Positions 1-64,000 of a DNA stretch of 64,000 bases are shown in pieces. Each line of letters opens with the position of its first letter. Position 1 is the stretch's first letter. The DNA lies in the NCBI RefSeq assembly GCF_022179465.1, contig NZ_BPQV01000003.1, positions 372,001 to 436,000 of the forward strand, written 5' to 3'. Origin of the DNA: Methylobacterium organophilum (GTDB taxonomy: Bacteria > Pseudomonadota > Alphaproteobacteria > Rhizobiales > Beijerinckiaceae). Under the pieces are notes generated by a model that did no database searches, was not told the DNA's origin, and saw nothing but the letters and a program-made list of their open reading frames with translations. A program made the position numbers and the translations under genes.

Positions 1-1876
1 ACCGCAGGCTGTCGTCGAGCGCGAGCAGACCCAGCAGGCGATGGTCCCGGCTGACCACGATGACGGTGCGCCCGGCCCCCTCCAGGGTCAGGATGCGCGC
101 TGAAGCGGGCGCGAGATCGATGCCGTGGCCGGCGAGGAAGGCCGGGCTGCCGACCAGGACGTTGCCCGCCTCGGTCTGGGCGACGATGCCCTTGCCCGGG
201 ACGGCCTCGAACGAGGTCACGTCCGGGGGCACGGCGCCGCGAGCGAACGCGGCCTTGACCACCGCCTGCGCGAGCGGGTGCTCGGACGAGGCCTCGGCCG
301 CGGCGGCAACGGCGACGAGATCGGCCTCGCTCCCGGAGAACGCCTCGACCTCGCGGACCGCGGGCCGGCCCTCGGTGAGGGTCCCGGTCTTATCGAAGAC
401 GACGGTGTCAACGAGGCGATAGCCCTGGAAGGCCTCGCCGGTCCGCATCAGGATGCCGTGCTCGGCGGCTTCGCCGGACCCCCGCACGATGGAGAGCGGT
501 GCCGAGATCCCGACGGCGCAGGGATAGCCCATGACCAGGACGCTCAAGCCCGCGAACACGGCCCGCTCGATGTCGGGTTCGCCGCCCGCCAACCACGAAC
601 CGGCGAGCCAGCCGACGAAGGCCAGCGCGGCCACCGCGAGCACGGTCGGGGTGTAGACCTGCAGGACGCGGTCGACGAGGTGGAGCAGGCCAGGCTTGAG
701 GGCGCGGGCGTCCTCGACCTCGCGCACCACCTTCTGCAGGAAGCTGCCGGCCCCCACCGCGGTTACCCGCACCAGCAGGGTGCCGGTGCCGTTGATCGAG
801 CCGCCGATGACGGCGTCGCCCTCCGCGCGCTCGACCGGGATCGGCTCGCCGGTGACGAGGGCCTGGTCGACGGCGGAGCGGCCGCCCGCGACCGTGCCGT
901 CGACGGGCACGCGCTCCCCGGGGCGGATGCGGACGAGGTCGCCGACTGCGACCGCGTCCAGCGGCACATCCCGCTCCTGGCCGTCCCGGACCACGCGGGC
1001 GGTCTCCGGCTGGAGGTCGAGGAGCCGCTTCACGGCCTGGGAGCTGCGCGTCTTGACGATGAGGGACAGCCACTCGGAGAAGATGTGGTAGGTCGCGACC
1101 ATGACCGAGACGGCGAAGAACGGGGCCGTCGGGTAGTCCGGCCGGTCGAGAACCAGCCCGATGACGCCGCCGAGCATGCCCGCGAAGGCGCCGATTTCCA
1201 GCAGCACGTGCTGGTTCAGGATGCCGCGGCGGAGGGCCTGGACGGCCATGTGCAGGATGTGGCGCCCAACCCCGAAGACGAGCACGACCGCGAGCGCGGC
1301 GACGAGCCAGGGAGCGGAGGCCGTTAGGTAGCCCTGGAGGTTCAGGTAGAGCAGGCCGAGTGCCAGGACTGCGAGACCGGTGGTGCTGGCGGCCGCGGCG
1401 AGGAGGCTGGTCTTCCGCAGGACGAGGAAGACCATCGCGCCGAGGCTGAGGCAGACCAGGGCGGGTAGGAAGCCGATCCAGCCGAGGGTGGGATCCGCGA
1501 TGATGGGAATGGAGGCGACGCTCAGGGCGACCGCCACGACGAAGCGGCGGCTCTCGCGCACGAGATCGCGCTCCTCCTCCTCGTAGGGCCGGACCTTGCG
1601 CGGGTCGGAGATGGTGTAGCCGATGTCGCGCAGGATCCCCAGCAGCGCCGCCGGCCGCGCGACCGCCGGGTCGTACTCGACGAGGGCCTGCTCGTGGGTC
1701 AGGCTGACCGCCACCTTGTCGACGCCGGGCTGGCTGCCCAGAGCCTTCTCGATGGTTCCGGTGCAGAGCGAGCAGTGCAGGCCGCCGATCCGGGCACGGA
1801 TGCGCGCCCGGTCGGGCCGGCTCGCCGGCTCCTCGCTCCACAGGGAAAAGTCGGTGTCGAGGGTTGCTGCGGCCAT
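1..1876 (-). CDS. Heavy-metal P1B-type ATPase with YPC motif, partial (C-terminus beyond window)
   Basis: Metal-transporting P-type ATPase of the inner membrane; about 625 residues are visible and the C-terminal part lies outside the window. The start ATG at 1876 gives MAAATLDTDF and a single HMA domain whose motif is GLHCSLCTGTIEKAL (CxxC near residues 38-41). Several hydrophobic segments follow. The transmembrane metal-site motif near residue 450 reads GYPCAVG, so the usual CPC is YPC. The phosphorylation motif DKTGTLTEG begins at residue 495, in the same frame. The gene lies 33 bp downstream of a small HMA protein and a MerR regulator on the same strand, so the three probably form a metal-induced operon. 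The transported ion cannot be read from the sequence because YPC is outside the well-studied P1B classes; copper or mercury-like soft metals are guesses. Confidence 0.88.
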   Translation of the reverse strand, partial: MAAATLDTDFSLWSEEPASRPDRARIRARIGGLHCSLCTGTIEKALGSQPGVDKVAVSLTHEQALVEYDPAVARPAALLGILRDIGYTISDPRKVRPYEEEERDLVRESRRFVVAVALSVASIPIIADPTLGWIGFLPALVCLSLGAMVFLVLRKTSLLAAAASTTGLAVLALGLLYLNLQGYLTASAPWLVAALAVVLVFGVGRHILHMAVQALRRGILNQHVLLEIGAFAGMLGGVIGLVLDRPDYPTAPFFAVSVMVATYHIFSEWLSLIVKTRSSQAVKRLLDLQPETARVVRDGQERDVPLDAVAVGDLVRIRPGERVPVDGTVAGGRSAVDQALVTGEPIPVERAEGDAVIGGSINGTGTLLVRVTAVGAGSFLQKVVREVEDARALKPGLLHLVDRVLQVYTPTVLAVAALAFVGWLAGSWLAGGEPDIERAVFAGLSVLVMGYPCAVGISAPLSIVRGSGEAAEHGILMRTGEAFQGYRLVDTVVFDKTGTLTEGRPAVREVEAFSGSEADLVAVAAAAEASSEHPLAQAVVKAAFARGAVPPDVTSFEAVPGKGIVAQTEAGNVLVGSPAFLAGHGIDLAPASARILTLEGAGRTVIVVSRDHRLLGLLALDDSLR

Positions 1877-1909
1877 CGGTCCGTCTCCAGGAATGTCCAG
1901 CCGGCCGGA

Positions 1910-2131
1910 TCAGGCCGAAGTACGGGCCACGACCTGGAAGCCGCGCTTCTCGATCAGCTCGACGAGGCGGTCCTCGCTGGTGGTCGCCGGGTCGTAGAGG
2001 GCGCGGACGCGTCCCTCGTCGAAGGAGACGTCGATGCCGCGGACGCCGGGATGAGCCTCCAACAGAGAGCCGACCGAGGCGGAGCAGGCGGCGCACCGCC
2101 AGCCTTCGACCTTCAGGGTGACCGTCCTCAT
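1910..2131 (-). CDS. Small HMA-domain metal-binding protein (chaperone-like)
   Basis: A 73-residue single HMA domain starting MRTVTLKVEGWRCAACSASV, with the CxxC metal site as CAAC and a typical HMA C-terminal end (IEKRGFQVVAR). It has no signal peptide, so it is probably a cytoplasmic chaperone that carries a soft metal ion to the ATPase encoded 33 bp downstream. Its ATG overlaps the stop of the upstream MerR gene by 4 bp (ATGA), which indicates translational coupling. The longer reading frame upstream of this ATG runs into the MerR gene and is not used. MerP or CopZ would be family parallels, but no exported MerP-type leader is present. Confidence 0.85.
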   Translation of the reverse strand: MRTVTLKVEGWRCAACSASVGSLLEAHPGVRGIDVSFDEGRVRALYDPATTSEDRLVELIEKRGFQVVARTSA

Positions 2132-2580
2132 GGCGTCTTCCTCTTTCTCGGCGCGCCGCATCGGCACGCCGCCGGTGCCGGCGGTGCCTCGTCGAGGGCT
2201 TCCAGGATGGTGCAGCCACCCAGCCCGCCGTGGCCCGGGCACGAGGCGACCACGGCCTCCAGGGCGGCGCGGACGCGCAGGAGTTCGGCGATCCTCGCGT
2301 CCACCTCGGCGATCTTGTGCCGGGCCCGGGCCCGCACGTCGCCGCAGTCGGCCTGCGGGTCGGCGCGCAGGGCGAGGAGCTCCTGCGCCTCCTTGAGGGA
2401 GAACCCGATCCTCTGGGCCTGCCGGATGAAGCGGATGCGGGCGATCACCTCGGGCGGGTAGGTCCGATAGCCGGCCCCCTTGGCCGGCTGCGCGATCAAG
2501 CCCTGGCGCTCGTAGAACCGGATGGTCTCGACGCCGACGCCGGCCTCCCGCGCCGCCTTCCCGATGGTCGGATCCCGCAT
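2128..2580 (-). CDS. MerR-family metal-responsive transcriptional regulator
   Basis: A 150-residue MerR protein. The N-terminal winged helix (IGKAAREAGVGVETIRFYERQGL) is followed by the dimerisation helix. Metal-site cysteines are in the MerR pattern: one in ADCGD at the start of the long helix and two in SCPGHGGLGGCTI in the metal loop. This spacing resembles Hg(II)-type MerR and related soft-metal sensors more than CueR. The ATG at 2580 was chosen because GGGG lies about nine bases upstream; an ATG at 2595 and a TTG at 2601 are alternatives. The gene lies directly behind a MerR-type promoter with a perfect dyad in a 20 bp spacer, so it probably autoregulates the regulator/HMA/ATPase operon. 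The C-terminus ends in a short Cys/Arg/Lys tail (CRCGAPRKRK). Confidence 0.88.
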   Translation of the reverse strand: MRDPTIGKAAREAGVGVETIRFYERQGLIAQPAKGAGYRTYPPEVIARIRFIRQAQRIGFSLKEAQELLALRADPQADCGDVRARARHKIAEVDARIAELLRVRAALEAVVASCPGHGGLGGCTILEALDEAPPAPAACRCGAPRKRKTP

Positions 2581-2610
2581 GTGCTGCCCCGGCATCACCA
2601 ACGCCCCGTG

Positions 2611-2642
2611 AGCCTAAGGTCCGTACCGTAGTACGGGGTCAA
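2611..2642 (-). promoter_or_regulatory. MerR-type promoter/operator of the merR-HMA-ATPase operon
   Basis: Read on the minus strand: -35 TTGACC (2637-2642), a 20 bp spacer, and -10 TAGGCT (2611-2616). The spacer holds the perfect dyad CCGTAC-TACG-GTACGG (2621-2636). An over-long 19-20 bp spacer carrying the operator is the hallmark of MerR-activated promoters. Transcription would start near 2604, just before the regulator start codon. Confidence 0.8.
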
Positions 2643-2775
2643 GGGCGTTTTACGAGGGAAGTCTTTGGGCTCTCGCTCCCGGTTATCCTCCGTGGTTTCC
2701 GGAAGGGGCGGCCCATGGGCTCGGTCTGCCGCCGGGCGGCGGCCCGAGATGCCTCAGGGATAGGCTCGCACCGCG

Positions 2776-4019
2776 TCATCGTGCGATGCGGACGGGGCGG
2801 GCAATGGCCTCGCGGGTCCCGCGCAATTCGCTGGAGGGCAGGTAACGCGGGTCGAGGTCGCCCACGCGCGAGAACGCCGGCCCGGCGAACTGGGCGCGCA
2901 CGTCGTCCCCGCGGTTGTCCCGAGCCACCCGGAAGAAGTTGCGCGCGGTCCCGCCCTCGACGCCGAGGGCGAGGTCGAGCATGCGCACGATGCCGGAATA
3001 GATGCTCGTGGTGCGCGCGACCTCGAAGGCCGCCGCGACGTCGCCGCCCGCCTTGCCCAGCCAGAGCACGTCGATGAGTTGCACCGTCTCGGCCGAGCCG
3101 CTCGCGGTCAGGCGTTCGGGCAGGCGGTTGAGGCAGCCGCCCGACAGGCGGCCGGGGCCGTAGGGACGGCCGGCGTCGTTCGAGGCGATCCAGACGTCGA
3201 AGCCGAGGGCCAGGCCGAGGTCCCGCAGCCAGCCCTGGATCTCGGTGTGGGTGTGGTCCGCCTTGCTCGCGGCCTGCGCCCGCACCCGGTCGAGGTCCGC
3301 CCGCCGGCGGGCCAGGGCCGCGGCCCCCGTCGCGCTCGGGCAGCGGCCGGACCCGACGTCGAACAGGAAGCCGGCGACGCCCCCGTCATCGTTCGAGAGG
3401 AGCGTCCGGTGGCTGGCGTTGAGGGCGACGATCCCCCGGGCCCATGGCGAGGGACTCGTCCCACTTGCCGAGTGTCGCGTTGGCCCCGGTCAGCGCGTTG
3501 TAGCCCTTCACGATGGCCGTGTTGAACGGGCTCACCCAGGTCGGGTGCAGGAAGTAGAGCAGGTTCGCCGCCGCCGGGCCGAGGCTCGTGATCCCCGCCT
3601 GGTCGAGCGCTTGGATGGCCGCGAGCACCTGCGCCTCGGCGGTGCCGCGCAGGCAGGCGTCGAGGAAGCGCCCGAAGGCGACCTGGTTGGCGCCGTCCTC
3701 GTGGATGTCCGGGATGCGCAGCTTCGGCTTCCAGAGGAAGGCGTGGTCGGCGCCGTGGAAGACCTGGCGCTGCTCTGCGATCGCGTGGGCCCCCGTCTCC
3801 AGTCACGAGCCGCGGTAGGCGTTGCCGAAGGTGTCGGCCCGGATCTCCTCGACCACGGCCTGGAGGCGGCGTCGGATCGCGCGGAAGTTCTCGATGCGCT
3901 CCTCCCACAGGGACCAGGTCCGGTGGGAGCCGCCCGGGTCGTCGCGCCAGGCCCGGATGCGGTTCCCGATCCAGGCCGCGTCAGGCAGGGAGGGTTCGGT
4001 CGGTCCCGGTCTCGTCCAT
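2776..4019 (-). pseudogene. Broken gene for a protein with a PD-(D/E)XK-like C-terminal domain
   Basis: Coding signal continues on the minus strand but is split. The N-terminal part (LPDAAWIGNRIRAWRDDP onward) reads in one frame to an in-frame TGA at 3803-3805. The same frame continues with RQVFHGADHAFLWKPK to about 3445 (GKWDESLA). It then shifts frame to IVALNASHRTLLSNDDGG and runs to the stop at 2776. The ATG at 4019 is in yet another frame, so a second indel near 4000 is likely. The C-terminal part (IDVLWLG, then FEVARTTSIYSGIVRM) has the D...ExV layout of PD-(D/E)XK nuclease-like folds, suggesting a restriction- or defence-related ancestor. The family assignment is inference. Sequencing errors could account for some of the breaks. 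Confidence 0.55.
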
Positions 4020-4150
4020 CACCTGCATCGGCGCGGCATACCCGTCCTTCGCATCCGGATGGGAGCGTACCATCCCGCCTTCGGGAACGCTGTCATCGGC
4101 AAGGCTCACGCGGGCAGTGTGGTCGGTCGCGTCGAAGGCGGCGCGCTCGG

Positions 4151-4381
4151 TCAGGGCGCGGCCCCCTCCCCGCTGGCCTGCCGGACTCGGCGCGGCAATT
4201 CGCGCGCGAGCGCCGTGCGCCGACAGGGCGTCATCTTACGCCATGCCCTGATCTCCGAACTGGTCCGGCCGCAGCCGACGCACCAGCCCGACCGGCCATC
4301 GAACCGGCAGACGCCGGTGCAGGGATCCTTCTCCGTCACGGCACGCCCTCCCTCGCCCGCAACGGGCTTCTCGCTCGACAT
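4151..4381 (-). CDS. DUF1289 small cysteine-rich protein
   Basis: A 76-residue protein with the DUF1289 core DPCTGVCRFDGRSGWCVGC, followed by EIRAWRKMTPCRR. The five conserved cysteines suggest a small metal- or Fe-S-binding protein; the biochemical role of DUF1289 is not established. It is divergent from rcnR, and its start codon lies three bases from the ATAGGG-N5-CCCTAT dyad, so the RcnR-type regulator could affect both genes. The start ATG at 4381 has almost no leader between it and the dyad; a second ATG lies four bases upstream. Confidence 0.75.
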   Translation of the reverse strand: MSSEKPVAGEGGRAVTEKDPCTGVCRFDGRSGWCVGCGRTSSEIRAWRKMTPCRRTALARELPRRVRQASGEGAAP

Positions 4382-4383
4382 AC

Positions 4384-4400
4384 ATAGGGTAGCCCCCTAT
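4384..4400. promoter_or_regulatory. Candidate RcnR operator
   Basis: Inverted repeat ATAGGG-TAGCC-CCCTAT in the 44 bp gap between the divergent DUF1289 and rcnR genes. G/C tracts flanked by TA-rich half-sites are typical of RcnR/CsoR/FrmR-family operators. The link to RcnR is inferred from position and base composition. Confidence 0.55.
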
Positions 4401-4425
4401 ATTACGAAGCGAAGGGAGCCGACCC

Positions 4426-4704
4426 ATGTCCCACACCGTCAAGGACAAGACCAAGCTTCTGGCGCGCGTGCGCCGGATCAAGGGGCAGGCCGAGGCCGTC
4501 GAGCGCGCCCTGGAGGCGGAGATCGGCTGCACCGACGTGCTGATGCTGGTCGCCTCGATGCGGGGCGCCATCAACGGGCTGACCGCCGAGCTGATGGAGG
4601 ACCACATCCGCCATCACGTCGTCGACCCCGCTCGCGAGCCCGACCCGGAGCGTGCCAAGGGCGCGGCCGAGCTCATCGAGGTCGTCCGGACCTATCTGAA
4701 GTAG
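4426..4704 (+). CDS. rcnR: RcnR-type nickel/cobalt-responsive repressor (CsoR/RcnR family)
   Basis: A 92-residue all-helical CsoR/RcnR/FrmR-family repressor. The metal ligands match RcnR: His3 (MSHT), Cys35 (EIGCTD), His60 and His64 (EDHIRHHV). FrmR and CsoR lack this full set, so Ni(II)/Co(II) sensing is the best prediction. It is immediately followed by rcnA with 14 bp between stop and start, so regulator and pump are co-transcribed. The ribosome site is GAAGGGAG before the ATG. When metal binds, repression at the upstream dyad would be relieved. Confidence 0.92.
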   Translation: MSHTVKDKTKLLARVRRIKGQAEAVERALEAEIGCTDVLMLVASMRGAINGLTAELMEDHIRHHVVDPAREPDPERAKGAAELIEVVRTYLK

Positions 4705-4718
4705 GAGGGCGACCCGTC

Positions 4719-5837
4719 ATGGTCCCGTTTCCCGAATTGCTGCAGCAGGGGACCGCGCACGCCTGGCTGTTCGTGCCGAGCGCGATCCTGCTCGGCGCCC
4801 TGCACGGCCTGGAGCCCGGCCACTCCAAGACGATGATGGCCGCCTTCATCATCGCGGTCCGCGGCACCGTCCTGCAGGCGGTCCTGCTGGGCTTGGCGGC
4901 GACGCTCTCGCACACGGCGGTCGTCTGGGTGATCGCGCTCGGCGGCCAGTACCTGGGGCAGGCGTGGGGCGGCGAGGCGTCCGAGCCGTACTTCCAGCTC
5001 GCCTCGGCCGTCCTCATCGTCGGCATCGCGCTCTGGATGGCGTGGCGCACCTGGCGCGAGCAGCACCACGACCACCACCACGACGCCGAGGGCCACGGCA
5101 TCATGGCCCGCGATGGCGTCTTCCAGCTGGAGGTCATCGAGGACGGCGTGCCGCCGCGCTGGCGCCTGAGCCGGGTCAAGGGCGTGCTGCCCCCGGCCCA
5201 GCGCGTCACCCTTGAGACGGTCCGACCCGACGGTGCCCGCCAGGCATTCTCGTTCGCGAGTGGGGGCGACTTCCTGGAGAGCATGGAGGAGATCCCGGAG
5301 CCGCATGCCTTCAGGGCACGGCTGCACCTCGATGGGTCCGCCGGGGCGGAGATCCACGAGGTCGCGTTCGAGGAGCACGGCCACGCACACGACCACCTGA
5401 ACCTGGGCGACGAGGACGACGCACACGCCCGGGCGCACGCCGAGGCCATCCGGCGACGGTTCGGGGGCCGCACCGTGACCACCGGTCAGATCGTGCTGTT
5501 CGGCCTGACGGGCGGCCTGATCCCGTGCCCGGCCGCCATCACGGTGCTGCTGCTCTGCATCCAGCTCAAGCAGTTCAGCCTCGGCTTCGCGCTCGTCGTG
5601 TGCTTCAGCATCGGGCTGGCGCTCACGATGGTGTCGGCCGGAATCCTGGCCGCGCTCAGCGTGAGGCACGTGGCGAACCGCTGGTCGGGCTTCGACGCCT
5701 TCGCCCGGCGGGCCCCCTACGCCTCCGCGGCTCTGATCGTCCTGGTCGGCCTCTACACGGGCTGGCTCGGCTGGGAGGGCATCCGGCACGGCCACCAGGA
5801 GCCTGCGACGACGATTGCCGTGTGGGCGCCGGCCTGA
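4719..5837 (+). CDS. rcnA: Nickel/cobalt efflux transporter RcnA
   Basis: A 372-residue inner-membrane NicO/RcnA-family exporter of Ni(II) and Co(II). The N-terminal half has the conserved membrane motif LGALHGLEPGHSKTMMAAF near residues 26-44. A histidine-rich loop (EQHHDHHHDAEGHG) follows near residues 108-121. Then comes a soluble segment of about 110 residues, absent from short RcnA proteins, ending in a second His-rich stretch (EEHGHAHDH). The C-terminal membrane half starts at TGQIVLFGLTGGLIPCPAA. The AGGAGGG ribosome site overlaps the rcnR stop codon. Reading further upstream in this frame enters rcnR and the pseudogene, so the ATG at 4719 is the real start. Confidence 0.92.
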   Translation: MVPFPELLQQGTAHAWLFVPSAILLGALHGLEPGHSKTMMAAFIIAVRGTVLQAVLLGLAATLSHTAVVWVIALGGQYLGQAWGGEASEPYFQLASAVLIVGIALWMAWRTWREQHHDHHHDAEGHGIMARDGVFQLEVIEDGVPPRWRLSRVKGVLPPAQRVTLETVRPDGARQAFSFASGGDFLESMEEIPEPHAFRARLHLDGSAGAEIHEVAFEEHGHAHDHLNLGDEDDAHARAHAEAIRRRFGGRTVTTGQIVLFGLTGGLIPCPAAITVLLLCIQLKQFSLGFALVVCFSIGLALTMVSAGILAALSVRHVANRWSGFDAFARRAPYASAALIVLVGLYTGWLGWEGIRHGHQEPATTIAVWAPA

Positions 5838-5852
5838 CGGGCGCCGCGGCCC

Positions 5853-5883
5853 TTGACCTTCCCACCAGGGGAAGCCCCATCTG
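5853..5883 (+). promoter_or_regulatory. MerR/CueR-type promoter, copy 1
   Basis: TTGACC (5853-5858), a 19 bp spacer with the dyad CTTCCC...GGGAAG, then CATCTG (5878-5883) at the -10 position. This is the layout of copper-responsive CueR-type promoters. It precedes a truncated copper-chaperone gene by about 28 bp and recurs nearly unchanged at 6427. The cognate MerR protein may not be in the window. Confidence 0.65.
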
Positions 5884-5911
5884 CGTAGGACGCCACCGAC
5901 GGGAGGGCGTC

Positions 5912-5995
5912 ATGGTCCGCTACAGGGTCGAGAAAATGGGCTGCGGCGGCTGCGCCCGGACCGTCATACACGTCGTGACCGATATCCGATTTTGA
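5912..5995 (+). pseudogene. Truncated CopZ-like copper chaperone, copy 1
   Basis: The ATG after GGGAGGGCGTC starts MVRYRVEKMGCGGCARTV, a clear HMA-domain N-terminus with a GCGGC metal site. The similarity stops after about 18 residues and the frame ends at a TGA after 27 residues. A full HMA domain needs about 65-70 residues, so this is a fragment. Its promoter and leader are repeated at 6427-6485 upstream of a second damaged copy. The following 400 bp are lower in GC and may be inserted DNA that split or replaced the original gene. Confidence 0.6.
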
Positions 5996-6049
5996 CGAAA
6001 CCGTTCGATTCGATTCACAATCGGTCGATTGCGATTCTGGCGAAACACC

Positions 6050-6253
6050 ATGGCAAATCCCGACCGCACCTACTTGGTTTACGCAACGAACACGGACGGC
6101 CACGAGGTTTGCGCAGGCGAATACGCGGCCAAGTGCGCAGATCATGCGATCAACCTGGCCAAGGCAGCCGGGTACGGCGGCACCATGGTCGCGCAGCCCT
6201 CGCCGGGTCAGCTCGTTCGCGACCATTACCGGAAGGACAAGGGGCGCGGCTGA
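6050..6253 (+). CDS. Small hypothetical protein (67 aa)
   Basis: Starts MANPDRTYLVYATNTDGHEVCAGEYAAKC and ends DHYRKDKGRG. I do not recognise the family. The amino-acid composition is ordinary rather than arginine-rich, which supports real coding. It sits between the two damaged copper-chaperone copies, in a stretch with an AT-richer leader (5975-6050) containing a near-repeat (cgattttgacgaaa / cgattctggcgaaa). A TTG start at 6029 is possible. It could belong to DNA inserted between the two repeats. Confidence 0.45.
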   Translation: MANPDRTYLVYATNTDGHEVCAGEYAAKCADHAINLAKAAGYGGTMVAQPSPGQLVRDHYRKDKGRG

Positions 6254-6426
6254 GACTATCGCTGGACCGGTTCGGCCCCGACCTGGCCAGGCGGCGCGAC
6301 CGCGCTCATGCGACGCCTCAGCGAACTCGGTGGAAAGCCCGGCTTGCGCGGCTTTCTTCGGGTGGCGCGTCTTTTCGAGGGAAAGCCATCAATTGTGGTT
6401 TTCACCTCCTGTCCCGGAAAAGCCTG

Positions 6427-6457
6427 TTGACCTTCCCACTATGGGAAGCCCCATCTG
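6427..6457 (+). promoter_or_regulatory. MerR/CueR-type promoter, copy 2
   Basis: TTGACC (6427-6432), a 19 bp spacer with the dyad CTTCCCA...TGGGAAG, and CATCTG (6452-6457). Nearly identical to the element at 5853-5883, and the conserved stretch continues through GGGACGCCACCGA and the ribosome site into the start codon at 6486. It would drive the second damaged chaperone gene and possibly the exported Cys-rich protein gene downstream. Confidence 0.65.
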
Positions 6458-6485
6458 AGCGGGACGCCACCGAGGGGAGAGCGTC

Positions 6486-6693
6486 ATGGCCCGATACAGG
6501 GTCTCGGAACCGGGTTGCGGCTGCGACCAGGCCGTCACGCGCCGTCCTCGGCGTCGAGTCCGGGGCTCGGGTCAATGCCGACCTGCGGGCCAAACGCGTG
6601 ACGGGTTCGGGCGCCGGCGGCCTCGCCGACCGCATCGCCCAGGCCATCACGGCCGCCGGCTACCCGGCCGAGCCGTTGCCCGCGGCACCTTGA
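6486..6693 (+). pseudogene. CopZ-like copper chaperone with frameshift, copy 2
   Basis: Begins MARYRVSEPGCGCDQAVTR in one frame. It continues as RAVLGVESGARVNADLRAKRV and ends GLADRIAQAITAAGYPAEPLPAAP in another, with its stop at 6693. One missing base near 6540 restores a standard HMA domain of about 69 residues. The metal site reads GCGCD instead of GCxxC, so the motif is also damaged. Shares promoter, leader and first codons with copy 1 at 5912. Confidence 0.6.
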
Positions 6694-6781
6694 AACGCCG
6701 CCGCGGCAACCAAACCTGCACGCCGGCATTCACGTCCCTGACGACATAGTCCCGCCACTGGAAACGGTGTAAGCAGCCCTC

Positions 6782-7258
6782 ATGAGCCCCGACCGGCAAA
6801 TCGTGCGCCTGATGGCGGCGATGATCCTCGCGATCATCGCCTACGTCGCGCCGTCCGCCGTCCAGGCCCACGAGGGCCACGCGCACCATGGCCGCCACCA
6901 AGCCGCGGCGGCATATGTCCAGGCGGCGCCCTCCATCGCTGAGACCACGGTTTCCGCTGCCCCTTCGCGCGTCGTAAAGACGTCGGCGAGGCCCCGGACC
7001 GCTGTCGATCTTCAGGCGCCGGCCGTCGAGCCGGTGGCCTCGCTGCGAGCGAATGACGCCGGCGGTAGGTGCTGTCCGGCCGGCTGCAGGGGCTCCTGCT
7101 GCGGGACCATGGTCTGTTGCGCGTCGGGCATCATGTCCGGCACGGGGGCCCTGTCACTTCCCGTGGTCCGCACTGCCAAGCTGATCCCGCACGACGTCGC
7201 TGGCCGCCCGGGCGTCGGCCCCGAGGCCCTGCCCAAGCCGCCACGAACCCTCGCGTGA
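6782..7258 (+). CDS. Exported His/Cys-rich protein of the efflux cluster
   Basis: A 158-residue protein with a signal peptide (hydrophobic LMAAMILAIIAYVA, cleavage after AVQA). The mature N-terminus is His-rich (HEGHAHHGRHQ), followed by a low-complexity Ala/Val/Ser linker and a compact cysteine cluster (GGRCCPAGCRGSCCGTMVCC, seven Cys). It is probably a periplasmic metal-binding protein associated with the RND pump encoded downstream. I do not recognise a named family. It lies between the copper-chaperone remnants and the frameshifted adaptor gene, all on the plus strand. Confidence 0.7.
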   Translation: MSPDRQIVRLMAAMILAIIAYVAPSAVQAHEGHAHHGRHQAAAAYVQAAPSIAETTVSAAPSRVVKTSARPRTAVDLQAPAVEPVASLRANDAGGRCCPAGCRGSCCGTMVCCASGIMSGTGALSLPVVRTAKLIPHDVAGRPGVGPEALPKPPRTLA

Positions 7259-7346
7259 CGTGAGGCGCGCCTGAGGCGCGCAACGCCCGGACTGCGTCCG
7301 CCATCGCGGCGTGCATCCGGACTTCCCGACGCGAGGATACCCATTC

Positions 7347-9079
7347 ATGTCGACCCGTCTTGCCGCCGCCCCCGGGGCGGTGGCGCTGCTTGCCGCCGTC
7401 CTGGCGGGGCCCGCGCTCGCCCACGAGGGCATGACCACGGCGCCGCGCCGCCGCCCGTCACCAAGACCATCGCGCCGCGCGGCGAGGCGCTGTCCGACGC
7501 CTTCGAGCTCGTCGCCATCCCGCGCGACGGCACCCTGACGCTGTTCCTCGACCGCTTCCGGACGAACGAGCCGGTGCCCGGCGCGACCATCGAGGTCGAG
7601 ACGCCGGAGGGGGCCAAGATCGCCGCGGCCACGCCCGAGGGCGGCTACGCGCTGCCGGTGCCCTGGCTGGCGAAGCCCGGCCGGCACGAGCTCGTGGCGA
7701 CCGTCACGGCCGGGGATGCGGTCGACGTGTTGACCGTGGCGGTCACCGTGCCCGATCCCGCCGCGCAGGCAGCCGCAGCGGCCGCCAAGCCGACGCCGAC
7801 GCAAGCGGCCTTTGGACGCGCCTCCGAGTTCGCCCACGGCCTCCGGGAGCGCCTGACGGCCAAGGACCCGACGCTGGTGGCGGCGGTCGCCGTCGCGTTC
7901 CTGCTCGGCATGCTCGTCACCGCGGTCGTTCGCGGGCGCCGAGGCGCCCCCGCCCTGGCGCTGCTCGCCATCGGCATCACCCTCATCCTCGGCACCGCCG
8001 CCTTCGCGCACGGCGACGAGGACCACGGCGAGCCGATGCGGGGGGCCGCCCTGATCGAGGCGCGGGCCCCCGGCTCGGCTGACCTCGCCCAGCGCCTGCC
8101 CGACGGCTCCGTGTTCGTGCCCAAGCCCACGCAACGGCTCCTCGTCCTGCGAACGACCATGACCGAGCAGGGCAGCTTCCACCGCTCGGTCGAGCTGCCG
8201 GGCCGCATCATCCCGGACCCGAACGCCAGCGGCGTGGTGCAGTCCTCGGTCGGTGGCCGGCTCGCGCCACCGCCCTCCGGCCTCTTCCCACGCCTCGGCA
8301 CCAAGGTGCGCAGGGGCGACGTGCTCGCGACCGTGACGCCGCCGGTCCAGGCCGTCGACGTCTCCGACATGCGCCAGCGGCAGGGCGAGCTCGACCAGCA
8401 GGTCGCCATCGTCGAGCGCCGGGTCGAGCGCTATAAAAAACTCGCCACCACCGGCGCCGTGGCCCAGACCCAGCTCGACGACGCGGTCGCGGAGCTGAAC
8501 GGCCTGCACGACCGCCGCGCCGCCCTCGACAAGATCCGGCAGCAGCCCGAAACCTTGGTGGCGCCCGTCGACGGCGTGGTGGCGCAGGCCGCGGCCGTGG
8601 CCGGGCAGATGGCCGCGCCCGGCGCGATGGTGTTCCAGATCGTCGACCCGAACCGCCTCTGGGTCGAGGCCCTCAGCTTCGACGCGCTGACCGCGGCGCA
8701 GAACGCCACCGCCCGGCTCGCGGATGGCCGGACCCTCAAGCTCGCCTACCAGGGCACGGGGCTCGCCGACCGCAACCAGGCTATCCCGGTGCAGTTCGCG
8801 GTCCTCGGCGACGCCGCCGGCCTGCGCGTCGGGCAGTTCGTCACGGTGCTGGCCGGGACCGAGACCGAGCAGGCCGGCCTGGCGCTGCCGCGCTCGGCCG
8901 TGGTGCGCACCGGCAACGGGCAGGACGTCGTCTACGAGCACACCACCGCCGAGCGCTTCGAGGCGCGGCCCGTGCGGGTCGAGCCGCTCGACGGCGCCCG
9001 CCTGCTGGTGGCCGAGGGGATCGGACCCGGCAAGCGGGTGGTGACCCAGGGCGCCGAGCTCCTCGACCAGGTCCGCTGA
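7347..9079 (+). pseudogene. RND efflux periplasmic adaptor (CzcB/CusB family), frameshifted
   Basis: Membrane-fusion subunit of a heavy-metal RND pump. The ATG at 7347 gives MSTRLAAAPGAVALLAAVLAGPALAHEGMTTAP with a signal peptide. The frame is then lost near 7441-7455, within a CGCCGCGCCGCCG run. In the other frame, PPVTKTIAPRGEALSDAFELVAI leads into the full adaptor and runs uninterrupted to 9079. That part has a possible membrane segment with a second His patch (AFAHGDEDHGEP), then the barrel, lipoyl and coiled-coil domains ([35 protein letters not shown]). One base restored at the break rebuilds a protein of about 577 residues. The stop is followed by GAGGAGG and the permease start 12 bp later. 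A consensus error in the GC run is a serious alternative to a real mutation. Confidence 0.8.
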
Positions 9080-9090
9080 GGAGGCCGGCC

Positions 9091-12000
9091 ATGTTCACCG
9101 TCCTCGTCAGCCAGTCGGTCCGCAACCGCCTGCTCGTCCTCGCGCTCGCCGCGGTGCTGGTGCTGTACGGCGCCTTCACCGCCACCAAGCTGCCGGTCGA
9201 CGTCTTCCCGGACCTCAACAAGCCCACCGTCACCGTCATGACCGAGGCGGAAGGGTACGCGCCTCAGGAGGTCGAGCAGCTCGTCACCTATCCCATCGAG
9301 ACCCGGATGAACGGGTTGCCGGGTGTCACCCGCGTGCGCTCGGTCTCGGGGGTCGGGCTCTCGATCACCTACGTCGAGTTCGACTGGGGCACCGACATCT
9401 ACCGCAATCGCCAGCAGGTTGCCGAGCGGCTGTCGCTGGTGCAGGACCAGCTGCCCCGCGGCGTGACCCCGGTCATGGGGCCGATCTCGTCCATCATGGG
9501 CCAGATCCTGCTGGTGGCGGTGACGGGCGAGACCGCGACCCCGATGCAGGTGCGCGAGGTCGCCGACTTCACCATCCGGCCCCGGCTGCTGACCATCCCG
9601 GGCGTGGCGCAGGTCATCCCCATCGGGGGCGAGGTGCGCCAGTTCCGGGTCAGCCCAAACCCGGCGGCGATGCGCGCGCTCGGGGTGACGAACGCCCAGC
9701 TGGAGACGGCGCTCGCGCAGTTCGGCACCAACGCCGGCGGCGGCTTCACCGACCAGAACGCCCGCGAGTACCTGATCCGGAACATCGGCCGGACCATGAG
9801 CCTCGACGACCTGCGCAACCTCGTGGTCGCCACGGTCGCCGACGCCCCGGTCTACCTGCGCCAACTCGCCGAGGTGTCCTTCGCCGCGAAGGTGAAGCGG
9901 GGCGATGCCGGCTACATGGCCAAGCCCGCGGTCATCGTCTCGGTCGAGAAGCAGCCCGACGTCGACACGGTGCGGCTGACCCGCAGCATCGAGACCGCCC
10001 TGAAGGAACTCAACCCGACCCTGCCCGGCGGCATCAAGGCCGACCAGGTCTTGTTCCGGCAGGCCGACTTCATCGAGACTTCGATCCGCAACGTCGAGCG
10101 CGTCCTCGTCGAGGCCGTGCTGGTGGTGGCCCTGGTGCTGTTCGCCTTCCTCTTGAACGTGCGCACCACCGCGATCTCGCTGCTGGCCATCCCGGTTTCG
10201 GTGCTGACGACCGCTCTGGTGTTCCACCTGTTCGGCCTGTCCATCAACACGATGACGCTCGGGGGGCTCGCCATCGCCATCGGCGAGCTCGTCGACGACG
10301 CCGTCGTGGACGTCGAGAACATCTACCGACGGCTCGGCGAGAATCGGAAGGCGGGCAACCCTAGGAGCACCTTCGAGGTGGTGGTCTCGGCCTCGAACGA
10401 GGTCCGCTCCGGCATCGTCTACGCGACGCTGATCATCATCCTGGTCTTCGTGCCGCTGTTCGCGCTCTCAGGCATCGAGGGCCGGCTCTTCGCGCCCCTG
10501 GGGCAGGCCTACATCATCTCCATCCTGGCGAGCCTGCTCACCTCCATCACCCTGACGCCCGTGCTGGCGTCCTGGCTGCTGCCGGGGCTCCGGAACCTGG
10601 AGGAGCACGACAGCCGCTTGCTGAAGCTGCTCAAGCGCGGCAACGCCGCCCTGCTGCGGGTGGCTTTCCGGCATAAGGGCCTGCTGGTCGGCACCGTCGC
10701 GGCCGCGGTGGCCGCCGCCGGCATCGCCGCCTGGAACTTGCCGCGCGCCTTCCTGCCGCCGTTCAACGAGGGCTCGTTCACGGTCAGCATGACCTTCAAC
10801 CCGGGCATCTCGCTCGCCGAGAGCAACCGGGTCGGGCTGATCGCGGAAAAACTGCTCCTGGAGATTCCGGGCGTGAAGGCGGTCGGCCGCCGGACCGGCC
10901 GGGCCGAGCTCGACGAACACGCCGAGGGGGTGCATTCCTCCGAGATCGACGTCGCCCTGGACGATGGGCTGAAGCGTCCGAAGCAGGCGCTCGTCGCCGA
11001 CATCCGCGGGCGCCTCGGTGCCCTGCCGGTGGCGGTCAACGTCGGCCAGCCGATCTCGCACCGGCTCGACCACATGCTCTCGGGCGTCCGCGCTGAGATC
11101 GCGCTCAAGGTGTTCGGCGACGACCTCGACGCCCTGCGCCGGGTGGCGAACGGCCTGAGGGACCGCCTCGCCAAGATCCCGGGGCTCGCCGACCTGCAGG
11201 TCGAGCGGCAGGTCCGCATCCCGCAGCTGGAGGTGCGCGTCGACTACACCCGGGCGGCCCTCTACGGGGTCCAGCCCGCCGCGGTCGTCGAGCAGATCAG
11301 CCGCCTCTCGAACGGGCGGGTGGTCTCGACGGTCGTCGACGGCGTGCGCCGCTTCGACGTGGTGCTGCGCCTGTCGGAGAACCGGCGGACGACGGCTGGC
11401 CTCGGTGACCTGCTGCTGGAGACGCCCTCGGGCTGGGTGCCGGCGCGCCAGGTCGCGGACATCCGCGAGACGGACGGGCCGAACCAGATCCTGCGCGAGA
11501 ACGCCCGCCGCCGCATCGTGGTCCAGGCCAACACCACGGCCGAGAGCGACATGGCCACGATCGTGGCGGCGATCCGCGAGGCGGTGGCCCAGGAGCCGAT
11601 GCCGCCCGGCTTCTTCACCAGCCTGGAGGGCACCTTCCAGGCGCAGGAGGAGGCGAGCCGGACCATCGCGGCGCTCTCCGGCCTGTCCTTGGCGCTGGTC
11701 TTCGCCATCCTCTACAGCCGCTACCGCTCGGCCGCGCTGGCGCTCATCATCATGGGCAACGTGCCGCTCGCCCTGATCGGCTCGGTGGCGGCCCTGTGGC
11801 TGGTCGGGCAGCCGCTCTCGGTCGCGTCGATGATCGGCTTCATCACGCTGACCGGCATCGCGGCCCGCAACGGCATCCTCAAGATCAGCCACTACCTGAA
11901 CCTGTCGCTGCACGAGGGCGTGCCGTTCGGGCCCGAACTCGTCGTGCGCGGCAGTCTGGAACGGCTGACCCCGGTGCTGATGACGGCGCTCTCGGCCGGC

Positions 12001-12240
12001 GTGGCGCTGTTGCCGCTGCTCTACGACGCGGCGAGCCCGGGCAAGGAGATCCTGCACCCGGTCGCGGTGACGATCTTCGGCGGCCTGATCAGCGCGACGT
12101 TGCTCGACACCTTCCTGACCCCCGTCCTGTTCCTGCGCTTCGGCCGCAGGCCGCTTGAGCGGCTGCGTGCGCTGCACGCCGAGGCGCCGGCCTACCCATC
12201 CCCGGACGGCGCGCCCCCGCGGCCGGCCGAGGCCTACTGA
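9091..12240 (+). CDS. Heavy-metal efflux RND permease (CzcA/CusA family)
   Basis: A 1049-residue inner-membrane proton/metal antiporter, the usual length for HME-RND pumps. It starts [20 protein letters not shown] and has the two large periplasmic porter halves and twelve predicted membrane helices. TM4 carries the acidic signature [13 protein letters not shown] (E399, D402, D403, D407, E409), related to but different from the CzcA DFGxxVDGAV signature, so the substrate is not certain (Co/Zn/Cd or Cu/Ag). A GAGGAGG ribosome site lies 12 bp after the adaptor stop, so adaptor and permease form one operon. No outer-membrane channel gene of the CzcC type is found nearby. Confidence 0.93.
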
Positions 12241-12262
12241 CCCCGCAACCGAGGAGTTCCCC

Positions 12263-12628
12263 ATGATCCTTTCGAGAGTGACCCTGGCCGCCGGCCTGCT
12301 CGCCGCGACCGCCGCCTACGCCCACGAGACCACCGGCCAGCACGGCGGCCGGGTGGCGGACGCGGGCAAGTTCCACGTCGAGCTCGTCACCAAAGGCGAG
12401 ACCGTCGACGTGTTCCTGTTGGACGAGGGCCAGAAGCCGGTCCCGACCTCCGGCTTCAAGGGCACGGCCATCCTCGTCGTCGGCGGCAAGCCGACCCGCG
12501 TCCCCCTGGAGCCCGCCGACGGCAACCGCCTGTCCGGCAGGGCCGCGGTCGCCCTCGGCGAAAGCCCCAAGGGGGCCGTGCAACTCACTGGTCCCGACGG
12601 CGCGACCGCCAGCGGCAAGTTCAACTGA
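12263..12628 (+). CDS. Small exported protein of the RND cluster
   Basis: A 121-residue protein with a signal peptide (MILSRVTLAAGLLAATAAYA) and a His-containing mature start (HETTGQHGG). The rest looks like a single beta-rich domain (FHVELVTKGETVDVFLLDEGQKP). It lies 22 bp after the permease gene, in the same operon. A clear paralogue lies at 59163-59543 in the copper operon, sharing the layout HxGG...V(E/D)L(V)...V(F/Y)(L/V)LDE..KPVP and the GKxxxVxL segment. Probably a periplasmic accessory protein for metal efflux; no named family recognised. Confidence 0.75.
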   Translation: MILSRVTLAAGLLAATAAYAHETTGQHGGRVADAGKFHVELVTKGETVDVFLLDEGQKPVPTSGFKGTAILVVGGKPTRVPLEPADGNRLSGRAAVALGESPKGAVQLTGPDGATASGKFN

Positions 12629-12653
12629 CCCCTCGCACCAGGAAGCCTCCTCG

Positions 12654-13052
12654 ATGAAGACCCTGACCTCGACCCTCGCCGCCGGAGCCCTGGCCCTCGG
12701 CCTCTCGGGCATCGCCTTAGCGCACGAGGCCCACGACCATGCCAGCCATGGCGGTCACGACCACGCCGCCATGGCTGCCGCGGACAAAGCGGACACGCCG
12801 GCCACGAAGGCGTTCCGGGACGTCGATGCCGAGATGCACCGGAACATGGACATCCGCTACTCGAACGACGTCGACGTCGATTTCGTGCGCGGCATGATTC
12901 CCCACCACAAGGGCGCCGTCGGGATGGCCAAGGTCGCCCTCCAGCATTCCAAGGACCCCGAGATCCGGAAGCTGGCTGAGGAGATCATCAAGGCTCAGGA
13001 CGTTGAGATCGCCCAGATGGAGGCCTTCCTCAGGAAGCGCGGCACCAACTGA
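12654..13052 (+). CDS. DUF305-domain periplasmic copper-associated protein
   Basis: A 132-residue exported protein. Signal peptide to about residue 23 (GIALA), then a His-rich linker (HEAHDHASHGGHDHAAM). The DUF305 four-helix domain holds the signature FVRGMIPHHKGAVGMAKVAL and a C-terminal helix QDVEIAQMEAFLRKRG. DUF305 proteins, including CopM-type copper-binding proteins, bind metal through His/Met residues. It is the last gene of the RND operon before an AT-rich gap; a second DUF305 gene follows at 13620. Confidence 0.85.
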   Translation: MKTLTSTLAAGALALGLSGIALAHEAHDHASHGGHDHAAMAAADKADTPATKAFRDVDAEMHRNMDIRYSNDVDVDFVRGMIPHHKGAVGMAKVALQHSKDPEIRKLAEEIIKAQDVEIAQMEAFLRKRGTN

Positions 13053-13159
13053 GCGGTCGCGTCCGCGCGCAGGCGGCCCTCCCGAATACGTGATGCTTCA
13101 GAGTATTTATTTCAGAACGCATCTGTATCCCGTGAGTTCTATATTAGGGTAATGACGGT

Positions 13160-13183
13160 CTGACTTATCTGATACTGAGTCAG
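13160..13183. promoter_or_regulatory. Candidate operator upstream of the Csp-like gene
   Basis: The 179 bp gap 13053-13231 is clearly AT-richer than its surroundings. It holds a 24 bp imperfect dyad with outer arms CTGACT (13160-13165) and AGTCAG (13178-13183) and an inner palindrome TATC-T-GATA. The position about 50 bp before the copper-storage gene suggests a regulator site or promoter element. The dyad is visible; the function is inferred. Confidence 0.4.
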
Positions 13184-13231
13184 CATTCCAGTCGTGCCGC
13201 AAACCTTGCGATGGATAGACGGAGAACCTGA

Positions 13232-13564
13232 ATGCACCAGATGTCGAGCGAGATGCAGTCCTGCATCGACGAGTGCCTACGCTGCTACCAGACCTGCCTC
13301 AGCATGGCCTCGAACCACTGCCTCCCGGCCGGCGGCAAGCACGTCGAGCCCGAACACTTCCGGCTGATGCTCGCCTGCGCCGAAATCTGCCGGACCTCGG
13401 CGCACTTCATGCTGTTGGGGACCGCACACCACAAGCATACCTGCGCCGAGTGCGCCGACGTCTGCGAGGACTGCGCCCGCAGCTGCGAGCAGGTCGGCGA
13501 CATGCAGCAATGCGTCGAGCAGTGCCGCCGCTGCGCCGAGAGCTGCCGGAAGATGGCCGCCTGA
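13232..13564 (+). CDS. Csp-type four-helix-bundle copper storage protein (DUF326)
   Basis: A 110-residue protein with 16 cysteines spaced as CxxxC/CxxC along predicted helices (C11, C15, C18, C22, C30, C49, C53, C71, C74, C78, C81, C85, C94, C98, C101, C105). This is the pattern of Csp copper-storage proteins, whose helix bundle is filled with thiolate-bound Cu(I). There is no Tat or Sec leader, so it should be cytosolic, like Csp3. The gene has its own AT-rich promoter region and lies between two DUF305 genes and upstream of a Cu-type ATPase. A GCGGCC-GACCG-GGCCGC hairpin follows the stop codon (13575-13591) and could stabilise or attenuate the transcript. Confidence 0.88.
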   Translation: MHQMSSEMQSCIDECLRCYQTCLSMASNHCLPAGGKHVEPEHFRLMLACAEICRTSAHFMLLGTAHHKHTCAECADVCEDCARSCEQVGDMQQCVEQCRRCAESCRKMAA

Positions 13565-13619
13565 TGGATCCGGGGCGGCCGACCGGGCCGCTCCTCACCC
13601 CCAACGAGAGAAGGCAATC

Positions 13620-14099
13620 ATGCTTGTTCGTACCCTGATTCTCGCCGCGGCCCTGGCGCTCCCGGGCGCCGGGATGGCTCTCGCGGCCGACCACGACCAT
13701 GGCTCGATGCAGTCCGCCGTGAAGCTGCCGGAGGCCTGCAAGGCGGCCACCGCCGGCAAGGACGCCATGATGAAGGACATGCAGGGGCACATGTCCCAGG
13801 CCATGCAGGGCATGGGCGGCCAGATGACCGAGACCCAGAAGGGTCTCCAGCAGGCCATGATGTCGATGAACGGCCCGATGATGCAGGGGATGATGGCGGG
13901 CGACCCCGACGTCGCCTGGATCTGCGCGATGATCCCGCACCACCAAGGCGCCATCGACATGGCCCGCGCCGGGCTGAAGGGCGCCGACAACGCCGAGAGC
14001 AAGCGCCTCGCCGAAAAGACAATCGAGGAGCAGGAGAAGAGCATCAAGGAGCTCGTCGCCTGGCTCGACAAGAACGCCAAGACGGAAGGCAACCAGTAA
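13620..14099 (+). CDS. DUF305-domain exported protein, Met-rich
   Basis: A 159-residue protein with a signal peptide ([22 protein letters not shown]) and an N-terminal HDHGSM patch. A long methionine-rich helix region follows ([33 protein letters not shown]), then the DUF305 core [19 protein letters not shown] and [14 protein letters not shown]. The many Met residues suit periplasmic Cu(I)/Ag(I) binding. Same direction as, and between, the copper-storage gene and the P-type ATPase. More Met-rich than the DUF305 gene at 12654. Confidence 0.85.
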
Positions 14100-14166
14100 G
14101 CCGCCGGCTGTCGTCGGGTCGCTTGCGGCCCGGCGGCGCCCGCTCGGCCATGCGGAAGGAGCGGTC

Positions 14167-16587
<2,421 letters not shown>

Positions 16588-16608
16588 AGCGTCCCACCTC
16601 GGAGCCCC

Positions 16609-17197
16609 TTGTTCGCGCCCGTCGTCCACGACCTGATCCACCGGGTCACCGGCCTGGATCAGCCCCACGGCCCTGGGTGGATTGAGCTCGTCTCGGTCCT
16701 CGTTCTCGTCGTGGCGCCGGCCTGGACGGGAAGGCTGGCGCTCCGCCTCGGCTGGCGCTGGCTGCGCGGACGGCAGCGCCGTCGCGGCGCCGGAAGCCCG
16801 GAGCGGCGGAGCCTTGAGCGCGACGTCCCGCGGGCGACGCTGCGCTTCCAGCTGCGCCTCGTGCTGCTCTCGCTGCTGACGCTTCCGGCGGCGTGGCTTC
16901 GTCCAGGGCCGCCTCTCGCTCGACGCCCTGGTCGCGGCGCTGGCAGCCTTCAAGGAGATCGCGCCGGCCCTGCGCGAGCTGTTCGGCTTCGCGCAAGGCT
17001 GGTCCGACGCGAGAGCGCGGTTCGAGGAGATCACGAGGTCGCTGCAAGCACTTGAGTTGGCCGTGGGGCTGCGCGGCCTTGAGGTGAAGCTGGAAGCTCG
17101 CCACAGCGCGGCCGGACCCGCGTCGATCATCCACGCCATGTCGCGGCAGCTATCCGCTGTCGGGGTTCGCGGCGTCCTCCCGAAGTTCCGCAATTGA
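16609..17197 (+). pseudogene. Remnant of a membrane protein, possibly an ABC-transporter membrane domain
   Basis: A TTG start 21 bp after the ATPase (ribosome site GGAG) opens a frame with a hydrophobic segment (IELVSVLVLVVAPAW) and RFQLRLVLLSLLTLP. Around 16880 the coding signal moves to another frame reading GRLSLDALVAALAAFKEIAPALRELFGFAQGWSDARARFEE, which runs to a TGA at 17195-17197. That second part resembles the end of the membrane domain of ABC half-transporters (G-x-LSxxALVA-LAA-K-x-hxxPhxEL); the nucleotide-binding domain is missing. This is either a decayed fragment or a frameshifted small membrane protein. Function is not assignable. Confidence 0.45.
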
Positions 17198-17580
17198 AGA
17201 CCAGGCGCCGGTTCGTTCGTGCGCGCCTTCCATCGATGTTCGGCCGTTATATGGCATCCCGGACGCTCGCATTGCGTGCTCGCTCATACACTGCTCAGGC
17301 TTGAGTGAGTTGTCCGGACGATCGTTGTGTTCGGGATCTCGATGCGCGCCGCGGTGGAACATTGCATCATCGTCGGCGAGGTGAGGTGATGAGACAAGGC
17401 GCGGCTGTGCTGGCAGCGGAGGATGCGGGCCCTCACCGTCGCGCCAGGGCCGCCGTCCGGGCGATGGCCACGGTCGCCCCCCCCCCCCGCCGTGGCGTGC
17501 TGCGGGTTCGCGGCCAAGGGCCGTTCGAGAGACGGGAGCTGATGCCCCTTGCGTCGCCTGCGGAGCCAGCCGCACGTCCC
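17198..17580. other. Gene-free stretch with a C12 homopolymer
   Basis: No reading frame with convincing coding signal on either strand. The only notable element is a run of twelve C (17477-17488), which is prone to slippage and to consensus error. The stretch separates the converging remnant gene and the CadR-type regulator. Confidence 0.5.
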
Positions 17581-17982
17581 TCAGGCGGGGTCGACCATCG
17601 GCGAGAGGGCCTCGATGATGCGGCAGTCCGCGACCGACCCGCAGCCGCACTGGCCGATGACCTCGCGCAGTTCCGCGGCGAGCCGGGCCAGGTCGGCCAG
17701 CTTGCGCTCCACGTCGGCGAGGTGGGCGCGGGCGATGATGTCGACCTCGGTGCACGAGCGCTCCCGGTCGTCGGAGAGCGCCAACAAGTCCCGGATCTGC
17801 TCCACCGTGAACCCGAGGGTGCGGCTCCGCCGGATGAAGCTCAGCCGGCGCAGGTGCTCGGGCCCGTAGAGCCGGTAGTTCCCGCTCGACCGCGCCGGCG
17901 GGGGCAGCAACCCGACCTTCTCGTACCACCGCACCGTCTCGACGCGGGTCTGCGTTGCCTCCGCGAGCCTGCCGATGGTCAT
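17581..17982 (-). CDS. CadR/PbrR-type MerR regulator
   Basis: A 133-residue MerR-family activator. The winged helix starts MTIGRLAEATQTRVETVRWYEKVGLL. Metal-site cysteines follow the CadR/PbrR/ZntR pattern: one in ERSCTEVD, then QCGCGSVADCRIIEAL. The short C-terminus lacks the His-rich tail of Pseudomonas CadR. It is divergent from a Zn/Cd/Pb ATPase, with a typical MerR promoter between them. The ATG at 17982 gives the standard family N-terminus; a GTG at 18000 would add six residues. Expected inducers are Pb(II), Cd(II) or Zn(II). Confidence 0.88.
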   Translation of the reverse strand: MTIGRLAEATQTRVETVRWYEKVGLLPPPARSSGNYRLYGPEHLRRLSFIRRSRTLGFTVEQIRDLLALSDDRERSCTEVDIIARAHLADVERKLADLARLAAELREVIGQCGCGSVADCRIIEALSPMVDPA

Positions 17983-18003
17983 GGACGCGGTTTTGCTCAC
18001 GGC

Positions 18004-18035
18004 TTGACCCTGCAGTGACTACAGGGTGCATGTAG
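18004..18035 (+). promoter_or_regulatory. CadR/PbrR-type promoter/operator
   Basis: -35 TTGACC (18004-18009), then the dyad ACCCTG-N9-CAGGGT (18007-18027), then a weak -10 ATGTAG (18030-18035) after a 20 bp spacer. The ACCCT...TAC-AGGGT core matches known CadR/PbrR operators. It drives the ATPase gene at 18082 and overlaps the regulator leader on the other strand. Confidence 0.8.
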
Positions 18036-18081
18036 GCACCCGTCCCGGTCCGGTCCAGGGCTCGGACGAACGGAGCGCAGC

Positions 18082-20280
18082 ATGAACCAGGCCGCCCCCG
18101 CGGACACCCTGTCCCCGTCCGCCCCCGGCGCGCAGGCCCTGCGCTACAGGGTCAGGGGCATGGACTGCCCGACCTGCGCCGGGAAGATCGAGACCGCCGT
18201 CTCCCGGCTGCCGGGCGTCGCGGACGTGCGCGTGAACTACGGCAGCCAAATCCTCGACCTCGCGCTCGACGAGGCCGCGACGCCGAGGACCGACTTGGAG
18301 GGGCGCATCGAGCGCCTGGGCTACGGCGTCGCGCCGCTCCCCACGGCCGCGGACCTGGCCAGGGCGCAAGCCTCGGGCGGCGCCCCGCCCGCCGAGAGCG
18401 CGGAAGAGCCCGAGCCGCCGCTCTGGCGGAGCCGGAAGGCGCTGCTGGGCATCCTCATCGGCGCCCTGTTCGCCGCCGGCTTCCTCGTCGAGCGGATCGC
18501 GCCGGGCCTGGCGGGCGAGTACGCCTACTGGCCGGGCGCGCTCGTCGGGCTCGCCTATTACGGCCGCCGGGCGGTCCTGGCGGCGTTCGCCGGCACGCCC
18601 TTCTCCATCGAGATGCTGATGTCGGTCGCGACCGCGGGGGCGCTCGCCATCCACGCCGCCGAGGAGGCCGCCATCGTCGTGCTGCTCTTCACGGTCGGCG
18701 AGATGCTGGAGGTCGTGGCGGCGGGCCGGGCGCGCGCCGGGATCAAGGCGCTCGCCGCCCTGGTGCCGAAGACCGCCCGCCTCGTCGACGGGCCCGACGG
18801 CGCCATCCGCGAGGTGCCCGCGGCGTCGCTGGCCATCGGGCAGGTCGTCGTCGTGAGGCCGGGCGACCGCGTGCCCGCCGACGGCGTGATCACCGACGGC
18901 GCGTCGAGCCTCGACGAGTCCCCCATCACCGGCGAGTCGGTCCCGAAGCCCAAGGAGGTCGGCGACCCGGTCTTCGCGGGCAGCGTCAACGCCGACGGCG
19001 CGCTGCAGGTCCGGGTCACCAAGACGGCGGCCGACAACACGGTCGCCCGCATCCTGCACCTCGTCGAGGAGGCGCAGGCCTCGAAGTCGCCCACGGCGCG
19101 CTTCATCGACCGGTTCAGCGCGGTCTACACGCCCATCGCCTTCGCGTTCGCCGCCGCGGTCGCAATCGTGCCGCCGCTGCTGCTCGGCGCCGACTGGGGC
19201 ACCTGGGTCTATCGGGGCCTGGCGCTCCTCCTGATCGCCTGCCCCTGCGCGCTGGTGCTCTCGACCCCGGCCGCCATCGCGTCCGGGCTGGCCGCCGGAG
19301 CGCGGCGCGGGCTGCTCGTGAAGGGGGGCGCCGCGCTGGAGGTCATCGGGCGGGTGCGCACGGTCGCGTTCGACAAGACCGGGACGCTGACGGCGGGGCG
19401 GCCGCGGGTCACCGACATCCTGGCCCTCGCCCCGGACGCGTCGGAGCGGTCGCTTCTCGGGTTGGCCGCCGCGGTCGAGAGCGGAAGCAGCCACCCCATC
19501 GCCCGGGCCATCCTCGACCGGGCGAACACGGACGGGGTGCCGCTGCGGCCGACGCGGGACGCCCGCGCCATCCCCGGCAGGGCGGTGCAGGCCACGGTGA
19601 TGGGCCAGACGGTGCTCGTCGCCTCCCCGCGCCACGCCGCCGAGAGCGCGCGGCTCGGCCCCGAGGCGGACCGCGCCGTCGCGGAGCTGGAGGCCGGCGG
19701 CAAGACGGTGGTCATCGTCGTCCGCGGCGCCGAGGCCCTGGGCGCCATCGCGGTCCGGGACGAGCCCCGCGCCGACGCGGCCGCCGGCATCGCGGCCCTG
19801 CGGAAGCTCGGCGTGCACAGCGTGATGCTGACCGGCGACAACCGCCGCACGGGCGGGGCGGTCGCGTCCGAGCTCGGCCTCGACGTGAAGGCCGAGCTCC
19901 TGCCCCAGGACAAGCTCGCCGAGATCGCGGCCCTGAAGGAGAGGGGCCCGGTCGCCATGGTCGGCGACGGCATCAACGACGCCCCGGCCTTGGCCGCCGC
20001 CAGCGTCGGCATCGCGATGGGCGGCGGCACCGACGCGGCCCTGGAGACGGCGGACGCGGCGGTGCTGAACGACCGCGTCGGCGACGTGGCCGCGCTGGTC
20101 TCGCTGTCCCGGGCGACCCTGGGCAACATCCGCCAGAACGTCGCCATCGCGCTCGGCCTGAAGGCGGTGTTCCTGGTGACGACCATCGCCGGCATCACCG
20201 GCCTCTGGCCCGCCATCCTGGCCGACACCGGCGCGACCGTCCTGGTGACGGCCAACGCGCTGCGTCTTCTGAGGGCCTGA
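18082..20280 (+). CDS. Zn/Cd/Pb-exporting P1B-2-type ATPase
   Basis: A 732-residue inner-membrane ATPase of the ZntA/CadA/PbrA class. One N-terminal HMA domain has the motif GMDCPTCAGKIE (C29, C32). The membrane motif is C387-P-C389 (ACPCALVLSTPAAI), whose LSTPAAI tail is typical of the Zn/Cd/Pb group. The phosphorylation site is D431 (DKTGTLTAGRP) and GDGINDAPAL is present. It is expressed from the CadR/PbrR-type promoter. Its TGA overlaps the ATG of lspA by one base, so the two proteins are translationally coupled. That pairing resembles the lead-resistance pbr operon, where the ATPase PbrA and the LspA-like PbrC are co-encoded. Confidence 0.93.
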   Translation: MNQAAPADTLSPSAPGAQALRYRVRGMDCPTCAGKIETAVSRLPGVADVRVNYGSQILDLALDEAATPRTDLEGRIERLGYGVAPLPTAADLARAQASGGAPPAESAEEPEPPLWRSRKALLGILIGALFAAGFLVERIAPGLAGEYAYWPGALVGLAYYGRRAVLAAFAGTPFSIEMLMSVATAGALAIHAAEEAAIVVLLFTVGEMLEVVAAGRARAGIKALAALVPKTARLVDGPDGAIREVPAASLAIGQVVVVRPGDRVPADGVITDGASSLDESPITGESVPKPKEVGDPVFAGSVNADGALQVRVTKTAADNTVARILHLVEEAQASKSPTARFIDRFSAVYTPIAFAFAAAVAIVPPLLLGADWGTWVYRGLALLLIACPCALVLSTPAAIASGLAAGARRGLLVKGGAALEVIGRVRTVAFDKTGTLTAGRPRVTDILALAPDASERSLLGLAAAVESGSSHPIARAILDRANTDGVPLRPTRDARAIPGRAVQATVMGQTVLVASPRHAAESARLGPEADRAVAELEAGGKTVVIVVRGAEALGAIAVRDEPRADAAAGIAALRKLGVHSVMLTGDNRRTGGAVASELGLDVKAELLPQDKLAEIAALKERGPVAMVGDGINDAPALAAASVGIAMGGGTDAALETADAAVLNDRVGDVAALVSLSRATLGNIRQNVAIALGLKAVFLVTTIAGITGLWPAILADTGATVLVTANALRLLRA

Positions 20281-20792
20281 TGAGCTCTTCGTCAGGCTGG
20301 GCCGGCCGCATGGCGACCGTGGCCGTGGTCATCCTCGCCTCCACGGCCATCGACCTCGGCGCGAAGGCGGTGGCCGAGGCGTGGCTGACCGAGGGCGTGC
20401 CCCGGGGCTTCGTGCCCTTCGTCGACCTGAGCCTGTCGTTCAACCGGGGCATCAGCTTCAGCCTGTTCGCGGCGCACGATCCGTCCTCCCTCGCGCTGCT
20501 CCTCGCCCTCCAGGGTACGCTCACCTGCCTCGTCATTGCCTGGGCGCTGGCTACGACGGGCACGCTCGAACGTCTCGGGCTCGCCGCGATCGCCGGCGGG
20601 GCGGCTGGAAACTTCCTCGACCGGCTCATCGACGGCGCCGTCACCGACTTCCTCGACCTGCACACCGGCGGCATTCGCTGGTTCACCTTCAACCTGGCCG
20701 ACACCTGGATTTCCGCCGGCGTCGTCCTGCTGCTCCTCGAAGGCCTTTCCGCGCGACGGAGCCATCCCGGTGCCGGGGAACCAGTCCCATGA
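20280..20792 (+). CDS. lspA: Prolipoprotein signal peptidase (LspA-like, PbrC-type)
   Basis: A 170-residue four-helix membrane aspartyl protease that removes lipoprotein signal peptides. The conserved blocks are NRGISFSLF (55-63), GGAAGNFLDRLIDGAVTDFL with catalytic D123, and FTFNLADTWISAGV with catalytic D141. Its start overlaps the stop of the Zn/Cd/Pb ATPase (TGATG), so it is an accessory copy in a resistance operon rather than the housekeeping gene. In pbr operons such a protein accompanies lead resistance. A lipoprotein gene follows 88 bp downstream and could be a dedicated substrate. Confidence 0.92.
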   Translation: MSSSSGWAGRMATVAVVILASTAIDLGAKAVAEAWLTEGVPRGFVPFVDLSLSFNRGISFSLFAAHDPSSLALLLALQGTLTCLVIAWALATTGTLERLGLAAIAGGAAGNFLDRLIDGAVTDFLDLHTGGIRWFTFNLADTWISAGVVLLLLEGLSARRSHPGAGEPVP

Positions 20793-20880
20793 GGGGCCCG
20801 ATTCCGCCGAACCACGGCCACGACAACCTGGCATCAACCCTTCGGGCCCAGGCTCGTGCGCCCACCCCAGCGAGGCCGAC

Positions 20881-21951
20881 ATGCTGAAGACGACGACGCT
20901 CGGTCTGGCCCTCCTCCTGGCGCTGTCCGCCTGCCAGGACGGCCAGTACGCGGCCTCGACGCGCCACCTCGCGCCGATCCCGCCCGCGACCCTGGCCCTG
21001 ATGTCGACCAAGGGGGTCTCGGCGGCCGACCCGATCCTGATGCGGGCCTACAAGAAGGAATCCGAGATCGAGCTCTGGAAGCGCGGCGCGGACGGCAGGT
21101 ACGCCCTCCTGAAGACCTATCCGATGTGCCGCTGGTCGGGCCAGCTCGGGCCCAAGACCCGGGAGGGGGACCGGCAGGCGCCGGAGGGCTTCTACGCGGT
21201 CACGCCCGCGTCCCTGAACCCGAATTCGAGCCTCTATCTCTCGTTCGACCTCGGGTACCCGAACGAGTACGACCGCTCCCTGGGACGCACGGGCGCGCAC
21301 CTGATGGTGCACGGCTCCTGCTCGTCGCGGGGCTGCTTCGCGATGACGGACGAGGCGATCTCGGAGCTCTATGCCGTGGTGCGCGAGGCCTTCGCGGGCG
21401 GGCAGCGTGCCGTCCAGTTCCAATCCTATCCGTTCCGCATGACCCCGGAGAACCTGGCCCGGCATCGGCAGGATCCGAACGTCGCGTTCTGGAGGAACCT
21501 CAAGGAGGGGTCCGACCGCTTCGAGGTGACGTGGGCCGAGCCGGTCGTCGGCGCCGCGGGCGGTCGCTACGTGTTCGATGCCGGCGGCGACGAGGCCACG
21601 GCCGGCGCGGTCGCGCGGAAGCAGGCGGACGACGAGCGGCAGGTCGCCGCCCTCGTGGCGAGCGGGACGCCGGCCGTCCGGCTGGTGTACGAGGACGGTG
21701 GCCAGCACCGGGCTTTCCGCGAGACCATGATGGCGATGGGAAACGGGCTCGGCGAGGTGAGCCGCCCCGAGGCCCTGGCCGCAGGGCCGCGCGAGGTCGC
21801 GATGCCGGCCTCGGGCCCGGTTGCCCTTGCCGGACAGCGCGAGCCGGTCCGGGGTGCGGCGGCACGCAAGCCGCCGGGGCCCGGCGGGACCGAGGCGGAG
21901 CGCCAGCGCCCCCGCAAGACCTTCGCCGCGGCGGGGGACGGGCGGGAGTGA
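20881..21951 (+). CDS. Lipoprotein L,D-transpeptidase (YafK/YkuD family)
   Basis: A 356-residue protein with a lipobox (LLLALSAC, lipidated Cys18). The L,D-transpeptidase core has the catalytic motif HGSCSSRGCFAMTD (H144, C152), so it probably cross-links peptidoglycan or attaches proteins to it in the periplasm. The C-terminal 100 residues are low-complexity Ala/Pro/Gly/Arg, unusual for the family. It is in the same direction as lspA and probably in the same operon, linking Pb/Zn/Cd efflux with envelope maintenance. An upstream extension in the same frame runs through lspA in the wrong frame and is not real. Confidence 0.85.
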   Translation: MLKTTTLGLALLLALSACQDGQYAASTRHLAPIPPATLALMSTKGVSAADPILMRAYKKESEIELWKRGADGRYALLKTYPMCRWSGQLGPKTREGDRQAPEGFYAVTPASLNPNSSLYLSFDLGYPNEYDRSLGRTGAHLMVHGSCSSRGCFAMTDEAISELYAVVREAFAGGQRAVQFQSYPFRMTPENLARHRQDPNVAFWRNLKEGSDRFEVTWAEPVVGAAGGRYVFDAGGDEATAGAVARKQADDERQVAALVASGTPAVRLVYEDGGQHRAFRETMMAMGNGLGEVSRPEALAAGPREVAMPASGPVALAGQREPVRGAAARKPPGPGGTEAERQRPRKTFAAAGDGRE

Positions 21952-21987
21952 CGAGCCTGCCTTCATCCCTGCGCCGGGCCTGAGACC

Positions 21988-22710
21988 ATGGCCATCGACG
22001 CCTCAAGCGTGGGCTTCGTGGCGGCCTTCGCGGCCGGCGCCGTGTCGTTCCTGTCGCCCTGCGTGCTGCCCCTCGTCCCGGGCTACGTGTCCTACGTCGC
22101 GGGCCAGTCGGCTGCCGGCGGGCGCGACAGCCTGCGCACGCTCGGCCTGAGCCTCTGCTTCGTGCTCGGGTTCACGACCGTCTTCGTCGCGTTCGGCGCG
22201 GGGGCGAGCGCGCTCGGCTTCGCCCTGCTCGCCCATCGCGAGGCGCTGAACCTCGCCTCGGGCCTCCTCGTGATCCTGTTCGGCCTGTTCACGGCCGGTC
22301 TGCTGCGGCCCGCCTGGCTGCAGCGCGAGCTGCGCTGGCACGGCGATCCGCCGGGGCGAGGGCCGGTCGCCGCCTATCTCCTCGGAACGGCCTTCGCCTT
22401 CGGATGGACCCCCTGCATCGGTCCCGTCCTCGGCGCCATCCTGGCGGTCACGGCCTCCTCGGCCTCGGGCAAGGGCGTCGCCCTGCTCACCGTCTACTCG
22501 CTCGGCCTCGGCGTGCCGTTCGTGGCCGCGGCCCTGTTCCTGTCCGGCTTCGTCGCGCGCCTTCGGACCCTGCGCTGGTTCGGCCGTGCCCTTCAGGTGG
22601 TCGGCGGCGGCGTCATGGTGGCGATGGGTCTGCTGATGATCACCGACCGCATGACCGCCGTGGCCGCCCTCATCCTGGAGGCCTTCCCCGCGCTCGGGCG
22701 GATCGGTTGA
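21988..22710 (+). CDS. ccdA: CcdA-family membrane thiol-reductant transporter
   Basis: A 240-residue protein with six predicted membrane helices. It moves reducing equivalents from cytosolic thioredoxin to the periplasm, for cytochrome c maturation or metal-protein repair. The two redox-active cysteines are in SPCVLPLVPGYVSY near residue 25 and TPCIGPVLGAIL near residue 138, the diagnostic CcdA/DsbD-membrane motifs. The start ATG lies 34 bp after the transpeptidase stop, so it is probably the last gene of the lead/zinc operon. The symbol reflects the family, not proof that it is the housekeeping CcdA. Confidence 0.88.
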   Translation: MAIDASSVGFVAAFAAGAVSFLSPCVLPLVPGYVSYVAGQSAAGGRDSLRTLGLSLCFVLGFTTVFVAFGAGASALGFALLAHREALNLASGLLVILFGLFTAGLLRPAWLQRELRWHGDPPGRGPVAAYLLGTAFAFGWTPCIGPVLGAILAVTASSASGKGVALLTVYSLGLGVPFVAAALFLSGFVARLRTLRWFGRALQVVGGGVMVAMGLLMITDRMTAVAALILEAFPALGRIG

Positions 22711-22855
22711 GCCGGGCGAGCGCGCAGGCGCCCGCGCGGCGGCAGAGGCAGCCGCCGAGGCAGGGCGTCGTTCGCGCGGAGCGGGTCAGCTTCGTGGCCG
22801 CCGGCGCGGGATCCGGACCTCGCCGTCCCCAACCCGGGGACGGAACGACGGCGGG

Positions 22856-23047
22856 TCAGGAACGTAGGGAGGCGCGCCTCAAGCGAGCTTCGCGCGCGGC
22901 GCGGATCGGCGCGAGGCGGTCGCGCAGGGCCTCCATCCGAGCGATCTTCTCGCCGAAGGTCAGGGCGGCGAGCTCGCGGCGCCCTTCCGCTTTCCGAGCA
23001 AGGATGTCGGACCGGTCGGGATAGGCAGCGGTCGAAGCGTTCTTCAT
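22856..23047 (-). CDS. Small basic protein (63 aa), possible antitoxin-like
   Basis: MKNASTAAYPDRSDILARKAEGRRELAAL..., a highly helical Lys/Arg/Glu-rich protein (FGEKIARMEALRDRLAPIRAAREARLRR). Small proteins with an ILAxKA..RRxLAAL..xEKI..xEALR layout occur next to nucleotidyltransferase-type toxin genes in other bacteria; that link is from memory and no partner is adjacent here. It converges with ccdA and is divergent from the dGTPase. The reading frame continues upstream for hundreds of codons without a Met of good context, but that part is shadow. Confidence 0.55.
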   Translation of the reverse strand: MKNASTAAYPDRSDILARKAEGRRELAALTFGEKIARMEALRDRLAPIRAAREARLRRASLRS

Positions 23048-23491
23048 GACACCGTCGACCCTACGGCGCACCGATCCGCGACGCCAACCACCGGGCGGAA
23101 GGCCTGCCACTTCTCGACCGGCTTGATCCGTACCGACACGGGGGCCGGGCCGTTCAGCCAAGCTGACGCGTCGCCCTTCCCGCGATCCGGCGGGCATAGA
23201 GGAGGCCGCCGGCGCCCGCGTCAGGCGTACGGGACCGCTGCCGACGGCATCCGTGCGAGGCCGCATGCCTGCCCGGCCGCCCCTCAGCGCCGCCGCCATC
23301 GTTCCCGCAATGTTCCCTTTCCGGTCCGGGTGCCCTACCCTCTTGCGACGCGGGCCGGCACCATGCGGAAACGAATCCGTGGACAACGGCCGGAATCGGA
23401 CGTGACGGGCGGGAGAGCCGGAACGTAGACCATGCGTCATGCGGTTGTGGGAGGCGGCGGAGCCGGCGTCGCCGCGGGGACAGGACCGAGG
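23048..23491. other. Non-coding stretch upstream of the defence block
   Basis: 444 bp without a convincing gene on either strand. It must hold the promoter for the dGTPase and, on the other strand, for the 63-residue protein. No clear -35/-10 pair or dyad stands out. An in-frame ATG at 23432 would extend the dGTPase by 20 Gly/Ala-rich residues and is less likely. Confidence 0.4.
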
Positions 23492-24937
23492 ATGGGCGAG
23501 CAACTCGACTGGACGGCCCTTCTGAATTCCCGGCGTCGCAAGCCGAGGCCCGGCGGGAAGGCGCACGAACCGAGGCTGGGCGAGGATCGGACCCAGCACG
23601 AACGCGATCACGACCGCATCCTGTTCTCCACCCCGGTGCGGCGCCTCCAGGACAAGACGCAGGTCTTCCCGCTGGAGCGCAACGACAGCGTCCGCACGCG
23701 GCTGACCCACAGCCACGAGGTGGCGAACATGGCGCGGAGCATGGGGACCACCCTGGCCTTCGTCCACGGCGAGGCGCTCGGCTTCCCGGCGTCGGTCGAG
23801 CCCCTGCGCAACGTGCCGGCCCTGCTGGAGGCCATCGGGCTCGCCCACGACCTCGGCAACCCGCCTTTCGGGCACCAGGGCGAGACCGCGATCCAGACCT
23901 GGATGAAGCGTCACGCGACACCCCGTTCGGAGGAGCCGGGCTCCTTCGCGATCTTCGACGCGCCGGGCCTGACCGAGCCGATGCGCCGGGACTTCCTGGC
24001 GTTCGAGGGCAACGCGCAGGCGTTCCGCTTGCTGACCCGGCTGCAGATCCTGAACGACGATTTCGGGCTCAACATGACCTACGCCTTCCTGGCGGCCCTG
24101 ATGAAGTACCCCGTGCCCTCGGACGCGGTCGACAAGTCGTCCCATGCCCGGAAGAAGTTCAACTTCTTCCAGTCCGAGGCCGGCATCGCCGCGGAGGTCT
24201 GGGCGGAGACCGGGCTGCGCCAGGGCGTGCGGCATCCGCTGACCTTCGTGATGGAGGCTTGCGACGACATCGCCTACTCGGTCGTGGACGTCGAGGACGC
24301 CGCCAAGAAGAACCTGATCAACTTCAACGTGCTGACGGCGTGGCTGCGCCACGATGCCTGCGACGACGAGGTCACCCTCGGGGTCTGCGAGCGGGCGGAG
24401 CGCTACCATGCCGACTTCCGCGACGAGGGACTCTCGCCCGGGGAACTCGACGACATCTCGATGCAGATGTTCCGCGTCGACGCCATCGGGACGATGGTCC
24501 GGGCGGCCGTCGGGGCCTTCGTCGCCAACCGGGACGCCATCATGGCCGGCGCGTTCGACAGGGAGTTGATGGCGGCCTCGGACGCCGTCGTGCTGTGGAC
24601 CTCGCTCAAGCGCTTCGCGAAGTTCCACGTCTACCGCCACCGCAGCGTCCTTGAGGTCGAGCTCGCCGGCCACCGCACGCTCCACGAGCTCATGGACATG
24701 TTCTGGACGGCCGTGGTCGAGCGCAAGGACCCGGACGACCTGAGGTCGGATCGCGAGGCCCTGCCGGCCTACGTCTACTCCCGGATCTCGGAGAACTACC
24801 GGCGGGTCGCCGAGGCTCCGGGCAACCGGATGCCGATGCGCTACCGGGAGTTGCAACTCATCACCGACATGATCTCGGGCATGACCGATACCTTCGCGGT
24901 ATCGCTGCGCGACGACCTGGGGCGGCACCATGGCTGA
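23492..24937 (+). CDS. dGTP triphosphohydrolase (HD-domain dGTPase)
   Basis: A 481-residue HD-superfamily enzyme that splits dGTP into deoxyguanosine and triphosphate. Conserved blocks: RRLQDKTQVFPLERNDSVRTRLTHSHEV (His75 region), then AIGLAHDLGNPPFGHQGE with the metal-binding His119-Asp120. RRLQDKTQVF is typical of dGTPases. A ribosome site AGGA lies 8 bp before the ATG. It overlaps the following nucleotidyltransferase-fold gene by 8 bp. dGTPases of this kind are known to protect bacteria from phage by depleting dNTPs, and the genes that follow are defence genes, so a defensive role is likely. Confidence 0.88.
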   Translation: MGEQLDWTALLNSRRRKPRPGGKAHEPRLGEDRTQHERDHDRILFSTPVRRLQDKTQVFPLERNDSVRTRLTHSHEVANMARSMGTTLAFVHGEALGFPASVEPLRNVPALLEAIGLAHDLGNPPFGHQGETAIQTWMKRHATPRSEEPGSFAIFDAPGLTEPMRRDFLAFEGNAQAFRLLTRLQILNDDFGLNMTYAFLAALMKYPVPSDAVDKSSHARKKFNFFQSEAGIAAEVWAETGLRQGVRHPLTFVMEACDDIAYSVVDVEDAAKKNLINFNVLTAWLRHDACDDEVTLGVCERAERYHADFRDEGLSPGELDDISMQMFRVDAIGTMVRAAVGAFVANRDAIMAGAFDRELMAASDAVVLWTSLKRFAKFHVYRHRSVLEVELAGHRTLHELMDMFWTAVVERKDPDDLRSDREALPAYVYSRISENYRRVAEAPGNRMPMRYRELQLITDMISGMTDTFAVSLRDDLGRHHG

Positions 24938-25730
24938 CCCGGGCAGGCGCGCCCGGGACGGGGCCGAGCTGGGCCGGCGGATGCGGGCCTTCCTCGCGGA
25001 CGAGGCCCGTGGCGGCGACGAGATCGCGGACCTGATCGGCCACCTGGGCCAGGCCGGCGAGGTCGCCATCTTCGGGGGCATGCCCCGCGACATCGCCTGG
25101 GGCGGGGCCGACGCGTTCGGGTCGGACGTGGACCTCGTCGTGGACACCGCGCCGGGGCGCCTGGCGGAGCTGCTGCGCGACGGCCGCGCCGTGCGCAACC
25201 GTTTCGGCGGGTACCGGATCGCCGGCCGCCGGCACTCCTACAACGTCTGGGCCCTCCCCTCCACCTGGGCGGTGCGCACCGGCCACGTCCGCGCGACGCG
25301 CCTGGCCGACCTCGTCCACACGACCTTCTTCGACCGGGACGCCGTGCTGTACCTGTGCGGCTGCCACCGGGTTCACCACGGCCCGCGGTTCGCGGCCTGG
25401 CTGGGTCACGGCACGGTCGACATCAACCTGGAGGAAGACCCGAACCCGCGCGGCACGGCGCTCCGGGCGCTGCGCATCCTCCTCGAACCCGGGCAGGCCG
25501 TCGGCCCGAGGCTGGCCGACTACCTGCGCCGGATGGCGACGGCGCCCGGCCACCATCTCGACGCGGATACCGTGTCGCGGCTCGCCGCGGCGGCGAACCT
25601 TGCCGGCGCGCCGTCCCGGCCTGTCGGACCCGTGGCGCAGCGCCGGTGCAGCCCTGCCGAGGGCCGGGCTCGGGCACGGGATTGGCGCGCCGACCCTGCT
25701 GGGCGCAGGGGTGGCCGTGGCGAGCGGTGA
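24930..25730 (+). CDS. Nucleotidyltransferase-fold protein
   Basis: A 266-residue protein. The core AIFGGMPRDIAWGGADAFGSDVDLVV has the GG...SDVD signature of the DNA-polymerase-beta superfamily (Gly49-Gly50; Asp66 and Asp68 as metal ligands), close to the head domain of CCA/poly(A)-polymerase types. The C-terminus from about residue 220 is Arg/Ala-rich and probably disordered. It overlaps the dGTPase by 8 bp and ends 10 bp before the TerB-domain gene, so the five genes are probably one transcript. Target (nucleotide, RNA or protein) unknown. Confidence 0.7.
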   Translation: MADPGRRARDGAELGRRMRAFLADEARGGDEIADLIGHLGQAGEVAIFGGMPRDIAWGGADAFGSDVDLVVDTAPGRLAELLRDGRAVRNRFGGYRIAGRRHSYNVWALPSTWAVRTGHVRATRLADLVHTTFFDRDAVLYLCGCHRVHHGPRFAAWLGHGTVDINLEEDPNPRGTALRALRILLEPGQAVGPRLADYLRRMATAPGHHLDADTVSRLAAAANLAGAPSRPVGPVAQRRCSPAEGRARARDWRADPAGRRGGRGER

Positions 25731-25740
25731 GGCGCGGTCC

Positions 25741-28317
25741 ATGGCAGGGCGCGAACCGGGGGCCGGCCGAGCCCGGGAAGGCCTTCTGTTGCTCGGATCG
25801 GCCGTGGCGCTGGCGGCCGCCGCGATGCAGTTCGTCCAGGTGGGCTGGCCGGCCCTCGTCACGGGCGCGACGGTCCTCCTGGTCGGCTGGATGAGCCTCG
25901 GACGCCGTTCGGGCGACCGCGCGACGGGCGCGGGCGCGACCACGGAAGCCGCGAGCGCGCCGGTCGACCCCGCGCCGTCCACGATCCATGCTCCGCCTGA
26001 CCCGCCTGACCTCGCCATCCCCGCGACCCCCCTGCCCGCCCCGCCCGAGGGACCGCGAGACACGTTCGGTCGACGGCCCCCCGAGGCGGTTGCCTCCGAG
26101 GCGCACGTCGAGCCTGCCTTCACGGTCACGCCCCTACCCGACGATCCCGCGCCCGTGCCGCAACCCTCGCCGGAGGGGCGCGGCAAGCGGGGCCGGTCGG
26201 CGCGCTGGGTCCCTCCCGGCGAACCGGTCGAGATCCAGGGCCTGACGGTGACGGGAGGGCTGATCTACGTCGGCGAGAAGCTCGGGTCGGATCCGTGGCG
26301 CAGGGAGAACTGCCTGATCGATCCCGCGCTTCCCGTGGCGAAGGCGGGGCGGGGCTCGGCGACCGGCCTGACCTACTGGTGCCGGTACGACGGGCTGAAC
26401 CCGGCGGGCCGCCGCGCCTACCTGGACTGGCTGGCCGGGGGGCGCTCCGACCCCGCGGCCAGCATCGCGCTCGTCTTCCTGTACTTCTACGGTCTGGAAT
26501 ACCGGCTGTTCAAGGAAGGGGTCGCGGCCGACGCGCCCGTGCTGGTCGCGGAGGTCGAGCGCCTGCGCGCGATCTACGGGGCGAACAGCTCGTTCCAGGC
26601 CTATGCGCGGAGCTTCGTCGAGGCCGCCCGGCTGTTGGTGCCCGCGGCGGAGGAGCGGCGTCCCGAGCTGAACCTCGACCCGAATTTCTACAGCTACGAA
26701 CTGCCGCTCGCCGTCAGGGTCCATCTCGGCCGGAAGCTGGCCGACGGCCAGCCCCTCGACGCGGACGACGCCCTCCTCTGGCTGGCGGGCCTGCCCGACC
26801 GCGGCTTCCGCACGCCGGTGACGCGATGCCCGGACGAGTTCGCGGCGCTCTGGCGCCTCCGGTTCCCGGCCAAATACCCGAAGGGACTCAAGGTCGGCGC
26901 GCCGAAGGCGCGGATCAAGGCGTCCTATCGAGCCGCCAGTTCGACGTTCCAGGTGGACCTCAAGGCGCCGGGGTCCCTGCCCGATATCGCTGCCGTCTCC
27001 GCCCCCGTGAGGAAGCTCCGCGAGCTCGTCGAGGCCTGCACCGACGAGCTCGATGCGTTCAGCCGCTTCGTCGGCAGGCGCCCGGACGCCCGCGGGAGCG
27101 TGCAGGCGGCCCTGCTCCTGCCGCCGGACCTGGCCTGCGCAGGCGACGCGTGGACGGCCGTCGGCGAGCGCTGCGAGGCCCTGTTCGCCGCCGGAGCGGC
27201 CATGCCGGCCACGTCCCTGCGCCGGCTGCTTGAGGTGATGGAGATCCCGCTGCCGGAGGAAGGCCGCGTGCCGCAGGCCGGCGTGACGCAGCTCTGCCAA
27301 GCGCTCGACCGGGTCGGCATCGGCATCGAACCGGACCGCCGCTACGGGCCGGAACCTCGCGCCGGCGCCTCGGCCTCGGACGCCGATGCGGCGGTCGTCC
27401 TGTTCAAGGGGGCCGCCGGGGCACCGGTCGACGCGACACGCCCCGAGTACCTGGCGCTGCGCGGCGTCATCGAGGCCGCATGCCTCGCCGCGGCGTCGGA
27501 CGGCGCGGTGTCCCAGGGCGCCGCCGACGGGATGCTCGCCGCGATCCGGGGCACCGATACCCTCAGCCTTGCCGAGAAATCCCGCCTGACCGCCTACGCC
27601 CTGTCGATCCACCGCAACCCGCCGAAGCCGCAGGGGATCCTGAGGCGGTTGGCGGGCCGCCCCCTGTCCGAGCGCCAGGCCTGCGCGCGGGCGGCGCTCG
27701 CGGCCGTCATGGCCGGCGGTCAAGCCAAACCCGCGGAGGTGCGGTTCCTCGAACGGTTGCACGCGTTCCTCGCGCTGCCGGCCGACGGGATCTACGCCGC
27801 CCTGCATCGCGGGCCGCTCGGGTCGGCCGCGTCGGCGGAGCCGCGGGGCGCCGACGGGAGCCAACCGCGCGGGGACGTCGGCGACCGCGCTTCCGGGCGC
27901 GTCGTCATCGACGCATCGCGGCTGGAGCGCGTTCGCCGCGAGACGCAGGCGGTCGCAAGCCTGCTCTCGGACATCTTCGTCGAGGACTCGGCGCCCGGGT
28001 CAGGTGCGGGCACGGTTTCGCCGCCGGGTGGCGTCGCCCCGGAAGCGCCCGCGCCGGCACCGGCGGACACGGGCCCGGCCGGGCTCGATCCGGCCCATGC
28101 CGGCCTGCTCGCCGCGGTCGCCGCATCCCCGGACCCGATGCCGCGCGAGGCGTTCGACCGGGCGGCCCGCGCGAACGGCCTGTTTCCCGACGGGGCGCTT
28201 GAGACCATCAACGAATGGGGCTTCGAGCGCTTCGACGAGGCCTTGATCGAGCACGACGACCCGGTCACCATCGCGGCCCACCTTCGCCTCCACCTGCTCC
28301 CCAGCACCACCGCCTAG
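25741..28317 (+). CDS. sngA: TerB-domain protein, Shango SngA-like
   Basis: An 858-residue protein. A hydrophobic N-terminal segment (LLLLGSAVALAAAAM, then WPALVTGATVLLVGW) suggests a membrane anchor, followed by a Pro/Ala-rich linker to about residue 160. The TerB_N region follows (NPAGRRAYLDWLAGGRSDP, FLYFYGLEYRLF), then a central TerB helical region (IEAACLAAASDGAVSQGAADGM) and a TerB_C-type end (FDRAARANGLFPDGALETINEW). The next two genes are a BrxD-like ATPase and an Lhr-like helicase, the three-gene content of the Shango anti-phage system. The ATG at 25741 was chosen because earlier starts overlap the preceding gene. The domain order is recognised from family memory. Confidence 0.78.
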   Translation: MAGREPGAGRAREGLLLLGSAVALAAAAMQFVQVGWPALVTGATVLLVGWMSLGRRSGDRATGAGATTEAASAPVDPAPSTIHAPPDPPDLAIPATPLPAPPEGPRDTFGRRPPEAVASEAHVEPAFTVTPLPDDPAPVPQPSPEGRGKRGRSARWVPPGEPVEIQGLTVTGGLIYVGEKLGSDPWRRENCLIDPALPVAKAGRGSATGLTYWCRYDGLNPAGRRAYLDWLAGGRSDPAASIALVFLYFYGLEYRLFKEGVAADAPVLVAEVERLRAIYGANSSFQAYARSFVEAARLLVPAAEERRPELNLDPNFYSYELPLAVRVHLGRKLADGQPLDADDALLWLAGLPDRGFRTPVTRCPDEFAALWRLRFPAKYPKGLKVGAPKARIKASYRAASSTFQVDLKAPGSLPDIAAVSAPVRKLRELVEACTDELDAFSRFVGRRPDARGSVQAALLLPPDLACAGDAWTAVGERCEALFAAGAAMPATSLRRLLEVMEIPLPEEGRVPQAGVTQLCQALDRVGIGIEPDRRYGPEPRAGASASDADAAVVLFKGAAGAPVDATRPEYLALRGVIEAACLAAASDGAVSQGAADGMLAAIRGTDTLSLAEKSRLTAYALSIHRNPPKPQGILRRLAGRPLSERQACARAALAAVMAGGQAKPAEVRFLERLHAFLALPADGIYAALHRGPLGSAASAEPRGADGSQPRGDVGDRASGRVVIDASRLERVRRETQAVASLLSDIFVEDSAPGSGAGTVSPPGGVAPEAPAPAPADTGPAGLDPAHAGLLAAVAASPDPMPREAFDRAARANGLFPDGALETINEWGFERFDEALIEHDDPVTIAAHLRLHLLPSTTA

Positions 28318-28321
28318 CCCC

Positions 28322-29647
28322 ATGCAGCCAGCCCCGACCATCCGCCCGCGGGACCGTGACGCGATCCTGCAGGCCCTCTCGGCCGGCGTCGTGCCGCGCA
28401 CGGGCCTGCGCCACGTCCAGGTCGGGCGCGCCGCCGAGATCGCCGCCCTGGTGCGCGACATCGACCGCGTCGCCGACGAGGGGTCCTCGATCCGGTTCGT
28501 GATCGGCGAGTACGGGGCCGGGAAGACCTTCTTCCTCAACCTGGTCCGGCTCGTCGCCCTCGAACGCAAGCTCGTCACCGTGCACGCGGACCTCGCGCCG
28601 GACCGCCGCTTGCACGCCAGCGCGGGGCAGGCGCGGGCCCTCTACGCCGAGGCCCTGCGCAACATGGCGACCCGCACCAAGCCGGACGGGGGCGCCCTGG
28701 GCAGCGTCGTCGAGCGCTTCGTCACGGACGCGGTCAAGGAGGCGCAACAGGCCGGCCTGCCCGTCGAGCGGGTCATCGACCGCAGGCTCGCGCCGCTCCA
28801 GGACGAGGTCGGGGGCTACGACTACGCGGTCGTCCTGAAGGCGTACTGGCGCGGGAGCGAGGACGGGAACGAGGCGCTGAAGGCGGCGGCCCTGCGCTGG
28901 CTCCGCGGCGAGTTCTCGACGCGGACCGAGGCCCGGCAGGCGCTGGGCGTGCGGACCATCGTCGACGACGACAACGTCTACGACGCGCTCAAGCTGCTCG
29001 CCGCCTTCGTCCGGCTCGCGGGCTACGGCGGCCTGTTCGTCGTCTTCGACGAGCTGGTCAACCTGTACAAGCTCCAGAGCGCGCAGGCGCGCAACCAGAA
29101 CTTCGAGCAGGTCCTGCGCATCCTCAACGATGTGCTGCAGGGGAACGTGCGCGGGCTCGGCCTGGCCCTGGGCGGCACGCCGGAATTCCTGCTCGACACC
29201 CGCCGCGGGCTGTACAGCTACCAGGCGCTCCAGAGCCGGCTGGCGGAGAATGCCTTCGCGAAGGGCGGCCTGGTCGACCTGTCGGGCCCGGTGATCCGGC
29301 TGCAGAACCTGACCCCGGAGGACATGCTGATCCTGCTGTCGAACATCCGGGCGGTGTTCGCCGGCGGCGACCCCGCCAGGCACCTCGTGCCGGACGAGGC
29401 GCTCGGCGCCTTCATGGGTCACTGCAACGACCGGATCGGCGAGGCCTACTTCCGGACGCCGCGCAACACGATCCGCGCCTTCGTTCAATTGCTTGCCGTC
29501 ATCGAGCAGAACCCCGGCACGGGCTGGAAGGAGCTGCTCGGGCACGTCGAGGTCCGCAGCGACGACCAGGCAGATGACGCCGGGGCGGACGCCGACGTCC
29601 CCTCCAGCCCGGCGCCCGGCGATGAGCTCGTCAGCTTCCGCCTCTGA
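28322..29647 (+). CDS. sngB: DUF2791 (BrxD-like) ATP-binding protein, Shango SngB-like
   Basis: A 441-residue P-loop ATPase. Walker A is GEYGAGKTF (62-70), Walker B is LFVVFDEL (D243-E244), and a downstream block reads PRNTIRAFVQLLA. This matches the BrxD/DUF2791 family found in BREX-type systems and in Shango. It begins 4 bp after the TerB-domain gene and overlaps the helicase gene by 26 bp, so stoichiometric production with both is likely. Predicted to couple nucleotide hydrolysis to DNA surveillance with the helicase. Confidence 0.86.
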   Translation: MQPAPTIRPRDRDAILQALSAGVVPRTGLRHVQVGRAAEIAALVRDIDRVADEGSSIRFVIGEYGAGKTFFLNLVRLVALERKLVTVHADLAPDRRLHASAGQARALYAEALRNMATRTKPDGGALGSVVERFVTDAVKEAQQAGLPVERVIDRRLAPLQDEVGGYDYAVVLKAYWRGSEDGNEALKAAALRWLRGEFSTRTEARQALGVRTIVDDDNVYDALKLLAAFVRLAGYGGLFVVFDELVNLYKLQSAQARNQNFEQVLRILNDVLQGNVRGLGLALGGTPEFLLDTRRGLYSYQALQSRLAENAFAKGGLVDLSGPVIRLQNLTPEDMLILLSNIRAVFAGGDPARHLVPDEALGAFMGHCNDRIGEAYFRTPRNTIRAFVQLLAVIEQNPGTGWKELLGHVEVRSDDQADDAGADADVPSSPAPGDELVSFRL

Positions 29648-31889
29648 GCGGCGCCTCCGCGACGGGGCCTTCGACCGCCTCGCCCCGGAGGTCCGCTCCT
29701 GGATCCGGGAGCAGGGTTGGACGGGGCTGCGGGACATCCAGGCGCGCGCGATCGACGCCGTCCTCGACGGCGGTGACGACGTGTTGGTCGCCGCGGCGAC
29801 GGCGGCCGGCAAGACCGAGGCGGCCTTCCTGCCCATCCTGACCCGGATCGCCGGCCGGGCCGAACCCGGCCTGGCGGTGCTCTACGTGAGCCCCCTGAAG
29901 GCGCTCATCAACGACCAGTTCCAGCGGCTCGACCAGCTCTGCGAGCGGATGGAGATCCCGCTTGTCCGCTGGCACGGGGATGCGCCGCAATCGGCCAAGG
30001 CGCGGATGCTGGCCAAGCCGGCCGGCATCGCCCTGATCACCCCGGAATCCGTCGAGGCCCTGCTGATCCGGCGTCCCGCCGATGCCAGTCGATTGCTGGC
30101 GGCGTTGGATTTCGTGGTCGTCGACGAAGTGCATGCCCTCCTGTCGGGCCCACGGGGGCTCCACCTGGCGTCGCTGCTGAGACGTGTCGAGGCCCTCGGC
30201 GCGCCGGGCAGGACGCGACGGGTCGGCCTGTCGGCCACCATCGGCGACGCCGAGGCTGCGGCGGCCTGGCTTCGCCCGACCGCGCCGGAGCGCGTCCGCC
30301 TGCTCCAGGACGGCGGGGCCGGCCTGGACCTCCAGCTTCGGATCCTCGGCTACCTGGAGCCGCTCGACGCCGACGGCACCGACGGGGCCGAGGCGGAGGG
30401 CGCGGCCGGCGCAGGGCCGGTGCCGGCACTCGACGCGATCACGGACCACCTGTTCGCCTCGCTGAGGGGCAGCAACAACCTGGTCTTCGGCGGCTCCAGG
30501 CGGCTGGTGGAGGCCCTCTCCGACAGGCTGCGGCGCCGGGCCGAACGGGGCGAGGTCCCGAACGAGTTCTTCCCGCACCACGGCAACCTCTCCAAGGAGT
30601 TGCGCGAGGAGCTCGAAAGCCGCCTCAAGGACGCGTCCCTGCCGACCACCGCGGTCTGCACCTCCACCCTGGAACTGGGCATCGACATCGGCTCGGTGCG
30701 GTCCGTCGCCCAGGTCGGCGCGCCCCGCTCGCTGGCGTCGCTGCGGCAGCGCCTGGGCCGGACGGGGCGGCGGCCGGGCGTGCCCGCCATCCTCCGGATC
30801 TACGTCCGCGAGCAGGAGCTCGACACGCGCTCCTCGGTCCTCGACGAGCTTCGCCAGGACGCGGTGCGCGCGGTCGCGGCCATCCGCCTGCTCGCCGCCC
30901 GCTTCGTGGAGCCGCCGCTGGCCAGCGACGCCGCGCTCGCGACCGCCCTGCTGCACCAGGTCCTGTCCGTGATCGCGCAGCGCGGCGGCGCCCGGGCCGA
31001 CGCGCTCCATCGGCTTCTCTGCGGTCCCGGGGTGTTCGCCTCGGTGACGCCGGGCGACTTCGCGGAGCTGCTGCGCGGCGCGGCCCGGACGGGGGTGGGC
31101 CTCATCGAGCAGGCGCCGGACGGCACGCTGCTCCTGGGCGAGCGCGGCGAGCGCCTCGTCCACGCGCGCGAGTTCTACGCCCTGTTCGACAGCGGGGCGG
31201 AGTGGCGCCTGGTCGCCGGGACCCGGGCGCTCGGCACGATCCCGCTCACCAACGCGGTCGCCCAGGGCACCCTGGTCGTCTTCGCCGGGCGCCGCTGGCT
31301 GGTCGAGGAGGTGGACGAGCGGGCCCACGTCCTGCAGGTCTCCGCGCACCGGGGCGGGGTGATCCCGAAGTTCGAGCGGCTGTTCGCCGAGCCCACGCAC
31401 GACCGCCTCCTCGCGGAGATGCGCGGCGTCTTCGAGGCCGACGACGTGCCGGCCTACCTCGACGCGCGGGCCCGCACCTTCCTCGCGGAGGGGCGGTCGG
31501 CCTACCGCCGCCTCGGTCTGGGACGCTCCCGGATGGTGCACACCGGGCGCGACCTTCACCTCTTCGCGTGGCGCGGCAGCGCGACGTGCGACGTCCTGGC
31601 GGTCATCCTGTCGATGCTCGGGTTGCCGGCGGAGCCGCACGACCTTGGCGTCACGCTCCCCGGGGTGAGCCCGGACGACGCCCGAGCGGTCCTGCGCAGG
31701 GTTGCGAGCATGGTGCCGGGCGATTTCGCGGCCGTCGCGGAGTTCGTCGGGACCATCCAGACCGCGAAGTACGACGAGCATGTTCCGGAGACGCTGCTGC
31801 GGCGCTTCTGGGCCCGGCGAAACGAGGGCGTCCTGGCGCGGATGCCGGGCTTGGCCGCCGAGATGCTCGACGGCGTGCCCGAAGCCTGA
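29622..31889 (+). CDS. sngC: Lhr-like DEAD/DEAH helicase (BrxHI-type), Shango SngC-like
   Basis: A 755-residue superfamily 2 helicase. Q-motif region GLRDIQARAI, Walker A TAAGKTEAAF (Lys64), DEVH box at 168-171, GLSATIGD, and motif VI LRQRLGRTGRRPG. The long C-terminal half follows the Lhr pattern (FAGRRWLVEEVDE, RDLHLFAWRGS). The ATG at 29622 lies inside the ATPase gene. The TerB/BrxD/BrxHI trio is the defining content of Shango. The helicase probably acts on phage DNA, but its substrate is unproven. Confidence 0.88.
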   Translation: MSSSASASERRLRDGAFDRLAPEVRSWIREQGWTGLRDIQARAIDAVLDGGDDVLVAAATAAGKTEAAFLPILTRIAGRAEPGLAVLYVSPLKALINDQFQRLDQLCERMEIPLVRWHGDAPQSAKARMLAKPAGIALITPESVEALLIRRPADASRLLAALDFVVVDEVHALLSGPRGLHLASLLRRVEALGAPGRTRRVGLSATIGDAEAAAAWLRPTAPERVRLLQDGGAGLDLQLRILGYLEPLDADGTDGAEAEGAAGAGPVPALDAITDHLFASLRGSNNLVFGGSRRLVEALSDRLRRRAERGEVPNEFFPHHGNLSKELREELESRLKDASLPTTAVCTSTLELGIDIGSVRSVAQVGAPRSLASLRQRLGRTGRRPGVPAILRIYVREQELDTRSSVLDELRQDAVRAVAAIRLLAARFVEPPLASDAALATALLHQVLSVIAQRGGARADALHRLLCGPGVFASVTPGDFAELLRGAARTGVGLIEQAPDGTLLLGERGERLVHAREFYALFDSGAEWRLVAGTRALGTIPLTNAVAQGTLVVFAGRRWLVEEVDERAHVLQVSAHRGGVIPKFERLFAEPTHDRLLAEMRGVFEADDVPAYLDARARTFLAEGRSAYRRLGLGRSRMVHTGRDLHLFAWRGSATCDVLAVILSMLGLPAEPHDLGVTLPGVSPDDARAVLRRVASMVPGDFAAVAEFVGTIQTAKYDEHVPETLLRRFWARRNEGVLARMPGLAAEMLDGVPEA

Positions 31890-32124
31890 CGCCCGGTGAC
31901 GGGCGCGGCCGAGCGGGCCCAGGGGAAGCTGGCGACCCCGAGCGGGCCGCGCTGGGCACGGGCGCGCCGGGAAGAGCGCGCAAGCTCGCGCCCGGGCGCG
32001 GAGCCAAAGCCTCGGCCATCGTCAGGTTCGAGCAGGTTGTGCACGGCTGGGCCGGGGCGACTCGTACGAGCTTGACCGTTTCTTCAGCCTCGCCGGAGAT
32101 GGGTGACGGTCGACGGTCGGGGAA

Positions 32125-34794
32125 ATGATTCGCATGATGGCGCGCCGGACGGTGGTGATCCAAGGCCGCCTCGCCATGTCGGACGGCCGGCTGGCCGCCG
32201 CGCGCCGGTCCGACCATGGCGTCCAGCTCATGCCCGTGGAGCGCATGGTGGCGCGCCTCGCCGGGGGCTTCGCGCGACCGGTCGACGACGAGACGCTCAA
32301 GAGCCTTCTGCCGGCCGCCCTCGCCGAAACGGACCTCGGCGAGCTCGATCCCATCAAGACGCTGCCGGGCATGGTCGACGCCGCCGCCGAGACCGTGCGG
32401 AAGGCGTGGCTGGCCGCCTTCGACCTGGCGCGGTCGGCCGACCCGGCCGACCGGACCGCCTCGGTCCGGCGCCTGGAGGAGGCCGTCCTCGCCCGCCTGC
32501 CGGCCGGGATGATGCGGCCCGTCGACCTCGCCGAGGCCGCGCGGGCGCGTCTCGCCCACGCGCCGCGGGTGCTCGGGCCCGTCGAGATCGTCGGGCTCCC
32601 GGACGTGCCGCCGTGCTGGCGCGGCCTCGTCGCATCCCTGGTCGCGCACGTTCCCGTGACCTGGGTGGCGGGGCCGCGCTCCGTCCCGGATTGGGTGGAG
32701 GCGGCCGGCATCCGCGTCGTCACGTGCGCGCCGGAACGGCCGGCGGTCGCGGTCTGCAGCGCGGCGACCCCGAGGCACGAGGTCCTGGAGGCGCTGCGCT
32801 GGGCCCGCGAGCTGATGGCGTCCGGGCAGGCCGCGCCCGCGGACATCGCGGTCGCGGCCTGCCGCACCGAGGAGTACGACGACGTCGTGCTCGCGCTCCG
32901 GGCGGAGGCGAACCTCGACGTGCGCTTCGTCCACGGGGTGCCCGCCGCCAGCGTCCGCGAGGGGCAGGCCGCGGCCGCCCTCGCCGACGTCCTGGTCAGG
33001 GGGATCTCGCAGGACGGCGTCCGCCGCTTGGCGGCCCTCCTGCGCGACGGCCCCGGTCCCTTCGCCGCGTTGCCCGAGCGATGGACCCGCGTCCTTCCGC
33101 GCGAGGCGCCGCTGACCGACCCGACGGCCTGGGAACGGCTGCTGAACAGCCTCCGGGCAGAGGATTTCCCGGACGGGCAGGACCACGTCCCGGCGCTGCG
33201 GGACGTCGTGGGCGTGCTCGTGCAGGGCGTGTCGGTCGCGGCGGAGGCGGGAGAGCGCTTCCTGCACGGCCTGGCGCTCCGGATCTGGCGCAAGGCCTTG
33301 ATCGAGGGGGCGCCGGCCGTCGTCGACCTGACGCTGGGACGCCTGCGCATCGACGACGGGGCGGACGCCTGCGCCTCGGTCGTCTGGGCCCCCGCCTCGG
33401 CGCTGGCCGCCGCCCCGCGGCGCTTCGTGCGCCTGCTCGGGCTGAGCTCGCGCGGCTGGCCGCAGGTCAGCGCGGAAGATCGGCTGCTGTCGGACCATCT
33501 CGTGCCGTCCCGTCTTCTCGACCCCTTCCCCAGGCCGCTGGCCGACAGGAGCGACTTCCGCGCGATTCTGGCCACCAGCGCCGGGGCCGTCGTGCTGTCC
33601 CGGCCGCGGCGCGGCCCCGACGGGCGCCTGCTCGGGAGGAGCCCGCTGCTGCGCGAGTTCGGCGCGGCCGAGACCTACCTGGGGCGCAACCGCGTCCCGG
33701 CCCACGCCGTGGGCGAGGTCGACCGACTCATGGCCCGGCCGGCGGAGTTCCGCGCGACGGCCCCGGCCATCTGCGCGGCGGGCTGCTGGCGGGCCTGGGG
33801 CCGGGCGGAGCTGACCGCGCACGACGGGCGCGTCCGGCCGGACCACCCGGTCGTGCTCGCGATCCTGGATCGCACCCATTCCGCCCGGTCGCTGCGCAAG
33901 CTCCTGCGCGACCCGCTGGGCTTCGTCTGGACCTACGGGCTCGGCCTGGAGACGGCCGACGCGGCCGCGGAGCCGCTCACGCTCGGTCATCAGGCCTTCG
34001 GCAACCTCCTGCACGAGGTGCTCGAACGCGCGGTGGTCGCCCTGGAGGCGGATGGCGGCTTCGCCCCGTCGACGGACGCGGGCAAGCGCCGGGCGCTGGC
34101 CGCGGTCCTCGCCACCGTCGCCGAGGTCTGGGAGCGCGAGCGCCCGATCCCGCCGCGGCTGATCTGGCGGCGGACCCTGGACGAGACGGCCGCGCTCGCC
34201 CTGGCCGCGCTCACCCACCCCGACCAGCCTCTCCTCGGGCAGGGAAGCTGGGTCGAGGTCCCGTTCGGCGGGCAGCCGCCGAAGCGCGACCACCACCCCC
34301 TCCCCTGGGACAGCGACGCCACGGTCACGATACCCGGCACCGGTTTCCGGATCTCCGGCTACATCGACCGGCTCGACCTGTCGCACGACCGCGGCAGCGC
34401 GCGGGTGCGCGACTACAAGACCGGCAAGCCCCGCGAGGCGGGGACGGTCCTCGACGGCGGCCGCGAACTGCAGCGGTGCCTGTACGGCTACGCCACCCGC
34501 GTGCTCCTCGGCGCGGACGTGTCGATCGATGCCTCGCTGCACTTCCCGCGGGAATCCCTGTGCCTCCGGCTCGAACGGCCGGACGAGGCCCTCGACGAGC
34601 TGGCCACGTATCTCGTCGCGGCCGGCGCGAGCCTGCGGGCCGGCAACGCCTTCGCCGGCCCCGATGCCCGGGATGCCTGGAACGACCTGGCCTTCGCGCT
34701 GCCGGCGAACGCCGACAAGACCTACTGCCCGCGCAAGCACGACCTGGTGACGACGGCGCTCGGCGAGGCCGCCCGCGTCTGGGAGGCCGCCTGA
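32125..34794 (+). CDS. AddB-like PD-(D/E)XK nuclease / inactivated helicase subunit
   Basis: An 889-residue protein. The N-terminal two thirds have a UvrD-like fold pattern without a recognisable Walker A motif, as in AddB-type subunits. The C-terminal nuclease domain has GYIDRLDL (D748) and DYKTGK (D763, K765), the RecB/AddB nuclease signature. The four-cysteine iron-sulfur cluster of classical AddB is not evident. Its stop overlaps the start of the AddA-like gene (TGATG). It starts 235 bp after the helicase gene in the same direction. It could be the local AddAB repair enzyme or a nuclease arm of the defence block; location favours the latter. Confidence 0.8.
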   Translation: MIRMMARRTVVIQGRLAMSDGRLAAARRSDHGVQLMPVERMVARLAGGFARPVDDETLKSLLPAALAETDLGELDPIKTLPGMVDAAAETVRKAWLAAFDLARSADPADRTASVRRLEEAVLARLPAGMMRPVDLAEAARARLAHAPRVLGPVEIVGLPDVPPCWRGLVASLVAHVPVTWVAGPRSVPDWVEAAGIRVVTCAPERPAVAVCSAATPRHEVLEALRWARELMASGQAAPADIAVAACRTEEYDDVVLALRAEANLDVRFVHGVPAASVREGQAAAALADVLVRGISQDGVRRLAALLRDGPGPFAALPERWTRVLPREAPLTDPTAWERLLNSLRAEDFPDGQDHVPALRDVVGVLVQGVSVAAEAGERFLHGLALRIWRKALIEGAPAVVDLTLGRLRIDDGADACASVVWAPASALAAAPRRFVRLLGLSSRGWPQVSAEDRLLSDHLVPSRLLDPFPRPLADRSDFRAILATSAGAVVLSRPRRGPDGRLLGRSPLLREFGAAETYLGRNRVPAHAVGEVDRLMARPAEFRATAPAICAAGCWRAWGRAELTAHDGRVRPDHPVVLAILDRTHSARSLRKLLRDPLGFVWTYGLGLETADAAAEPLTLGHQAFGNLLHEVLERAVVALEADGGFAPSTDAGKRRALAAVLATVAEVWERERPIPPRLIWRRTLDETAALALAALTHPDQPLLGQGSWVEVPFGGQPPKRDHHPLPWDSDATVTIPGTGFRISGYIDRLDLSHDRGSARVRDYKTGKPREAGTVLDGGRELQRCLYGYATRVLLGADVSIDASLHFPRESLCLRLERPDEALDELATYLVAAGASLRAGNAFAGPDARDAWNDLAFALPANADKTYCPRKHDLVTTALGEAARVWEAA

Positions 34795-37700
34795 TGACCG
34801 CCCACGACCGGGGCCTCGCCGACGCGGCCCAGCGCGCGCTCGCCATGACCGCCCACGACAGGTCGCTGCTCGTGGAGGCCGGGGCCGGATCCGGGAAGAC
34901 GGCGCTGATGGCCGGCCGCATCGCCATGATGCTGGCCGCGGGCGTCGCCCCCGGATCCATCGCGGCGGTCACCTTCACGGAACTCGCCGCCAGCGAGCTG
35001 CTGGAGCGCGTCGGCGAGGTCGTCGGCCGGCTGGTCGAGGGGCAGGTCCCGGAGGAGCTGCGGGTCGTCCTCCCGAACGGGTTGTCTCCGGATCAGCGAG
35101 CCCGGCTGGTCGAGGCCGGCGAGCATCTCGACGCGCTGGCCTGCACCACCATCCACGGGTTCTGCCAGCGCCTGGTCAAGCCCTACCCGGTCGAGGCCGA
35201 CATCGACCCGGGCGCCCGGGTCGCCGACGAGGCGGAGGCGGACGGCATCTTCCAGGATCTGCGCGACGGCTGGCTCCGCGAGTGCCTCTCCGGCGGCGGC
35301 GGCCTTGTCGCGGAGATGGTGCTGGCCGACCCGGACGCGGCCCTGGCGGCCATCGACCGCGTGGCCGGCTGCCTGCGCGAGGGGCGCGCGGTGGGCACCG
35401 CGCCGGCGGAACCCCTTCCCGACCTGGTGCGGGCCTTCGGCGCCAGCGTGCAGGCCTTCGCGGACTTCCAGCGGAGCTGCGGGGTTTCCGAGGGTGAGAC
35501 CGCCGCGAACGTGCGGGCGTTCCAGGCGATGGCCGCGCGGCTGCCGGACACCGGCGTCGCCGACGCCGACCTCGTCGCCATCCTGACGGCGGCGGCGGAG
35601 GCGAGCCTGTGCAAGGCGGACGGCGACTTCGCGAAGTACCGCGGGGGCAAAGGCAAGTGGGCCGGCGCCGCCAAGCTGGTCGGCCTTCCGAAGACGGAGG
35701 CCGACCGGCTCCAGGCGTCGGCCGAGCGCCTGCACGTCGCGTGCTGCGAGGCTTGGCGCCGGCTGAAGGCCAACGCCGCGAGCGAACTCCTGGCCAGGCT
35801 CGTCGGAACGGTGCGGACCGTTCTCGACCGGTACCAGGCCCGAAAGCGCGACGGCGCCCTGCTCGATTTCGACGACCTGATCGCCGCGGCCGCCACGCTG
35901 CTCCGCGCGCACGAGACCGTGCGGCAGGCGCTGGGGCGCCGCTACCGCCACGTCCTGGTCGACGAGTTCCAGGACACGGACCCGATTCAGACGGAGATCC
36001 TCTGGCGGCTGTGCGGCGAGCTGCCCGACGGCGCGGCCGACGCGTGGACGGAACGCGTGCTGCGGCCGGGCGCGCTGTTCCTGGTCGGCGATCCGAAGCA
36101 GGCGATCTACCGCTTCCGCGGGGCGGACGTGTCGACCTACGTCCGGGCGCGCGACCGCATCCTCGCGCGCTCGCCCGACGACGTCCTCGCGATCTCGACG
36201 AACTTCCGGTCCTGCCGCTCGATCCTCGCCTACGTGGACGAACGCTTCGGCGACATCCTGAACGGGGTCGGGCAACCCGGGTTCGCGGCGCTCGACGCCT
36301 TCCATCCCGACCACGACCGCGGACCCTGCATCGCGGCGCTCGACGTGCCGGCCGGTGCCGACGGGGCGAAGCGGACCGCGGAGGCGCTGCGCGACGCCGA
36401 GGCGGAAGCGGTCGCGGACCTTTGCGCGCGCCTGATCGGGCACCAGCTCGTGACCTGCAAGCGCGCGGGCACCCGCACGCTCCGGGCCGGCGACATCGCG
36501 CTGCTGGCACCGAGCGGGAGCGACCTCTGGCGGTACGAGGAGGCGCTTGAGGCCAGGGGCATCCCCGTCTCGACCCAGGCCGGCAAGGGCTTCTTCCGGC
36601 GGCAGGAGGTGCATGACCTGATCGCGCTGACGCGGGTGCTCGCCGACCCGCGCGACACGCTCGCGCTCGGGGCCCTGCTGCGGGGGCCGGCCGTCGGCCT
36701 GACCGACGAGGAGTTGCTCGACCTCGTCGACGGACTGCCGCGCGACCCGGAGCGCCCGGAGAGCGTCCCCAGGCTGCGCCTGCACGTCGATGTCGCGCAC
36801 GTGAACCATCCGGTGGCCCGGCCGGTGCTGGAACGGTTGCAGGCCCTGGCGAAGCGGGCGCTCGGCACGACACCGCACGACATCCTCAGCCAAGCCGTCG
36901 ACGCGCTCATGCTGCGCCCGGTGGTGCAGCAGCGTCACGACGGCCACGCCGAGAGGGCGCTGGCCAACATCGACCTGTTCCTGGAAATGTCGCGCCCGTT
37001 CGCCGTGCGCGGCCTGCGGGCCTTCGCGGGGGCGATGAGGGCGGCCTGGGAGGGCCGGACGCGCACGGTCGAGGGCCGGCCGGACGCGCAGGAGGCCGCG
37101 GTCTCCTTGCTCACCATGCACGCGTCCAAGGGGCTCGAATGGCCCGTCGTGATCCCGATCAACACCACCACCCGGACCAAGGCCGTCTCCGGAGCCCTGG
37201 TCGACCGCGCCTCGAACTGTCTCTACTGCCCGGTCTTCGGGGTGCGCCCGGCCGGTTACGACGAGGCGCTGGAGGCCGAGAAGCGCGAGGTCGGGAACGA
37301 GCGGGTCCGCCTCTGGTACGTGGCGGCGACGCGGGCCCGCGAGACGCTGGTGCTCACGCGGTTCGCCGAGCCGGGCGCCAGCACGTCCTGGTCGGCGGTG
37401 GTCGACCTCGGGCTGGCGGATTTGCCGTCCATCGACGTGGAGCGGCTGCCGGTCGGGACGCCGGCCGTCGCGCCGGAATTCGCGAACGGTCAGACACGGG
37501 AAATCTTCGCCGCCGAGGCCGCCGCCGTCGCCCGGCAGCGCCGCTTGCGCTGGATCGTCCCCAGCCGCGGCGATGCGGCGGGTCCCGAGACGTCCGGCGC
37601 CCCCGGCCTGGTCGAGGGCGGTACCGACGGCGGGCGCGGACCCGGGGGACGGCCGACAGGCAGCCGGGAGCGCGGCATCCTCATCCACAAGCTGCTGGAG

Positions 37701-38168
37701 GAGATCCTCACGGGCGAGGCGAGCGAAGGCGACGATCTCGGACGGCGCGCCGGGCTCCTCGCCCGGCAGCTCGGTCTCGGAACCGGCGACGCTGCCGGGG
37801 CCGAGGTCGACCTGGCCGAGGTCGCGGCCAGCGTGACCCGGGCGCTCGGCCTTCCCGAGATCGCCGGGATCCGCGAGCGCCTCCAGGCCGAGTTGCCCGT
37901 GTTCGGGTTCGAGAGCCTCGCCGACGAGGACCAGGCGACGGCGGGCGTGGTGGACGCGATTGCCTGCGACGCGGTCGGCAAGCCGGACATCGTGGTGGAC
38001 TGGAAAAGCGACGTGGATCCTGCGGAGGCGGTCCTCGCCGACTACCGGCGTCAGGTGGCCCGATACCTTCTCGCGACGGGCGCGCGCCTCGGCCTGATCG
38101 TCTTCGTGACGAGCGGCCGGGTCGTCCCGGTGACCCGCGCCGCGATGGCCGACGTCGGGGCTGGATGA
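34794..38168 (+). CDS. AddA-like UvrD helicase-nuclease
   Basis: A 1124-residue superfamily 1 helicase. Walker A is GAGSGKT (30-36), the motif I-II region includes VTFTELAASEL, and the Walker B block is DEFQDTD (390-396). Motif V-VI is recognisable as LLTMHASKGLEWPVV and WYVAATRARETLVL. The C-terminal nuclease has VDAIACD and the catalytic VDWKSD (D1069, K1071). This is the AddA/RecB architecture: translocation plus end resection. Coupled to the AddB-like gene by a one-base overlap. The reading frame is open far upstream, but that part is shadow inside the AddB-like gene. Confidence 0.86.
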   Translation: MTAHDRGLADAAQRALAMTAHDRSLLVEAGAGSGKTALMAGRIAMMLAAGVAPGSIAAVTFTELAASELLERVGEVVGRLVEGQVPEELRVVLPNGLSPDQRARLVEAGEHLDALACTTIHGFCQRLVKPYPVEADIDPGARVADEAEADGIFQDLRDGWLRECLSGGGGLVAEMVLADPDAALAAIDRVAGCLREGRAVGTAPAEPLPDLVRAFGASVQAFADFQRSCGVSEGETAANVRAFQAMAARLPDTGVADADLVAILTAAAEASLCKADGDFAKYRGGKGKWAGAAKLVGLPKTEADRLQASAERLHVACCEAWRRLKANAASELLARLVGTVRTVLDRYQARKRDGALLDFDDLIAAAATLLRAHETVRQALGRRYRHVLVDEFQDTDPIQTEILWRLCGELPDGAADAWTERVLRPGALFLVGDPKQAIYRFRGADVSTYVRARDRILARSPDDVLAISTNFRSCRSILAYVDERFGDILNGVGQPGFAALDAFHPDHDRGPCIAALDVPAGADGAKRTAEALRDAEAEAVADLCARLIGHQLVTCKRAGTRTLRAGDIALLAPSGSDLWRYEEALEARGIPVSTQAGKGFFRRQEVHDLIALTRVLADPRDTLALGALLRGPAVGLTDEELLDLVDGLPRDPERPESVPRLRLHVDVAHVNHPVARPVLERLQALAKRALGTTPHDILSQAVDALMLRPVVQQRHDGHAERALANIDLFLEMSRPFAVRGLRAFAGAMRAAWEGRTRTVEGRPDAQEAAVSLLTMHASKGLEWPVVIPINTTTRTKAVSGALVDRASNCLYCPVFGVRPAGYDEALEAEKREVGNERVRLWYVAATRARETLVLTRFAEPGASTSWSAVVDLGLADLPSIDVERLPVGTPAVAPEFANGQTREIFAAEAAAVARQRRLRWIVPSRGDAAGPETSGAPGLVEGGTDGGRGPGGRPTGSRERGILIHKLLEEILTGEASEGDDLGRRAGLLARQLGLGTGDAAGAEVDLAEVAASVTRALGLPEIAGIRERLQAELPVFGFESLADEDQATAGVVDAIACDAVGKPDIVVDWKSDVDPAEAVLADYRRQVARYLLATGARLGLIVFVTSGRVVPVTRAAMADVGAG

Positions 38169-38945
38169 GCGACGAGGAAGAGCGGCCGGGCTTCCGCAGG
38201 CCGCTGCGCGGGCATCACCCGGCCTGTTCGGAAGGCCGCCATGTTCCCGGAACGGAGGGTCCGGTGCCGATGCCTGGGGAGAAGCCTTGCCTCGACGTGG
38301 GAGCCTGCGCCTTCGCGAACGGCGGAGGAAGGCACTCATCACTTGCCAGGTCAACGCGGCTCGGCCTGCTCCGGCTCGTGAATGAGCAAGGACGCAGAGT
38401 GTGAGCAAGTTCAAGCGGTTGACAGCGGATCCCCGGGTCTGCGTGAAGAGCGCATGAAACAGTCCGTTCCCGGGGATCGGCAGGCTCGGTCGCTGGCCGG
38501 CGCCGACGGGCGTGGGCGGGCGCGTGTGCTCTGCCCGTCCCGGTGTGGCCGACGCCGCCGTCCCGTGCTGGCCGCGGCGCGGACCATGAACCCGTTGCGC
38601 GAGAGCGACCTGCCGGGCGGTCTCCCCCGAGCGCGTGCCGAGCCCGCCGCTGCCGACTGAATTCCGGTGGCGCCGCCTTGAGACGTCCATCAGAGAGCTT
38701 CCCGGACGGCTTCGAGCGCGCGCTCCCGCCCGCAGGCGCGGTTGTCCTGCGTCCCACGGTGGACTCACCGGCTTCGACGGATGATGCTCCCGCGGGAAAC
38801 ATGCGATGCCGGGCGAAGATGTCGAGCGCGTTACGCGCCGGCCACGTCTGCCTGCCCGGCATCGCCAGGGTTGGGAATTCCTGTCAGAGCCACCATGTTA
38901 GTGCCAGCTAAAACAGGGTTGTCTAATACAGGGCGGCCGACGTCG
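38169..38945. other. Gene-free stretch between defence and sulfur regions
   Basis: 777 bp in which I see no supportable gene on either strand; the open frames are arginine-rich shadows. It may hold remnants too decayed to recognise. The right end (38890-38930) is AT-richer and contains the TTAG-N6-CTAA dyad annotated separately. Confidence 0.45.
38898..38911. promoter_or_regulatory. Candidate BigR-type operator before the ArsR gene
   Basis: Dyad TTAG-TGCCAG-CTAA, 35 bp upstream of the repressor start codon, with a further TCTAAT half-site at 38922-38927. The half-site matches the perfect ATTAGA/TCTAAT operator at 39804, which suggests autoregulation. Inferred from sequence likeness. Confidence 0.45.
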
Positions 38946-39269
38946 ATGGATGCGGTGACAACGACCGACCTGCTGCGCCTTCAGGACAAGGCGGCCGATG
39001 CCGCGCGCCTGCTGCGCCTTCTCGCGAACGAGAAGCGTCTCCTCATCCTATGCCTGCTGGTCGCCCGGGGCGAGATGGACGTGACGAGCCTGGCCGAGGC
39101 GGTGGACCTCAGCCAATCGGCCCTCTCGCAGCATCTTGCCAAGCTGCGCGAGGACGGGCTGGTCGCCTTCCGGCGCGAGAGCCAGACGCTCCACTATCGC
39201 CTGGAGGATCCCCGCGCCGCGCGCCTGCTCGCGACGCTCAAGGACATCTTCTGCCCGGAGGCGGGCTGA
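38946..39269 (+). CDS. bigR: BigR/SqrR-type ArsR-family sulfide/persulfide-responsive repressor
   Basis: A 107-residue winged-helix repressor. The recognition region is VDLSQSALSQHLAKLREDGLVAFRRESQT. Two cysteines, Cys36 (RLLILCLLV) and Cys103 (DIFCPEAG), sit where BigR and SqrR form a tetrasulfide-linked switch. This predicts derepression by sulfide or persulfide rather than by metal. YeeE/YedE, TauE/SafE and persulfide-dioxygenase-like genes downstream fit the known BigR regulon. The start ATG at 38946 gives the usual family length; the frame is open further upstream but without coding signal. Confidence 0.82.
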   Translation: MDAVTTTDLLRLQDKAADAARLLRLLANEKRLLILCLLVARGEMDVTSLAEAVDLSQSALSQHLAKLREDGLVAFRRESQTLHYRLEDPRAARLLATLKDIFCPEAG

Positions 39270-39793
39270 TCGGGTAACCAGGGCTCCGCCAGGCGCGCGC
39301 TCCGCCGCGTCGGCGGCTTGGCCGTCCACCCAGCGCCGCCGTGACGGCGTGGTCGACCCGGCTGCCACGGTCGTCGGCTCCGGGGCCAACCGGATCGGAA
39401 CCCCCGGCGTGCCCGCAGGGCGTCGCGCTCGACATCGATCGCCCGGGCGGCCCGAAGGTCGAGGCGCCTCAGGACAGGCAACGGCGGGCCCCAGTCCTGG
39501 ACGGCGTGAGGCGGCAGAAAGGCGGCCACGGCCGCCGGGAGCCGTGACCGGCGCCGGTCCGTGACCGCTCCCGAGAGCCATCCCGGCCAGCGTCGCCGCG
39601 TTGGCCGCCGACGTGGGCCCGCGATCCCATTCCCGTCCAGTTCGCGCGACCGCCGGCCGCTCGCCTCGGGATGCCCCCGTGCCAGCGGAGGCTCTCGTGA
39701 AGCGCCGCCTCGATCCGGCGGTTCACGCCAGGGGCGGTGTGGAGCGCGGCCCGTTCCGCCGTCCCGGACCATCCGGCGTCTCCCCGCCATCCC
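39270..39793. other. Gene-free stretch between repressor and sulfur operon
   Basis: 524 bp with no supportable gene. Frames on both strands are Arg/Pro-rich shadows. Its right edge carries the promoter of the sulfur operon. The separation of repressor and operon by half a kilobase suggests that a gene was lost or DNA inserted. Confidence 0.4.
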
Positions 39794-39821
39794 TTGACAT
39801 TTGATTAGATATTTCTAATTT
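39794..39821 (+). promoter_or_regulatory. Promoter with embedded BigR operator
   Basis: -35 TTGACA (39794-39799), a 16 bp spacer, and -10 TAATTT (39816-39821). The perfect inverted repeat ATTAGATATTTCTAAT (39804-39819) fills the spacer and overlaps the -10, so bound repressor would block RNA polymerase. A further partial site (CACTAATCT) follows at 39828. The AT-rich sequence stands out from the GC-rich surroundings. Confidence 0.75.
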
Positions 39822-39947
39822 AGACATCACTAATCTGGTGGCGCCGTCGCTGGACGCTGCCGCTCACGACGGCCACGCCCCCGGCGCCTGAGGGATCGCT
39901 CCAAGCCTGCGCGAGACGCCCGGCACCGCGGTCCAGGAGTGAGTGCC

Positions 39948-40373
39948 ATGGATACCTTCACCCCGCTTTCCGCCGTTTTCGGCGGTCTCATGATCGGCGC
40001 CTCCGCAGCGCTCTTCCTGATACTCAACGGCCGCATCGCGGGCGTCAGCGGCATTCTGGGCGGCCTGCTGCCGCCGAGCACCGGCGGGATCGGCTGGCGC
40101 GCCGCCTTCCTCGCCGGCCTGCTTCTCGCGCCCCTCGTCCACGCCGGCCTCGGCGGCGGCAGGCCGCCCGTGGCGGTCGAGGCCTCGCTCCCGCTCCTCG
40201 GGCTTGCGGGATTGCTGGTCGGTTTCGGCGCGCGGCTCGGAGCCGGCTGCACCAGCGGCCACGGCGTCTGCGGCGTCGGCCGCGGCTCGCCCCGCTCCCT
40301 CGTGGCGACCGGCACATTCATGGCCGCCGCCGCCGTGACGGTCTTCGTCACGCGTCACCTGATCGGAGCCTGA
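39948..40373 (+). CDS. YeeE/YedE-family membrane protein, first half-transporter
   Basis: A 141-residue membrane protein with four predicted helices. The signature GAGCTSGHGVCGVGRGSPRS is the Cys-containing motif of thiosulfate/sulfur-compound channels (YeeE, PmpA-type). It works with the next gene, which supplies the second half. AGGAG lies 9 bp before the ATG. First gene of the operon behind the BigR-type promoter. It probably moves thiosulfate or persulfide sulfur across the inner membrane. Confidence 0.85.
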   Translation: MDTFTPLSAVFGGLMIGASAALFLILNGRIAGVSGILGGLLPPSTGGIGWRAAFLAGLLLAPLVHAGLGGGRPPVAVEASLPLLGLAGLLVGFGARLGAGCTSGHGVCGVGRGSPRSLVATGTFMAAAAVTVFVTRHLIGA

Positions 40374-40375
40374 CC

Positions 40376-40834
40376 ATGTCCAGGATCGTGTCCGCGTTCG
40401 CGGCCGGCCTGCTGTTCGGGCTTGGCCTCATCGTCTCCGGCATGGCCAACCCGGCCAAGGTCCTCGCCTTCCTCGACGTGACCGGCCGCTGGGACCCGAG
40501 CCTCGCCTTCGTCATGGCGGGTGCCGTCACGGTCTCGGCCGCCGGTTGCCGCATCGCGACGCGCCGGGGCCGGCCAGTGCTCGCGCCCAAGCTGGAGATC
40601 CCGACGCGGCGCGACCTCGATCCGCGCTTGCTGACGGGCGCCGCGGTCTTCGGCATCGGCTGGGGCTTGGCCGGCCTCTGCCCCGGGCCGGCGCTGACCC
40701 TCCTCTCGGTCGTGCCGACCCGGGCCGCGGTCTTCGTCGCCGCCATGGTCGTCGGCATGCTGCTGTTCCAGGCCCTGCCATCCGCCGTCTCCCGGCAAGC
40801 GGCGTCCACCTCTGCCGCGCCGGCGGATGCGTGA
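40376..40834 (+). CDS. YeeE/YedE-family membrane protein, second half-transporter (DUF6691-like)
   Basis: A 152-residue membrane protein with GLGLIVSGMANPAKVLAFLD near the N-terminus and GIGWGLAGLCPGPALT in the second half, the hallmark motifs of the PmpB-like partner. It starts 2 bp after the first half-transporter and its stop overlaps the start of the TauE/SafE gene (TGATG). Together with the preceding protein it forms a complete YeeE-like unit. Confidence 0.84.
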   Translation: MSRIVSAFAAGLLFGLGLIVSGMANPAKVLAFLDVTGRWDPSLAFVMAGAVTVSAAGCRIATRRGRPVLAPKLEIPTRRDLDPRLLTGAAVFGIGWGLAGLCPGPALTLLSVVPTRAAVFVAAMVVGMLLFQALPSAVSRQAASTSAAPADA

Positions 40835-41637
40835 TGGCGAGCTTCGTCACCTTCGGCCTGGCGGCGGGCTCGGGTGGGCTCGTCGGCGTGGTCCTCGGCC
40901 TCGTCGGCGGAGGCGGCTCGATCCTGGCAGTGCCCCTCCTGACCTACGCGGTCGGCGTGAACTCGCCCCATGTCGCCATCGGCACCAGCGCCCTGGCGGT
41001 CTCGGTCAGCGCGGCCGGCAACCTCGTCCCGCAGTGGCGGGCCGGGAACGTGAAGTGGCGGTGCGCAGGGGCGTTCTCGCTCGCCGGCGTCCTCGGCGCC
41101 CTGGCCGGCTCGGCCGCGGCCAGGGCGGTCGACGGGCAGAGCCTGCTCGCCCTGTTCGGGTTCGTGATGCTGGCGGTCGGCGGCCTGATGCTGCGCCGGC
41201 GGCGCGGCGAGGGCGATCCGGACGTGCGCCTGACCAAACGGAGCGCCCCGGTGCTCCTGCCCTGGCTGCTCGGCATCGGGTTCGCGGTGGGCCTGTTCTC
41301 CGGCTTCTTCGGAATCGGCGGAGGCTTCCTGATCGTGCCGGGCCTGATGCTGGCGACGTCCATGCCGCTGCCCATGGCCATCGGCACCTCGCTGGTGGCG
41401 GTCAGCGCCTTCGGGGCGGCCACCGCCGCGAGCTACGCGGTCTCCGGCCTGATCGATTGGACGCTGGCCGGGCTGTTCATCCTGGGCGGCGCGCTCGGCG
41501 GCCTCGTCGGCGCCCGCCTCGGCCAGCGTCTCGCCGGGCACAAGCGCGCCCTGACCATCACCTTCGCCGGCCTGGTGATCCTGGTCGGCCTCTACGTCGT
41601 CGCGCGCGGCCTGCCAGCCTTGCTCGGTCGGGCGTGA
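40834..41637 (+). CDS. TauE/SafE-family sulfite/organosulfonate exporter
   Basis: A 267-residue membrane protein with about eight helices and two repeats of the family motif: GLVGVVLGLVGGGGSILAVP near the N-terminus and SGFFGIGGGFLIVPGLML in the second half. The family exports sulfite or related sulfur anions. Translationally coupled to the preceding gene. In BigR operons such a protein disposes of sulfite made by the persulfide dioxygenase, which fits the next gene. Confidence 0.87.
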   Translation: MASFVTFGLAAGSGGLVGVVLGLVGGGGSILAVPLLTYAVGVNSPHVAIGTSALAVSVSAAGNLVPQWRAGNVKWRCAGAFSLAGVLGALAGSAAARAVDGQSLLALFGFVMLAVGGLMLRRRRGEGDPDVRLTKRSAPVLLPWLLGIGFAVGLFSGFFGIGGGFLIVPGLMLATSMPLPMAIGTSLVAVSAFGAATAASYAVSGLIDWTLAGLFILGGALGGLVGARLGQRLAGHKRALTITFAGLVILVGLYVVARGLPALLGRA

Positions 41638-41680
41638 CGTCCAGAGCCCCGAAGCCGTTCATCCCGAACCGGAGGAATGC

Positions 41681-42505
41681 ATGTCAGACCTGACCGCAAC
41701 GTCCCTGCACGGACGCCCGCTCGTGACGGGCTTCTACGAGCAGCGCACGGGCAGCGTGCAGTACGTCGTCGCCGATGCGGAGACGAAACACTGCGCCATC
41801 GTCGACCCGGTGCACGACTTCGATCCGAAGTCGGGGGCGACCGCCACCCGCTCGGCCGATGCCCTGCTCGCCCATATCGCGCGCGCGGGCTACAGGCTGC
41901 AGTGGATCCTCGACACGCACCCGCACGCCGACCACTTCTCGGCGGCCGGCTACCTGCACGACAGGACGGGCGCGCCGACCGCCATCGGCGAGAAGGTCGT
42001 CGAGGTGCAGAAGCTCTGGAAGGGGCTCTACAACCTGCCCGAGACTTTCCCGGCGGACGGCTCGCAGTGGGATCGCCTCTTCGCCGACGGCGAGCGCTTC
42101 CGGATCGGCAACCTGGACGTCGAGGTGCTGTTCACGCCGGGCCACACCCTGGCCTCCGTCGCCTACCGGGTCGGCGACGCCGCCTTCATCCACGACACCT
42201 TGTTCATGCCCGACAGCGGCTCGGCGCGGGCGGACTTCCCGGGCGGCAGCGCGCGCACGCTCTGGCCTTATTATAGCAGCCGCGTCCACGGCGGCACATC
42301 CACCGAGCGCTTCTTCCTGTTGATGAGGCGCCAGAAGGGGCTGTTGCGCCGTGCTTATGTGTTAGGATCGGCGACCGCATGGTGGCGACAGCGCAGGTCG
42401 GTCTGCCCGGGGCCTTTGTCCGGCGCCCGGCGGGCAACACGGTCCTGCTGCCGTACAGACTGCTCAGGCAGTTCAGCCTGCGCTTCAGGCGGGTCGCCTG
42501 CTTGA
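41681..42505 (+). CDS. Persulfide-dioxygenase-like MBL-fold protein (Blh/ETHE1 type), C-terminus replaced
   Basis: Residues 1-195 are a good Blh/ETHE1-type metallo-beta-lactamase fold that would oxidise persulfide to sulfite: HPHADH (80-85), TPGHT with H155, and HDT with D172. After SARTLW near 42266 the similarity stops and the frame runs into 80 unrelated Arg/Ser/Cys-rich residues to a TGA at 42505. The normal end with its last metal-binding His (GHDY-type motif) is missing. The gene therefore looks truncated by a recombination or insertion event, and the product is probably inactive. The foreign part contains a TATTATAG stretch and no recognisable mobile element. Confidence 0.8.
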   Translation: MSDLTATSLHGRPLVTGFYEQRTGSVQYVVADAETKHCAIVDPVHDFDPKSGATATRSADALLAHIARAGYRLQWILDTHPHADHFSAAGYLHDRTGAPTAIGEKVVEVQKLWKGLYNLPETFPADGSQWDRLFADGERFRIGNLDVEVLFTPGHTLASVAYRVGDAAFIHDTLFMPDSGSARADFPGGSARTLWPYYSSRVHGGTSTERFFLLMRRQKGLLRRAYVLGSATAWWRQRRSVCPGPLSGARRATRSCCRTDCSGSSACASGGSPA

Positions 42506-42742
42506 GGATCGGCCTGCGCTGACGATGTCTCGGCCCGGGGGGCGCTCAGCGTGCGACACGTGGCGGGCCGCTGGTACGGGCTCGGCGCCCTCGTCCTTGG
42601 ACGACCTCCTGCCCGCACCCATGTGCTTCCCGGATGTCGCCTGTCGGCCACCCAGAACCGCCGCCACGCGGTAGCCTCGGTCCGCCCGGTCCAAATGCCG
42701 GTCAGGTCTCCCCCTCCCTGCTGCGTGCGGGTTCGCCTGCCC

Positions 42743-43036
42743 TCAGCCTCGGGCGCGTGGCCCGTAGAAGCGGTGCGCGTTCCGAACCACTCCGGGTTCA
42801 TGCTCCCTCGGGAGATCGCGCCCATCCGTCATGGCGTTGATCACCTCGAACGCGTCCTCGATCCTCTCGAAAGCGCGACCGCCTTCGAGGTCCGACACGA
42901 ACGTCCCGTCCGCCGCCAGGAAATAGATGACGTCGTCGTGTCTCAGGTAGACGTGATACTCGTCCGGCCGGTCTTCGCCCAACGTCAGCCCCCACTCCGC
43001 GAGCGGCCTATATGGAACGCAGCGAGGCCGGCACAC
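42743..43036 (-). CDS. Small hypothetical protein (97 aa)
   Basis: Starts with GTG and contains GLTLGEDRPDEYHVYLRHDDVIYFLAADG, then GGRAFERIEDAFEVINAMTDGRDL. The mixed acidic/aromatic composition and strand/helix alternation look like a genuine compact cytoplasmic protein. I do not recognise the family. It stands alone, converging on the truncated persulfide-dioxygenase gene. The exact start is uncertain. Confidence 0.5.
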   Translation of the reverse strand: MCRPRCVPYRPLAEWGLTLGEDRPDEYHVYLRHDDVIYFLAADGTFVSDLEGGRAFERIEDAFEVINAMTDGRDLPREHEPGVVRNAHRFYGPRARG

Positions 43037-43535
43037 ACCGTAGAAAGTACGGTTGCGCGGGATCTGGGATTGACGGCCGTCCGTGGCGGGCGACCGTATG
43101 GCGTGAGACGTTGAGCGTGCCGGAGCGAGGTACGATGTCCCGGTGGCCGAGCGCGCGTTTGCCCGACCGGCCTGGTGACGGTGGCGCGGGAGAGCGGTGC
43201 GATGACACCACGCCGGGCGCCGGCGGCAACCCCGGCTGCGCTTTCCCGGCCCTTATCGGTTGAAGTTGTGCCGCCTCCGGGCGGCCTCGGGCGCAAGCCG
43301 TGGACACCGCTGGAGCGCGCCGGAACGGGTTCGACGCGGCTTCGCAACGCGCCACGGGACGCAGGGCAGTTCGTCCGGGGGGGCTGGTCGGCGCATCGGC
43401 GAACGTGCGCTGGTACCGCGGCCGCGGCTTCGTTCAAGTTCCGTTGTCCATCATGGACGGTCGCGCGCCGGTGCTGCCGCTCGCTTAACCGGCTCCGGCG
43501 AAACTCGGCCCCGGGCTGGGATACGGGGACGGATC
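43037..43535. other. Gene-free stretch before the acyltransferase gene
   Basis: 499 bp with no supportable gene on either strand. It would hold promoters of the divergent small protein and the acyltransferase; I see no clear consensus elements. Confidence 0.4.
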
Positions 43536-44654
43536 GTGGGCGGGCGGGCGAGAACTCAAGCGGAGGAGGAGCTCCGATACGCCTGGGTCGACGTGGCAAA
43601 GGGCATCTGCATCTTGCTCGTGGTGATGATGCACTCGACCCTCGGCACCGGCGAGGCGATGGGTGGGGAGGGCTTCCTGCACCCGGTCGTCGCCTTCGCC
43701 AAGCCGTTCCGGATCCCGGACTTCTTCCTGCTCTCGGGTCTGTTCGTCGGACGGGTGCTGGACCGTGACTGGCGCCGCTTCGCCGACCGGCGCATAATCC
43801 ACTTCGCCTACTTCTACCTGCTCTGGCTGCTGCTTCAGTCGGCGTTGAAGTACGAGACCGTCGCCGGGGATGGGGGCATCCCGGCCTTCCTGGCTCACCT
43901 TGCCCTCGCCCTCGTCGAGCCCTACTCAACGCTGTGGTTCATCTATCTCCTCGCCGTGTTCTCGATCGTGACGAAGTTGCTGCGGCCTTTGCCTGGCCCG
44001 GCGCTTCTCGGGACCGCCGCGCTGTTGCAGATCATGCCGGTCCAAACCTCCTCCTTCCTCGTTGAGGAGTTCTGCGCCCGCTACGTCTACTTCGTCGGCG
44101 GCTACCTCCTGGCCGACCAGATCTTTGCCTTCTCCGATGCCGTGCGGCGCTACCGGCGGCTGGCGCTTGCAAGCCTTGGGGCCTGGGCGTTGGCCGAGGG
44201 CTGGCTCGCCTTCACGCCGTCGGGCATCCCGGACCACCCGACCCTCGCGAGCCTGCCGGGGGTGGGTCTCGCGGCCGGATTCGCGGGCGCGCTGGCGATT
44301 GTCGCACTTGCCAGCTTGCTGGCCGAAGCGGGAGGCGTCGTGACGGGGGCGCTGCGTACCTGCGGGAAGCGCTCCATCGTGATCTATCTTGCCTTCTTCC
44401 TGCCAATGGCCGCCTGGCGCAGCCTGATCGTGAAGACGGGCGTGATCGAGGATGTCGGATTGGCCTCGCTCGCCGTGATGAGCGTCGCCGTCGTACTGCC
44501 TCTTCTCTTCGAGCGGCTCATCCGCGGCACCTGGCTCGGCTTCCTATTTCGCCGTCCCCGCGTTCTTCATCTCACGGGTACAAGGAGCGGTGAGGCAGCG
44601 CTCACGACGCCGCTGACCGGCAGCCGGGTGATCGAACGTCAGGCTCGCGGTTAG
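43536..44654 (+). CDS. Acyltransferase_3-family membrane protein
   Basis: A 372-residue integral membrane protein with about ten helices. The N-terminal signature RYAWVDVAKGICILLVVMMH carries the catalytic-type histidine of acyltransferase_3/OafB-like enzymes, and FRIPDFFLLSGLFVGR is the family's R-x-x-FF(L)xSG motif. Such enzymes transfer acetyl or other acyl groups to sugars of polysaccharides or to lipids. The GTG at 43536 was chosen as the first start after the shadow region; a later start would cut the conserved N-terminus. No sugar-biosynthesis partner is adjacent. Confidence 0.82.
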   Translation: MGGRARTQAEEELRYAWVDVAKGICILLVVMMHSTLGTGEAMGGEGFLHPVVAFAKPFRIPDFFLLSGLFVGRVLDRDWRRFADRRIIHFAYFYLLWLLLQSALKYETVAGDGGIPAFLAHLALALVEPYSTLWFIYLLAVFSIVTKLLRPLPGPALLGTAALLQIMPVQTSSFLVEEFCARYVYFVGGYLLADQIFAFSDAVRRYRRLALASLGAWALAEGWLAFTPSGIPDHPTLASLPGVGLAAGFAGALAIVALASLLAEAGGVVTGALRTCGKRSIVIYLAFFLPMAAWRSLIVKTGVIEDVGLASLAVMSVAVVLPLLFERLIRGTWLGFLFRRPRVLHLTGTRSGEAALTTPLTGSRVIERQARG

Positions 44655-44839
44655 CGCAGGACCCGGGGGGGGCGTCTCGTCGGTGACGAGCAGGTCGAGG
44701 CTCGCGCGGCCGATTGCCTCGGCGAGCCCGTCCGTCAGGCGTGGGCGGGCCGGACAACCCTTCCGCACTCGCAAAGACCCGTTAGGTCTCGGCGTGTCAG
44801 GATCGAAGCGACGACAACGCAGCCGGGGAACGCCGCGCG

Positions 44840-46360
44840 ATGATCCTGCCTCGGCGCCTCCCGCGCATCCTCCGGTCCGGCCGCAACTGGGTCGCGCTCA
44901 GCGTGCTGGCGCCCGTCGGCATGCTGGTCACGTCAGGGCTCCTGCTGCTGGAGGTGCGCCGTGACGCCTGGGACAAGGCTGAGCAAACCTCGAAGAACCT
45001 ACTGCAGGTCATCGAGCGTGACATTGCCCGCAACGTCGAGCTCATCGACCTGTCCCTGCAGGCGGCGGTCGAGAACCTGCGTGCGCCCGAGGCGGCGGGG
45101 GCCGGCCCCAAGCTGCGCCAACTCATCCTGTTCGACCGGGCCGCCACCGCCAAGGACCTCGGGGTCATGCTGGTCATCGACGCCGACGGTGACGTCGCGG
45201 CCGATGCGGGCGCCGTCCCTCCGCGCAAGGGCAATTACGCCGACCGCGACTACTTCCAGGTCCACAAGGCGCGCTCGGACGTCGGCCTCCATATCGGCCG
45301 ACCGCTGATCTCGCGCCTGACCGGGGAGCGCATGCTGCCGTTCAGCCGCCGCATCGCCAACCCCGATGGCTCGTTCGGCGGCGTTGCGCTTGGTACGCTC
45401 AAGCTATCGTACTTCACCCGGCTGTTCGACCGGATCAGCCTCGGTCATGAGGGTGCGATCAACCTCTACATGCAGGACGGCACGCGCGTCGTGCGCCATC
45501 CCTACGTCGAGGCCGACATCGGCGTGAACATCGCCGGCACCCGGAACTTCGACCGGTTCGTGCGCGAGGGCGGCGGCGCCTTCGTCGGCACCTCGGTCCG
45601 GGACGGCGTCGAGCGCCATTACGCCTTCACGCGGGTCGGCGACCTACCCCTCGTCCTCAACGTCGCCGTCGCCACCGCCGAGGTCGAGGCCGCATGGCGG
45701 ACGAAGGCGCTCGGTATCGCCGCCGTCGTACTCGTGCTGTGCGGGCTGACGGTCACGCTGTCGCTGCTGTTCGGCCGCGAGCTCCGCCGCCGCGCGGAGA
45801 TGCACGCCGAGATGGCCCGCCTCTCGCGCACCGACGCGCTGACCGGCCTTGCGAACCGCCGCCGGTTCGAGCAGGTCCTCGCCCGGGCTTGCGAGGACGC
45901 CCGACGCACGGGCAACCCGCTGTCGCTGCTCGTCGTCGATGCCGACCATTTCAAGCGCTACAACGACCGTTACGGCCACGCTGTGGGTGACGAGGTGCTC
46001 AAGGGCTTGGCCGGCTGCCTCAAGGCTGCCGTGCCCCGGCCCGGCGACCTCGCCTGTCGGGTCGGCGGCGAGGAGTTCGTGCTGCTCTTGCCGAACACCG
46101 ACGCTGCGGGCGCGCGGCGCGTCGCCGAGAGGGTGCACGCCCAGGTGTCGGGACTGGCAATCGCCTCGGCCGGCATCGCGCCAGGCGCCGTCACGGTCAG
46201 CATCGGGCTGGCGACCGGGATAACCGACGCCGACCTCTACGGCTTGGCCGATGCCGCCCTCTACGAAGCCAAGGCATGCGGCCGGAACCAGACCCGCTGC
46301 GCATCGCGCCTAACGGGCAGGTCAGCCGGCGAGCCGCAGTTTCGTCTGGTCGGCGCCTGA
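44840..46360 (+). CDS. Membrane-bound diguanylate cyclase with dCache-type sensor
   Basis: A 506-residue signalling protein. First membrane helix near residues 17-38, an extracytoplasmic double-Cache sensor (ADRDYFQVHKARSDVGLHIG, SFGGVALGTLKLSYF), a second helix near 290-312, then a GGDEF domain. The active site reads GGEEF and an intact inhibitory I-site RPGD lies five residues before it, so it probably makes c-di-GMP under product inhibition. Also present: DALTGLANRRRFE, DADHFKRYNDRYGH and SIGLA. It may link the surface or metal environment to biofilm formation; ligand unknown. Confidence 0.92.
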   Translation: MILPRRLPRILRSGRNWVALSVLAPVGMLVTSGLLLLEVRRDAWDKAEQTSKNLLQVIERDIARNVELIDLSLQAAVENLRAPEAAGAGPKLRQLILFDRAATAKDLGVMLVIDADGDVAADAGAVPPRKGNYADRDYFQVHKARSDVGLHIGRPLISRLTGERMLPFSRRIANPDGSFGGVALGTLKLSYFTRLFDRISLGHEGAINLYMQDGTRVVRHPYVEADIGVNIAGTRNFDRFVREGGGAFVGTSVRDGVERHYAFTRVGDLPLVLNVAVATAEVEAAWRTKALGIAAVVLVLCGLTVTLSLLFGRELRRRAEMHAEMARLSRTDALTGLANRRRFEQVLARACEDARRTGNPLSLLVVDADHFKRYNDRYGHAVGDEVLKGLAGCLKAAVPRPGDLACRVGGEEFVLLLPNTDAAGARRVAERVHAQVSGLAIASAGIAPGAVTVSIGLATGITDADLYGLADAALYEAKACGRNQTRCASRLTGRSAGEPQFRLVGA

Positions 46361-46698
46361 GACGCTCGGCCGGGGCACGATGGCGTCGCGATGCCCGTGA
46401 TCGCAACCCTCACGGCAGCGATCCTCGGGTGGGTCGTTCTCGACCTCAGGCGCCCGCAATAGCGGGGGGCTGGCTTGAGCGGGGCGAGGCCGCATCTTGG
46501 AAGCGATGGTCTTGCCAGGGCGCCGAGCCTGGTTCTCCAGGTCCGACGGTTGACACCCGCTTCCCTGGGGAACCGTGGGCAACGGCTGGATGCGAGCGAT
46601 CCCGTGACGTCCAGCCCTGTTGCTCGACCACCGCAAGCCGATGCCGGTAGAAACGTACCCACATGTAGAGGCAAGATCTCTTCGCGGAACCAAGCTGT
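46361..46698. other. Gene-free stretch
   Basis: 338 bp between the diguanylate cyclase and the XRE regulator with no supportable gene or obvious regulatory repeat. Confidence 0.4.
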
Positions 46699-46953
46699 TT
46701 AGCCTCGCCCGGTGCCATCCTCCGCGTCATCGCGCTTCACGTGCGGCCTGCTGACCAGAACGCCAATCGCTTCGCCACTTCGGTAGAAGCGCGCCCCACG
46801 GTTCTCCAGGGCTTCGCGTAAGGCGCGGACCACGCGGCTTCGGGGCTCCACCTTCTGGTTCTCGAAATCATTTATCGTTTTCTTGCTCACGTCCGAGAGT
46901 TTCGAGAACTCAAGCTGCGTCAGGCCGAGCAACTCGCGAGCCGCTTGGCACAC
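46699..46953 (-). CDS. XRE-type helix-turn-helix regulator
   Basis: 84 residues from a GTG at 46953: CQAARELLGLTQLEFSKLSDVSKKTINDFENQKVEP, a canonical Cro/C1-type HTH, followed by RVVRALREALENRGARFYRSGEAIGV, the C-terminal layout of many small alphaproteobacterial XRE regulators. The frame is open upstream to 47157 with a lower-quality 68-residue extension that crosses an AT-rich segment (47030-47060), so a longer product is possible. It is divergent from the gene at 47156 and is the obvious candidate regulator of the unknown cluster there. Confidence 0.75.
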   Translation of the reverse strand: MCQAARELLGLTQLEFSKLSDVSKKTINDFENQKVEPRSRVVRALREALENRGARFYRSGEAIGVLVSRPHVKRDDAEDGTGRG

Positions 46954-47155
46954 AACGCCCGGAAGGGGGGCGCCGGGCTCCAGCGCTTCGACGTTGGCTG
47001 AGGATAAGTCGAGCGGCGGCTTGCTTTGCTCGTGATAAAATATTACACCCGTGGTATAGTTCCATCTCGTTGCTTGAGCTCGCCCGTCCGCGCGTGGTCC
47101 CACTCCATCGCCGGCATCCGTGGCCCGCTCCGCTCTCTCGGGATGGGACTGCTCC

Positions 47156-48229
47156 ATGCTCTACGCCTTCTACGGGGCCGATGGCCGTTCGGCCGCGACC
47201 CATGCCGCCCTCGCGGCGGCCCACGCCCTGACCACCGCCGCACGGCCCGCCACGTTGCTGAGGATCACCGAGCGGGGACAGGGCCTTGCCCGGATCCCGG
47301 AGACGATGCCAGAGGCCCTGTGCGTCGTCGAGGCCGAACCCGGCGACCTCGTCACCTTCGACGATCCGGAGGATCTGATCAGGCAGGCGCAGGCGACGGC
47401 GCGGGACGTCGTCCTGGACCTTCCGCTCTCCTGGCTCCCCTACCGCAGCTTGCGCGAGGCGGCGGCCTTGTCGGTGGTCGTTGTCGGTCCGGGCGCCATG
47501 GAGGAGCGCCTCGCAGCCTTCGCCCTCGGCCAGTGCGGGGAACAGGTGATCTCGGGACGGGCGGCGGCGGATCAGGCTTCCGGCGTGGGGCCGGAGCCCG
47601 GATCCGCCGCCCCGGTCTGGCTGCTCGGGGCCGGACGGGCCGGAGGAGGCCCGGACGCCACGCGCTTCGAACAGACGATGCGCCCCCTCCTCCGCCGCGC
47701 CGGCGCCGGTGACGGCTGCCGGTTCCTGCCCGTGGCCCTGCCCGCGCCGACGCGATCCGAGACGCACGCCGTCGCGGCGGGCCATCCGCTGGCCGGAACG
47801 GTGCGCCAGGGCATGCTCCTTCTCGCCGCCATCGAGGTGGCCGCCCAGGATCCCTTCGTCGCTTCCCTCGACAGCGGGCGGTTCGCCCGCGCGCTCGGCC
47901 TCGATCCCGAGATGCCCGTCACCCCCGACGAGCGGCGGCTCTGCGACCGGCTGCGCGACCTCGCCGACGCGCTGGAGGCGCTGGAGCAAGGCGGACCGGC
48001 TCCGGAGGAGATGGCGCGGGCGCCGCTCATGGAATCCTGGAGTTTTCTGAGCGGCCGGACGCGGGTGCTTGCCGGCGTCTCCTTCGGCCACCCGACCATC
48101 GCTTCCGGGCGCCCCACCCTCACCTCGGACGTCTTCGCCACGGACGGAAGAACTTGGGCGCGGACGCTGTCGCGCCTCTATCGCCTGGGGACACCGGCAG
48201 AGGCGACGCCGGCGGCGGGGCTCCAGTGA
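47156..48229 (+). CDS. Hypothetical protein, first gene of the AAA/phosphoesterase cluster
   Basis: A 357-residue protein starting MLYAFYGADGRSAATHAALAAAHAL. I do not recognise the family. Segments such as ARDVVLDLPLSWLPYRSL and AAALSVVVVGPGAMEERLAAF recall the strand-helix alternation of ParA-like NTPases, but there is no Walker A lysine motif, so this is only a fold guess. Divergent from an XRE regulator and followed by co-directional genes to 53.9 kb. The ATG at 47156 is preferred over one at 47120 because the earlier residues look non-coding. Confidence 0.6.
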   Translation: MLYAFYGADGRSAATHAALAAAHALTTAARPATLLRITERGQGLARIPETMPEALCVVEAEPGDLVTFDDPEDLIRQAQATARDVVLDLPLSWLPYRSLREAAALSVVVVGPGAMEERLAAFALGQCGEQVISGRAAADQASGVGPEPGSAAPVWLLGAGRAGGGPDATRFEQTMRPLLRRAGAGDGCRFLPVALPAPTRSETHAVAAGHPLAGTVRQGMLLLAAIEVAAQDPFVASLDSGRFARALGLDPEMPVTPDERRLCDRLRDLADALEALEQGGPAPEEMARAPLMESWSFLSGRTRVLAGVSFGHPTIASGRPTLTSDVFATDGRTWARTLSRLYRLGTPAEATPAAGLQ

Positions 48230-48274
48230 GCGCGCGCCCTCCCGCCCATCCCGACGCCATGGAGATAGCCTGAC

Positions 48275-48745
48275 ATGTCCCGACCCGCTTCCGGGCGCCG
48301 CGACGCCTGCCCGGCCGCTCCCGCGTGCCCGCCCGCCGCCAACGCCGCGCTGAGGCGCGCGCCCCCGATGCTCAGGCTGTGGCGGGTCGTGCCGCCGCAG
48401 TCCCTCGGTCCCGCGACGGCGCGCTCGCTCCTCATGGTGTTGCGCGCGGTCGAACCCCCTTGCGCCCGGCGACGCTGGGACGCCGCGCTCCGGGGCGATC
48501 CGGTCGCGACCACGCGCATCGCGCTCACGGTCCTGCGCCTGGAAGGGGTGAGCGGACCGGCGGCCGACACCGTCGCGAGCGCCCTGCTGCTGCGTGCCTT
48601 GTGCGGTGATCGAACCGCCCCGGTCGTCCTCGCAAGCGCGCTGAGGCGATTGGCGCGCCGACGTCCGGACGAGCGTCACCTGGTCGAACTCGCCGCGCGG
48701 TGGGCGGCCTGGGTGCCGCGCGTCCCGCCGGCGCCGCGGCCGTGA
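48275..48745 (+). CDS. Hypothetical helical protein (156 aa)
   Basis: Mostly helical, rich in Ala, Arg and Leu (LGPATARSLLMVLRAVEP, ADTVASALLLRALCGDRTAP). No recognised family. It lies between the first unknown gene and the metallophosphoesterase, in the same direction with short gaps. The Arg-rich composition leaves some doubt, but it fills the gap between the flanking genes and no better frame exists. Confidence 0.5.
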   Translation: MSRPASGRRDACPAAPACPPAANAALRRAPPMLRLWRVVPPQSLGPATARSLLMVLRAVEPPCARRRWDAALRGDPVATTRIALTVLRLEGVSGPAADTVASALLLRALCGDRTAPVVLASALRRLARRRPDERHLVELAARWAAWVPRVPPAPRP

Positions 48746-48820
48746 CCGACCGGGACCGGTTCGCCCCGGCGCCGGCCGAGAACCCCTGCCCCGCATCCCA
48801 ATCGCCCAAGGACGGCACCC

Positions 48821-49594
48821 ATGCGCATCTGGATCCTGTCGGACCTCCACCAAGGAGTGGGAGGGCCACCGTGGAACCCGGCCCGTATCCCCGAAGCCGA
48901 CGTGGTGGTCGTCGCGGGCGACGTCTGCGAGGGGCTGGGCGCCGCGGTGGACTGGGCGGCCGAAGCGCTCGGACGCCACATGCCGGTCGTGATGGTCGCC
49001 GGCAACCACGAGTTTTACCGCCGCATCCACGGCGAGGAACTCGCGCTGGGCCGTGCCGCCGCGCAAGCCGCCGGCATTCACCTGTTGGAGGACGAGGCGG
49101 TCGCGCTCGGCGGCGTCCGGTTCTGCGGGGCCACCCTCTGGACCGACTATGCGCTCGATGGCCTTGAACGGCGGCGGGCGGCGATGGACGCCGCCGGCCG
49201 TGGCCTCAACGACCACCGGCGCATCCGCTGGGGCCACGCGCGGCGGCCCTTCCGCCCGGAGGAGGCGCTCGGCCTGCACGAGGCCTCGCGCGCCTTCCTG
49301 GACGCCGTCCTCCGGGAGACCCCCGGCGGGTTGCCCCAGGTGGTGGTCACGCACCACGGCCCGGCACCGGCCTCCGTCGCGCCGGTCTTCGCCGGCGACC
49401 CGCTGAACCCGGCCTTCGTCTCCGATCTCGGGCCGATGATCGAGGACCGGCGCCCCGCCCTCTGGGTTCACGGTCACGTCCACGCCAGCCTCGACTACGT
49501 GCACGCCGCCACACGGGTGATCTGCAACCCCCGCGGGTACGGCTCCGAGAACCCGGCCTTCCGCGCGGATCTCGTGGTGGAGGTCGGCGCGTGA
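48821..49594 (+). CDS. Calcineurin-like metallophosphoesterase
   Basis: A 257-residue cytoplasmic phosphoesterase with the complete family set: SDLHQG (Asp8, His10), VVAGDVCEG, MVAGNHEFY, VVVTHHGP and WVHGHVH. Such enzymes bind two metal ions and cleave phosphomono- or diesters, including nucleotides and DNA ends. It is closely related to the protein at 51952, which keeps the frame of the fold but has lost most ligands. The AAA+ gene lies between the two. Substrate unknown. Confidence 0.88.
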   Translation: MRIWILSDLHQGVGGPPWNPARIPEADVVVVAGDVCEGLGAAVDWAAEALGRHMPVVMVAGNHEFYRRIHGEELALGRAAAQAAGIHLLEDEAVALGGVRFCGATLWTDYALDGLERRRAAMDAAGRGLNDHRRIRWGHARRPFRPEEALGLHEASRAFLDAVLRETPGGLPQVVVTHHGPAPASVAPVFAGDPLNPAFVSDLGPMIEDRRPALWVHGHVHASLDYVHAATRVICNPRGYGSENPAFRADLVVEVGA

Positions 49595-49637
49595 GGACGC
49601 CTCCCGCATCGGGCGTCGCGGCAAACGGGGGACTTGG

Positions 49638-49925
49638 ATGACCGCCTACCTTCCGGCCGACCTGCACGAGCAGGTCGCCGCCCTGCGCACGCTGCTCGGC
49701 CGCCTGGAGCGGGTCGTCGCGGGGGCGTCGCCGATCCGCAGGGAGCTCGCGTGGGCCCCCCTCGTCGAGGGCTGGGTGCCCGCCTCGCAGCCGCTTCCCG
49801 CCATCGTCGGCGTGATCGACGGGAGCGCCGTGCTCACGGGCCGGATGTGGGCGCTCGACCCGAACCTCAGATGGGCGCTGACGGAGGAGGGCTGGCTGCG
49901 CCTCGGCCAGCGCGGCGAAGCCTGA
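49638..49925 (+). CDS. Hypothetical protein (95 aa)
   Basis: MTAYLPADLHEQVAALRTLLGRLERVV..., a short helical N-terminus followed by WAPLVEGWVPASQPLPAIVGVIDGSAVLTGRMWALDP, which looks like a compact beta-rich domain. I cannot name the family. It sits 43 bp after the phosphoesterase and 17 bp before the AAA+ gene, so it belongs to the same operon and may be a small partner of the ATPase. Confidence 0.6.
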   Translation: MTAYLPADLHEQVAALRTLLGRLERVVAGASPIRRELAWAPLVEGWVPASQPLPAIVGVIDGSAVLTGRMWALDPNLRWALTEEGWLRLGQRGEA

Positions 49926-49942
49926 CGCGTCGGACCACGAAG

Positions 49943-51748
49943 ATGGAGGACGAATTTCCTTTGACCGGTCCTGTCGTACCCCCGAGCCTCGCGCGCAGGA
50001 TCGTCCTGCGCCACCTGCCGCGCATCCTGCGTGCGGGCCTAGATCCCGACGGCTTGTACGGTCGGGTGCCGGTGATGCTGGCGCGCGACGCGGGGGCCGT
50101 CGACGCCGGCCTCGGCGAGGCGGTCCTGGCCTGGATCGCGCAAGGACCGGCGCGGGACATCCACGACGACCTTCCGGAGATGGCCGCCGGGACGGCGCCG
50201 CGGGGCCCCAGGGCCCTGCTCAGGCGCGTCCTGAGGTTGCGCTCTGACGGCCGCGATGAGCGGCCGTCAGAGGTCCATCCCTCGGAGGCCCGCACGCTCG
50301 TCGGCCTCCTCGACGGGTTCGCGGCCGCCCACGACTCCGTCACGGTCCGGGAGATCGCGGACGCGGTCCTCGTGTTGACCGCCTCGCCCGCCGACCGGTC
50401 GGCCGCGGCGCGCTTGGCCGCCTCGATATGGCGGGAGCTGCCGCGCATCGACGAGAGCGCGGCGATCCTCCGGCTCCTCGACATGGCGGAAGAGTTCGAC
50501 GACGACGACGACAACTTCGTCTCGGCCGAGGCGGGCCGGCACGGACTCCTGCCCTTGCCCATGCCCGAGGACGCCCGGGCCGAGGTTCTGCGCCGGGCGT
50601 GGGTCGAGGCCATCGACGCGGCCATCGCGGACCTGCGGGTGCAGGCCCGCGCCCTGGCGCTCGGCCTGTCCGCGCTCGCCGTCGGCGAGACCGAGCGCTA
50701 CTACGGGACTGAGGGGATCGGGAGCGCGGCGCTCCGGTTCGGCGAGGCGGCGCTCGGACCCGTCGAGCGGCGCGCCCGCGCCGCCGAGCGCAGGCGCGCC
50801 GAGCTGGCCGCCGCGCGCAAGACCGCCGAGATGCCCGGGAGCGCCGCGCCCGCGCCGGCGGACGAGCCCGACGCGGGCGTGCCCGAGGGACACGTCCTGG
50901 TCTGTCCGGCCATCGGCGCCACCGGCTCCGGCAAGGGCCGCGACGTGACCAAGGGGTACGAGAAGTCCATCGCCAAGCCCCTCCCGTTGGTCCCGACGCC
51001 CGATCTCGTGCGCGTCCGGCGCCGGCTGCTCTACGAGTTCCCCCAGGCGGGCGGGGCCGTCGATTTCGTCCTATGCGATCTGGTGGGCAAGCCGTTCGTC
51101 CGCCTCGGCCACCTCCTCATCGTGGGCCCGCCCGGCAGCGGGAAGTCGCGCTTCGTCCGCCGGTTGGGCGAGGAGCTCGGGACCGGGGTCTTCCGGGTCG
51201 ACGGCTCGAACGACGCCGGGGCGAGCTTCGGCGGCACGGAGCGGCGGTGGTACTCCGCCGAGCCGGCGCGACCGTTCATGGCGGTGAACCGGTTCCTGCA
51301 AGCCAACCCCCTCGTCCTGGTGGACGAGGTGGACAAGGCACCGACCCGCAGCGACTACGGACGGCTCTGGGATGGCATGATTTCCTTCCTAGAGCCCGAG
51401 ACCGCCGCACGGTTCCCCGACCCCTGCGTGCAGGCGGAGCTCGACCTCTCCTGGGTCTCCGTGGTGGCGACGGCGAACGTGGACTGGAACTTGCCGGCGC
51501 CCCTGCTCGACAGGCTGAGGCGGATCGAGTTCCCGCATCCAGGTCCCGAGCATCTTGAGGCGCTGCTCCCCGCCCTGCTCGCCCAGGCCGCGGCCGAGCG
51601 CGGGACCGACCCGCGCTGGGTCCAGGGGCTGACGGGCGAGGAGGTGAGGGTCCTCCGCAGGGCGTGGCGGGGCGGTTCGGTGCGCCGCCTCCGCCGGATG
51701 CTGGACGTCTTGCTGCGCCACCGGGAGCAGGCGGCCGTCAGGCACTGA
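49943..51748 (+). CDS. Lon-like AAA+ ATPase without protease domain
   Basis: A 601-residue protein. The N-terminal 330 residues are helical, with an acidic patch (EEFDDDDDNF) and an Arg/Ala-rich helix. The AAA+ core has Walker A GPPGSGKSRF (395-404, Lys401), Walker B LVLVDEVDKA (D461, E462) and a sensor-like VVATANVDWNLP, then an arginine-finger-type LLDRLRRIEF. The core resembles the ATPase domain of Lon, but the Ser-Lys protease domain is absent, so it probably remodels a substrate rather than degrading it. A perfect 13 bp inverted repeat lies within the coding sequence at 50242-50272. Confidence 0.82.
   Translation: MEDEFPLTGPVVPPSLARRIVLRHLPRILRAGLDPDGLYGRVPVMLARDAGAVDAGLGEAVLAWIAQGPARDIHDDLPEMAAGTAPRGPRALLRRVLRLRSDGRDERPSEVHPSEARTLVGLLDGFAAAHDSVTVREIADAVLVLTASPADRSAAARLAASIWRELPRIDESAAILRLLDMAEEFDDDDDNFVSAEAGRHGLLPLPMPEDARAEVLRRAWVEAIDAAIADLRVQARALALGLSALAVGETERYYGTEGIGSAALRFGEAALGPVERRARAAERRRAELAAARKTAEMPGSAAPAPADEPDAGVPEGHVLVCPAIGATGSGKGRDVTKGYEKSIAKPLPLVPTPDLVRVRRRLLYEFPQAGGAVDFVLCDLVGKPFVRLGHLLIVGPPGSGKSRFVRRLGEELGTGVFRVDGSNDAGASFGGTERRWYSAEPARPFMAVNRFLQANPLVLVDEVDKAPTRSDYGRLWDGMISFLEPETAARFPDPCVQAELDLSWVSVVATANVDWNLPAPLLDRLRRIEFPHPGPEHLEALLPALLAQAAAERGTDPRWVQGLTGEEVRVLRRAWRGGSVRRLRRMLDVLLRHREQAAVRH
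50242..50272. repeat. Perfect 13 bp inverted repeat inside the AAA+ gene
   Basis: Arms CTCTGACGGCCGC (50242-50254) and GCGGCCGTCAGAG (50260-50272) around a 5-base loop. The stem is very stable and lies in the middle of the coding region (LRSDGRDERPSE). It could be a protein-binding or mRNA-structure element, or a small inserted palindrome that kept the frame. Confidence 0.75.
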
Positions 51749-51951
51749 CCGCCACTCGCCCCACCCCACAGCGCGGCCGGCGCCCCTGCCCGCCGCTTCG
51801 CGACGGAGAACCCCGGACATTGTCAGGCCGCATCCTGCCCGAACCGTATGTCCTGCCCCCGGTCTTCCGGCCCGGGCGCGCCCGCCGCAGCCTGGACGCG
51901 ACCGCGGCCTCCAACGCGCGGACCCCCCTGCTTCCCGCCCGGTCGGAGGGG

Positions 51952-52806
51952 ATGCGGCTCTGGATCATGTCCGACCTCGCCGTCCGCGACGGCGCGTTCG
52001 CCCTGCCGGATCCGCTTCCGGACCATGACGCCCTGCTGGTCGCCGGCGGGATCTCCGAGGGGCTGGTGGCCGCGGTCGAGTGGCTCGCCGGGGCGCTCGG
52101 CGACCGGAGGGCCGGCCGACCCGTGGTGCTGGTGCCGGGGATCAGCGAGTACCGCGGCGGCTTGCCTCCGCACGAGACCCTGCGGCTCGGGCGCGAGAGG
52201 GGGCGTGAACTCGGGATCACCGTGCTGATGGATGAGGCCGTCCGGCTCGACGACGGGCGGGGGGCTGCCGTCCACGTTGTGGGGGCGACGCTCTGGACCG
52301 ACTGGGCGCTCGGCGGTGCGGCATACGCCGGCGGCGCGCGGGCGCGCGCGCGCAACATGTGGCGGGGCGGCGACAACATTTTGGCGGAGCGCGACCGGAC
52401 CTGGGGCCCGTACGACGCGGCCGGTGCCCATGCCCGGTCACGCGCCTACATCGAGGACTTCCTCACGAGCGTCGTTATCCAGTCCAACGGCATCTCGGTC
52501 CCGCCATCATCGCTGGCCGCCGGGGTGCGTCCCGGCGACCGGGCCGTGGTCCTGACCCACCACGCGCCGTCGGCGCGTTCGCTGCATCCGGGCTGGCCGG
52601 AGTGGCAGTGCGAGGAGTGGGAGGCCACGACCTTCGCGTCCGACCTGGAGGACGTCCTCCGGGCATGGGGCGCGCCGGCGCTCTGGGTCCACGGCCGCGT
52701 GCCGGCGGCGGCGGACTATCACATCGGAAGGACCCGGGTGCTGGCCAATCCATGGCGGAGGCAGGGCAACCGGGCTTTCGACCCGGCGCTCGTCGTCTGC
52801 GTCTGA
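51952..52806 (+). CDS. Degenerate metallophosphoesterase-like protein
   Basis: A 284-residue paralogue of the phosphoesterase at 48821, aligned by eye from the first residues (MRLWIMSDLA against MRIWILSDLH). The ligand motifs are mostly lost: SDLA for SDLH, VAGGISEG for VAGDVCEG, GISEYRG for GNHEFYR, and VHGRVP for HGHVH; only THHAP is kept. The fold is probably retained without catalysis, suggesting a binding or scaffolding role. It lies directly after the AAA+ gene. Start ATG at 51952 with GGAGGGG upstream; an earlier TTG is possible. Confidence 0.78.
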   Translation: MRLWIMSDLAVRDGAFALPDPLPDHDALLVAGGISEGLVAAVEWLAGALGDRRAGRPVVLVPGISEYRGGLPPHETLRLGRERGRELGITVLMDEAVRLDDGRGAAVHVVGATLWTDWALGGAAYAGGARARARNMWRGGDNILAERDRTWGPYDAAGAHARSRAYIEDFLTSVVIQSNGISVPPSSLAAGVRPGDRAVVLTHHAPSARSLHPGWPEWQCEEWEATTFASDLEDVLRAWGAPALWVHGRVPAAADYHIGRTRVLANPWRRQGNRAFDPALVVCV

Positions 52807-52925
52807 ACCCTCTCCCCTCCGTTTTCCGCCCAGCGAGCCTGCGAGGGCTGCCGCGGACCACGGGAAGCCCCTTTGAGCCCCGCCTCCCGCAGCCCGCCGC
52901 GGCGCGAACCCGGAAAGGTCTCGAC

Positions 52926-53903
52926 ATGTCCCTCAACGCCATCGCGAACGTGACCGCGCGCCCCGGACTCCAGGCGCCGGGCGGCGCGGCCCGCCTCGCC
53001 GCGGGCGCGACGTTGCTCGACGGCCACGCCCCCGCGGCGCCTCAGAGACACCGTCCGGACCGGCCGGAGGCGCGGACCGGCGTCGCGGAGCCGGCCGGCC
53101 TCCACCAGGCGTTGCTCGTCCTCGATATCGAGACGGTGCCCGACGAGGAGCAGGTTCCGTCGGATTGGCCGTCCGAGAAATTTCCGAAGGCGGCCTGGCA
53201 CAAGGTGGTCGCGGTCTCCTTCGTCGAGGCAGCCATCGCCCGCGACGCGGCGACCGGAACCGAGGCATACCAGATCCGGTCGTGCCGGAGCGGGGGCGAG
53301 CCTGGATGGGATGAGGAGCGCCTGCTGCGGGCCTTCTGGAAGTTCTTCGCGGCCGGCCGCTACAGGGTCGTCACCTGGAACGGCCGCAGCTTCGACCTCC
53401 CCACGCTCCTGCTGCGCTCGTTGATGCACGGTATCGCGGTGCCCTCCTGGTACAGGAGGGGGACCAAGTGGGACGGCTACGGCCACCGCTACGCCGTAGA
53501 CTGGCACGCGGACCTGATGGAGGTCCTGGCCGAGTTCGGGGCCTGCGCGCGGCTGACCCTGGAGGAGGCCGCCGGGCTCCTGGCCCTGCCCGGGAAGCTG
53601 GGCGAGCACGGCTCGCAGGTCGCCGCCATGATCGCCCGCGGCGAGATCGGGCGCGTGCGGGCCTATTGCGAGACCGACTGCCTGAACCTCTTCGTGCTGT
53701 ACCTGCGCTGGGCGCACCTCACCGGAAGGACCGGCCCGGAGGCCCACGACGCTGCCATCGACGGCCTGATCCGGTACCTGGAGTCCGAACGGGCGGCGCG
53801 CCCGCACCTCGGTGCCTTCGTGGACGCATGGCGGCGGGCGACCGAATCCCGGTCCGCCTTCGTCTCCCGGCCGCCGCAGGCTTGGCCCGCCGTGGCGGGC
53901 TGA
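52926..53903 (+). CDS. Predicted 3'-5' exonuclease (PolB-like DEDD fold)
   Basis: A 325-residue protein. After an Ala/Pro-rich N-terminus of about 60 residues comes the DEDD exonuclease core: LLVLDIETVPDE (Asp67, Glu69), VTWNGRSFDLPTLLLRS and YCETDCLNLFVLYLR. This matches the predicted 3'-5' exonucleases related to DNA polymerase B proofreading domains. Last gene of the 47-54 kb cluster. It probably trims or degrades single-stranded DNA; the cluster also encodes a phosphoesterase and an AAA+ motor. Confidence 0.83.
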   Translation: MSLNAIANVTARPGLQAPGGAARLAAGATLLDGHAPAAPQRHRPDRPEARTGVAEPAGLHQALLVLDIETVPDEEQVPSDWPSEKFPKAAWHKVVAVSFVEAAIARDAATGTEAYQIRSCRSGGEPGWDEERLLRAFWKFFAAGRYRVVTWNGRSFDLPTLLLRSLMHGIAVPSWYRRGTKWDGYGHRYAVDWHADLMEVLAEFGACARLTLEEAAGLLALPGKLGEHGSQVAAMIARGEIGRVRAYCETDCLNLFVLYLRWAHLTGRTGPEAHDAAIDGLIRYLESERAARPHLGAFVDAWRRATESRSAFVSRPPQAWPAVAG

Positions 53904-54182
53904 GGTCGGCCGGCCTGGACGCTCCCGCGCACGACCGGGACGGGCTCGCCGGCGACGAGGGCTTGGTCGGCGGGGCCAACGACTGGGACCGGGCCGCCGC
54001 CGTGGGGAGCGCTGGCACCGCCGGCCTGTCCCGACGGACGTCCCCATCGCCGATGGGTCGCGGCGAGCACGGCCGTCGCACGCGCGCAGCCTTCCGTCGT
54101 CGAGGGTACGGGCGCGTCTATCGCGGGTGGGACACTTGCCCCGGCCGGATGGGCCGCGACGCCGGCGGATACCCGCGCCGTT

Positions 54183-56246
54183 TCAGCCGGCCGCACTCAG
54201 GTCCCTGGTCCTCCCGAGCACGCCGGCCATTGCCGGTGCGATATCCGTCGAGCGGGTGATCGAGGCCCCGCCCCCGGAAACCAGATCCAGGTCGTGACGC
54301 CGGCCGGGCGACGTGGGCTCGCTGATCAGGCGCCGGCACAGCAACTCAGCCAGCGACGGATCCTCGACGGCACAGACGATCTGCCGGCCCGATCGCTGCA
54401 GGGCTGAGAGCACCTCGACGAGGTGCAGGGCCCGGAAATCGTCGATGTGCTGGACCGGGTCGTCGAGCATGAGCGTCCGCCAGGTGCACCACGGTCGGGA
54501 CAGGTGAACGGAGAGGAGGAAGGCCAGGCCGGCCGCACGCCTCTGCCCGCTGCTGAACACGAATTGCGGGTTCAGCCCGTTGCCGACCCTCAAGCTCAGG
54601 AAGCGCTTCACGTCGCCGCGTATGCCGTAATCGATGGTGCGCCACTCGGAGTGCGGGCGGAGCCGTTGATACAGCTCGTTCAGCAGCGGGCTGATGACCG
54701 CGAGGCGCTCGTCGATGATCTCGGCATTCGTCCTGCGGACGGTACGGTCCAGCGTCCGGGCGGCGGTCACGGCCGCGCGGGCCCGCGCGAGCCGGTCCGC
54801 CGCGGCGTCGGCTTCCACCCGGAGCGCTTCGAGATGCGCTTCTAGGTCCGTCACGCGTTCCACCGCCTGCGAGGCTTCCAAGGTGAGGATGCTCCGCTCC
54901 AGGTCGATCAACCGGCTCCGTTCGGCCTGCACGGCCGCGTCGAGGGCGCCGGCGTCGTGCGCGAGCTTCCCGTCCAGCGAGCGTCGCACGAGCTCGGCCG
55001 ACAGCGCCTCTTCGCGGGCCGACAGCTCGGCCTCGGCGGACGCGAACCGGAGGACCGCCGCCTCGGTCTCCCGCAGGATCTCGGCCGCGGCCTCGTGCCG
55101 GGTCCGGGCCGCCGCGAGTTCGGCGCGCGCCTCCGGCACCCCCGAGCGCCGGGCGGCGAGCCGCTCGCGCGCAGCCGCGAGCCCCGTCTCGAATTCGGAG
55201 GCGCCTTGCGGCGCGCGACAGAGCGGGCAGCGGTCGTCATGAAGCCCGACCCGGCTGCCATGGTCGACCAGGATGGCCAGCGACGCGGCGAGCGCGTCGG
55301 TCTCCTGCTCCTTGTGAAGGCGCGCCTCGGCAGCCTCCAGCGCGTGGCGGGCCGCCCGGACCGCGGCCTCGGCCTCGGCCGCCGCCACCGCCGCCGCGTC
55401 CCGGCCCGCGCGGAAATCGGGGCCGGCGACCGTGTCGCGCAGCGCGGTCACCGCGCGAACCTCGTCCGCGACCCCACCCATCTCGCCGAGGCTCAGCCGG
55501 CGGCGGGCCAGCGCCTGCCGCGCCGCCGCGACCCGGCTGCCCAAGTCCTGGCCGCCGGCCGGCGTCAGTCCGTCCAGGCTGGACAGGGCGGCGGCGATGT
55601 CGCCGGCCTGCAGGGCGACGTCCCGGGTCTCCTCCAGATCGGTCAACGCCGCCGTCAGGCGCGCGCGCGCCTCCTCGTAGGCGTGCGCGGCCGTATTGTG
55701 CGCGCCCTCGGCGGAGGACATGACCTCGCGCGCCTTGGCGGCGTAATCCGGGCCTTCGATGGCGCCCAGCGCCGCCCGCACGAGCTCGAAGCGCTGCGTT
55801 TCCGTCAGGTCGAGGCTGAGCGCCGCGATCCATTCGTCGCGGATGATGGAGGTCCTGCAGACCTGCTGCAGCGCCCGCTCGGGCTTCGCGCCCGGGACGC
55901 AGAGCAGTGCCTCGATGCGGGCCGCGTCCCGGTCGGCGCCGGTCTCGCGCGAGCGCGTCACGGCAAAGCCGCTCCCGTCATCGGCACGGAACCCCACCGT
56001 GACGAAGTGCGCCTCCGGCTGCCCCTCGCCGCGCCACCAGACATAGTCGTCGAGGCTCTCCCTGGCCGCCTTGTCGACGAGGTACTTGTCGATCTGGCCC
56101 GTGAGCGCGAACTCGACCGCGTCGCACAGCGTGCTCTTCCCGACGCCGTTGCGTCCGCAGATGACGGTAAAGCCGGGGCCGAAATCCACGCGTTGGCGCT
56201 CCCGGAAGCCCCGGAAGCCGCACAGTTCGAGGTAGTCGAGCCTCAT
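54183..56246 (-). CDS. Rad50/SMC-like ATPase of an ABC three-component system
   Basis: A 687-residue ABC-superfamily ATPase. N-terminal Walker A GRNGVGKSTL (31-40), a long coiled coil with a zinc-hook-like CPLC (C340, C343), then the ABC signature FSSGQRRAAGLAFLLS and Walker B LMLDDPVQHID (D595, D596) in the C-terminal half. Its start overlaps the stop of the small upstream gene by 4 bp (ATGA), and that gene overlaps the SIR2 gene by 1 bp, giving a coupled three-gene operon. Expected to sense foreign DNA or altered nucleoprotein and to switch on the SIR2 effector. The long open frame upstream of 56246 overlaps its neighbour and is not used. Confidence 0.87.
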   Translation of the reverse strand: MRLDYLELCGFRGFRERQRVDFGPGFTVICGRNGVGKSTLCDAVEFALTGQIDKYLVDKAARESLDDYVWWRGEGQPEAHFVTVGFRADDGSGFAVTRSRETGADRDAARIEALLCVPGAKPERALQQVCRTSIIRDEWIAALSLDLTETQRFELVRAALGAIEGPDYAAKAREVMSSAEGAHNTAAHAYEEARARLTAALTDLEETRDVALQAGDIAAALSSLDGLTPAGGQDLGSRVAAARQALARRRLSLGEMGGVADEVRAVTALRDTVAGPDFRAGRDAAAVAAAEAEAAVRAARHALEAAEARLHKEQETDALAASLAILVDHGSRVGLHDDRCPLCRAPQGASEFETGLAAARERLAARRSGVPEARAELAAARTRHEAAAEILRETEAAVLRFASAEAELSAREEALSAELVRRSLDGKLAHDAGALDAAVQAERSRLIDLERSILTLEASQAVERVTDLEAHLEALRVEADAAADRLARARAAVTAARTLDRTVRRTNAEIIDERLAVISPLLNELYQRLRPHSEWRTIDYGIRGDVKRFLSLRVGNGLNPQFVFSSGQRRAAGLAFLLSVHLSRPWCTWRTLMLDDPVQHIDDFRALHLVEVLSALQRSGRQIVCAVEDPSLAELLCRRLISEPTSPGRRHDLDLVSGGGASITRSTDIAPAMAGVLGRTRDLSAAG

Positions 56247-56773
56247 GGCGCATCCACCAGGATGCGCGCCACGTCGGAAGCGCTCGCGGCGCCCAGGAAG
56301 GCGGCCACCGCGGCGTCCGGAACGTCGCTCAACCGCGACCGCAGACGGGCGCGGTAGTCGGCGCCGCCGATCACGGGCGCGCTGAGAACCGGCAGGAGGG
56401 GCAACAACGTCCTTCGCAGGTCGGCCGCCGTGCGCAGGTCGCCGCGCGCGATCTTGCGGGTCATGGAGAAGTTCTCCTCGATCCGCTCGATCTGCCGCGC
56501 GAGGCCGGGTTCGGCACCGCCGGCCAGGAACAAGGCGTAGACGTTCCAGGCCTTGGCGCCCGCGGACCGCAGCGAGGCCGCATGTCGGCCGAGCGTGGCC
56601 TGCTGGACCTGCCGCCAGTCGGCGAGCAGGCTCTCGCCGCTCCCGAAGACGTGCAGGAAGCCGGCGACGGACGCATTCTCGAAGCAGACGACCGGCACGC
56701 TGCCGCCCGGCCAGGTCCAAGTCTCGTAGCCGGCCGAGCGGAGCAGCACCTCGGATTGGGTCGCGATGTCCAT
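56243..56773 (-). CDS. ABC-3C middle component-like protein
   Basis: A 176-residue mixed alpha/beta protein: GYETWTWPGGSVPVVCFENASVAGFLHVF, then a long helical part (FSMTRKIARGDLRTAADLRRTLL). The predicted layout resembles the small middle component 1 of ABC three-component systems, and it sits exactly where that component belongs, between effector and ATPase genes. Overlaps by 1 bp with the SIR2 gene and 4 bp with the ATPase gene. The homology call is from memory of the family layout, not a search. Confidence 0.68.
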   Translation of the reverse strand: MDIATQSEVLLRSAGYETWTWPGGSVPVVCFENASVAGFLHVFGSGESLLADWRQVQQATLGRHAASLRSAGAKAWNVYALFLAGGAEPGLARQIERIEENFSMTRKIARGDLRTAADLRRTLLPLLPVLSAPVIGGADYRARLRSRLSDVPDAAVAAFLGAASASDVARILVDAP

Positions 56774-58092
56774 CACACACCGAGCTCCTGGCGTGCCGCG
56801 GGAAGGTCGAGCCACGCCGCCGAAGCGCCCGGCCGGATGATGTCGCCCGGGCGCCCCTCCCGCACGAGGTTCACCGGCAGGCCGACGTCGACGGCGCCGG
56901 CGCAGACCACGACGTCGGCGACCTCGAACGGTGTCTCCCTGAACCGGTCCTGCGTCGTCTGGAGCAGCGTACCCGAACCGTTCACGACCCTGACCCGGCG
57001 GCCGGCGAGATCATAGCCGACGGAGGTCTGGACGGCGCCGGCACGGCGCAGCAACAGGTGCGCGTAGCCCAAGACTTCGGAAGGGCCGGGGTTCCGCAAG
57101 GTCGCGGCGGCGGTGGCCGGCACGCCTTCGGCGTCCCGACGAAGGCCGTAGAGGTCCTCGCTGCCCAGATCGGGGGGATCGAGCCAGGCCGATTCGCACG
57201 CCGCCCCCGTCTCCCTCTCCACCGCGGCGCGTCCGGCGTGCAGCACCTTGCGGAGGTAAGCCCGGGAGAACGCCCGGCGGAGTTCGTCGAGGACCTCGGC
57301 CCCCGAGCGCCTGACATGCGCGAAGCGGACGTTCCCCGAATTGGCCAACGTCCAGAGCTCGGGGGCCTTGGCCTGCAGGACGTCCTCGCCCGCGAGGTCG
57401 ACCAGGGTCACCGACAGCGGCGCGACGCCCGTCATCGCCTCGGCGAGAACGGCATTGAGGTAGGACCAGTCCGACCAGAAGCCGACGACGAGCAGGTCCT
57501 TCTCGCGCAGGTTCGCCGCCATCCAGGTCTTGGTCTTGGCGATGCGCGCGGCGATCACGCCGTCCTCGGTGAGCTGCGACGCCGTCCAGACGGTGGCGCG
57601 CCGCTCGCGCACCGAGCAGCCATGGAACTTGAGCAAGGGCGCGTGCATGCGGGCCCGCACGGTGGCCTCGTCGCCGTCGAGCGAGGCGGCGAGGTCGAAC
57701 CCGTAATCCTGTGCGCGGCGCTCGATCAGGTTGTCGTAGTTCGCCGATACGGCGCCGGCAGCCATGCGCGTGATCAGGAAGTCCGCCACCGCCGCGTGGC
57801 CGGCGTTCGGCGGCCTGACGAAACTCTCCCAGGGAACGAGGGCCTCGATGAAGACCGAGCCGAGGGTGTCGTCCCTCGCGAAGATCTCCGCCAAGGCTTC
57901 CAGGTCGCCGCGCAACCCCGGCGGGCACGCGGGGTCGATGCTCATGACATACCGGTCGTAGCAACTGGTGGCCACGGACCATGCCGACGGTAGGGAGCTC
58001 GGCGGCGCCATCGACAATCCGGCACCGCAGAGTATGACGAGGCGCCCCGCTTCCATGGAGGCGAGCAATCGCGCACGAACCGCCGCGTCCAA
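56773..58092 (-). CDS. SIR2-domain effector
   Basis: A 439-residue protein with an N-terminal SIR2-like domain: LVILCGAGLSMAPPS (GAGLS at 23-27), SANYDNLIERRA (N118, D120), KFHGCS (H157) and VVGFWSDW. SIR2 effectors in phage defence degrade NAD+. The C-terminal 180 residues are an unrecognised domain, probably the partner-binding module. It starts at a TTG (58092) with GGGAGGAA about seven bases upstream; the internal ATG at 58056 would cut the SIR2 strand. First gene of the operon with the middle component and the Rad50-like ATPase. Confidence 0.85.
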   Translation of the reverse strand: MDAAVRARLLASMEAGRLVILCGAGLSMAPPSSLPSAWSVATSCYDRYVMSIDPACPPGLRGDLEALAEIFARDDTLGSVFIEALVPWESFVRPPNAGHAAVADFLITRMAAGAVSANYDNLIERRAQDYGFDLAASLDGDEATVRARMHAPLLKFHGCSVRERRATVWTASQLTEDGVIAARIAKTKTWMAANLREKDLLVVGFWSDWSYLNAVLAEAMTGVAPLSVTLVDLAGEDVLQAKAPELWTLANSGNVRFAHVRRSGAEVLDELRRAFSRAYLRKVLHAGRAAVERETGAACESAWLDPPDLGSEDLYGLRRDAEGVPATAAATLRNPGPSEVLGYAHLLLRRAGAVQTSVGYDLAGRRVRVVNGSGTLLQTTQDRFRETPFEVADVVVCAGAVDVGLPVNLVREGRPGDIIRPGASAAWLDLPAARQELGV

Positions 58093-58367
58093 CCCGTTCC
58101 TCCCTTGCCTCGCGAACCTTTACGGTGGCGTAGACCGAGATCACACTCAAGGCAAAGTAAGGCGACCCAGCTTCTCTCGCCCACGCCGCACGCGCATCGA
58201 ACCGTCGGCCCAGAAAGTCGCGCCGGCGTAGGTTGCGCGCTGTCGTCTCGGCGACAAGGTTTCAGGCCGCCTGTTCCGGGCCGGGGCGGCTGATGGGTCT
58301 GGCGAGACAGGTCCGAGGCGCGGGCCCGCATGGCTTCTCTGGGCAAGGCCCGGCGGCTGTCCCGCCC

Positions 58368-59037
58368 TCAAGGCAGCGTCGGCTGCACCTCGCGCTGGAC
58401 CTTGGCGGGCAAGCCGTACAACTCTCCCATCAGGGCGATGAACTCGCCCTAGCCACCGTAGCTGGGGTGGCGGACCCGCTCGGCCGTCATGCCCAAATCC
58501 GCCAGGGCCGCCTCAGCGTCCCTCGTGATAGCGACCATGGTGCGAGGGCGCGGTTCCGAGACCAGCCATTCGAGGAGGTGGGGGGAAGCCTGCCGTTCGA
58601 GACCGGCTGTGGCAGCGATTGGGAAGCGGGCCGCCGGAGGCGTGCGGGTGGAGCGGGAAGACATTCCAGAGGAAGACCGGGCGCCGCAGGTGCCGGAGGA
58701 CCTGCCAGGTCACCGTCGCGGTGCGCTCGGCCACCGCCGGCCCCCGGGCGGCCCGTGAGAGCGGCAACTGCCCATGGAGGCCGGCATGGGCGGGGAGGTG
58801 AGCCTCGTCCGTGAGCGCCAGGCCAGTGCGCCGCCCGCCGCGATACCCGAGGTCGCGCGCTATCCAGATCGGATCGACGCCTCCCGCGAGGGCCGCCTCC
58901 GGAACGAGCCGCAGGTTCTCCCTCCGGATCTGCGGGGCGTCGGCCCCGTCGTGATCCGGACAGACCACGGCGTAGGGGTTGAACGCGTCACGGAAGCGAA
59001 GCGCCGCCAGGGCATCGATGAAGGCGGCCGGTGTCAT
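58368..59037 (-). pseudogene. Uracil-DNA-glycosylase-like gene with frameshift and nonsense codon
   Basis: Starts MTPAAFIDALAALRFRDAFNPYAVVCPDHD and continues through WIARDLGYRGGRRTGLALTDE and VFLWNVFPLHPHASGGPLPNRCHSR, as in uracil-DNA-glycosylase-like proteins that often accompany mobile regions. The frame breaks near 58610 and resumes with ERQASPHLLEWLVSEPRPRTMVAI. After RVRHPSYGG a TAG interrupts at 58449-58451 where a CAG (Gln) would fit, and the same frame continues with GEFIALMGELYGLP to the TGA at 58368-58370. The two breaks make the product non-functional unless they are sequence errors. Confidence 0.7.
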
Positions 59038-59162
59038 GTCGGCAGGCTCGCGACCGCAGGCCGGGCCGGGGCTTCCTGGGACGACCGGCGACCGGCCTGC
59101 CTGACAGCTAGCCGCTTCGCCGACCGTTACCGCACCTGCGGCGGCTTCGTGATCCCGGCCGC

Positions 59163-59543
59163 TCAAGCCTTGTTCGTGAACCGCGCGGTGGCGGCCTTGC
59201 CGCCGACCTTGAGCGAAACCGTTGCCACGACCTGGCCACTCGCCGCGACGGGAAGCTTGCCCTGCACGCTGTTGGAGCCGGCCGGGCTGAGGTCGACCTT
59301 GTAGCTCTTGCCGCCGACGAGCACCGTTGCGGTGCCCGAGACCTGGGACGCCGGAACGGGCTTGCGCATCTCGTCCAGGACGTAGACGGTCACGTCGGTG
59401 TCCTTCACCACGAGTTCCAGCCAGAGCTCCTGGGCCTCCTGCACGAGGCCGCCGTGCGCGGCCTTGGGTGCCTCGCCATGGGCGAGGGCAGAACCGGATG
59501 CGAGGCTGAGGGCAAGAACCAACGGAATCGCGAAGAGCTTCAT
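59163..59543 (-). CDS. Small exported protein of the copper operon
   Basis: A 126-residue protein with a signal peptide (MKLFAIPLVLALSLASGSALA) and a mature N-terminus HGEAPKAAHGG. The beta-rich domain (LWLELVVKDTDVTVYVLDE, then VPASQVSGTATVLVGGKSYKVDL) matches the 121-residue exported protein at 12263. The pair share the layout of HxGG plus a KxVP-type turn. Probably a periplasmic accessory of metal handling. It follows a glycosyltransferase gene on the same strand. Confidence 0.75.
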   Translation of the reverse strand: MKLFAIPLVLALSLASGSALAHGEAPKAAHGGLVQEAQELWLELVVKDTDVTVYVLDEMRKPVPASQVSGTATVLVGGKSYKVDLSPAGSNSVQGKLPVAASGQVVATVSLKVGGKAATARFTNKA

Positions 59544-59601
59544 CGTGCTTTCCTCGTAACAAGCCAGAAATCGGTGGTAAACGCGTCTTCGGCGCGGTTT
59601 T

Positions 59602-60741
59602 CTAGGTTCCATGTCGCCCGAACAGGGAGGGGCGAAGACTGCTATCCCGTTCCACAACTGCCTCGAACAAGGCGTCGTAGGCCGTGGCCGCGCGCCGCGG
59701 GGAGAAGTCAGCCGCGCGCCGCCGGCGTCTCTCAGCGTCGCCCGGATCTTCCAAGACGGCTTCGATAGCCTCGGCCATCTTCGTGGCGTCGCCGACCGGA
59801 ACGATAACCCCAAGCGCCGGGTCGAGCAGGATCTCGCGCGGCCCGTCGCAATCCGTCGCGACGACCGGCATGCCGTGGGCTAGGGCCTCAACCACGGCAA
59901 GACCGAAGGCCTCGACGCGTGAGGACAGAACGAGACAACTCGCCTCCGCAAAGGCCGGCCAGGGTTCCATGACGTAGCCGCGAAGCTCGACCCGGCCGGA
60001 CAGGCCGAGGCGGTCGATCTCGGCTTCGAGACGCGCATACTCGACCCCCTCGCCGAGGATCACCAAGCGCGCGCTCGGTTGTCGTACCTTGGCGAAGGCG
60101 CGCAGGAGGGTCTGATGATCCTTCGCATGGTCCAGGCGACCCACGGAAAGGATGACCGGCACGGTCCGGTTGGGTGCCTTCTCCGCCACGCGATCAGAGA
60201 GGACCGGATTGTAGATCCGGCTCAAGCGGCTCGGATTGGCCGCAAGCCTCTCCTGCAGGTATCGGGCAAGCCCGTCCGAGACGGCGATTGTACGAGCGGC
60301 CATCCGGGTGAGAAGCGGCGTGGCGAGGTAGCCGATGCGGCTGAGAAGCCCACGCTCGTTCGCCGTATAGCCATGGTACGTGATGACGCTCCGGCGCAAG
60401 CGGCCGGCCAGGACCGCTGCCACCGTGTGCTTGAGGTTTGAGGAGGCCAGCGCGGAGATCGTGACGTCCGGCCGCTCGCGACGTATCAGCCCGGCAAGGC
60501 GCGCCGTTGAGCGTAGATGTCCGCCTCCTAACACGACAAGCCGAGCATCGGGGCTCAAATGAGCCATGTTTTCCCGGGCCTCGTAATCAACGGCCACAAC
60601 TACTTCATGTCCGAACTTGCAGAATTCAGTGGCGAGGATTGCCCACACGCGTTCTGCTCCGCCGCCTGCGAGGGCGTGCACGTACATCAGAATTCTACGC
60701 GGAACAGGTCTCGGCCTGTCGGAAGCAGGTGGAGCATTCAC
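59602..60741 (-). CDS. Family 4 (GT-B) glycosyltransferase
   Basis: A 379-residue cytoplasmic glycosyltransferase: N-terminal acceptor domain (RRILMYVHALAGGGAERVW) and the GT4 donor site (VILSVGRLDHAKDHQTLLRAF; EAFGLAVVEALAHGMPVV, the E-x7-E motif). It probably transfers a sugar to a lipid- or polysaccharide-linked acceptor. The GTG start at 60741 was chosen over upstream frames, which are Arg-rich shadow. It sits inside a copper operon, where a glycosyltransferase is unexpected; it may be a later insertion or read through from the operon promoter. Confidence 0.83.
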   Translation of the reverse strand: MNAPPASDRPRPVPRRILMYVHALAGGGAERVWAILATEFCKFGHEVVVAVDYEARENMAHLSPDARLVVLGGGHLRSTARLAGLIRRERPDVTISALASSNLKHTVAAVLAGRLRRSVITYHGYTANERGLLSRIGYLATPLLTRMAARTIAVSDGLARYLQERLAANPSRLSRIYNPVLSDRVAEKAPNRTVPVILSVGRLDHAKDHQTLLRAFAKVRQPSARLVILGEGVEYARLEAEIDRLGLSGRVELRGYVMEPWPAFAEASCLVLSSRVEAFGLAVVEALAHGMPVVATDCDGPREILLDPALGVIVPVGDATKMAEAIEAVLEDPGDAERRRRRAADFSPRRAATAYDALFEAVVERDSSLRPSLFGRHGT

Positions 60742-60782
60742 AGGAAGTACCCTGCCTCGGCGCCGGCGTCGTACGGCTCCCG

Positions 60783-61421
60783 CTAATGGTTGTGCTTGTG
60801 GCGCGCGCCGCCGTCCGGCTGCGCTGTGCTGGAGGGGTTCTCCGCTGCCTTCGTGCCGTCCGTCCCGGCGGCGCCGTGGTTCATTCCGGCATGAGCGTCG
60901 CCTGCCTGTGCCTGCATCCACAGGTCGTTGTACTCGTCGTCGGTCATCTCCGGCAGCTTCCGCAGCAGCGCGACCGTCGCCCAAAGCATCTCGTCCCCGT
61001 CGCTCGCCATCGACGGCATGCCGCTCATCTTGATCCCGTTCTTCAGGATCCAGAACAGCTCGCCCGCACTGTAGCGCTTCGCGGCCTCCTTGAGATTCGG
61101 CGGCTCAGGATACATGCCCTCCGCGACCTCGTTGCGCTTGGTGCCCGGTCCGCCATGGCACGTGGCGCAATGCTCGGCGAAGTGCCCGACGGCCGGCACC
61201 AGCTTGGCTTGTTCGTCGTAGCCCGCCGGCGGCAGCAGGCCGGCCGCGTGGGCTCGGATCGAGCGCACCCGTGCCGTCTCCAACACCCACGAGGTCAGGG
61301 CCCAGTGCGGCTCCGTCGCGGCGACGTTGAAGACGCCAGCGTAGATCACGGCCGCGGCGGCGACCGTCGCCAGGATGCCGGCCGAGAGCAACGTGAGGAA
61401 GGCGATCTTGGCGGTTTGCAT
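60783..61421 (-). CDS. Periplasmic/membrane-anchored cytochrome c
   Basis: A 212-residue protein with an N-terminal membrane anchor (LTLLSAGILATVAAAAVIY) and one haem-binding CATCH motif (C85, C88, H89). A likely axial Met lies in SGMPSMASDGDE. The C-terminus is His/Gly-rich (AHAGMNHGAAG, GARHKHNH), which suggests metal contact. Co-directional with CusF-like and multicopper-oxidase genes, so it probably passes electrons to or from copper enzymes in the periplasm. Confidence 0.86.
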   Translation of the reverse strand: MQTAKIAFLTLLSAGILATVAAAAVIYAGVFNVAATEPHWALTSWVLETARVRSIRAHAAGLLPPAGYDEQAKLVPAVGHFAEHCATCHGGPGTKRNEVAEGMYPEPPNLKEAAKRYSAGELFWILKNGIKMSGMPSMASDGDEMLWATVALLRKLPEMTDDEYNDLWMQAQAGDAHAGMNHGAAGTDGTKAAENPSSTAQPDGGARHKHNH

Positions 61422-61524
61422 GGATGTGTCCTGAGTGACCGGTTCAGAGACGGGCCGCCCACGCGTCAGGTGCGGGGGGGCCGTCGGACGAACTGGGATG
61501 AGCGCTCTCGTCGGATCCGTCTTC

Positions 61525-62235
61525 TCACCGCGCCTTCTGGATGCGCGTGATGGCAAGCTGCCCGTTCACCCGGTCGGCGGAGAACCGGACCCGGTCCCCG
61601 GCCTTCACCCCCTTGAGGATGGCAGGGTCGGCAACCCGGTAGGCCATCGTCATGGCGTCCATGTCGATGTTCGGGATGCGCTCGTGGTCCAGCGTGACCT
61701 TGCCGGCGGCCTCGTCGACCTTCTGGACGGTCCCGCTCACCAGGGGCGTGTTGGCAGGGGGCTGGGCCGCGGCAGGCTTGGCGGGGGACGCCGGCGCGGG
61801 CGACGGCGACGCGGGCTGGGTCGAGCCGCCCGCCTGCGCCTTGCGGTCCAGCGGACCCTCGCCGGACGGCGTCTGGTTCGGCTGCGGCCGGTAGTCCGAC
61901 TGCCGGCTCCGGACCTGCCATTCCTTGAGGGCGTCGATCTTCTGCTGCTGCTCGTCCTGGATCTTCTGCGCGGTCTCGCGCAGCTGCCGGTCGCCGCCGT
62001 AATCGAGCTGCGCCTTGGCGAGGAAGAGGGACTGCTCGTAGCTCGCGATCAGGAGCTCGGCGAAGTCCCGATCCGGGTCCCCGGTCAGCTTGAGGTTCTT
62101 GAACCGGTCCGCCATGACCTCGCGCACGCGCTCCAGAGCGGCCGGGGCACCCTTGGCGGGTTGGGCCCAGGCCCCGCCCGAGAGCGGGTTCGCAAGCGCC
62201 ACGCTCATGGCGGCCGACAGCAATAGACGTCGCAT
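61525..62235 (-). CDS. Exported DUF305-like/CusF fusion protein
   Basis: A 236-residue protein. Signal peptide (LLLSAAMSVALANPLSGGAWA), then a helical DUF305-like region (FAELLIASYEQSLFLAKAQL; IQDEQQQKIDALKEW), a Pro/Ala linker (residues 120-160) and a C-terminal CusF domain (VTLDHERIPNIDMDAMTMAY). The CusF ligands His and two Met are kept, but the Trp of classical CusF is replaced (DMDAMTM). The combination of a helical domain and CusF in one chain is unusual. Neighbour of a stand-alone CusF gene, with which it shares the same core. Confidence 0.85.
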   Translation of the reverse strand: MRRLLLSAAMSVALANPLSGGAWAQPAKGAPAALERVREVMADRFKNLKLTGDPDRDFAELLIASYEQSLFLAKAQLDYGGDRQLRETAQKIQDEQQQKIDALKEWQVRSRQSDYRPQPNQTPSGEGPLDRKAQAGGSTQPASPSPAPASPAKPAAAQPPANTPLVSGTVQKVDEAAGKVTLDHERIPNIDMDAMTMAYRVADPAILKGVKAGDRVRFSADRVNGQLAITRIQKAR

Positions 62236-62306
62236 GTGATTTCCTCCGCGGCATGGGGCCGCCGCGCGTGATCGGGCGTGCCCGCGCGGCGGGCCCGTTC
62301 GAGGCG

Positions 62307-62591
62307 CTACTTGGCTTTTTGGATCTGGGTGACGGTGTACTGGCCGCCGGCCTCGTCGACGTCGAACTCGACCTTGTCCCCGGACTTCAGGTCCTTGAGC
62401 ATCGCCGGGTCCTTGACCTTGTAGGCCATGGTCATGGCGTCCATGTCGAGCTTCGGAATGCGCTCGTGGTCCAGCGTGACCTTGCCGGCGGCCGGGTCGA
62501 CCTTCGTGACCGTGGCCTTGACCGATTGAGCCCAGGCCGGGCTCGCCAGAGCCAGCAGCGCGGCGAGGGCGAAGGGAGGTACCTTCCTCAT
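62307..62591 (-). CDS. CusF-type periplasmic copper chaperone
   Basis: A 94-residue protein with a signal peptide (MRKVPPFALAALLALASPAWA) and an OB-fold CusF domain (VTLDHERIPKLDMDAMTMAY). The metal ligands His and Met-x-Met (MTM) are present; the cation-pi tryptophan of E. coli CusF is missing. In Cus systems this protein hands Cu(I)/Ag(I) to an RND pump. Here it lies 71 bp ahead of a fused paralogue and behind a multicopper oxidase gene, all on the minus strand. Confidence 0.88.
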   Translation of the reverse strand: MRKVPPFALAALLALASPAWAQSVKATVTKVDPAAGKVTLDHERIPKLDMDAMTMAYKVKDPAMLKDLKSGDKVEFDVDEAGGQYTVTQIQKAK

Positions 62592-62761
62592 CGTATTCTC
62601 CTGATGGTCGTTGTGCCGCTGCACGGGCACTTGTTGAGGGGCGATGGCGCCCGCGCAGCGGCTTTCGGGCGGACTAGGTCCACCCGAACCCGTCCGCCGG
62701 TGCCCGCCCGCATCGGGGCGTCGTTCCGGCGGAAGCTTGGAAGACATCCGGCATCGCCGGC

Positions 62762-64000
62762 TCAGTGGTTTCCGTGACCGCCCGGGTTGGAGGCCGTCCG
62801 GCGCTTGCGCGGGTCGACCACGCGCAGGTCGGTCTCGCGGGCTTTCCGGCCCTTGGGCGTGTCCGGCGCCCGCGTCGGCTCGGGCAGGGGCTCGCCGGTC
62901 CACTCGTAGGCCAGCGTGCCCTCTGGGTGCTGGTACCAGCCCGGATCCCTGTAATCGCCGGGCGCCACGTCGGGGCGGACCTTCAGCACGGTGAACATGC
63001 CGCCCATCTCGACCGATCCGAACGGGCCGGCGCCGGTCATCATCGGCAGCGTGTTCTCGGGCAGCGGCATCTCCATCTCGGCCATGGAGCCCATGCCGGT
63101 CGAGCCCATCGGCATGTAGCCGGGCGCGATCTTCTGGATGCGCTTCGCCGTGCTCTTCAGGTTCACGCCGATGTAGGTGCGCACCGAGTGGCCCATGGCA
63201 TTCATGGTGTGGTGCGACTTGTGGCAGTGGACCGCCCAGTCCCCCAGGTTGTCGGCGTTGAACTCGATAGCCCGCATCTGGCCGACCGCGACGTCCGCAG
63301 AGACCTCGAACCACTGGCGCTCGGGCGGGATCCAGCCGCCGTCGGTGCCCGTGACCTTGAAGTCGACGCCGTGCACGTGGATCGGGTGGTTGGTCATGGT
63401 CAGGTTGCCGAAGCGCATCCGCACCTTGTCGCCCTGGCGCGCGACCATGGGTTCGATGCCCGGCCAGACCCGGCTGTTGAAGCACCACATGTTCATGTCG
63501 AGCATCGTGTTGACCTTGGGCACGTAGGACCCGGCCTCGATGTCGTAGGCGTTCAGGAGCCAGACGAAGTCGCGGTCGACCCGCCGCTCGGCGGGATCGC
63601 GCGGATGCACGACGAAGAAGCCCATCATGCCCATCGCCATCTGGACCATCTCGTCCGAGTGCGGGTGGTACATGAAGGTGCCCGAGCGCCTCAGGATGAA
63701 CTCGTAGACGAAGGTCTTGCCCGGCGGGATGCCGGGCTGGTTCAGGCCCGCCACCCCGTCCATCCCGTTGGGCAGGGTCTGGCCGTGCCAGTGGACGGCG
63801 GTCGCCTCCGGCAGCTTGTTGGTGACGAAGATGCGGACCTTGTCGCCCTCGACCGCCTCGATGGTCGGCCCGGGCGACTGCCCGTTATAGCCCCAGAGAT
63901 GCGCCTTCATCCCGGGGGCCATCTCGCGCACGACCGGCTCGGCCACGAGATGGAACTCCTTCCAGTCCCCGCGCATGCGCCACGGCAGCGTCCAGCCGTT
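62762..64000 (-). CDS. Multicopper oxidase, partial (N-terminus beyond window)
   Basis: At least 413 residues of a three-domain multicopper oxidase. All copper-binding blocks are visible in order: HWHGQ, HPHSDE, HPIHVHG and HCHKSHHTMNAMGH (type 1 Cys plus type 2/3 His). A Met-rich stretch (MPMGSTGMGSMAEMEMPLP) near the C-terminus resembles copper-oxidase CopA/CueO-type tails and could bind Cu(I). It probably oxidises periplasmic Cu(I) to less toxic Cu(II). Upstream end of the operon with CusF and the DUF305-CusF fusion. The coding frame continues past the right edge; the start cannot be seen. Confidence 0.9.
   Translation of the reverse strand, partial: NGWTLPWRMRGDWKEFHLVAEPVVREMAPGMKAHLWGYNGQSPGPTIEAVEGDKVRIFVTNKLPEATAVHWHGQTLPNGMDGVAGLNQPGIPPGKTFVYEFILRRSGTFMYHPHSDEMVQMAMGMMGFFVVHPRDPAERRVDRDFVWLLNAYDIEAGSYVPKVNTMLDMNMWCFNSRVWPGIEPMVARQGDKVRMRFGNLTMTNHPIHVHGVDFKVTGTDGGWIPPERQWFEVSADVAVGQMRAIEFNADNLGDWAVHCHKSHHTMNAMGHSVRTYIGVNLKSTAKRIQKIAPGYMPMGSTGMGSMAEMEMPLPENTLPMMTGAGPFGSVEMGGMFTVLKVRPDVAPGDYRDPGWYQHPEGTLAYEWTGEPLPEPTRAPDTPKGRKARETDLRVVDPRKRRTASNPGGHGNH

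Follow-up and report, generated by a model that had tools for sequence, protein, structure and literature searches.

Shango was reportedly described by Millman and colleagues in 2022, and we know of no account of how it stops phages. In Johnson et al. (2023, PMC10250203), the Shango of PA14 consists of three genes, and its protection against phage was demonstrated. Clover is a two-gene operon of a dGTPase, CloA, and a nucleotidyltransferase, CloB (Yamaguchi et al. 2025, PMC12265719), and Methylobacterium symbioticum SB0023/3 is named in the legend of Fig. 1a of that paper (PMC12265719). This strain carries the same island, in a copy 99.9% identical to the DNA analysed here.

The window, meaning the whole analysed stretch of 64,000 nucleotides from Methylobacterium organophilum, contained seven open reading frames, all on the plus strand between 23492 and 38168, at the positions claimed by the initial annotation (Table 1). 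The gene content claimed there, a Shango core with a dGTPase, a nucleotidyltransferase and an AddAB-like pair, was borne out by family models and motif alignment. The junctions, in order from cloA to addA, were -8, 10, 4, -26, 235 and -1 bp, so that the tiny gaps or overlaps described earlier hold everywhere except between SngC and AddB. A codon-usage gene call also recovered all seven genes, with the SngA start at 25804 instead of 25741; since these seven were among the eight genes of the window on which the initial training of the model relied, this call is not independent evidence. The dN/dS values between the window and a related locus of the same genus (G402) ranged from 0.07 to 0.43, indicating purifying selection on all seven genes. 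A promoter and terminator scan gave zero sites of either kind, with 0.2 and 3.9 in shuffled sequences, and the repeat search returned a single repeat, present twice, together with two inverted pairs of imperfect match.

We propose that the locus is a stack of three defence modules on a recently transferred island, comprising Clover, Shango and an AddAB-like pair that roves as an effector, a reading to which we assign a probability of roughly 0.62. The gene identities, the intact motifs and the recurring gene order described below were established at the level of sequence.

Table 1. Features of the Clover, Shango and AddB/AddA-like locus, with positions in the window.
Feature	Position	Strand	Basis
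5' end of the Clover cassette	23299..23491	+	blastn similarity to the genome's own second Clover copy and to G402 begins at 23299
cloA, dGTPase effector of Clover	23492..24937	+	PDB matches, identity, site conservation
cloB, Clover nucleotidyltransferase (Pol-beta type by motif)	24930..25730	+	14-row alignment; weak PolyA_pol head match
Clover-Shango joint	25548..25809	+	resembles solo Clover up to 25548 and the CM4 Shango locus from 25809 on
sngA, TerB_N/TerB/TerB_C protein	25741..28317	+	PADLOC SngA 2.6e-82; Pfam TerB_N, TerB_C
sngB, BrxC/BrxD-type ATPase	28322..29647	+	PADLOC SngB 6.4e-174 vs BrxD 4.8e-48
sngC, SF2 DEAD-type helicase	29622..31889	+	PADLOC SngC 4.3e-242, 804 bits vs BrxHI 401
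Conserved 20-base element, CTTGAC core	32067..32086	+	begins 58 bases upstream of addB; may be part of a promoter
addB-like, PD-(D/E)XK nuclease	32125..34794	+	PDDEXK_1 1e-19; motif residues
addA-like, UvrD-type helicase with C-terminal RecB-type nuclease	34794..38168	+	Pfam UvrD; TIGR02784; motif residues

Judged by matches and binding-site residues, the first two genes are a Clover pair. CloA matched the PADLOC dGTPase model (3.8e-75) and TIGR01353 (312.6 bits), its top PDB matches were 9p8s-9p8v (best E 1.4e-126, E. coli Dgt reaching 8.2e-51), and it was 47.9% identical to Salmonella CloA. The six catalytic residues of the HD motif and HE dyad (H69, H117, D118, H126, E129, D242) were all kept, which is non-discriminating because the housekeeping-type dGTPase of the same genome also keeps 6/6. 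The ligand sites were more informative: CloA retained 9/10 residues binding the inhibitor p3diT, compared with 5/10 in the housekeeping-type enzyme and 7/10 in a 34% identical enzyme (G815), and 7/9 residues binding the activator dTTP, compared with 4/9 in each of the other two. The dTTP-site changes were Y452 to Phe and A444, a main-chain contact, to Met. The possibility that cloA is the housekeeping dGTPase of the host was ruled out by this site comparison and by the three dGTPases encoded in the genome.

For CloB, no family model scored above its cut-off (PolyA_pol 13.2 bits against 23), and the PDB search gave nothing better than E 0.26. It aligned with 13 other rows, several of them near-copies of each other, on the GG-x-x-RD and SDVD motifs; the DxD was present, but residue 105, the presumed third acidic active-site position, was Asn here and Asp in 13/13 other rows. 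Scans of viral contigs with CloB, the AddB alignment and P0001, which needed short exact peptide patterns, found no relatives. The locus resembles described Clover in its two-gene operon and in a CloA that keeps the catalytic residues, the contacts to dGTP and p3diT, and most of those to dTTP; it differs in this Asn and in having Shango directly downstream.

We infer the mechanism, with every biochemical step, from the gene families; co-expression and any cooperation between the modules are likewise inferred. CloA would be held off by p3diT, the presumptive product of CloB, and a phage-driven rise in dTTP would switch CloA on and deplete dGTP. As the Asn in CloB lies at a position invariant in the 13 other rows, this brake may be impaired in the present strain.

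The middle trio, by its family matches, is Shango, with SngA, SngB and SngC in order. SngA had two N-terminal hydrophobic stretches, judged by eye, and its central TerB match (17.3 bits) lay under the Pfam cut-off of 24.4; SngB scored 505.8 bits against the BrxC/D ATPase family model, and SngC matched the DEAD helicase family. The name Lhr for the helicase was dropped, since the SngC model scored highest. The TerB protein, BrxD-like ATPase and DEAD helicase stand in the same order as in known Shango, with strong PADLOC matches, whereas Clover upstream and an AddB/AddA-like pair downstream set this locus apart. The TerB protein, probably membrane-linked, may act together with the BrxD-like ATPase and the BrxHI-like helicase on invading DNA.

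Clover ends 10 bp before SngA, and in G402 cloB and sngA form a single open frame of 1114 codons; Shango is therefore probably co-expressed with Clover, and the two are possibly co-transcribed. The Clover-Shango joint may represent a single event, and would tie a sensor of the nucleotide pool to a system acting on DNA.

The last two genes are, by model and motif evidence, a divergent AddB/AddA-like pair in which the helicase and both nuclease motifs are intact. The nuclease residues D748, D763, K765 and Q783 of the AddB-like protein were invariant in 15 rows, as were K35, D390-E391, D1054, D1069, K1071 and Q1087 of the AddA-like protein in 14 rows. Canonical AddB carries an Fe-S cluster with four cysteines, whereas the 15 AddB-like rows had zero invariant cysteines, C554 being nearly invariant. 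The AddB-like protein matched no NCBIfam model and no PADLOC 2.0.0 model at E 0.01. As in AddAB/RecBCD, a UvrD-type helicase with a C-terminal RecB-type nuclease is partnered by a PD-(D/E)XK nuclease, but the AddA-like protein scored 288.0 bits with TIGR02784, far under the cut-off of 860.75, and a canonical AddA lies on another contig of the same genome (1141 bits, with 285 for the AddA-like protein in that comparison). The comparison with the chromosomal AddAB called for earlier thus identifies the pair as a second, accessory copy and excludes it as the only AddAB of the host. The AddA-like protein also matched PADLOC GajB (2.9e-37) and shares the UvrD helicase type with GajB and other defence helicases. 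The Gabija partner GajA is an OLD nuclease; the AddA-like protein, unlike GajB, has its own nuclease domain and is paired with a RecB-type nuclease, and it is roughly twice as long as the GajB models. The 20-base element occupied the same place in the window-type, G402 and CM4 loci and was absent from the other loci compared with up to 4 mismatches allowed. The 235-bp gap, which contains this conserved element, suggests that AddBA is expressed separately, probably with an additional promoter of its own.

As a helicase with two nucleases, AddB-AddA would enter DNA at its ends and degrade it. Behind Shango, the pair may act in this lineage as the effector that destroys DNA; in other lineages it would be joined to other defence systems. 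Among 120 related genomes, AddB was found in eight, in all of them close behind SngC and on its strand. SngB was found in 15, of which two weak matches (G432 and G436, E about 1e-4) were dropped, and AddB was absent from 5 of the remaining 13. The hypergeometric probability of AddB against these 13 genomes was 1.5e-9, or 1.8e-5 with five island copies counted once, at a cut chosen after the list was seen. The order SngABC-AddBA was found on at least 8 plasmid records among the matches listed (60 of 694 SngB and 60 of 64 AddB records). Four genomes (G452, G394, G454, G434) overlap with L027, L026, L028 and L029, each being counted once as independent. In the AddB tree, which omits G437, L010, L022, L024, L135 and further window-island copies, Shango-linked AddB fell in three places with 4 label changes. 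The passages searched in the papers on EVE, YprA, conserved domains, Hachiman and ApsAB mention no link between Shango and AddAB.

Because clustering in islands is usual for defence genes, adjacency by itself is no proof of cooperation, and the locus could be a plain island of three independent systems without functional tie, in which AddBA, a nuclease that acts on its own against phages or plasmids, lands beside any defence operon. We regard this as possible though rather unlikely. It agrees with the occurrence of all three modules apart, with a Mesorhizobium plasmid on which SngB and AddB lie ~195 kb apart, and with the unrelated systems that AddBA adjoins, namely Azaca, Hma, type III R-M, E1-E2 with Mov34, and multiubiquitin. 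However, in every case, across several families, in which SngABC and AddBA lay within a few kb, the two shared a strand and AddB followed SngC. The SngC-AddB gap was 2 bp on Phaeobacter, Paracoccus and Roseovarius plasmids, one gene or ORF separating the two in Polymorphobacter and M. rhodinum.

A role in repair or plasmid maintenance, with no bearing on defence, is improbable for the pair. Its AddAB/RecBCD kind and the conjugative type of 40 of the 64 plasmid records with AddB would fit such a role, but AddB was patchy in the class (10/385 genomes), the window's genome has its canonical AddA, and a recognisable defence operon adjoined AddBA in 11 of 17 hand-chosen plasmid loci. AddBA occurred without Shango in AM1 and in 5/8 strong AddB genomes of the class sample, these class counts leaving out G051, G148, G034 and G313 (weak SngB) and the AddB of G366 (a fragment) and G329 (weak).

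The initial annotation had suggested an extended seven-gene system; as one integrated system, in which a membrane-linked core directs the helicase-nuclease and dGTP depletion is triggered together with it, this is very improbable: the overlapping genes, the single cloB-sngA frame and the conservation of all seven genes between the window and G402 (dN/dS < 0.45) speak for it, but all seven occurred together in only two lineages, the window type and G402, both of the window's genus, and the modules occurred apart. Clover had no Shango nearby in 7 of 12 CloB loci in related genomes, nor on Phaeobacter plasmids. In the DNA compared, SngABC-AddBA was found without Clover in CM4, M. rhodinum, G437, G451, G288, Polymorphobacter and the three Rhodobacterales plasmids, with little sequence upstream of sngA in G437 and G288 and with Paracoccus and Roseovarius judged by annotation. 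The proposed linkage to the TerB trio was supported in part: the AddAB-like pair follows Shango in fixed order in several lineages, and a single seven-gene system found no support.

Under the three-module reading, the occurrence of the pair behind Shango and beside other systems suggests a mobile DNA-degrading add-on to immunity. If the AddAB-like enzyme is the DNA-destroying partner of Shango, it offers a direct, testable route to the Shango mechanism. A pair that moved among Shango, Azaca, Hma and R-M systems would be an effector common to them all, and one that libraries for finding defence genes could overlook, given the lack of a PADLOC match for AddB. As a tentative broader proposal, doubtful when all its parts are taken jointly, alphaproteobacterial Shango would have a dedicated, exchangeable helicase-nuclease slot behind sngC, mostly filled by this undescribed AddBA-like pair; the pair would also serve Azaca, Hma, R-M and ubiquitin-like systems, Methylobacterium Clover would be wired onto the same transcript, and the CloB-SngA fusion in one lineage would couple nucleotide signalling with attack on DNA. 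In one genome (G449), the slot behind SngC was filled by another helicase-nuclease type, RNase_H_2 with an SF1-like helicase.

The seven genes lie on one strand within positions 23492–38168 of the window, separated from cloA to addA by -8, 10, 4, -26, 235 and -1 bp, which confirms the gene arrangement in the initial annotation. The further proposal that they form one integrated system is unlikely, since Clover and the AddAB-like pair (AddBA) also occur without Shango. What is new is AddBA as a recurring companion of Shango, Clover and Shango themselves being already known; in the parts of the open-access literature on Shango, AddAB/multiubiquitin defence and Clover that were available, no description of a Shango–AddAB link was found.

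Positions of the features discussed (window coordinates unless a locus record is named) and defence operons adjoining AddBA on plasmids
Feature	Position	Strand	Description
cloA	23492..24937	+	dGTPase
cloB	24930..25730	+	nucleotidyltransferase
CloB codon 105	25242-25244	+	Asn
sngA	25741..28317	+	TerB protein
sngB	28322..29647	+	BrxC/D-type ATPase
sngC	29622..31889	+	DEAD helicase
addB-like	32125..34794	+	AddB-like protein
addA-like	34794..38168	+	AddA-like protein
Overlapping trio	54183-57975	-	three genes
Clover, L070	8480-12635		G427, window's genus
Clover, L051	11944-16231		Phaeobacter
Solo CloA, L069	8772-10217		
addB, L107	6532-9168		G437 Shango locus
Slot behind SngC, L106	11733-17217		G449
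L044			DUF6361-phospholipase D-helicase beside AddBA (PADLOC: Azaca ZacA-C)
L043, L132			Azaca-type operon beside AddBA, partial in L132 (annotation)
L133, L134			type III R-M beside AddBA
L047			E1-E2 with Mov34 beside AddBA

The first module is Clover. The closest solved structures to its dGTPase in a PDB search were 9p8s–9p8v, eight-chain dNTP triphosphohydrolases (best E 1.4e-126, against 8.2e-51 for E. coli Dgt). The available text of the Clover preprint (PMC12265719) prints 8P9S–8P9V, and 9P8W for the Shewanella enzyme; the former were taken as misprints of 9P8S–9P8V because 38 of the 39 sites checked agree between the paper's residue numbering and that of 9p8s (377 differs). Window CloA is 47.9% identical to the 9p8s chain and keeps 6/6 catalytic, 7/7 dGTP (scored by the residues of the 9p8s chain itself), 9/10 p3diT (the CloB-made inhibitor), 7/9 dTTP (the activator) and 6/7 switch sites. 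The corresponding counts were 6/6, 3/7, 5/10, 4/9 and 3/7 for a housekeeping-type dGTPase that the window's genome also encodes, and 6/6, 6/7, 7/10, 4/9 and 4/7 for the G815 enzyme (34% identical). Elsewhere, the solo CloA of L069 has Tyr at the first position of its HD motif and is probably inactive.

The gene adjoining cloA aligns with nucleotidyltransferases adjoining other such dGTPases, and G546, a genome of another class, likewise carries such a pair (motifs by eye). Among the representative neighbourhoods of Clover, the Fig. 1a legend of the preprint names that of M. symbioticum SB0023/3, and the record of this strain (L026) matches the window at 99.9%; therefore, this Clover copy is in effect already in print. 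The words "Shango" and "TerB" are absent from the preprint text available. Codon 105 of CloB, presumably the third acidic active-site residue by our reading of the motif, is Asp in all 13 other aligned rows (including four near-identical island copies), and the Asn in the window is either a real change or a sequencing error. The same text reports that mutating the active site of the nucleotidyltransferase in an E. coli Clover operon lowers the cell's fitness by over 10,000-fold. Contig C1 of the window's genome carries another Clover copy; its CloB has Asp at this position and might supply the signal.

The second module is Shango, as the TerB, BrxD-like and Lhr-like trio had been read: PADLOC models matched SngA, SngB and SngC at 2.6e-82, 6.4e-174 and 4.3e-242. 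The three-gene Shango of PA14 is described as protecting against several phages in the available part of PMC10250203. The third module is an AddAB-like pair, and comparison with the host's other AddA bore out that it does not hold the only one: its AddA-like protein (best solved relative AddA 3u44, 3.8e-37) reaches 288 bits on the alphaproteobacterial AddA model (threshold 861), versus 1141 bits for the ordinary AddA of the same genome. Helicase motif residues and both nuclease residue sets are invariant in 14 AddA-like and 15 AddB-like aligned rows; no cysteine is invariant among the latter, C554 being nearly so. In L107, an in-frame stop interrupts addB.

Among 120 related genomes, SngB was found in 15 (13 strongly) and AddB in eight, and all eight AddB genes stand directly downstream of SngC on the same strand, so this part of the expected co-occurrence held (hypergeometric 1.5e-9; 1.8e-5 with five island copies counted once). 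No helicase-nuclease was found behind SngC in the ORF calls of four of the five strong Shango genomes without AddB; the fifth, G449, has an RNase_H_2 plus SF1-like helicase protein in this slot, followed there (L106) by a Sacsin-domain ATPase. Across the class, the pair is uncommon (10/385 genomes). Among eight strong AddB genomes of the class sample, the Shango link appeared only in the window's own genome and G288; G065 has SngB and AddB on separate contigs, and G004, G060, G066, G175 and G271 have AddB without SngB. Among the plasmid matches listed (60 of 694 for SngB, 60 of 64 for AddB), at least eight records carry both genes side by side and one further record carries them ~195 kb apart. 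A DUF4268 gene separates SngC and AddB in Polymorphobacter, and an unplaced ORF does so in M. rhodinum. When 23 AddB rows were placed on a tree, four label changes were needed to account for the Shango link (9 of 500 shuffles were as low), indicating that the link was gained or lost several times.

AddBA also has other partners. Five of 17 plasmid AddB loci, hand-chosen and hence no fair sample, are Shango-linked, and six others adjoin another recognisable defence operon, with multiubiquitin-ThiF genes on the opposite side of AddBA in L044 and L132; AbiE-like genes occur in two of the remaining six. Among genome loci, AddBA is followed by ZacA/ZacB in L018 and by ZacA in L019, and HmaA is divergent to it, one gene apart, in L017. 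The AM1 record, which has no annotation, contains AddBA with no Shango in the 22 kb covered.

The Clover–Shango linkage is weaker than that of Shango with AddBA, and here the expected co-occurrence was incomplete: CloB is present in 9/120 related genomes at 12 loci, of which seven do not adjoin Shango and five do, namely four island copies and G402, a diverged Methylobacterium lineage with all seven genes. The association may represent one joining event. Similarity to the solo Clover of the same genome stops at 25548 and similarity to CM4, an M. extorquens Shango-AddBA locus without Clover, starts at 25809, which places the joint within the CloB tail and linker. Identity between G402 and the window is 89% for CloA, 74% for CloB, 68% for SngA, 97% for SngB, 90% for SngC, 84% for AddB and 84–87% for AddA. 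The two genes at the joint form one open frame of 1114 codons in G402 and lie in different frames in the window; a real fusion is not proved, given the weakly conserved tail and few stops in GC-rich sequence. At L070 and L051, Clover stands beside DUF5131 (Gp37/Gp68-like) and TcmP-like genes, the latter identified by eye in L070.

Judging from the named families, the most likely mechanism would be that Clover responds to rising dTTP by depleting dGTP, that the ATPase and the helicase of Shango work on phage DNA close to the membrane, and that the AddAB-like enzyme loads at DNA ends exposed by Shango and degrades both strands. Such entry at exposed ends would make its attachment to helicase-bearing systems understandable.

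Between the window and G402, dN/dS was 0.07–0.43 over the seven genes (CloB over 220 codons, AddA over 408), with dS of 0.19–0.45, and against CM4 it was 0.16–0.40 over the five shared genes. The window type, G402 and CM4 share a 20-base element, built around a CTTGAC core, that begins 58 bases upstream of addB. This element did not turn up in the other loci compared, and it hints that addB may have its own promoter.

The window (C3:372001-436000 of a 5.06 Mb genome) matches G452 over its entire length at 99.96–100% in blocks, G454 at 99.8–100% (60 kb compared) and G394 at 99.93–99.97% (48.7 kb compared). All seven genes occur at ≥99.9% DNA identity in M. podarium, M. symbioticum, M. rhodesianum and M. 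hispanicum, and sngA (truncated by the contig end) through addA at 99.87% in M. zatmanii. The large island carrying them was recently transferred, and its near-identity with G452, G454 and G394 points to a very recent large between-species transfer of metal-handling and defence genes; judged by names assigned by eye, the rest of the island seems to serve metal and sulfur handling. Of the overlapping trio, one gene encodes an SMC/LmuB-like ATPase (PADLOC 4.8e-31), another a product of 177 aa with no family assignment, and another matches SIR2_2 weakly (22.7 bits against a cut-off of 24.5); together they may form an additional defence cassette within the island.
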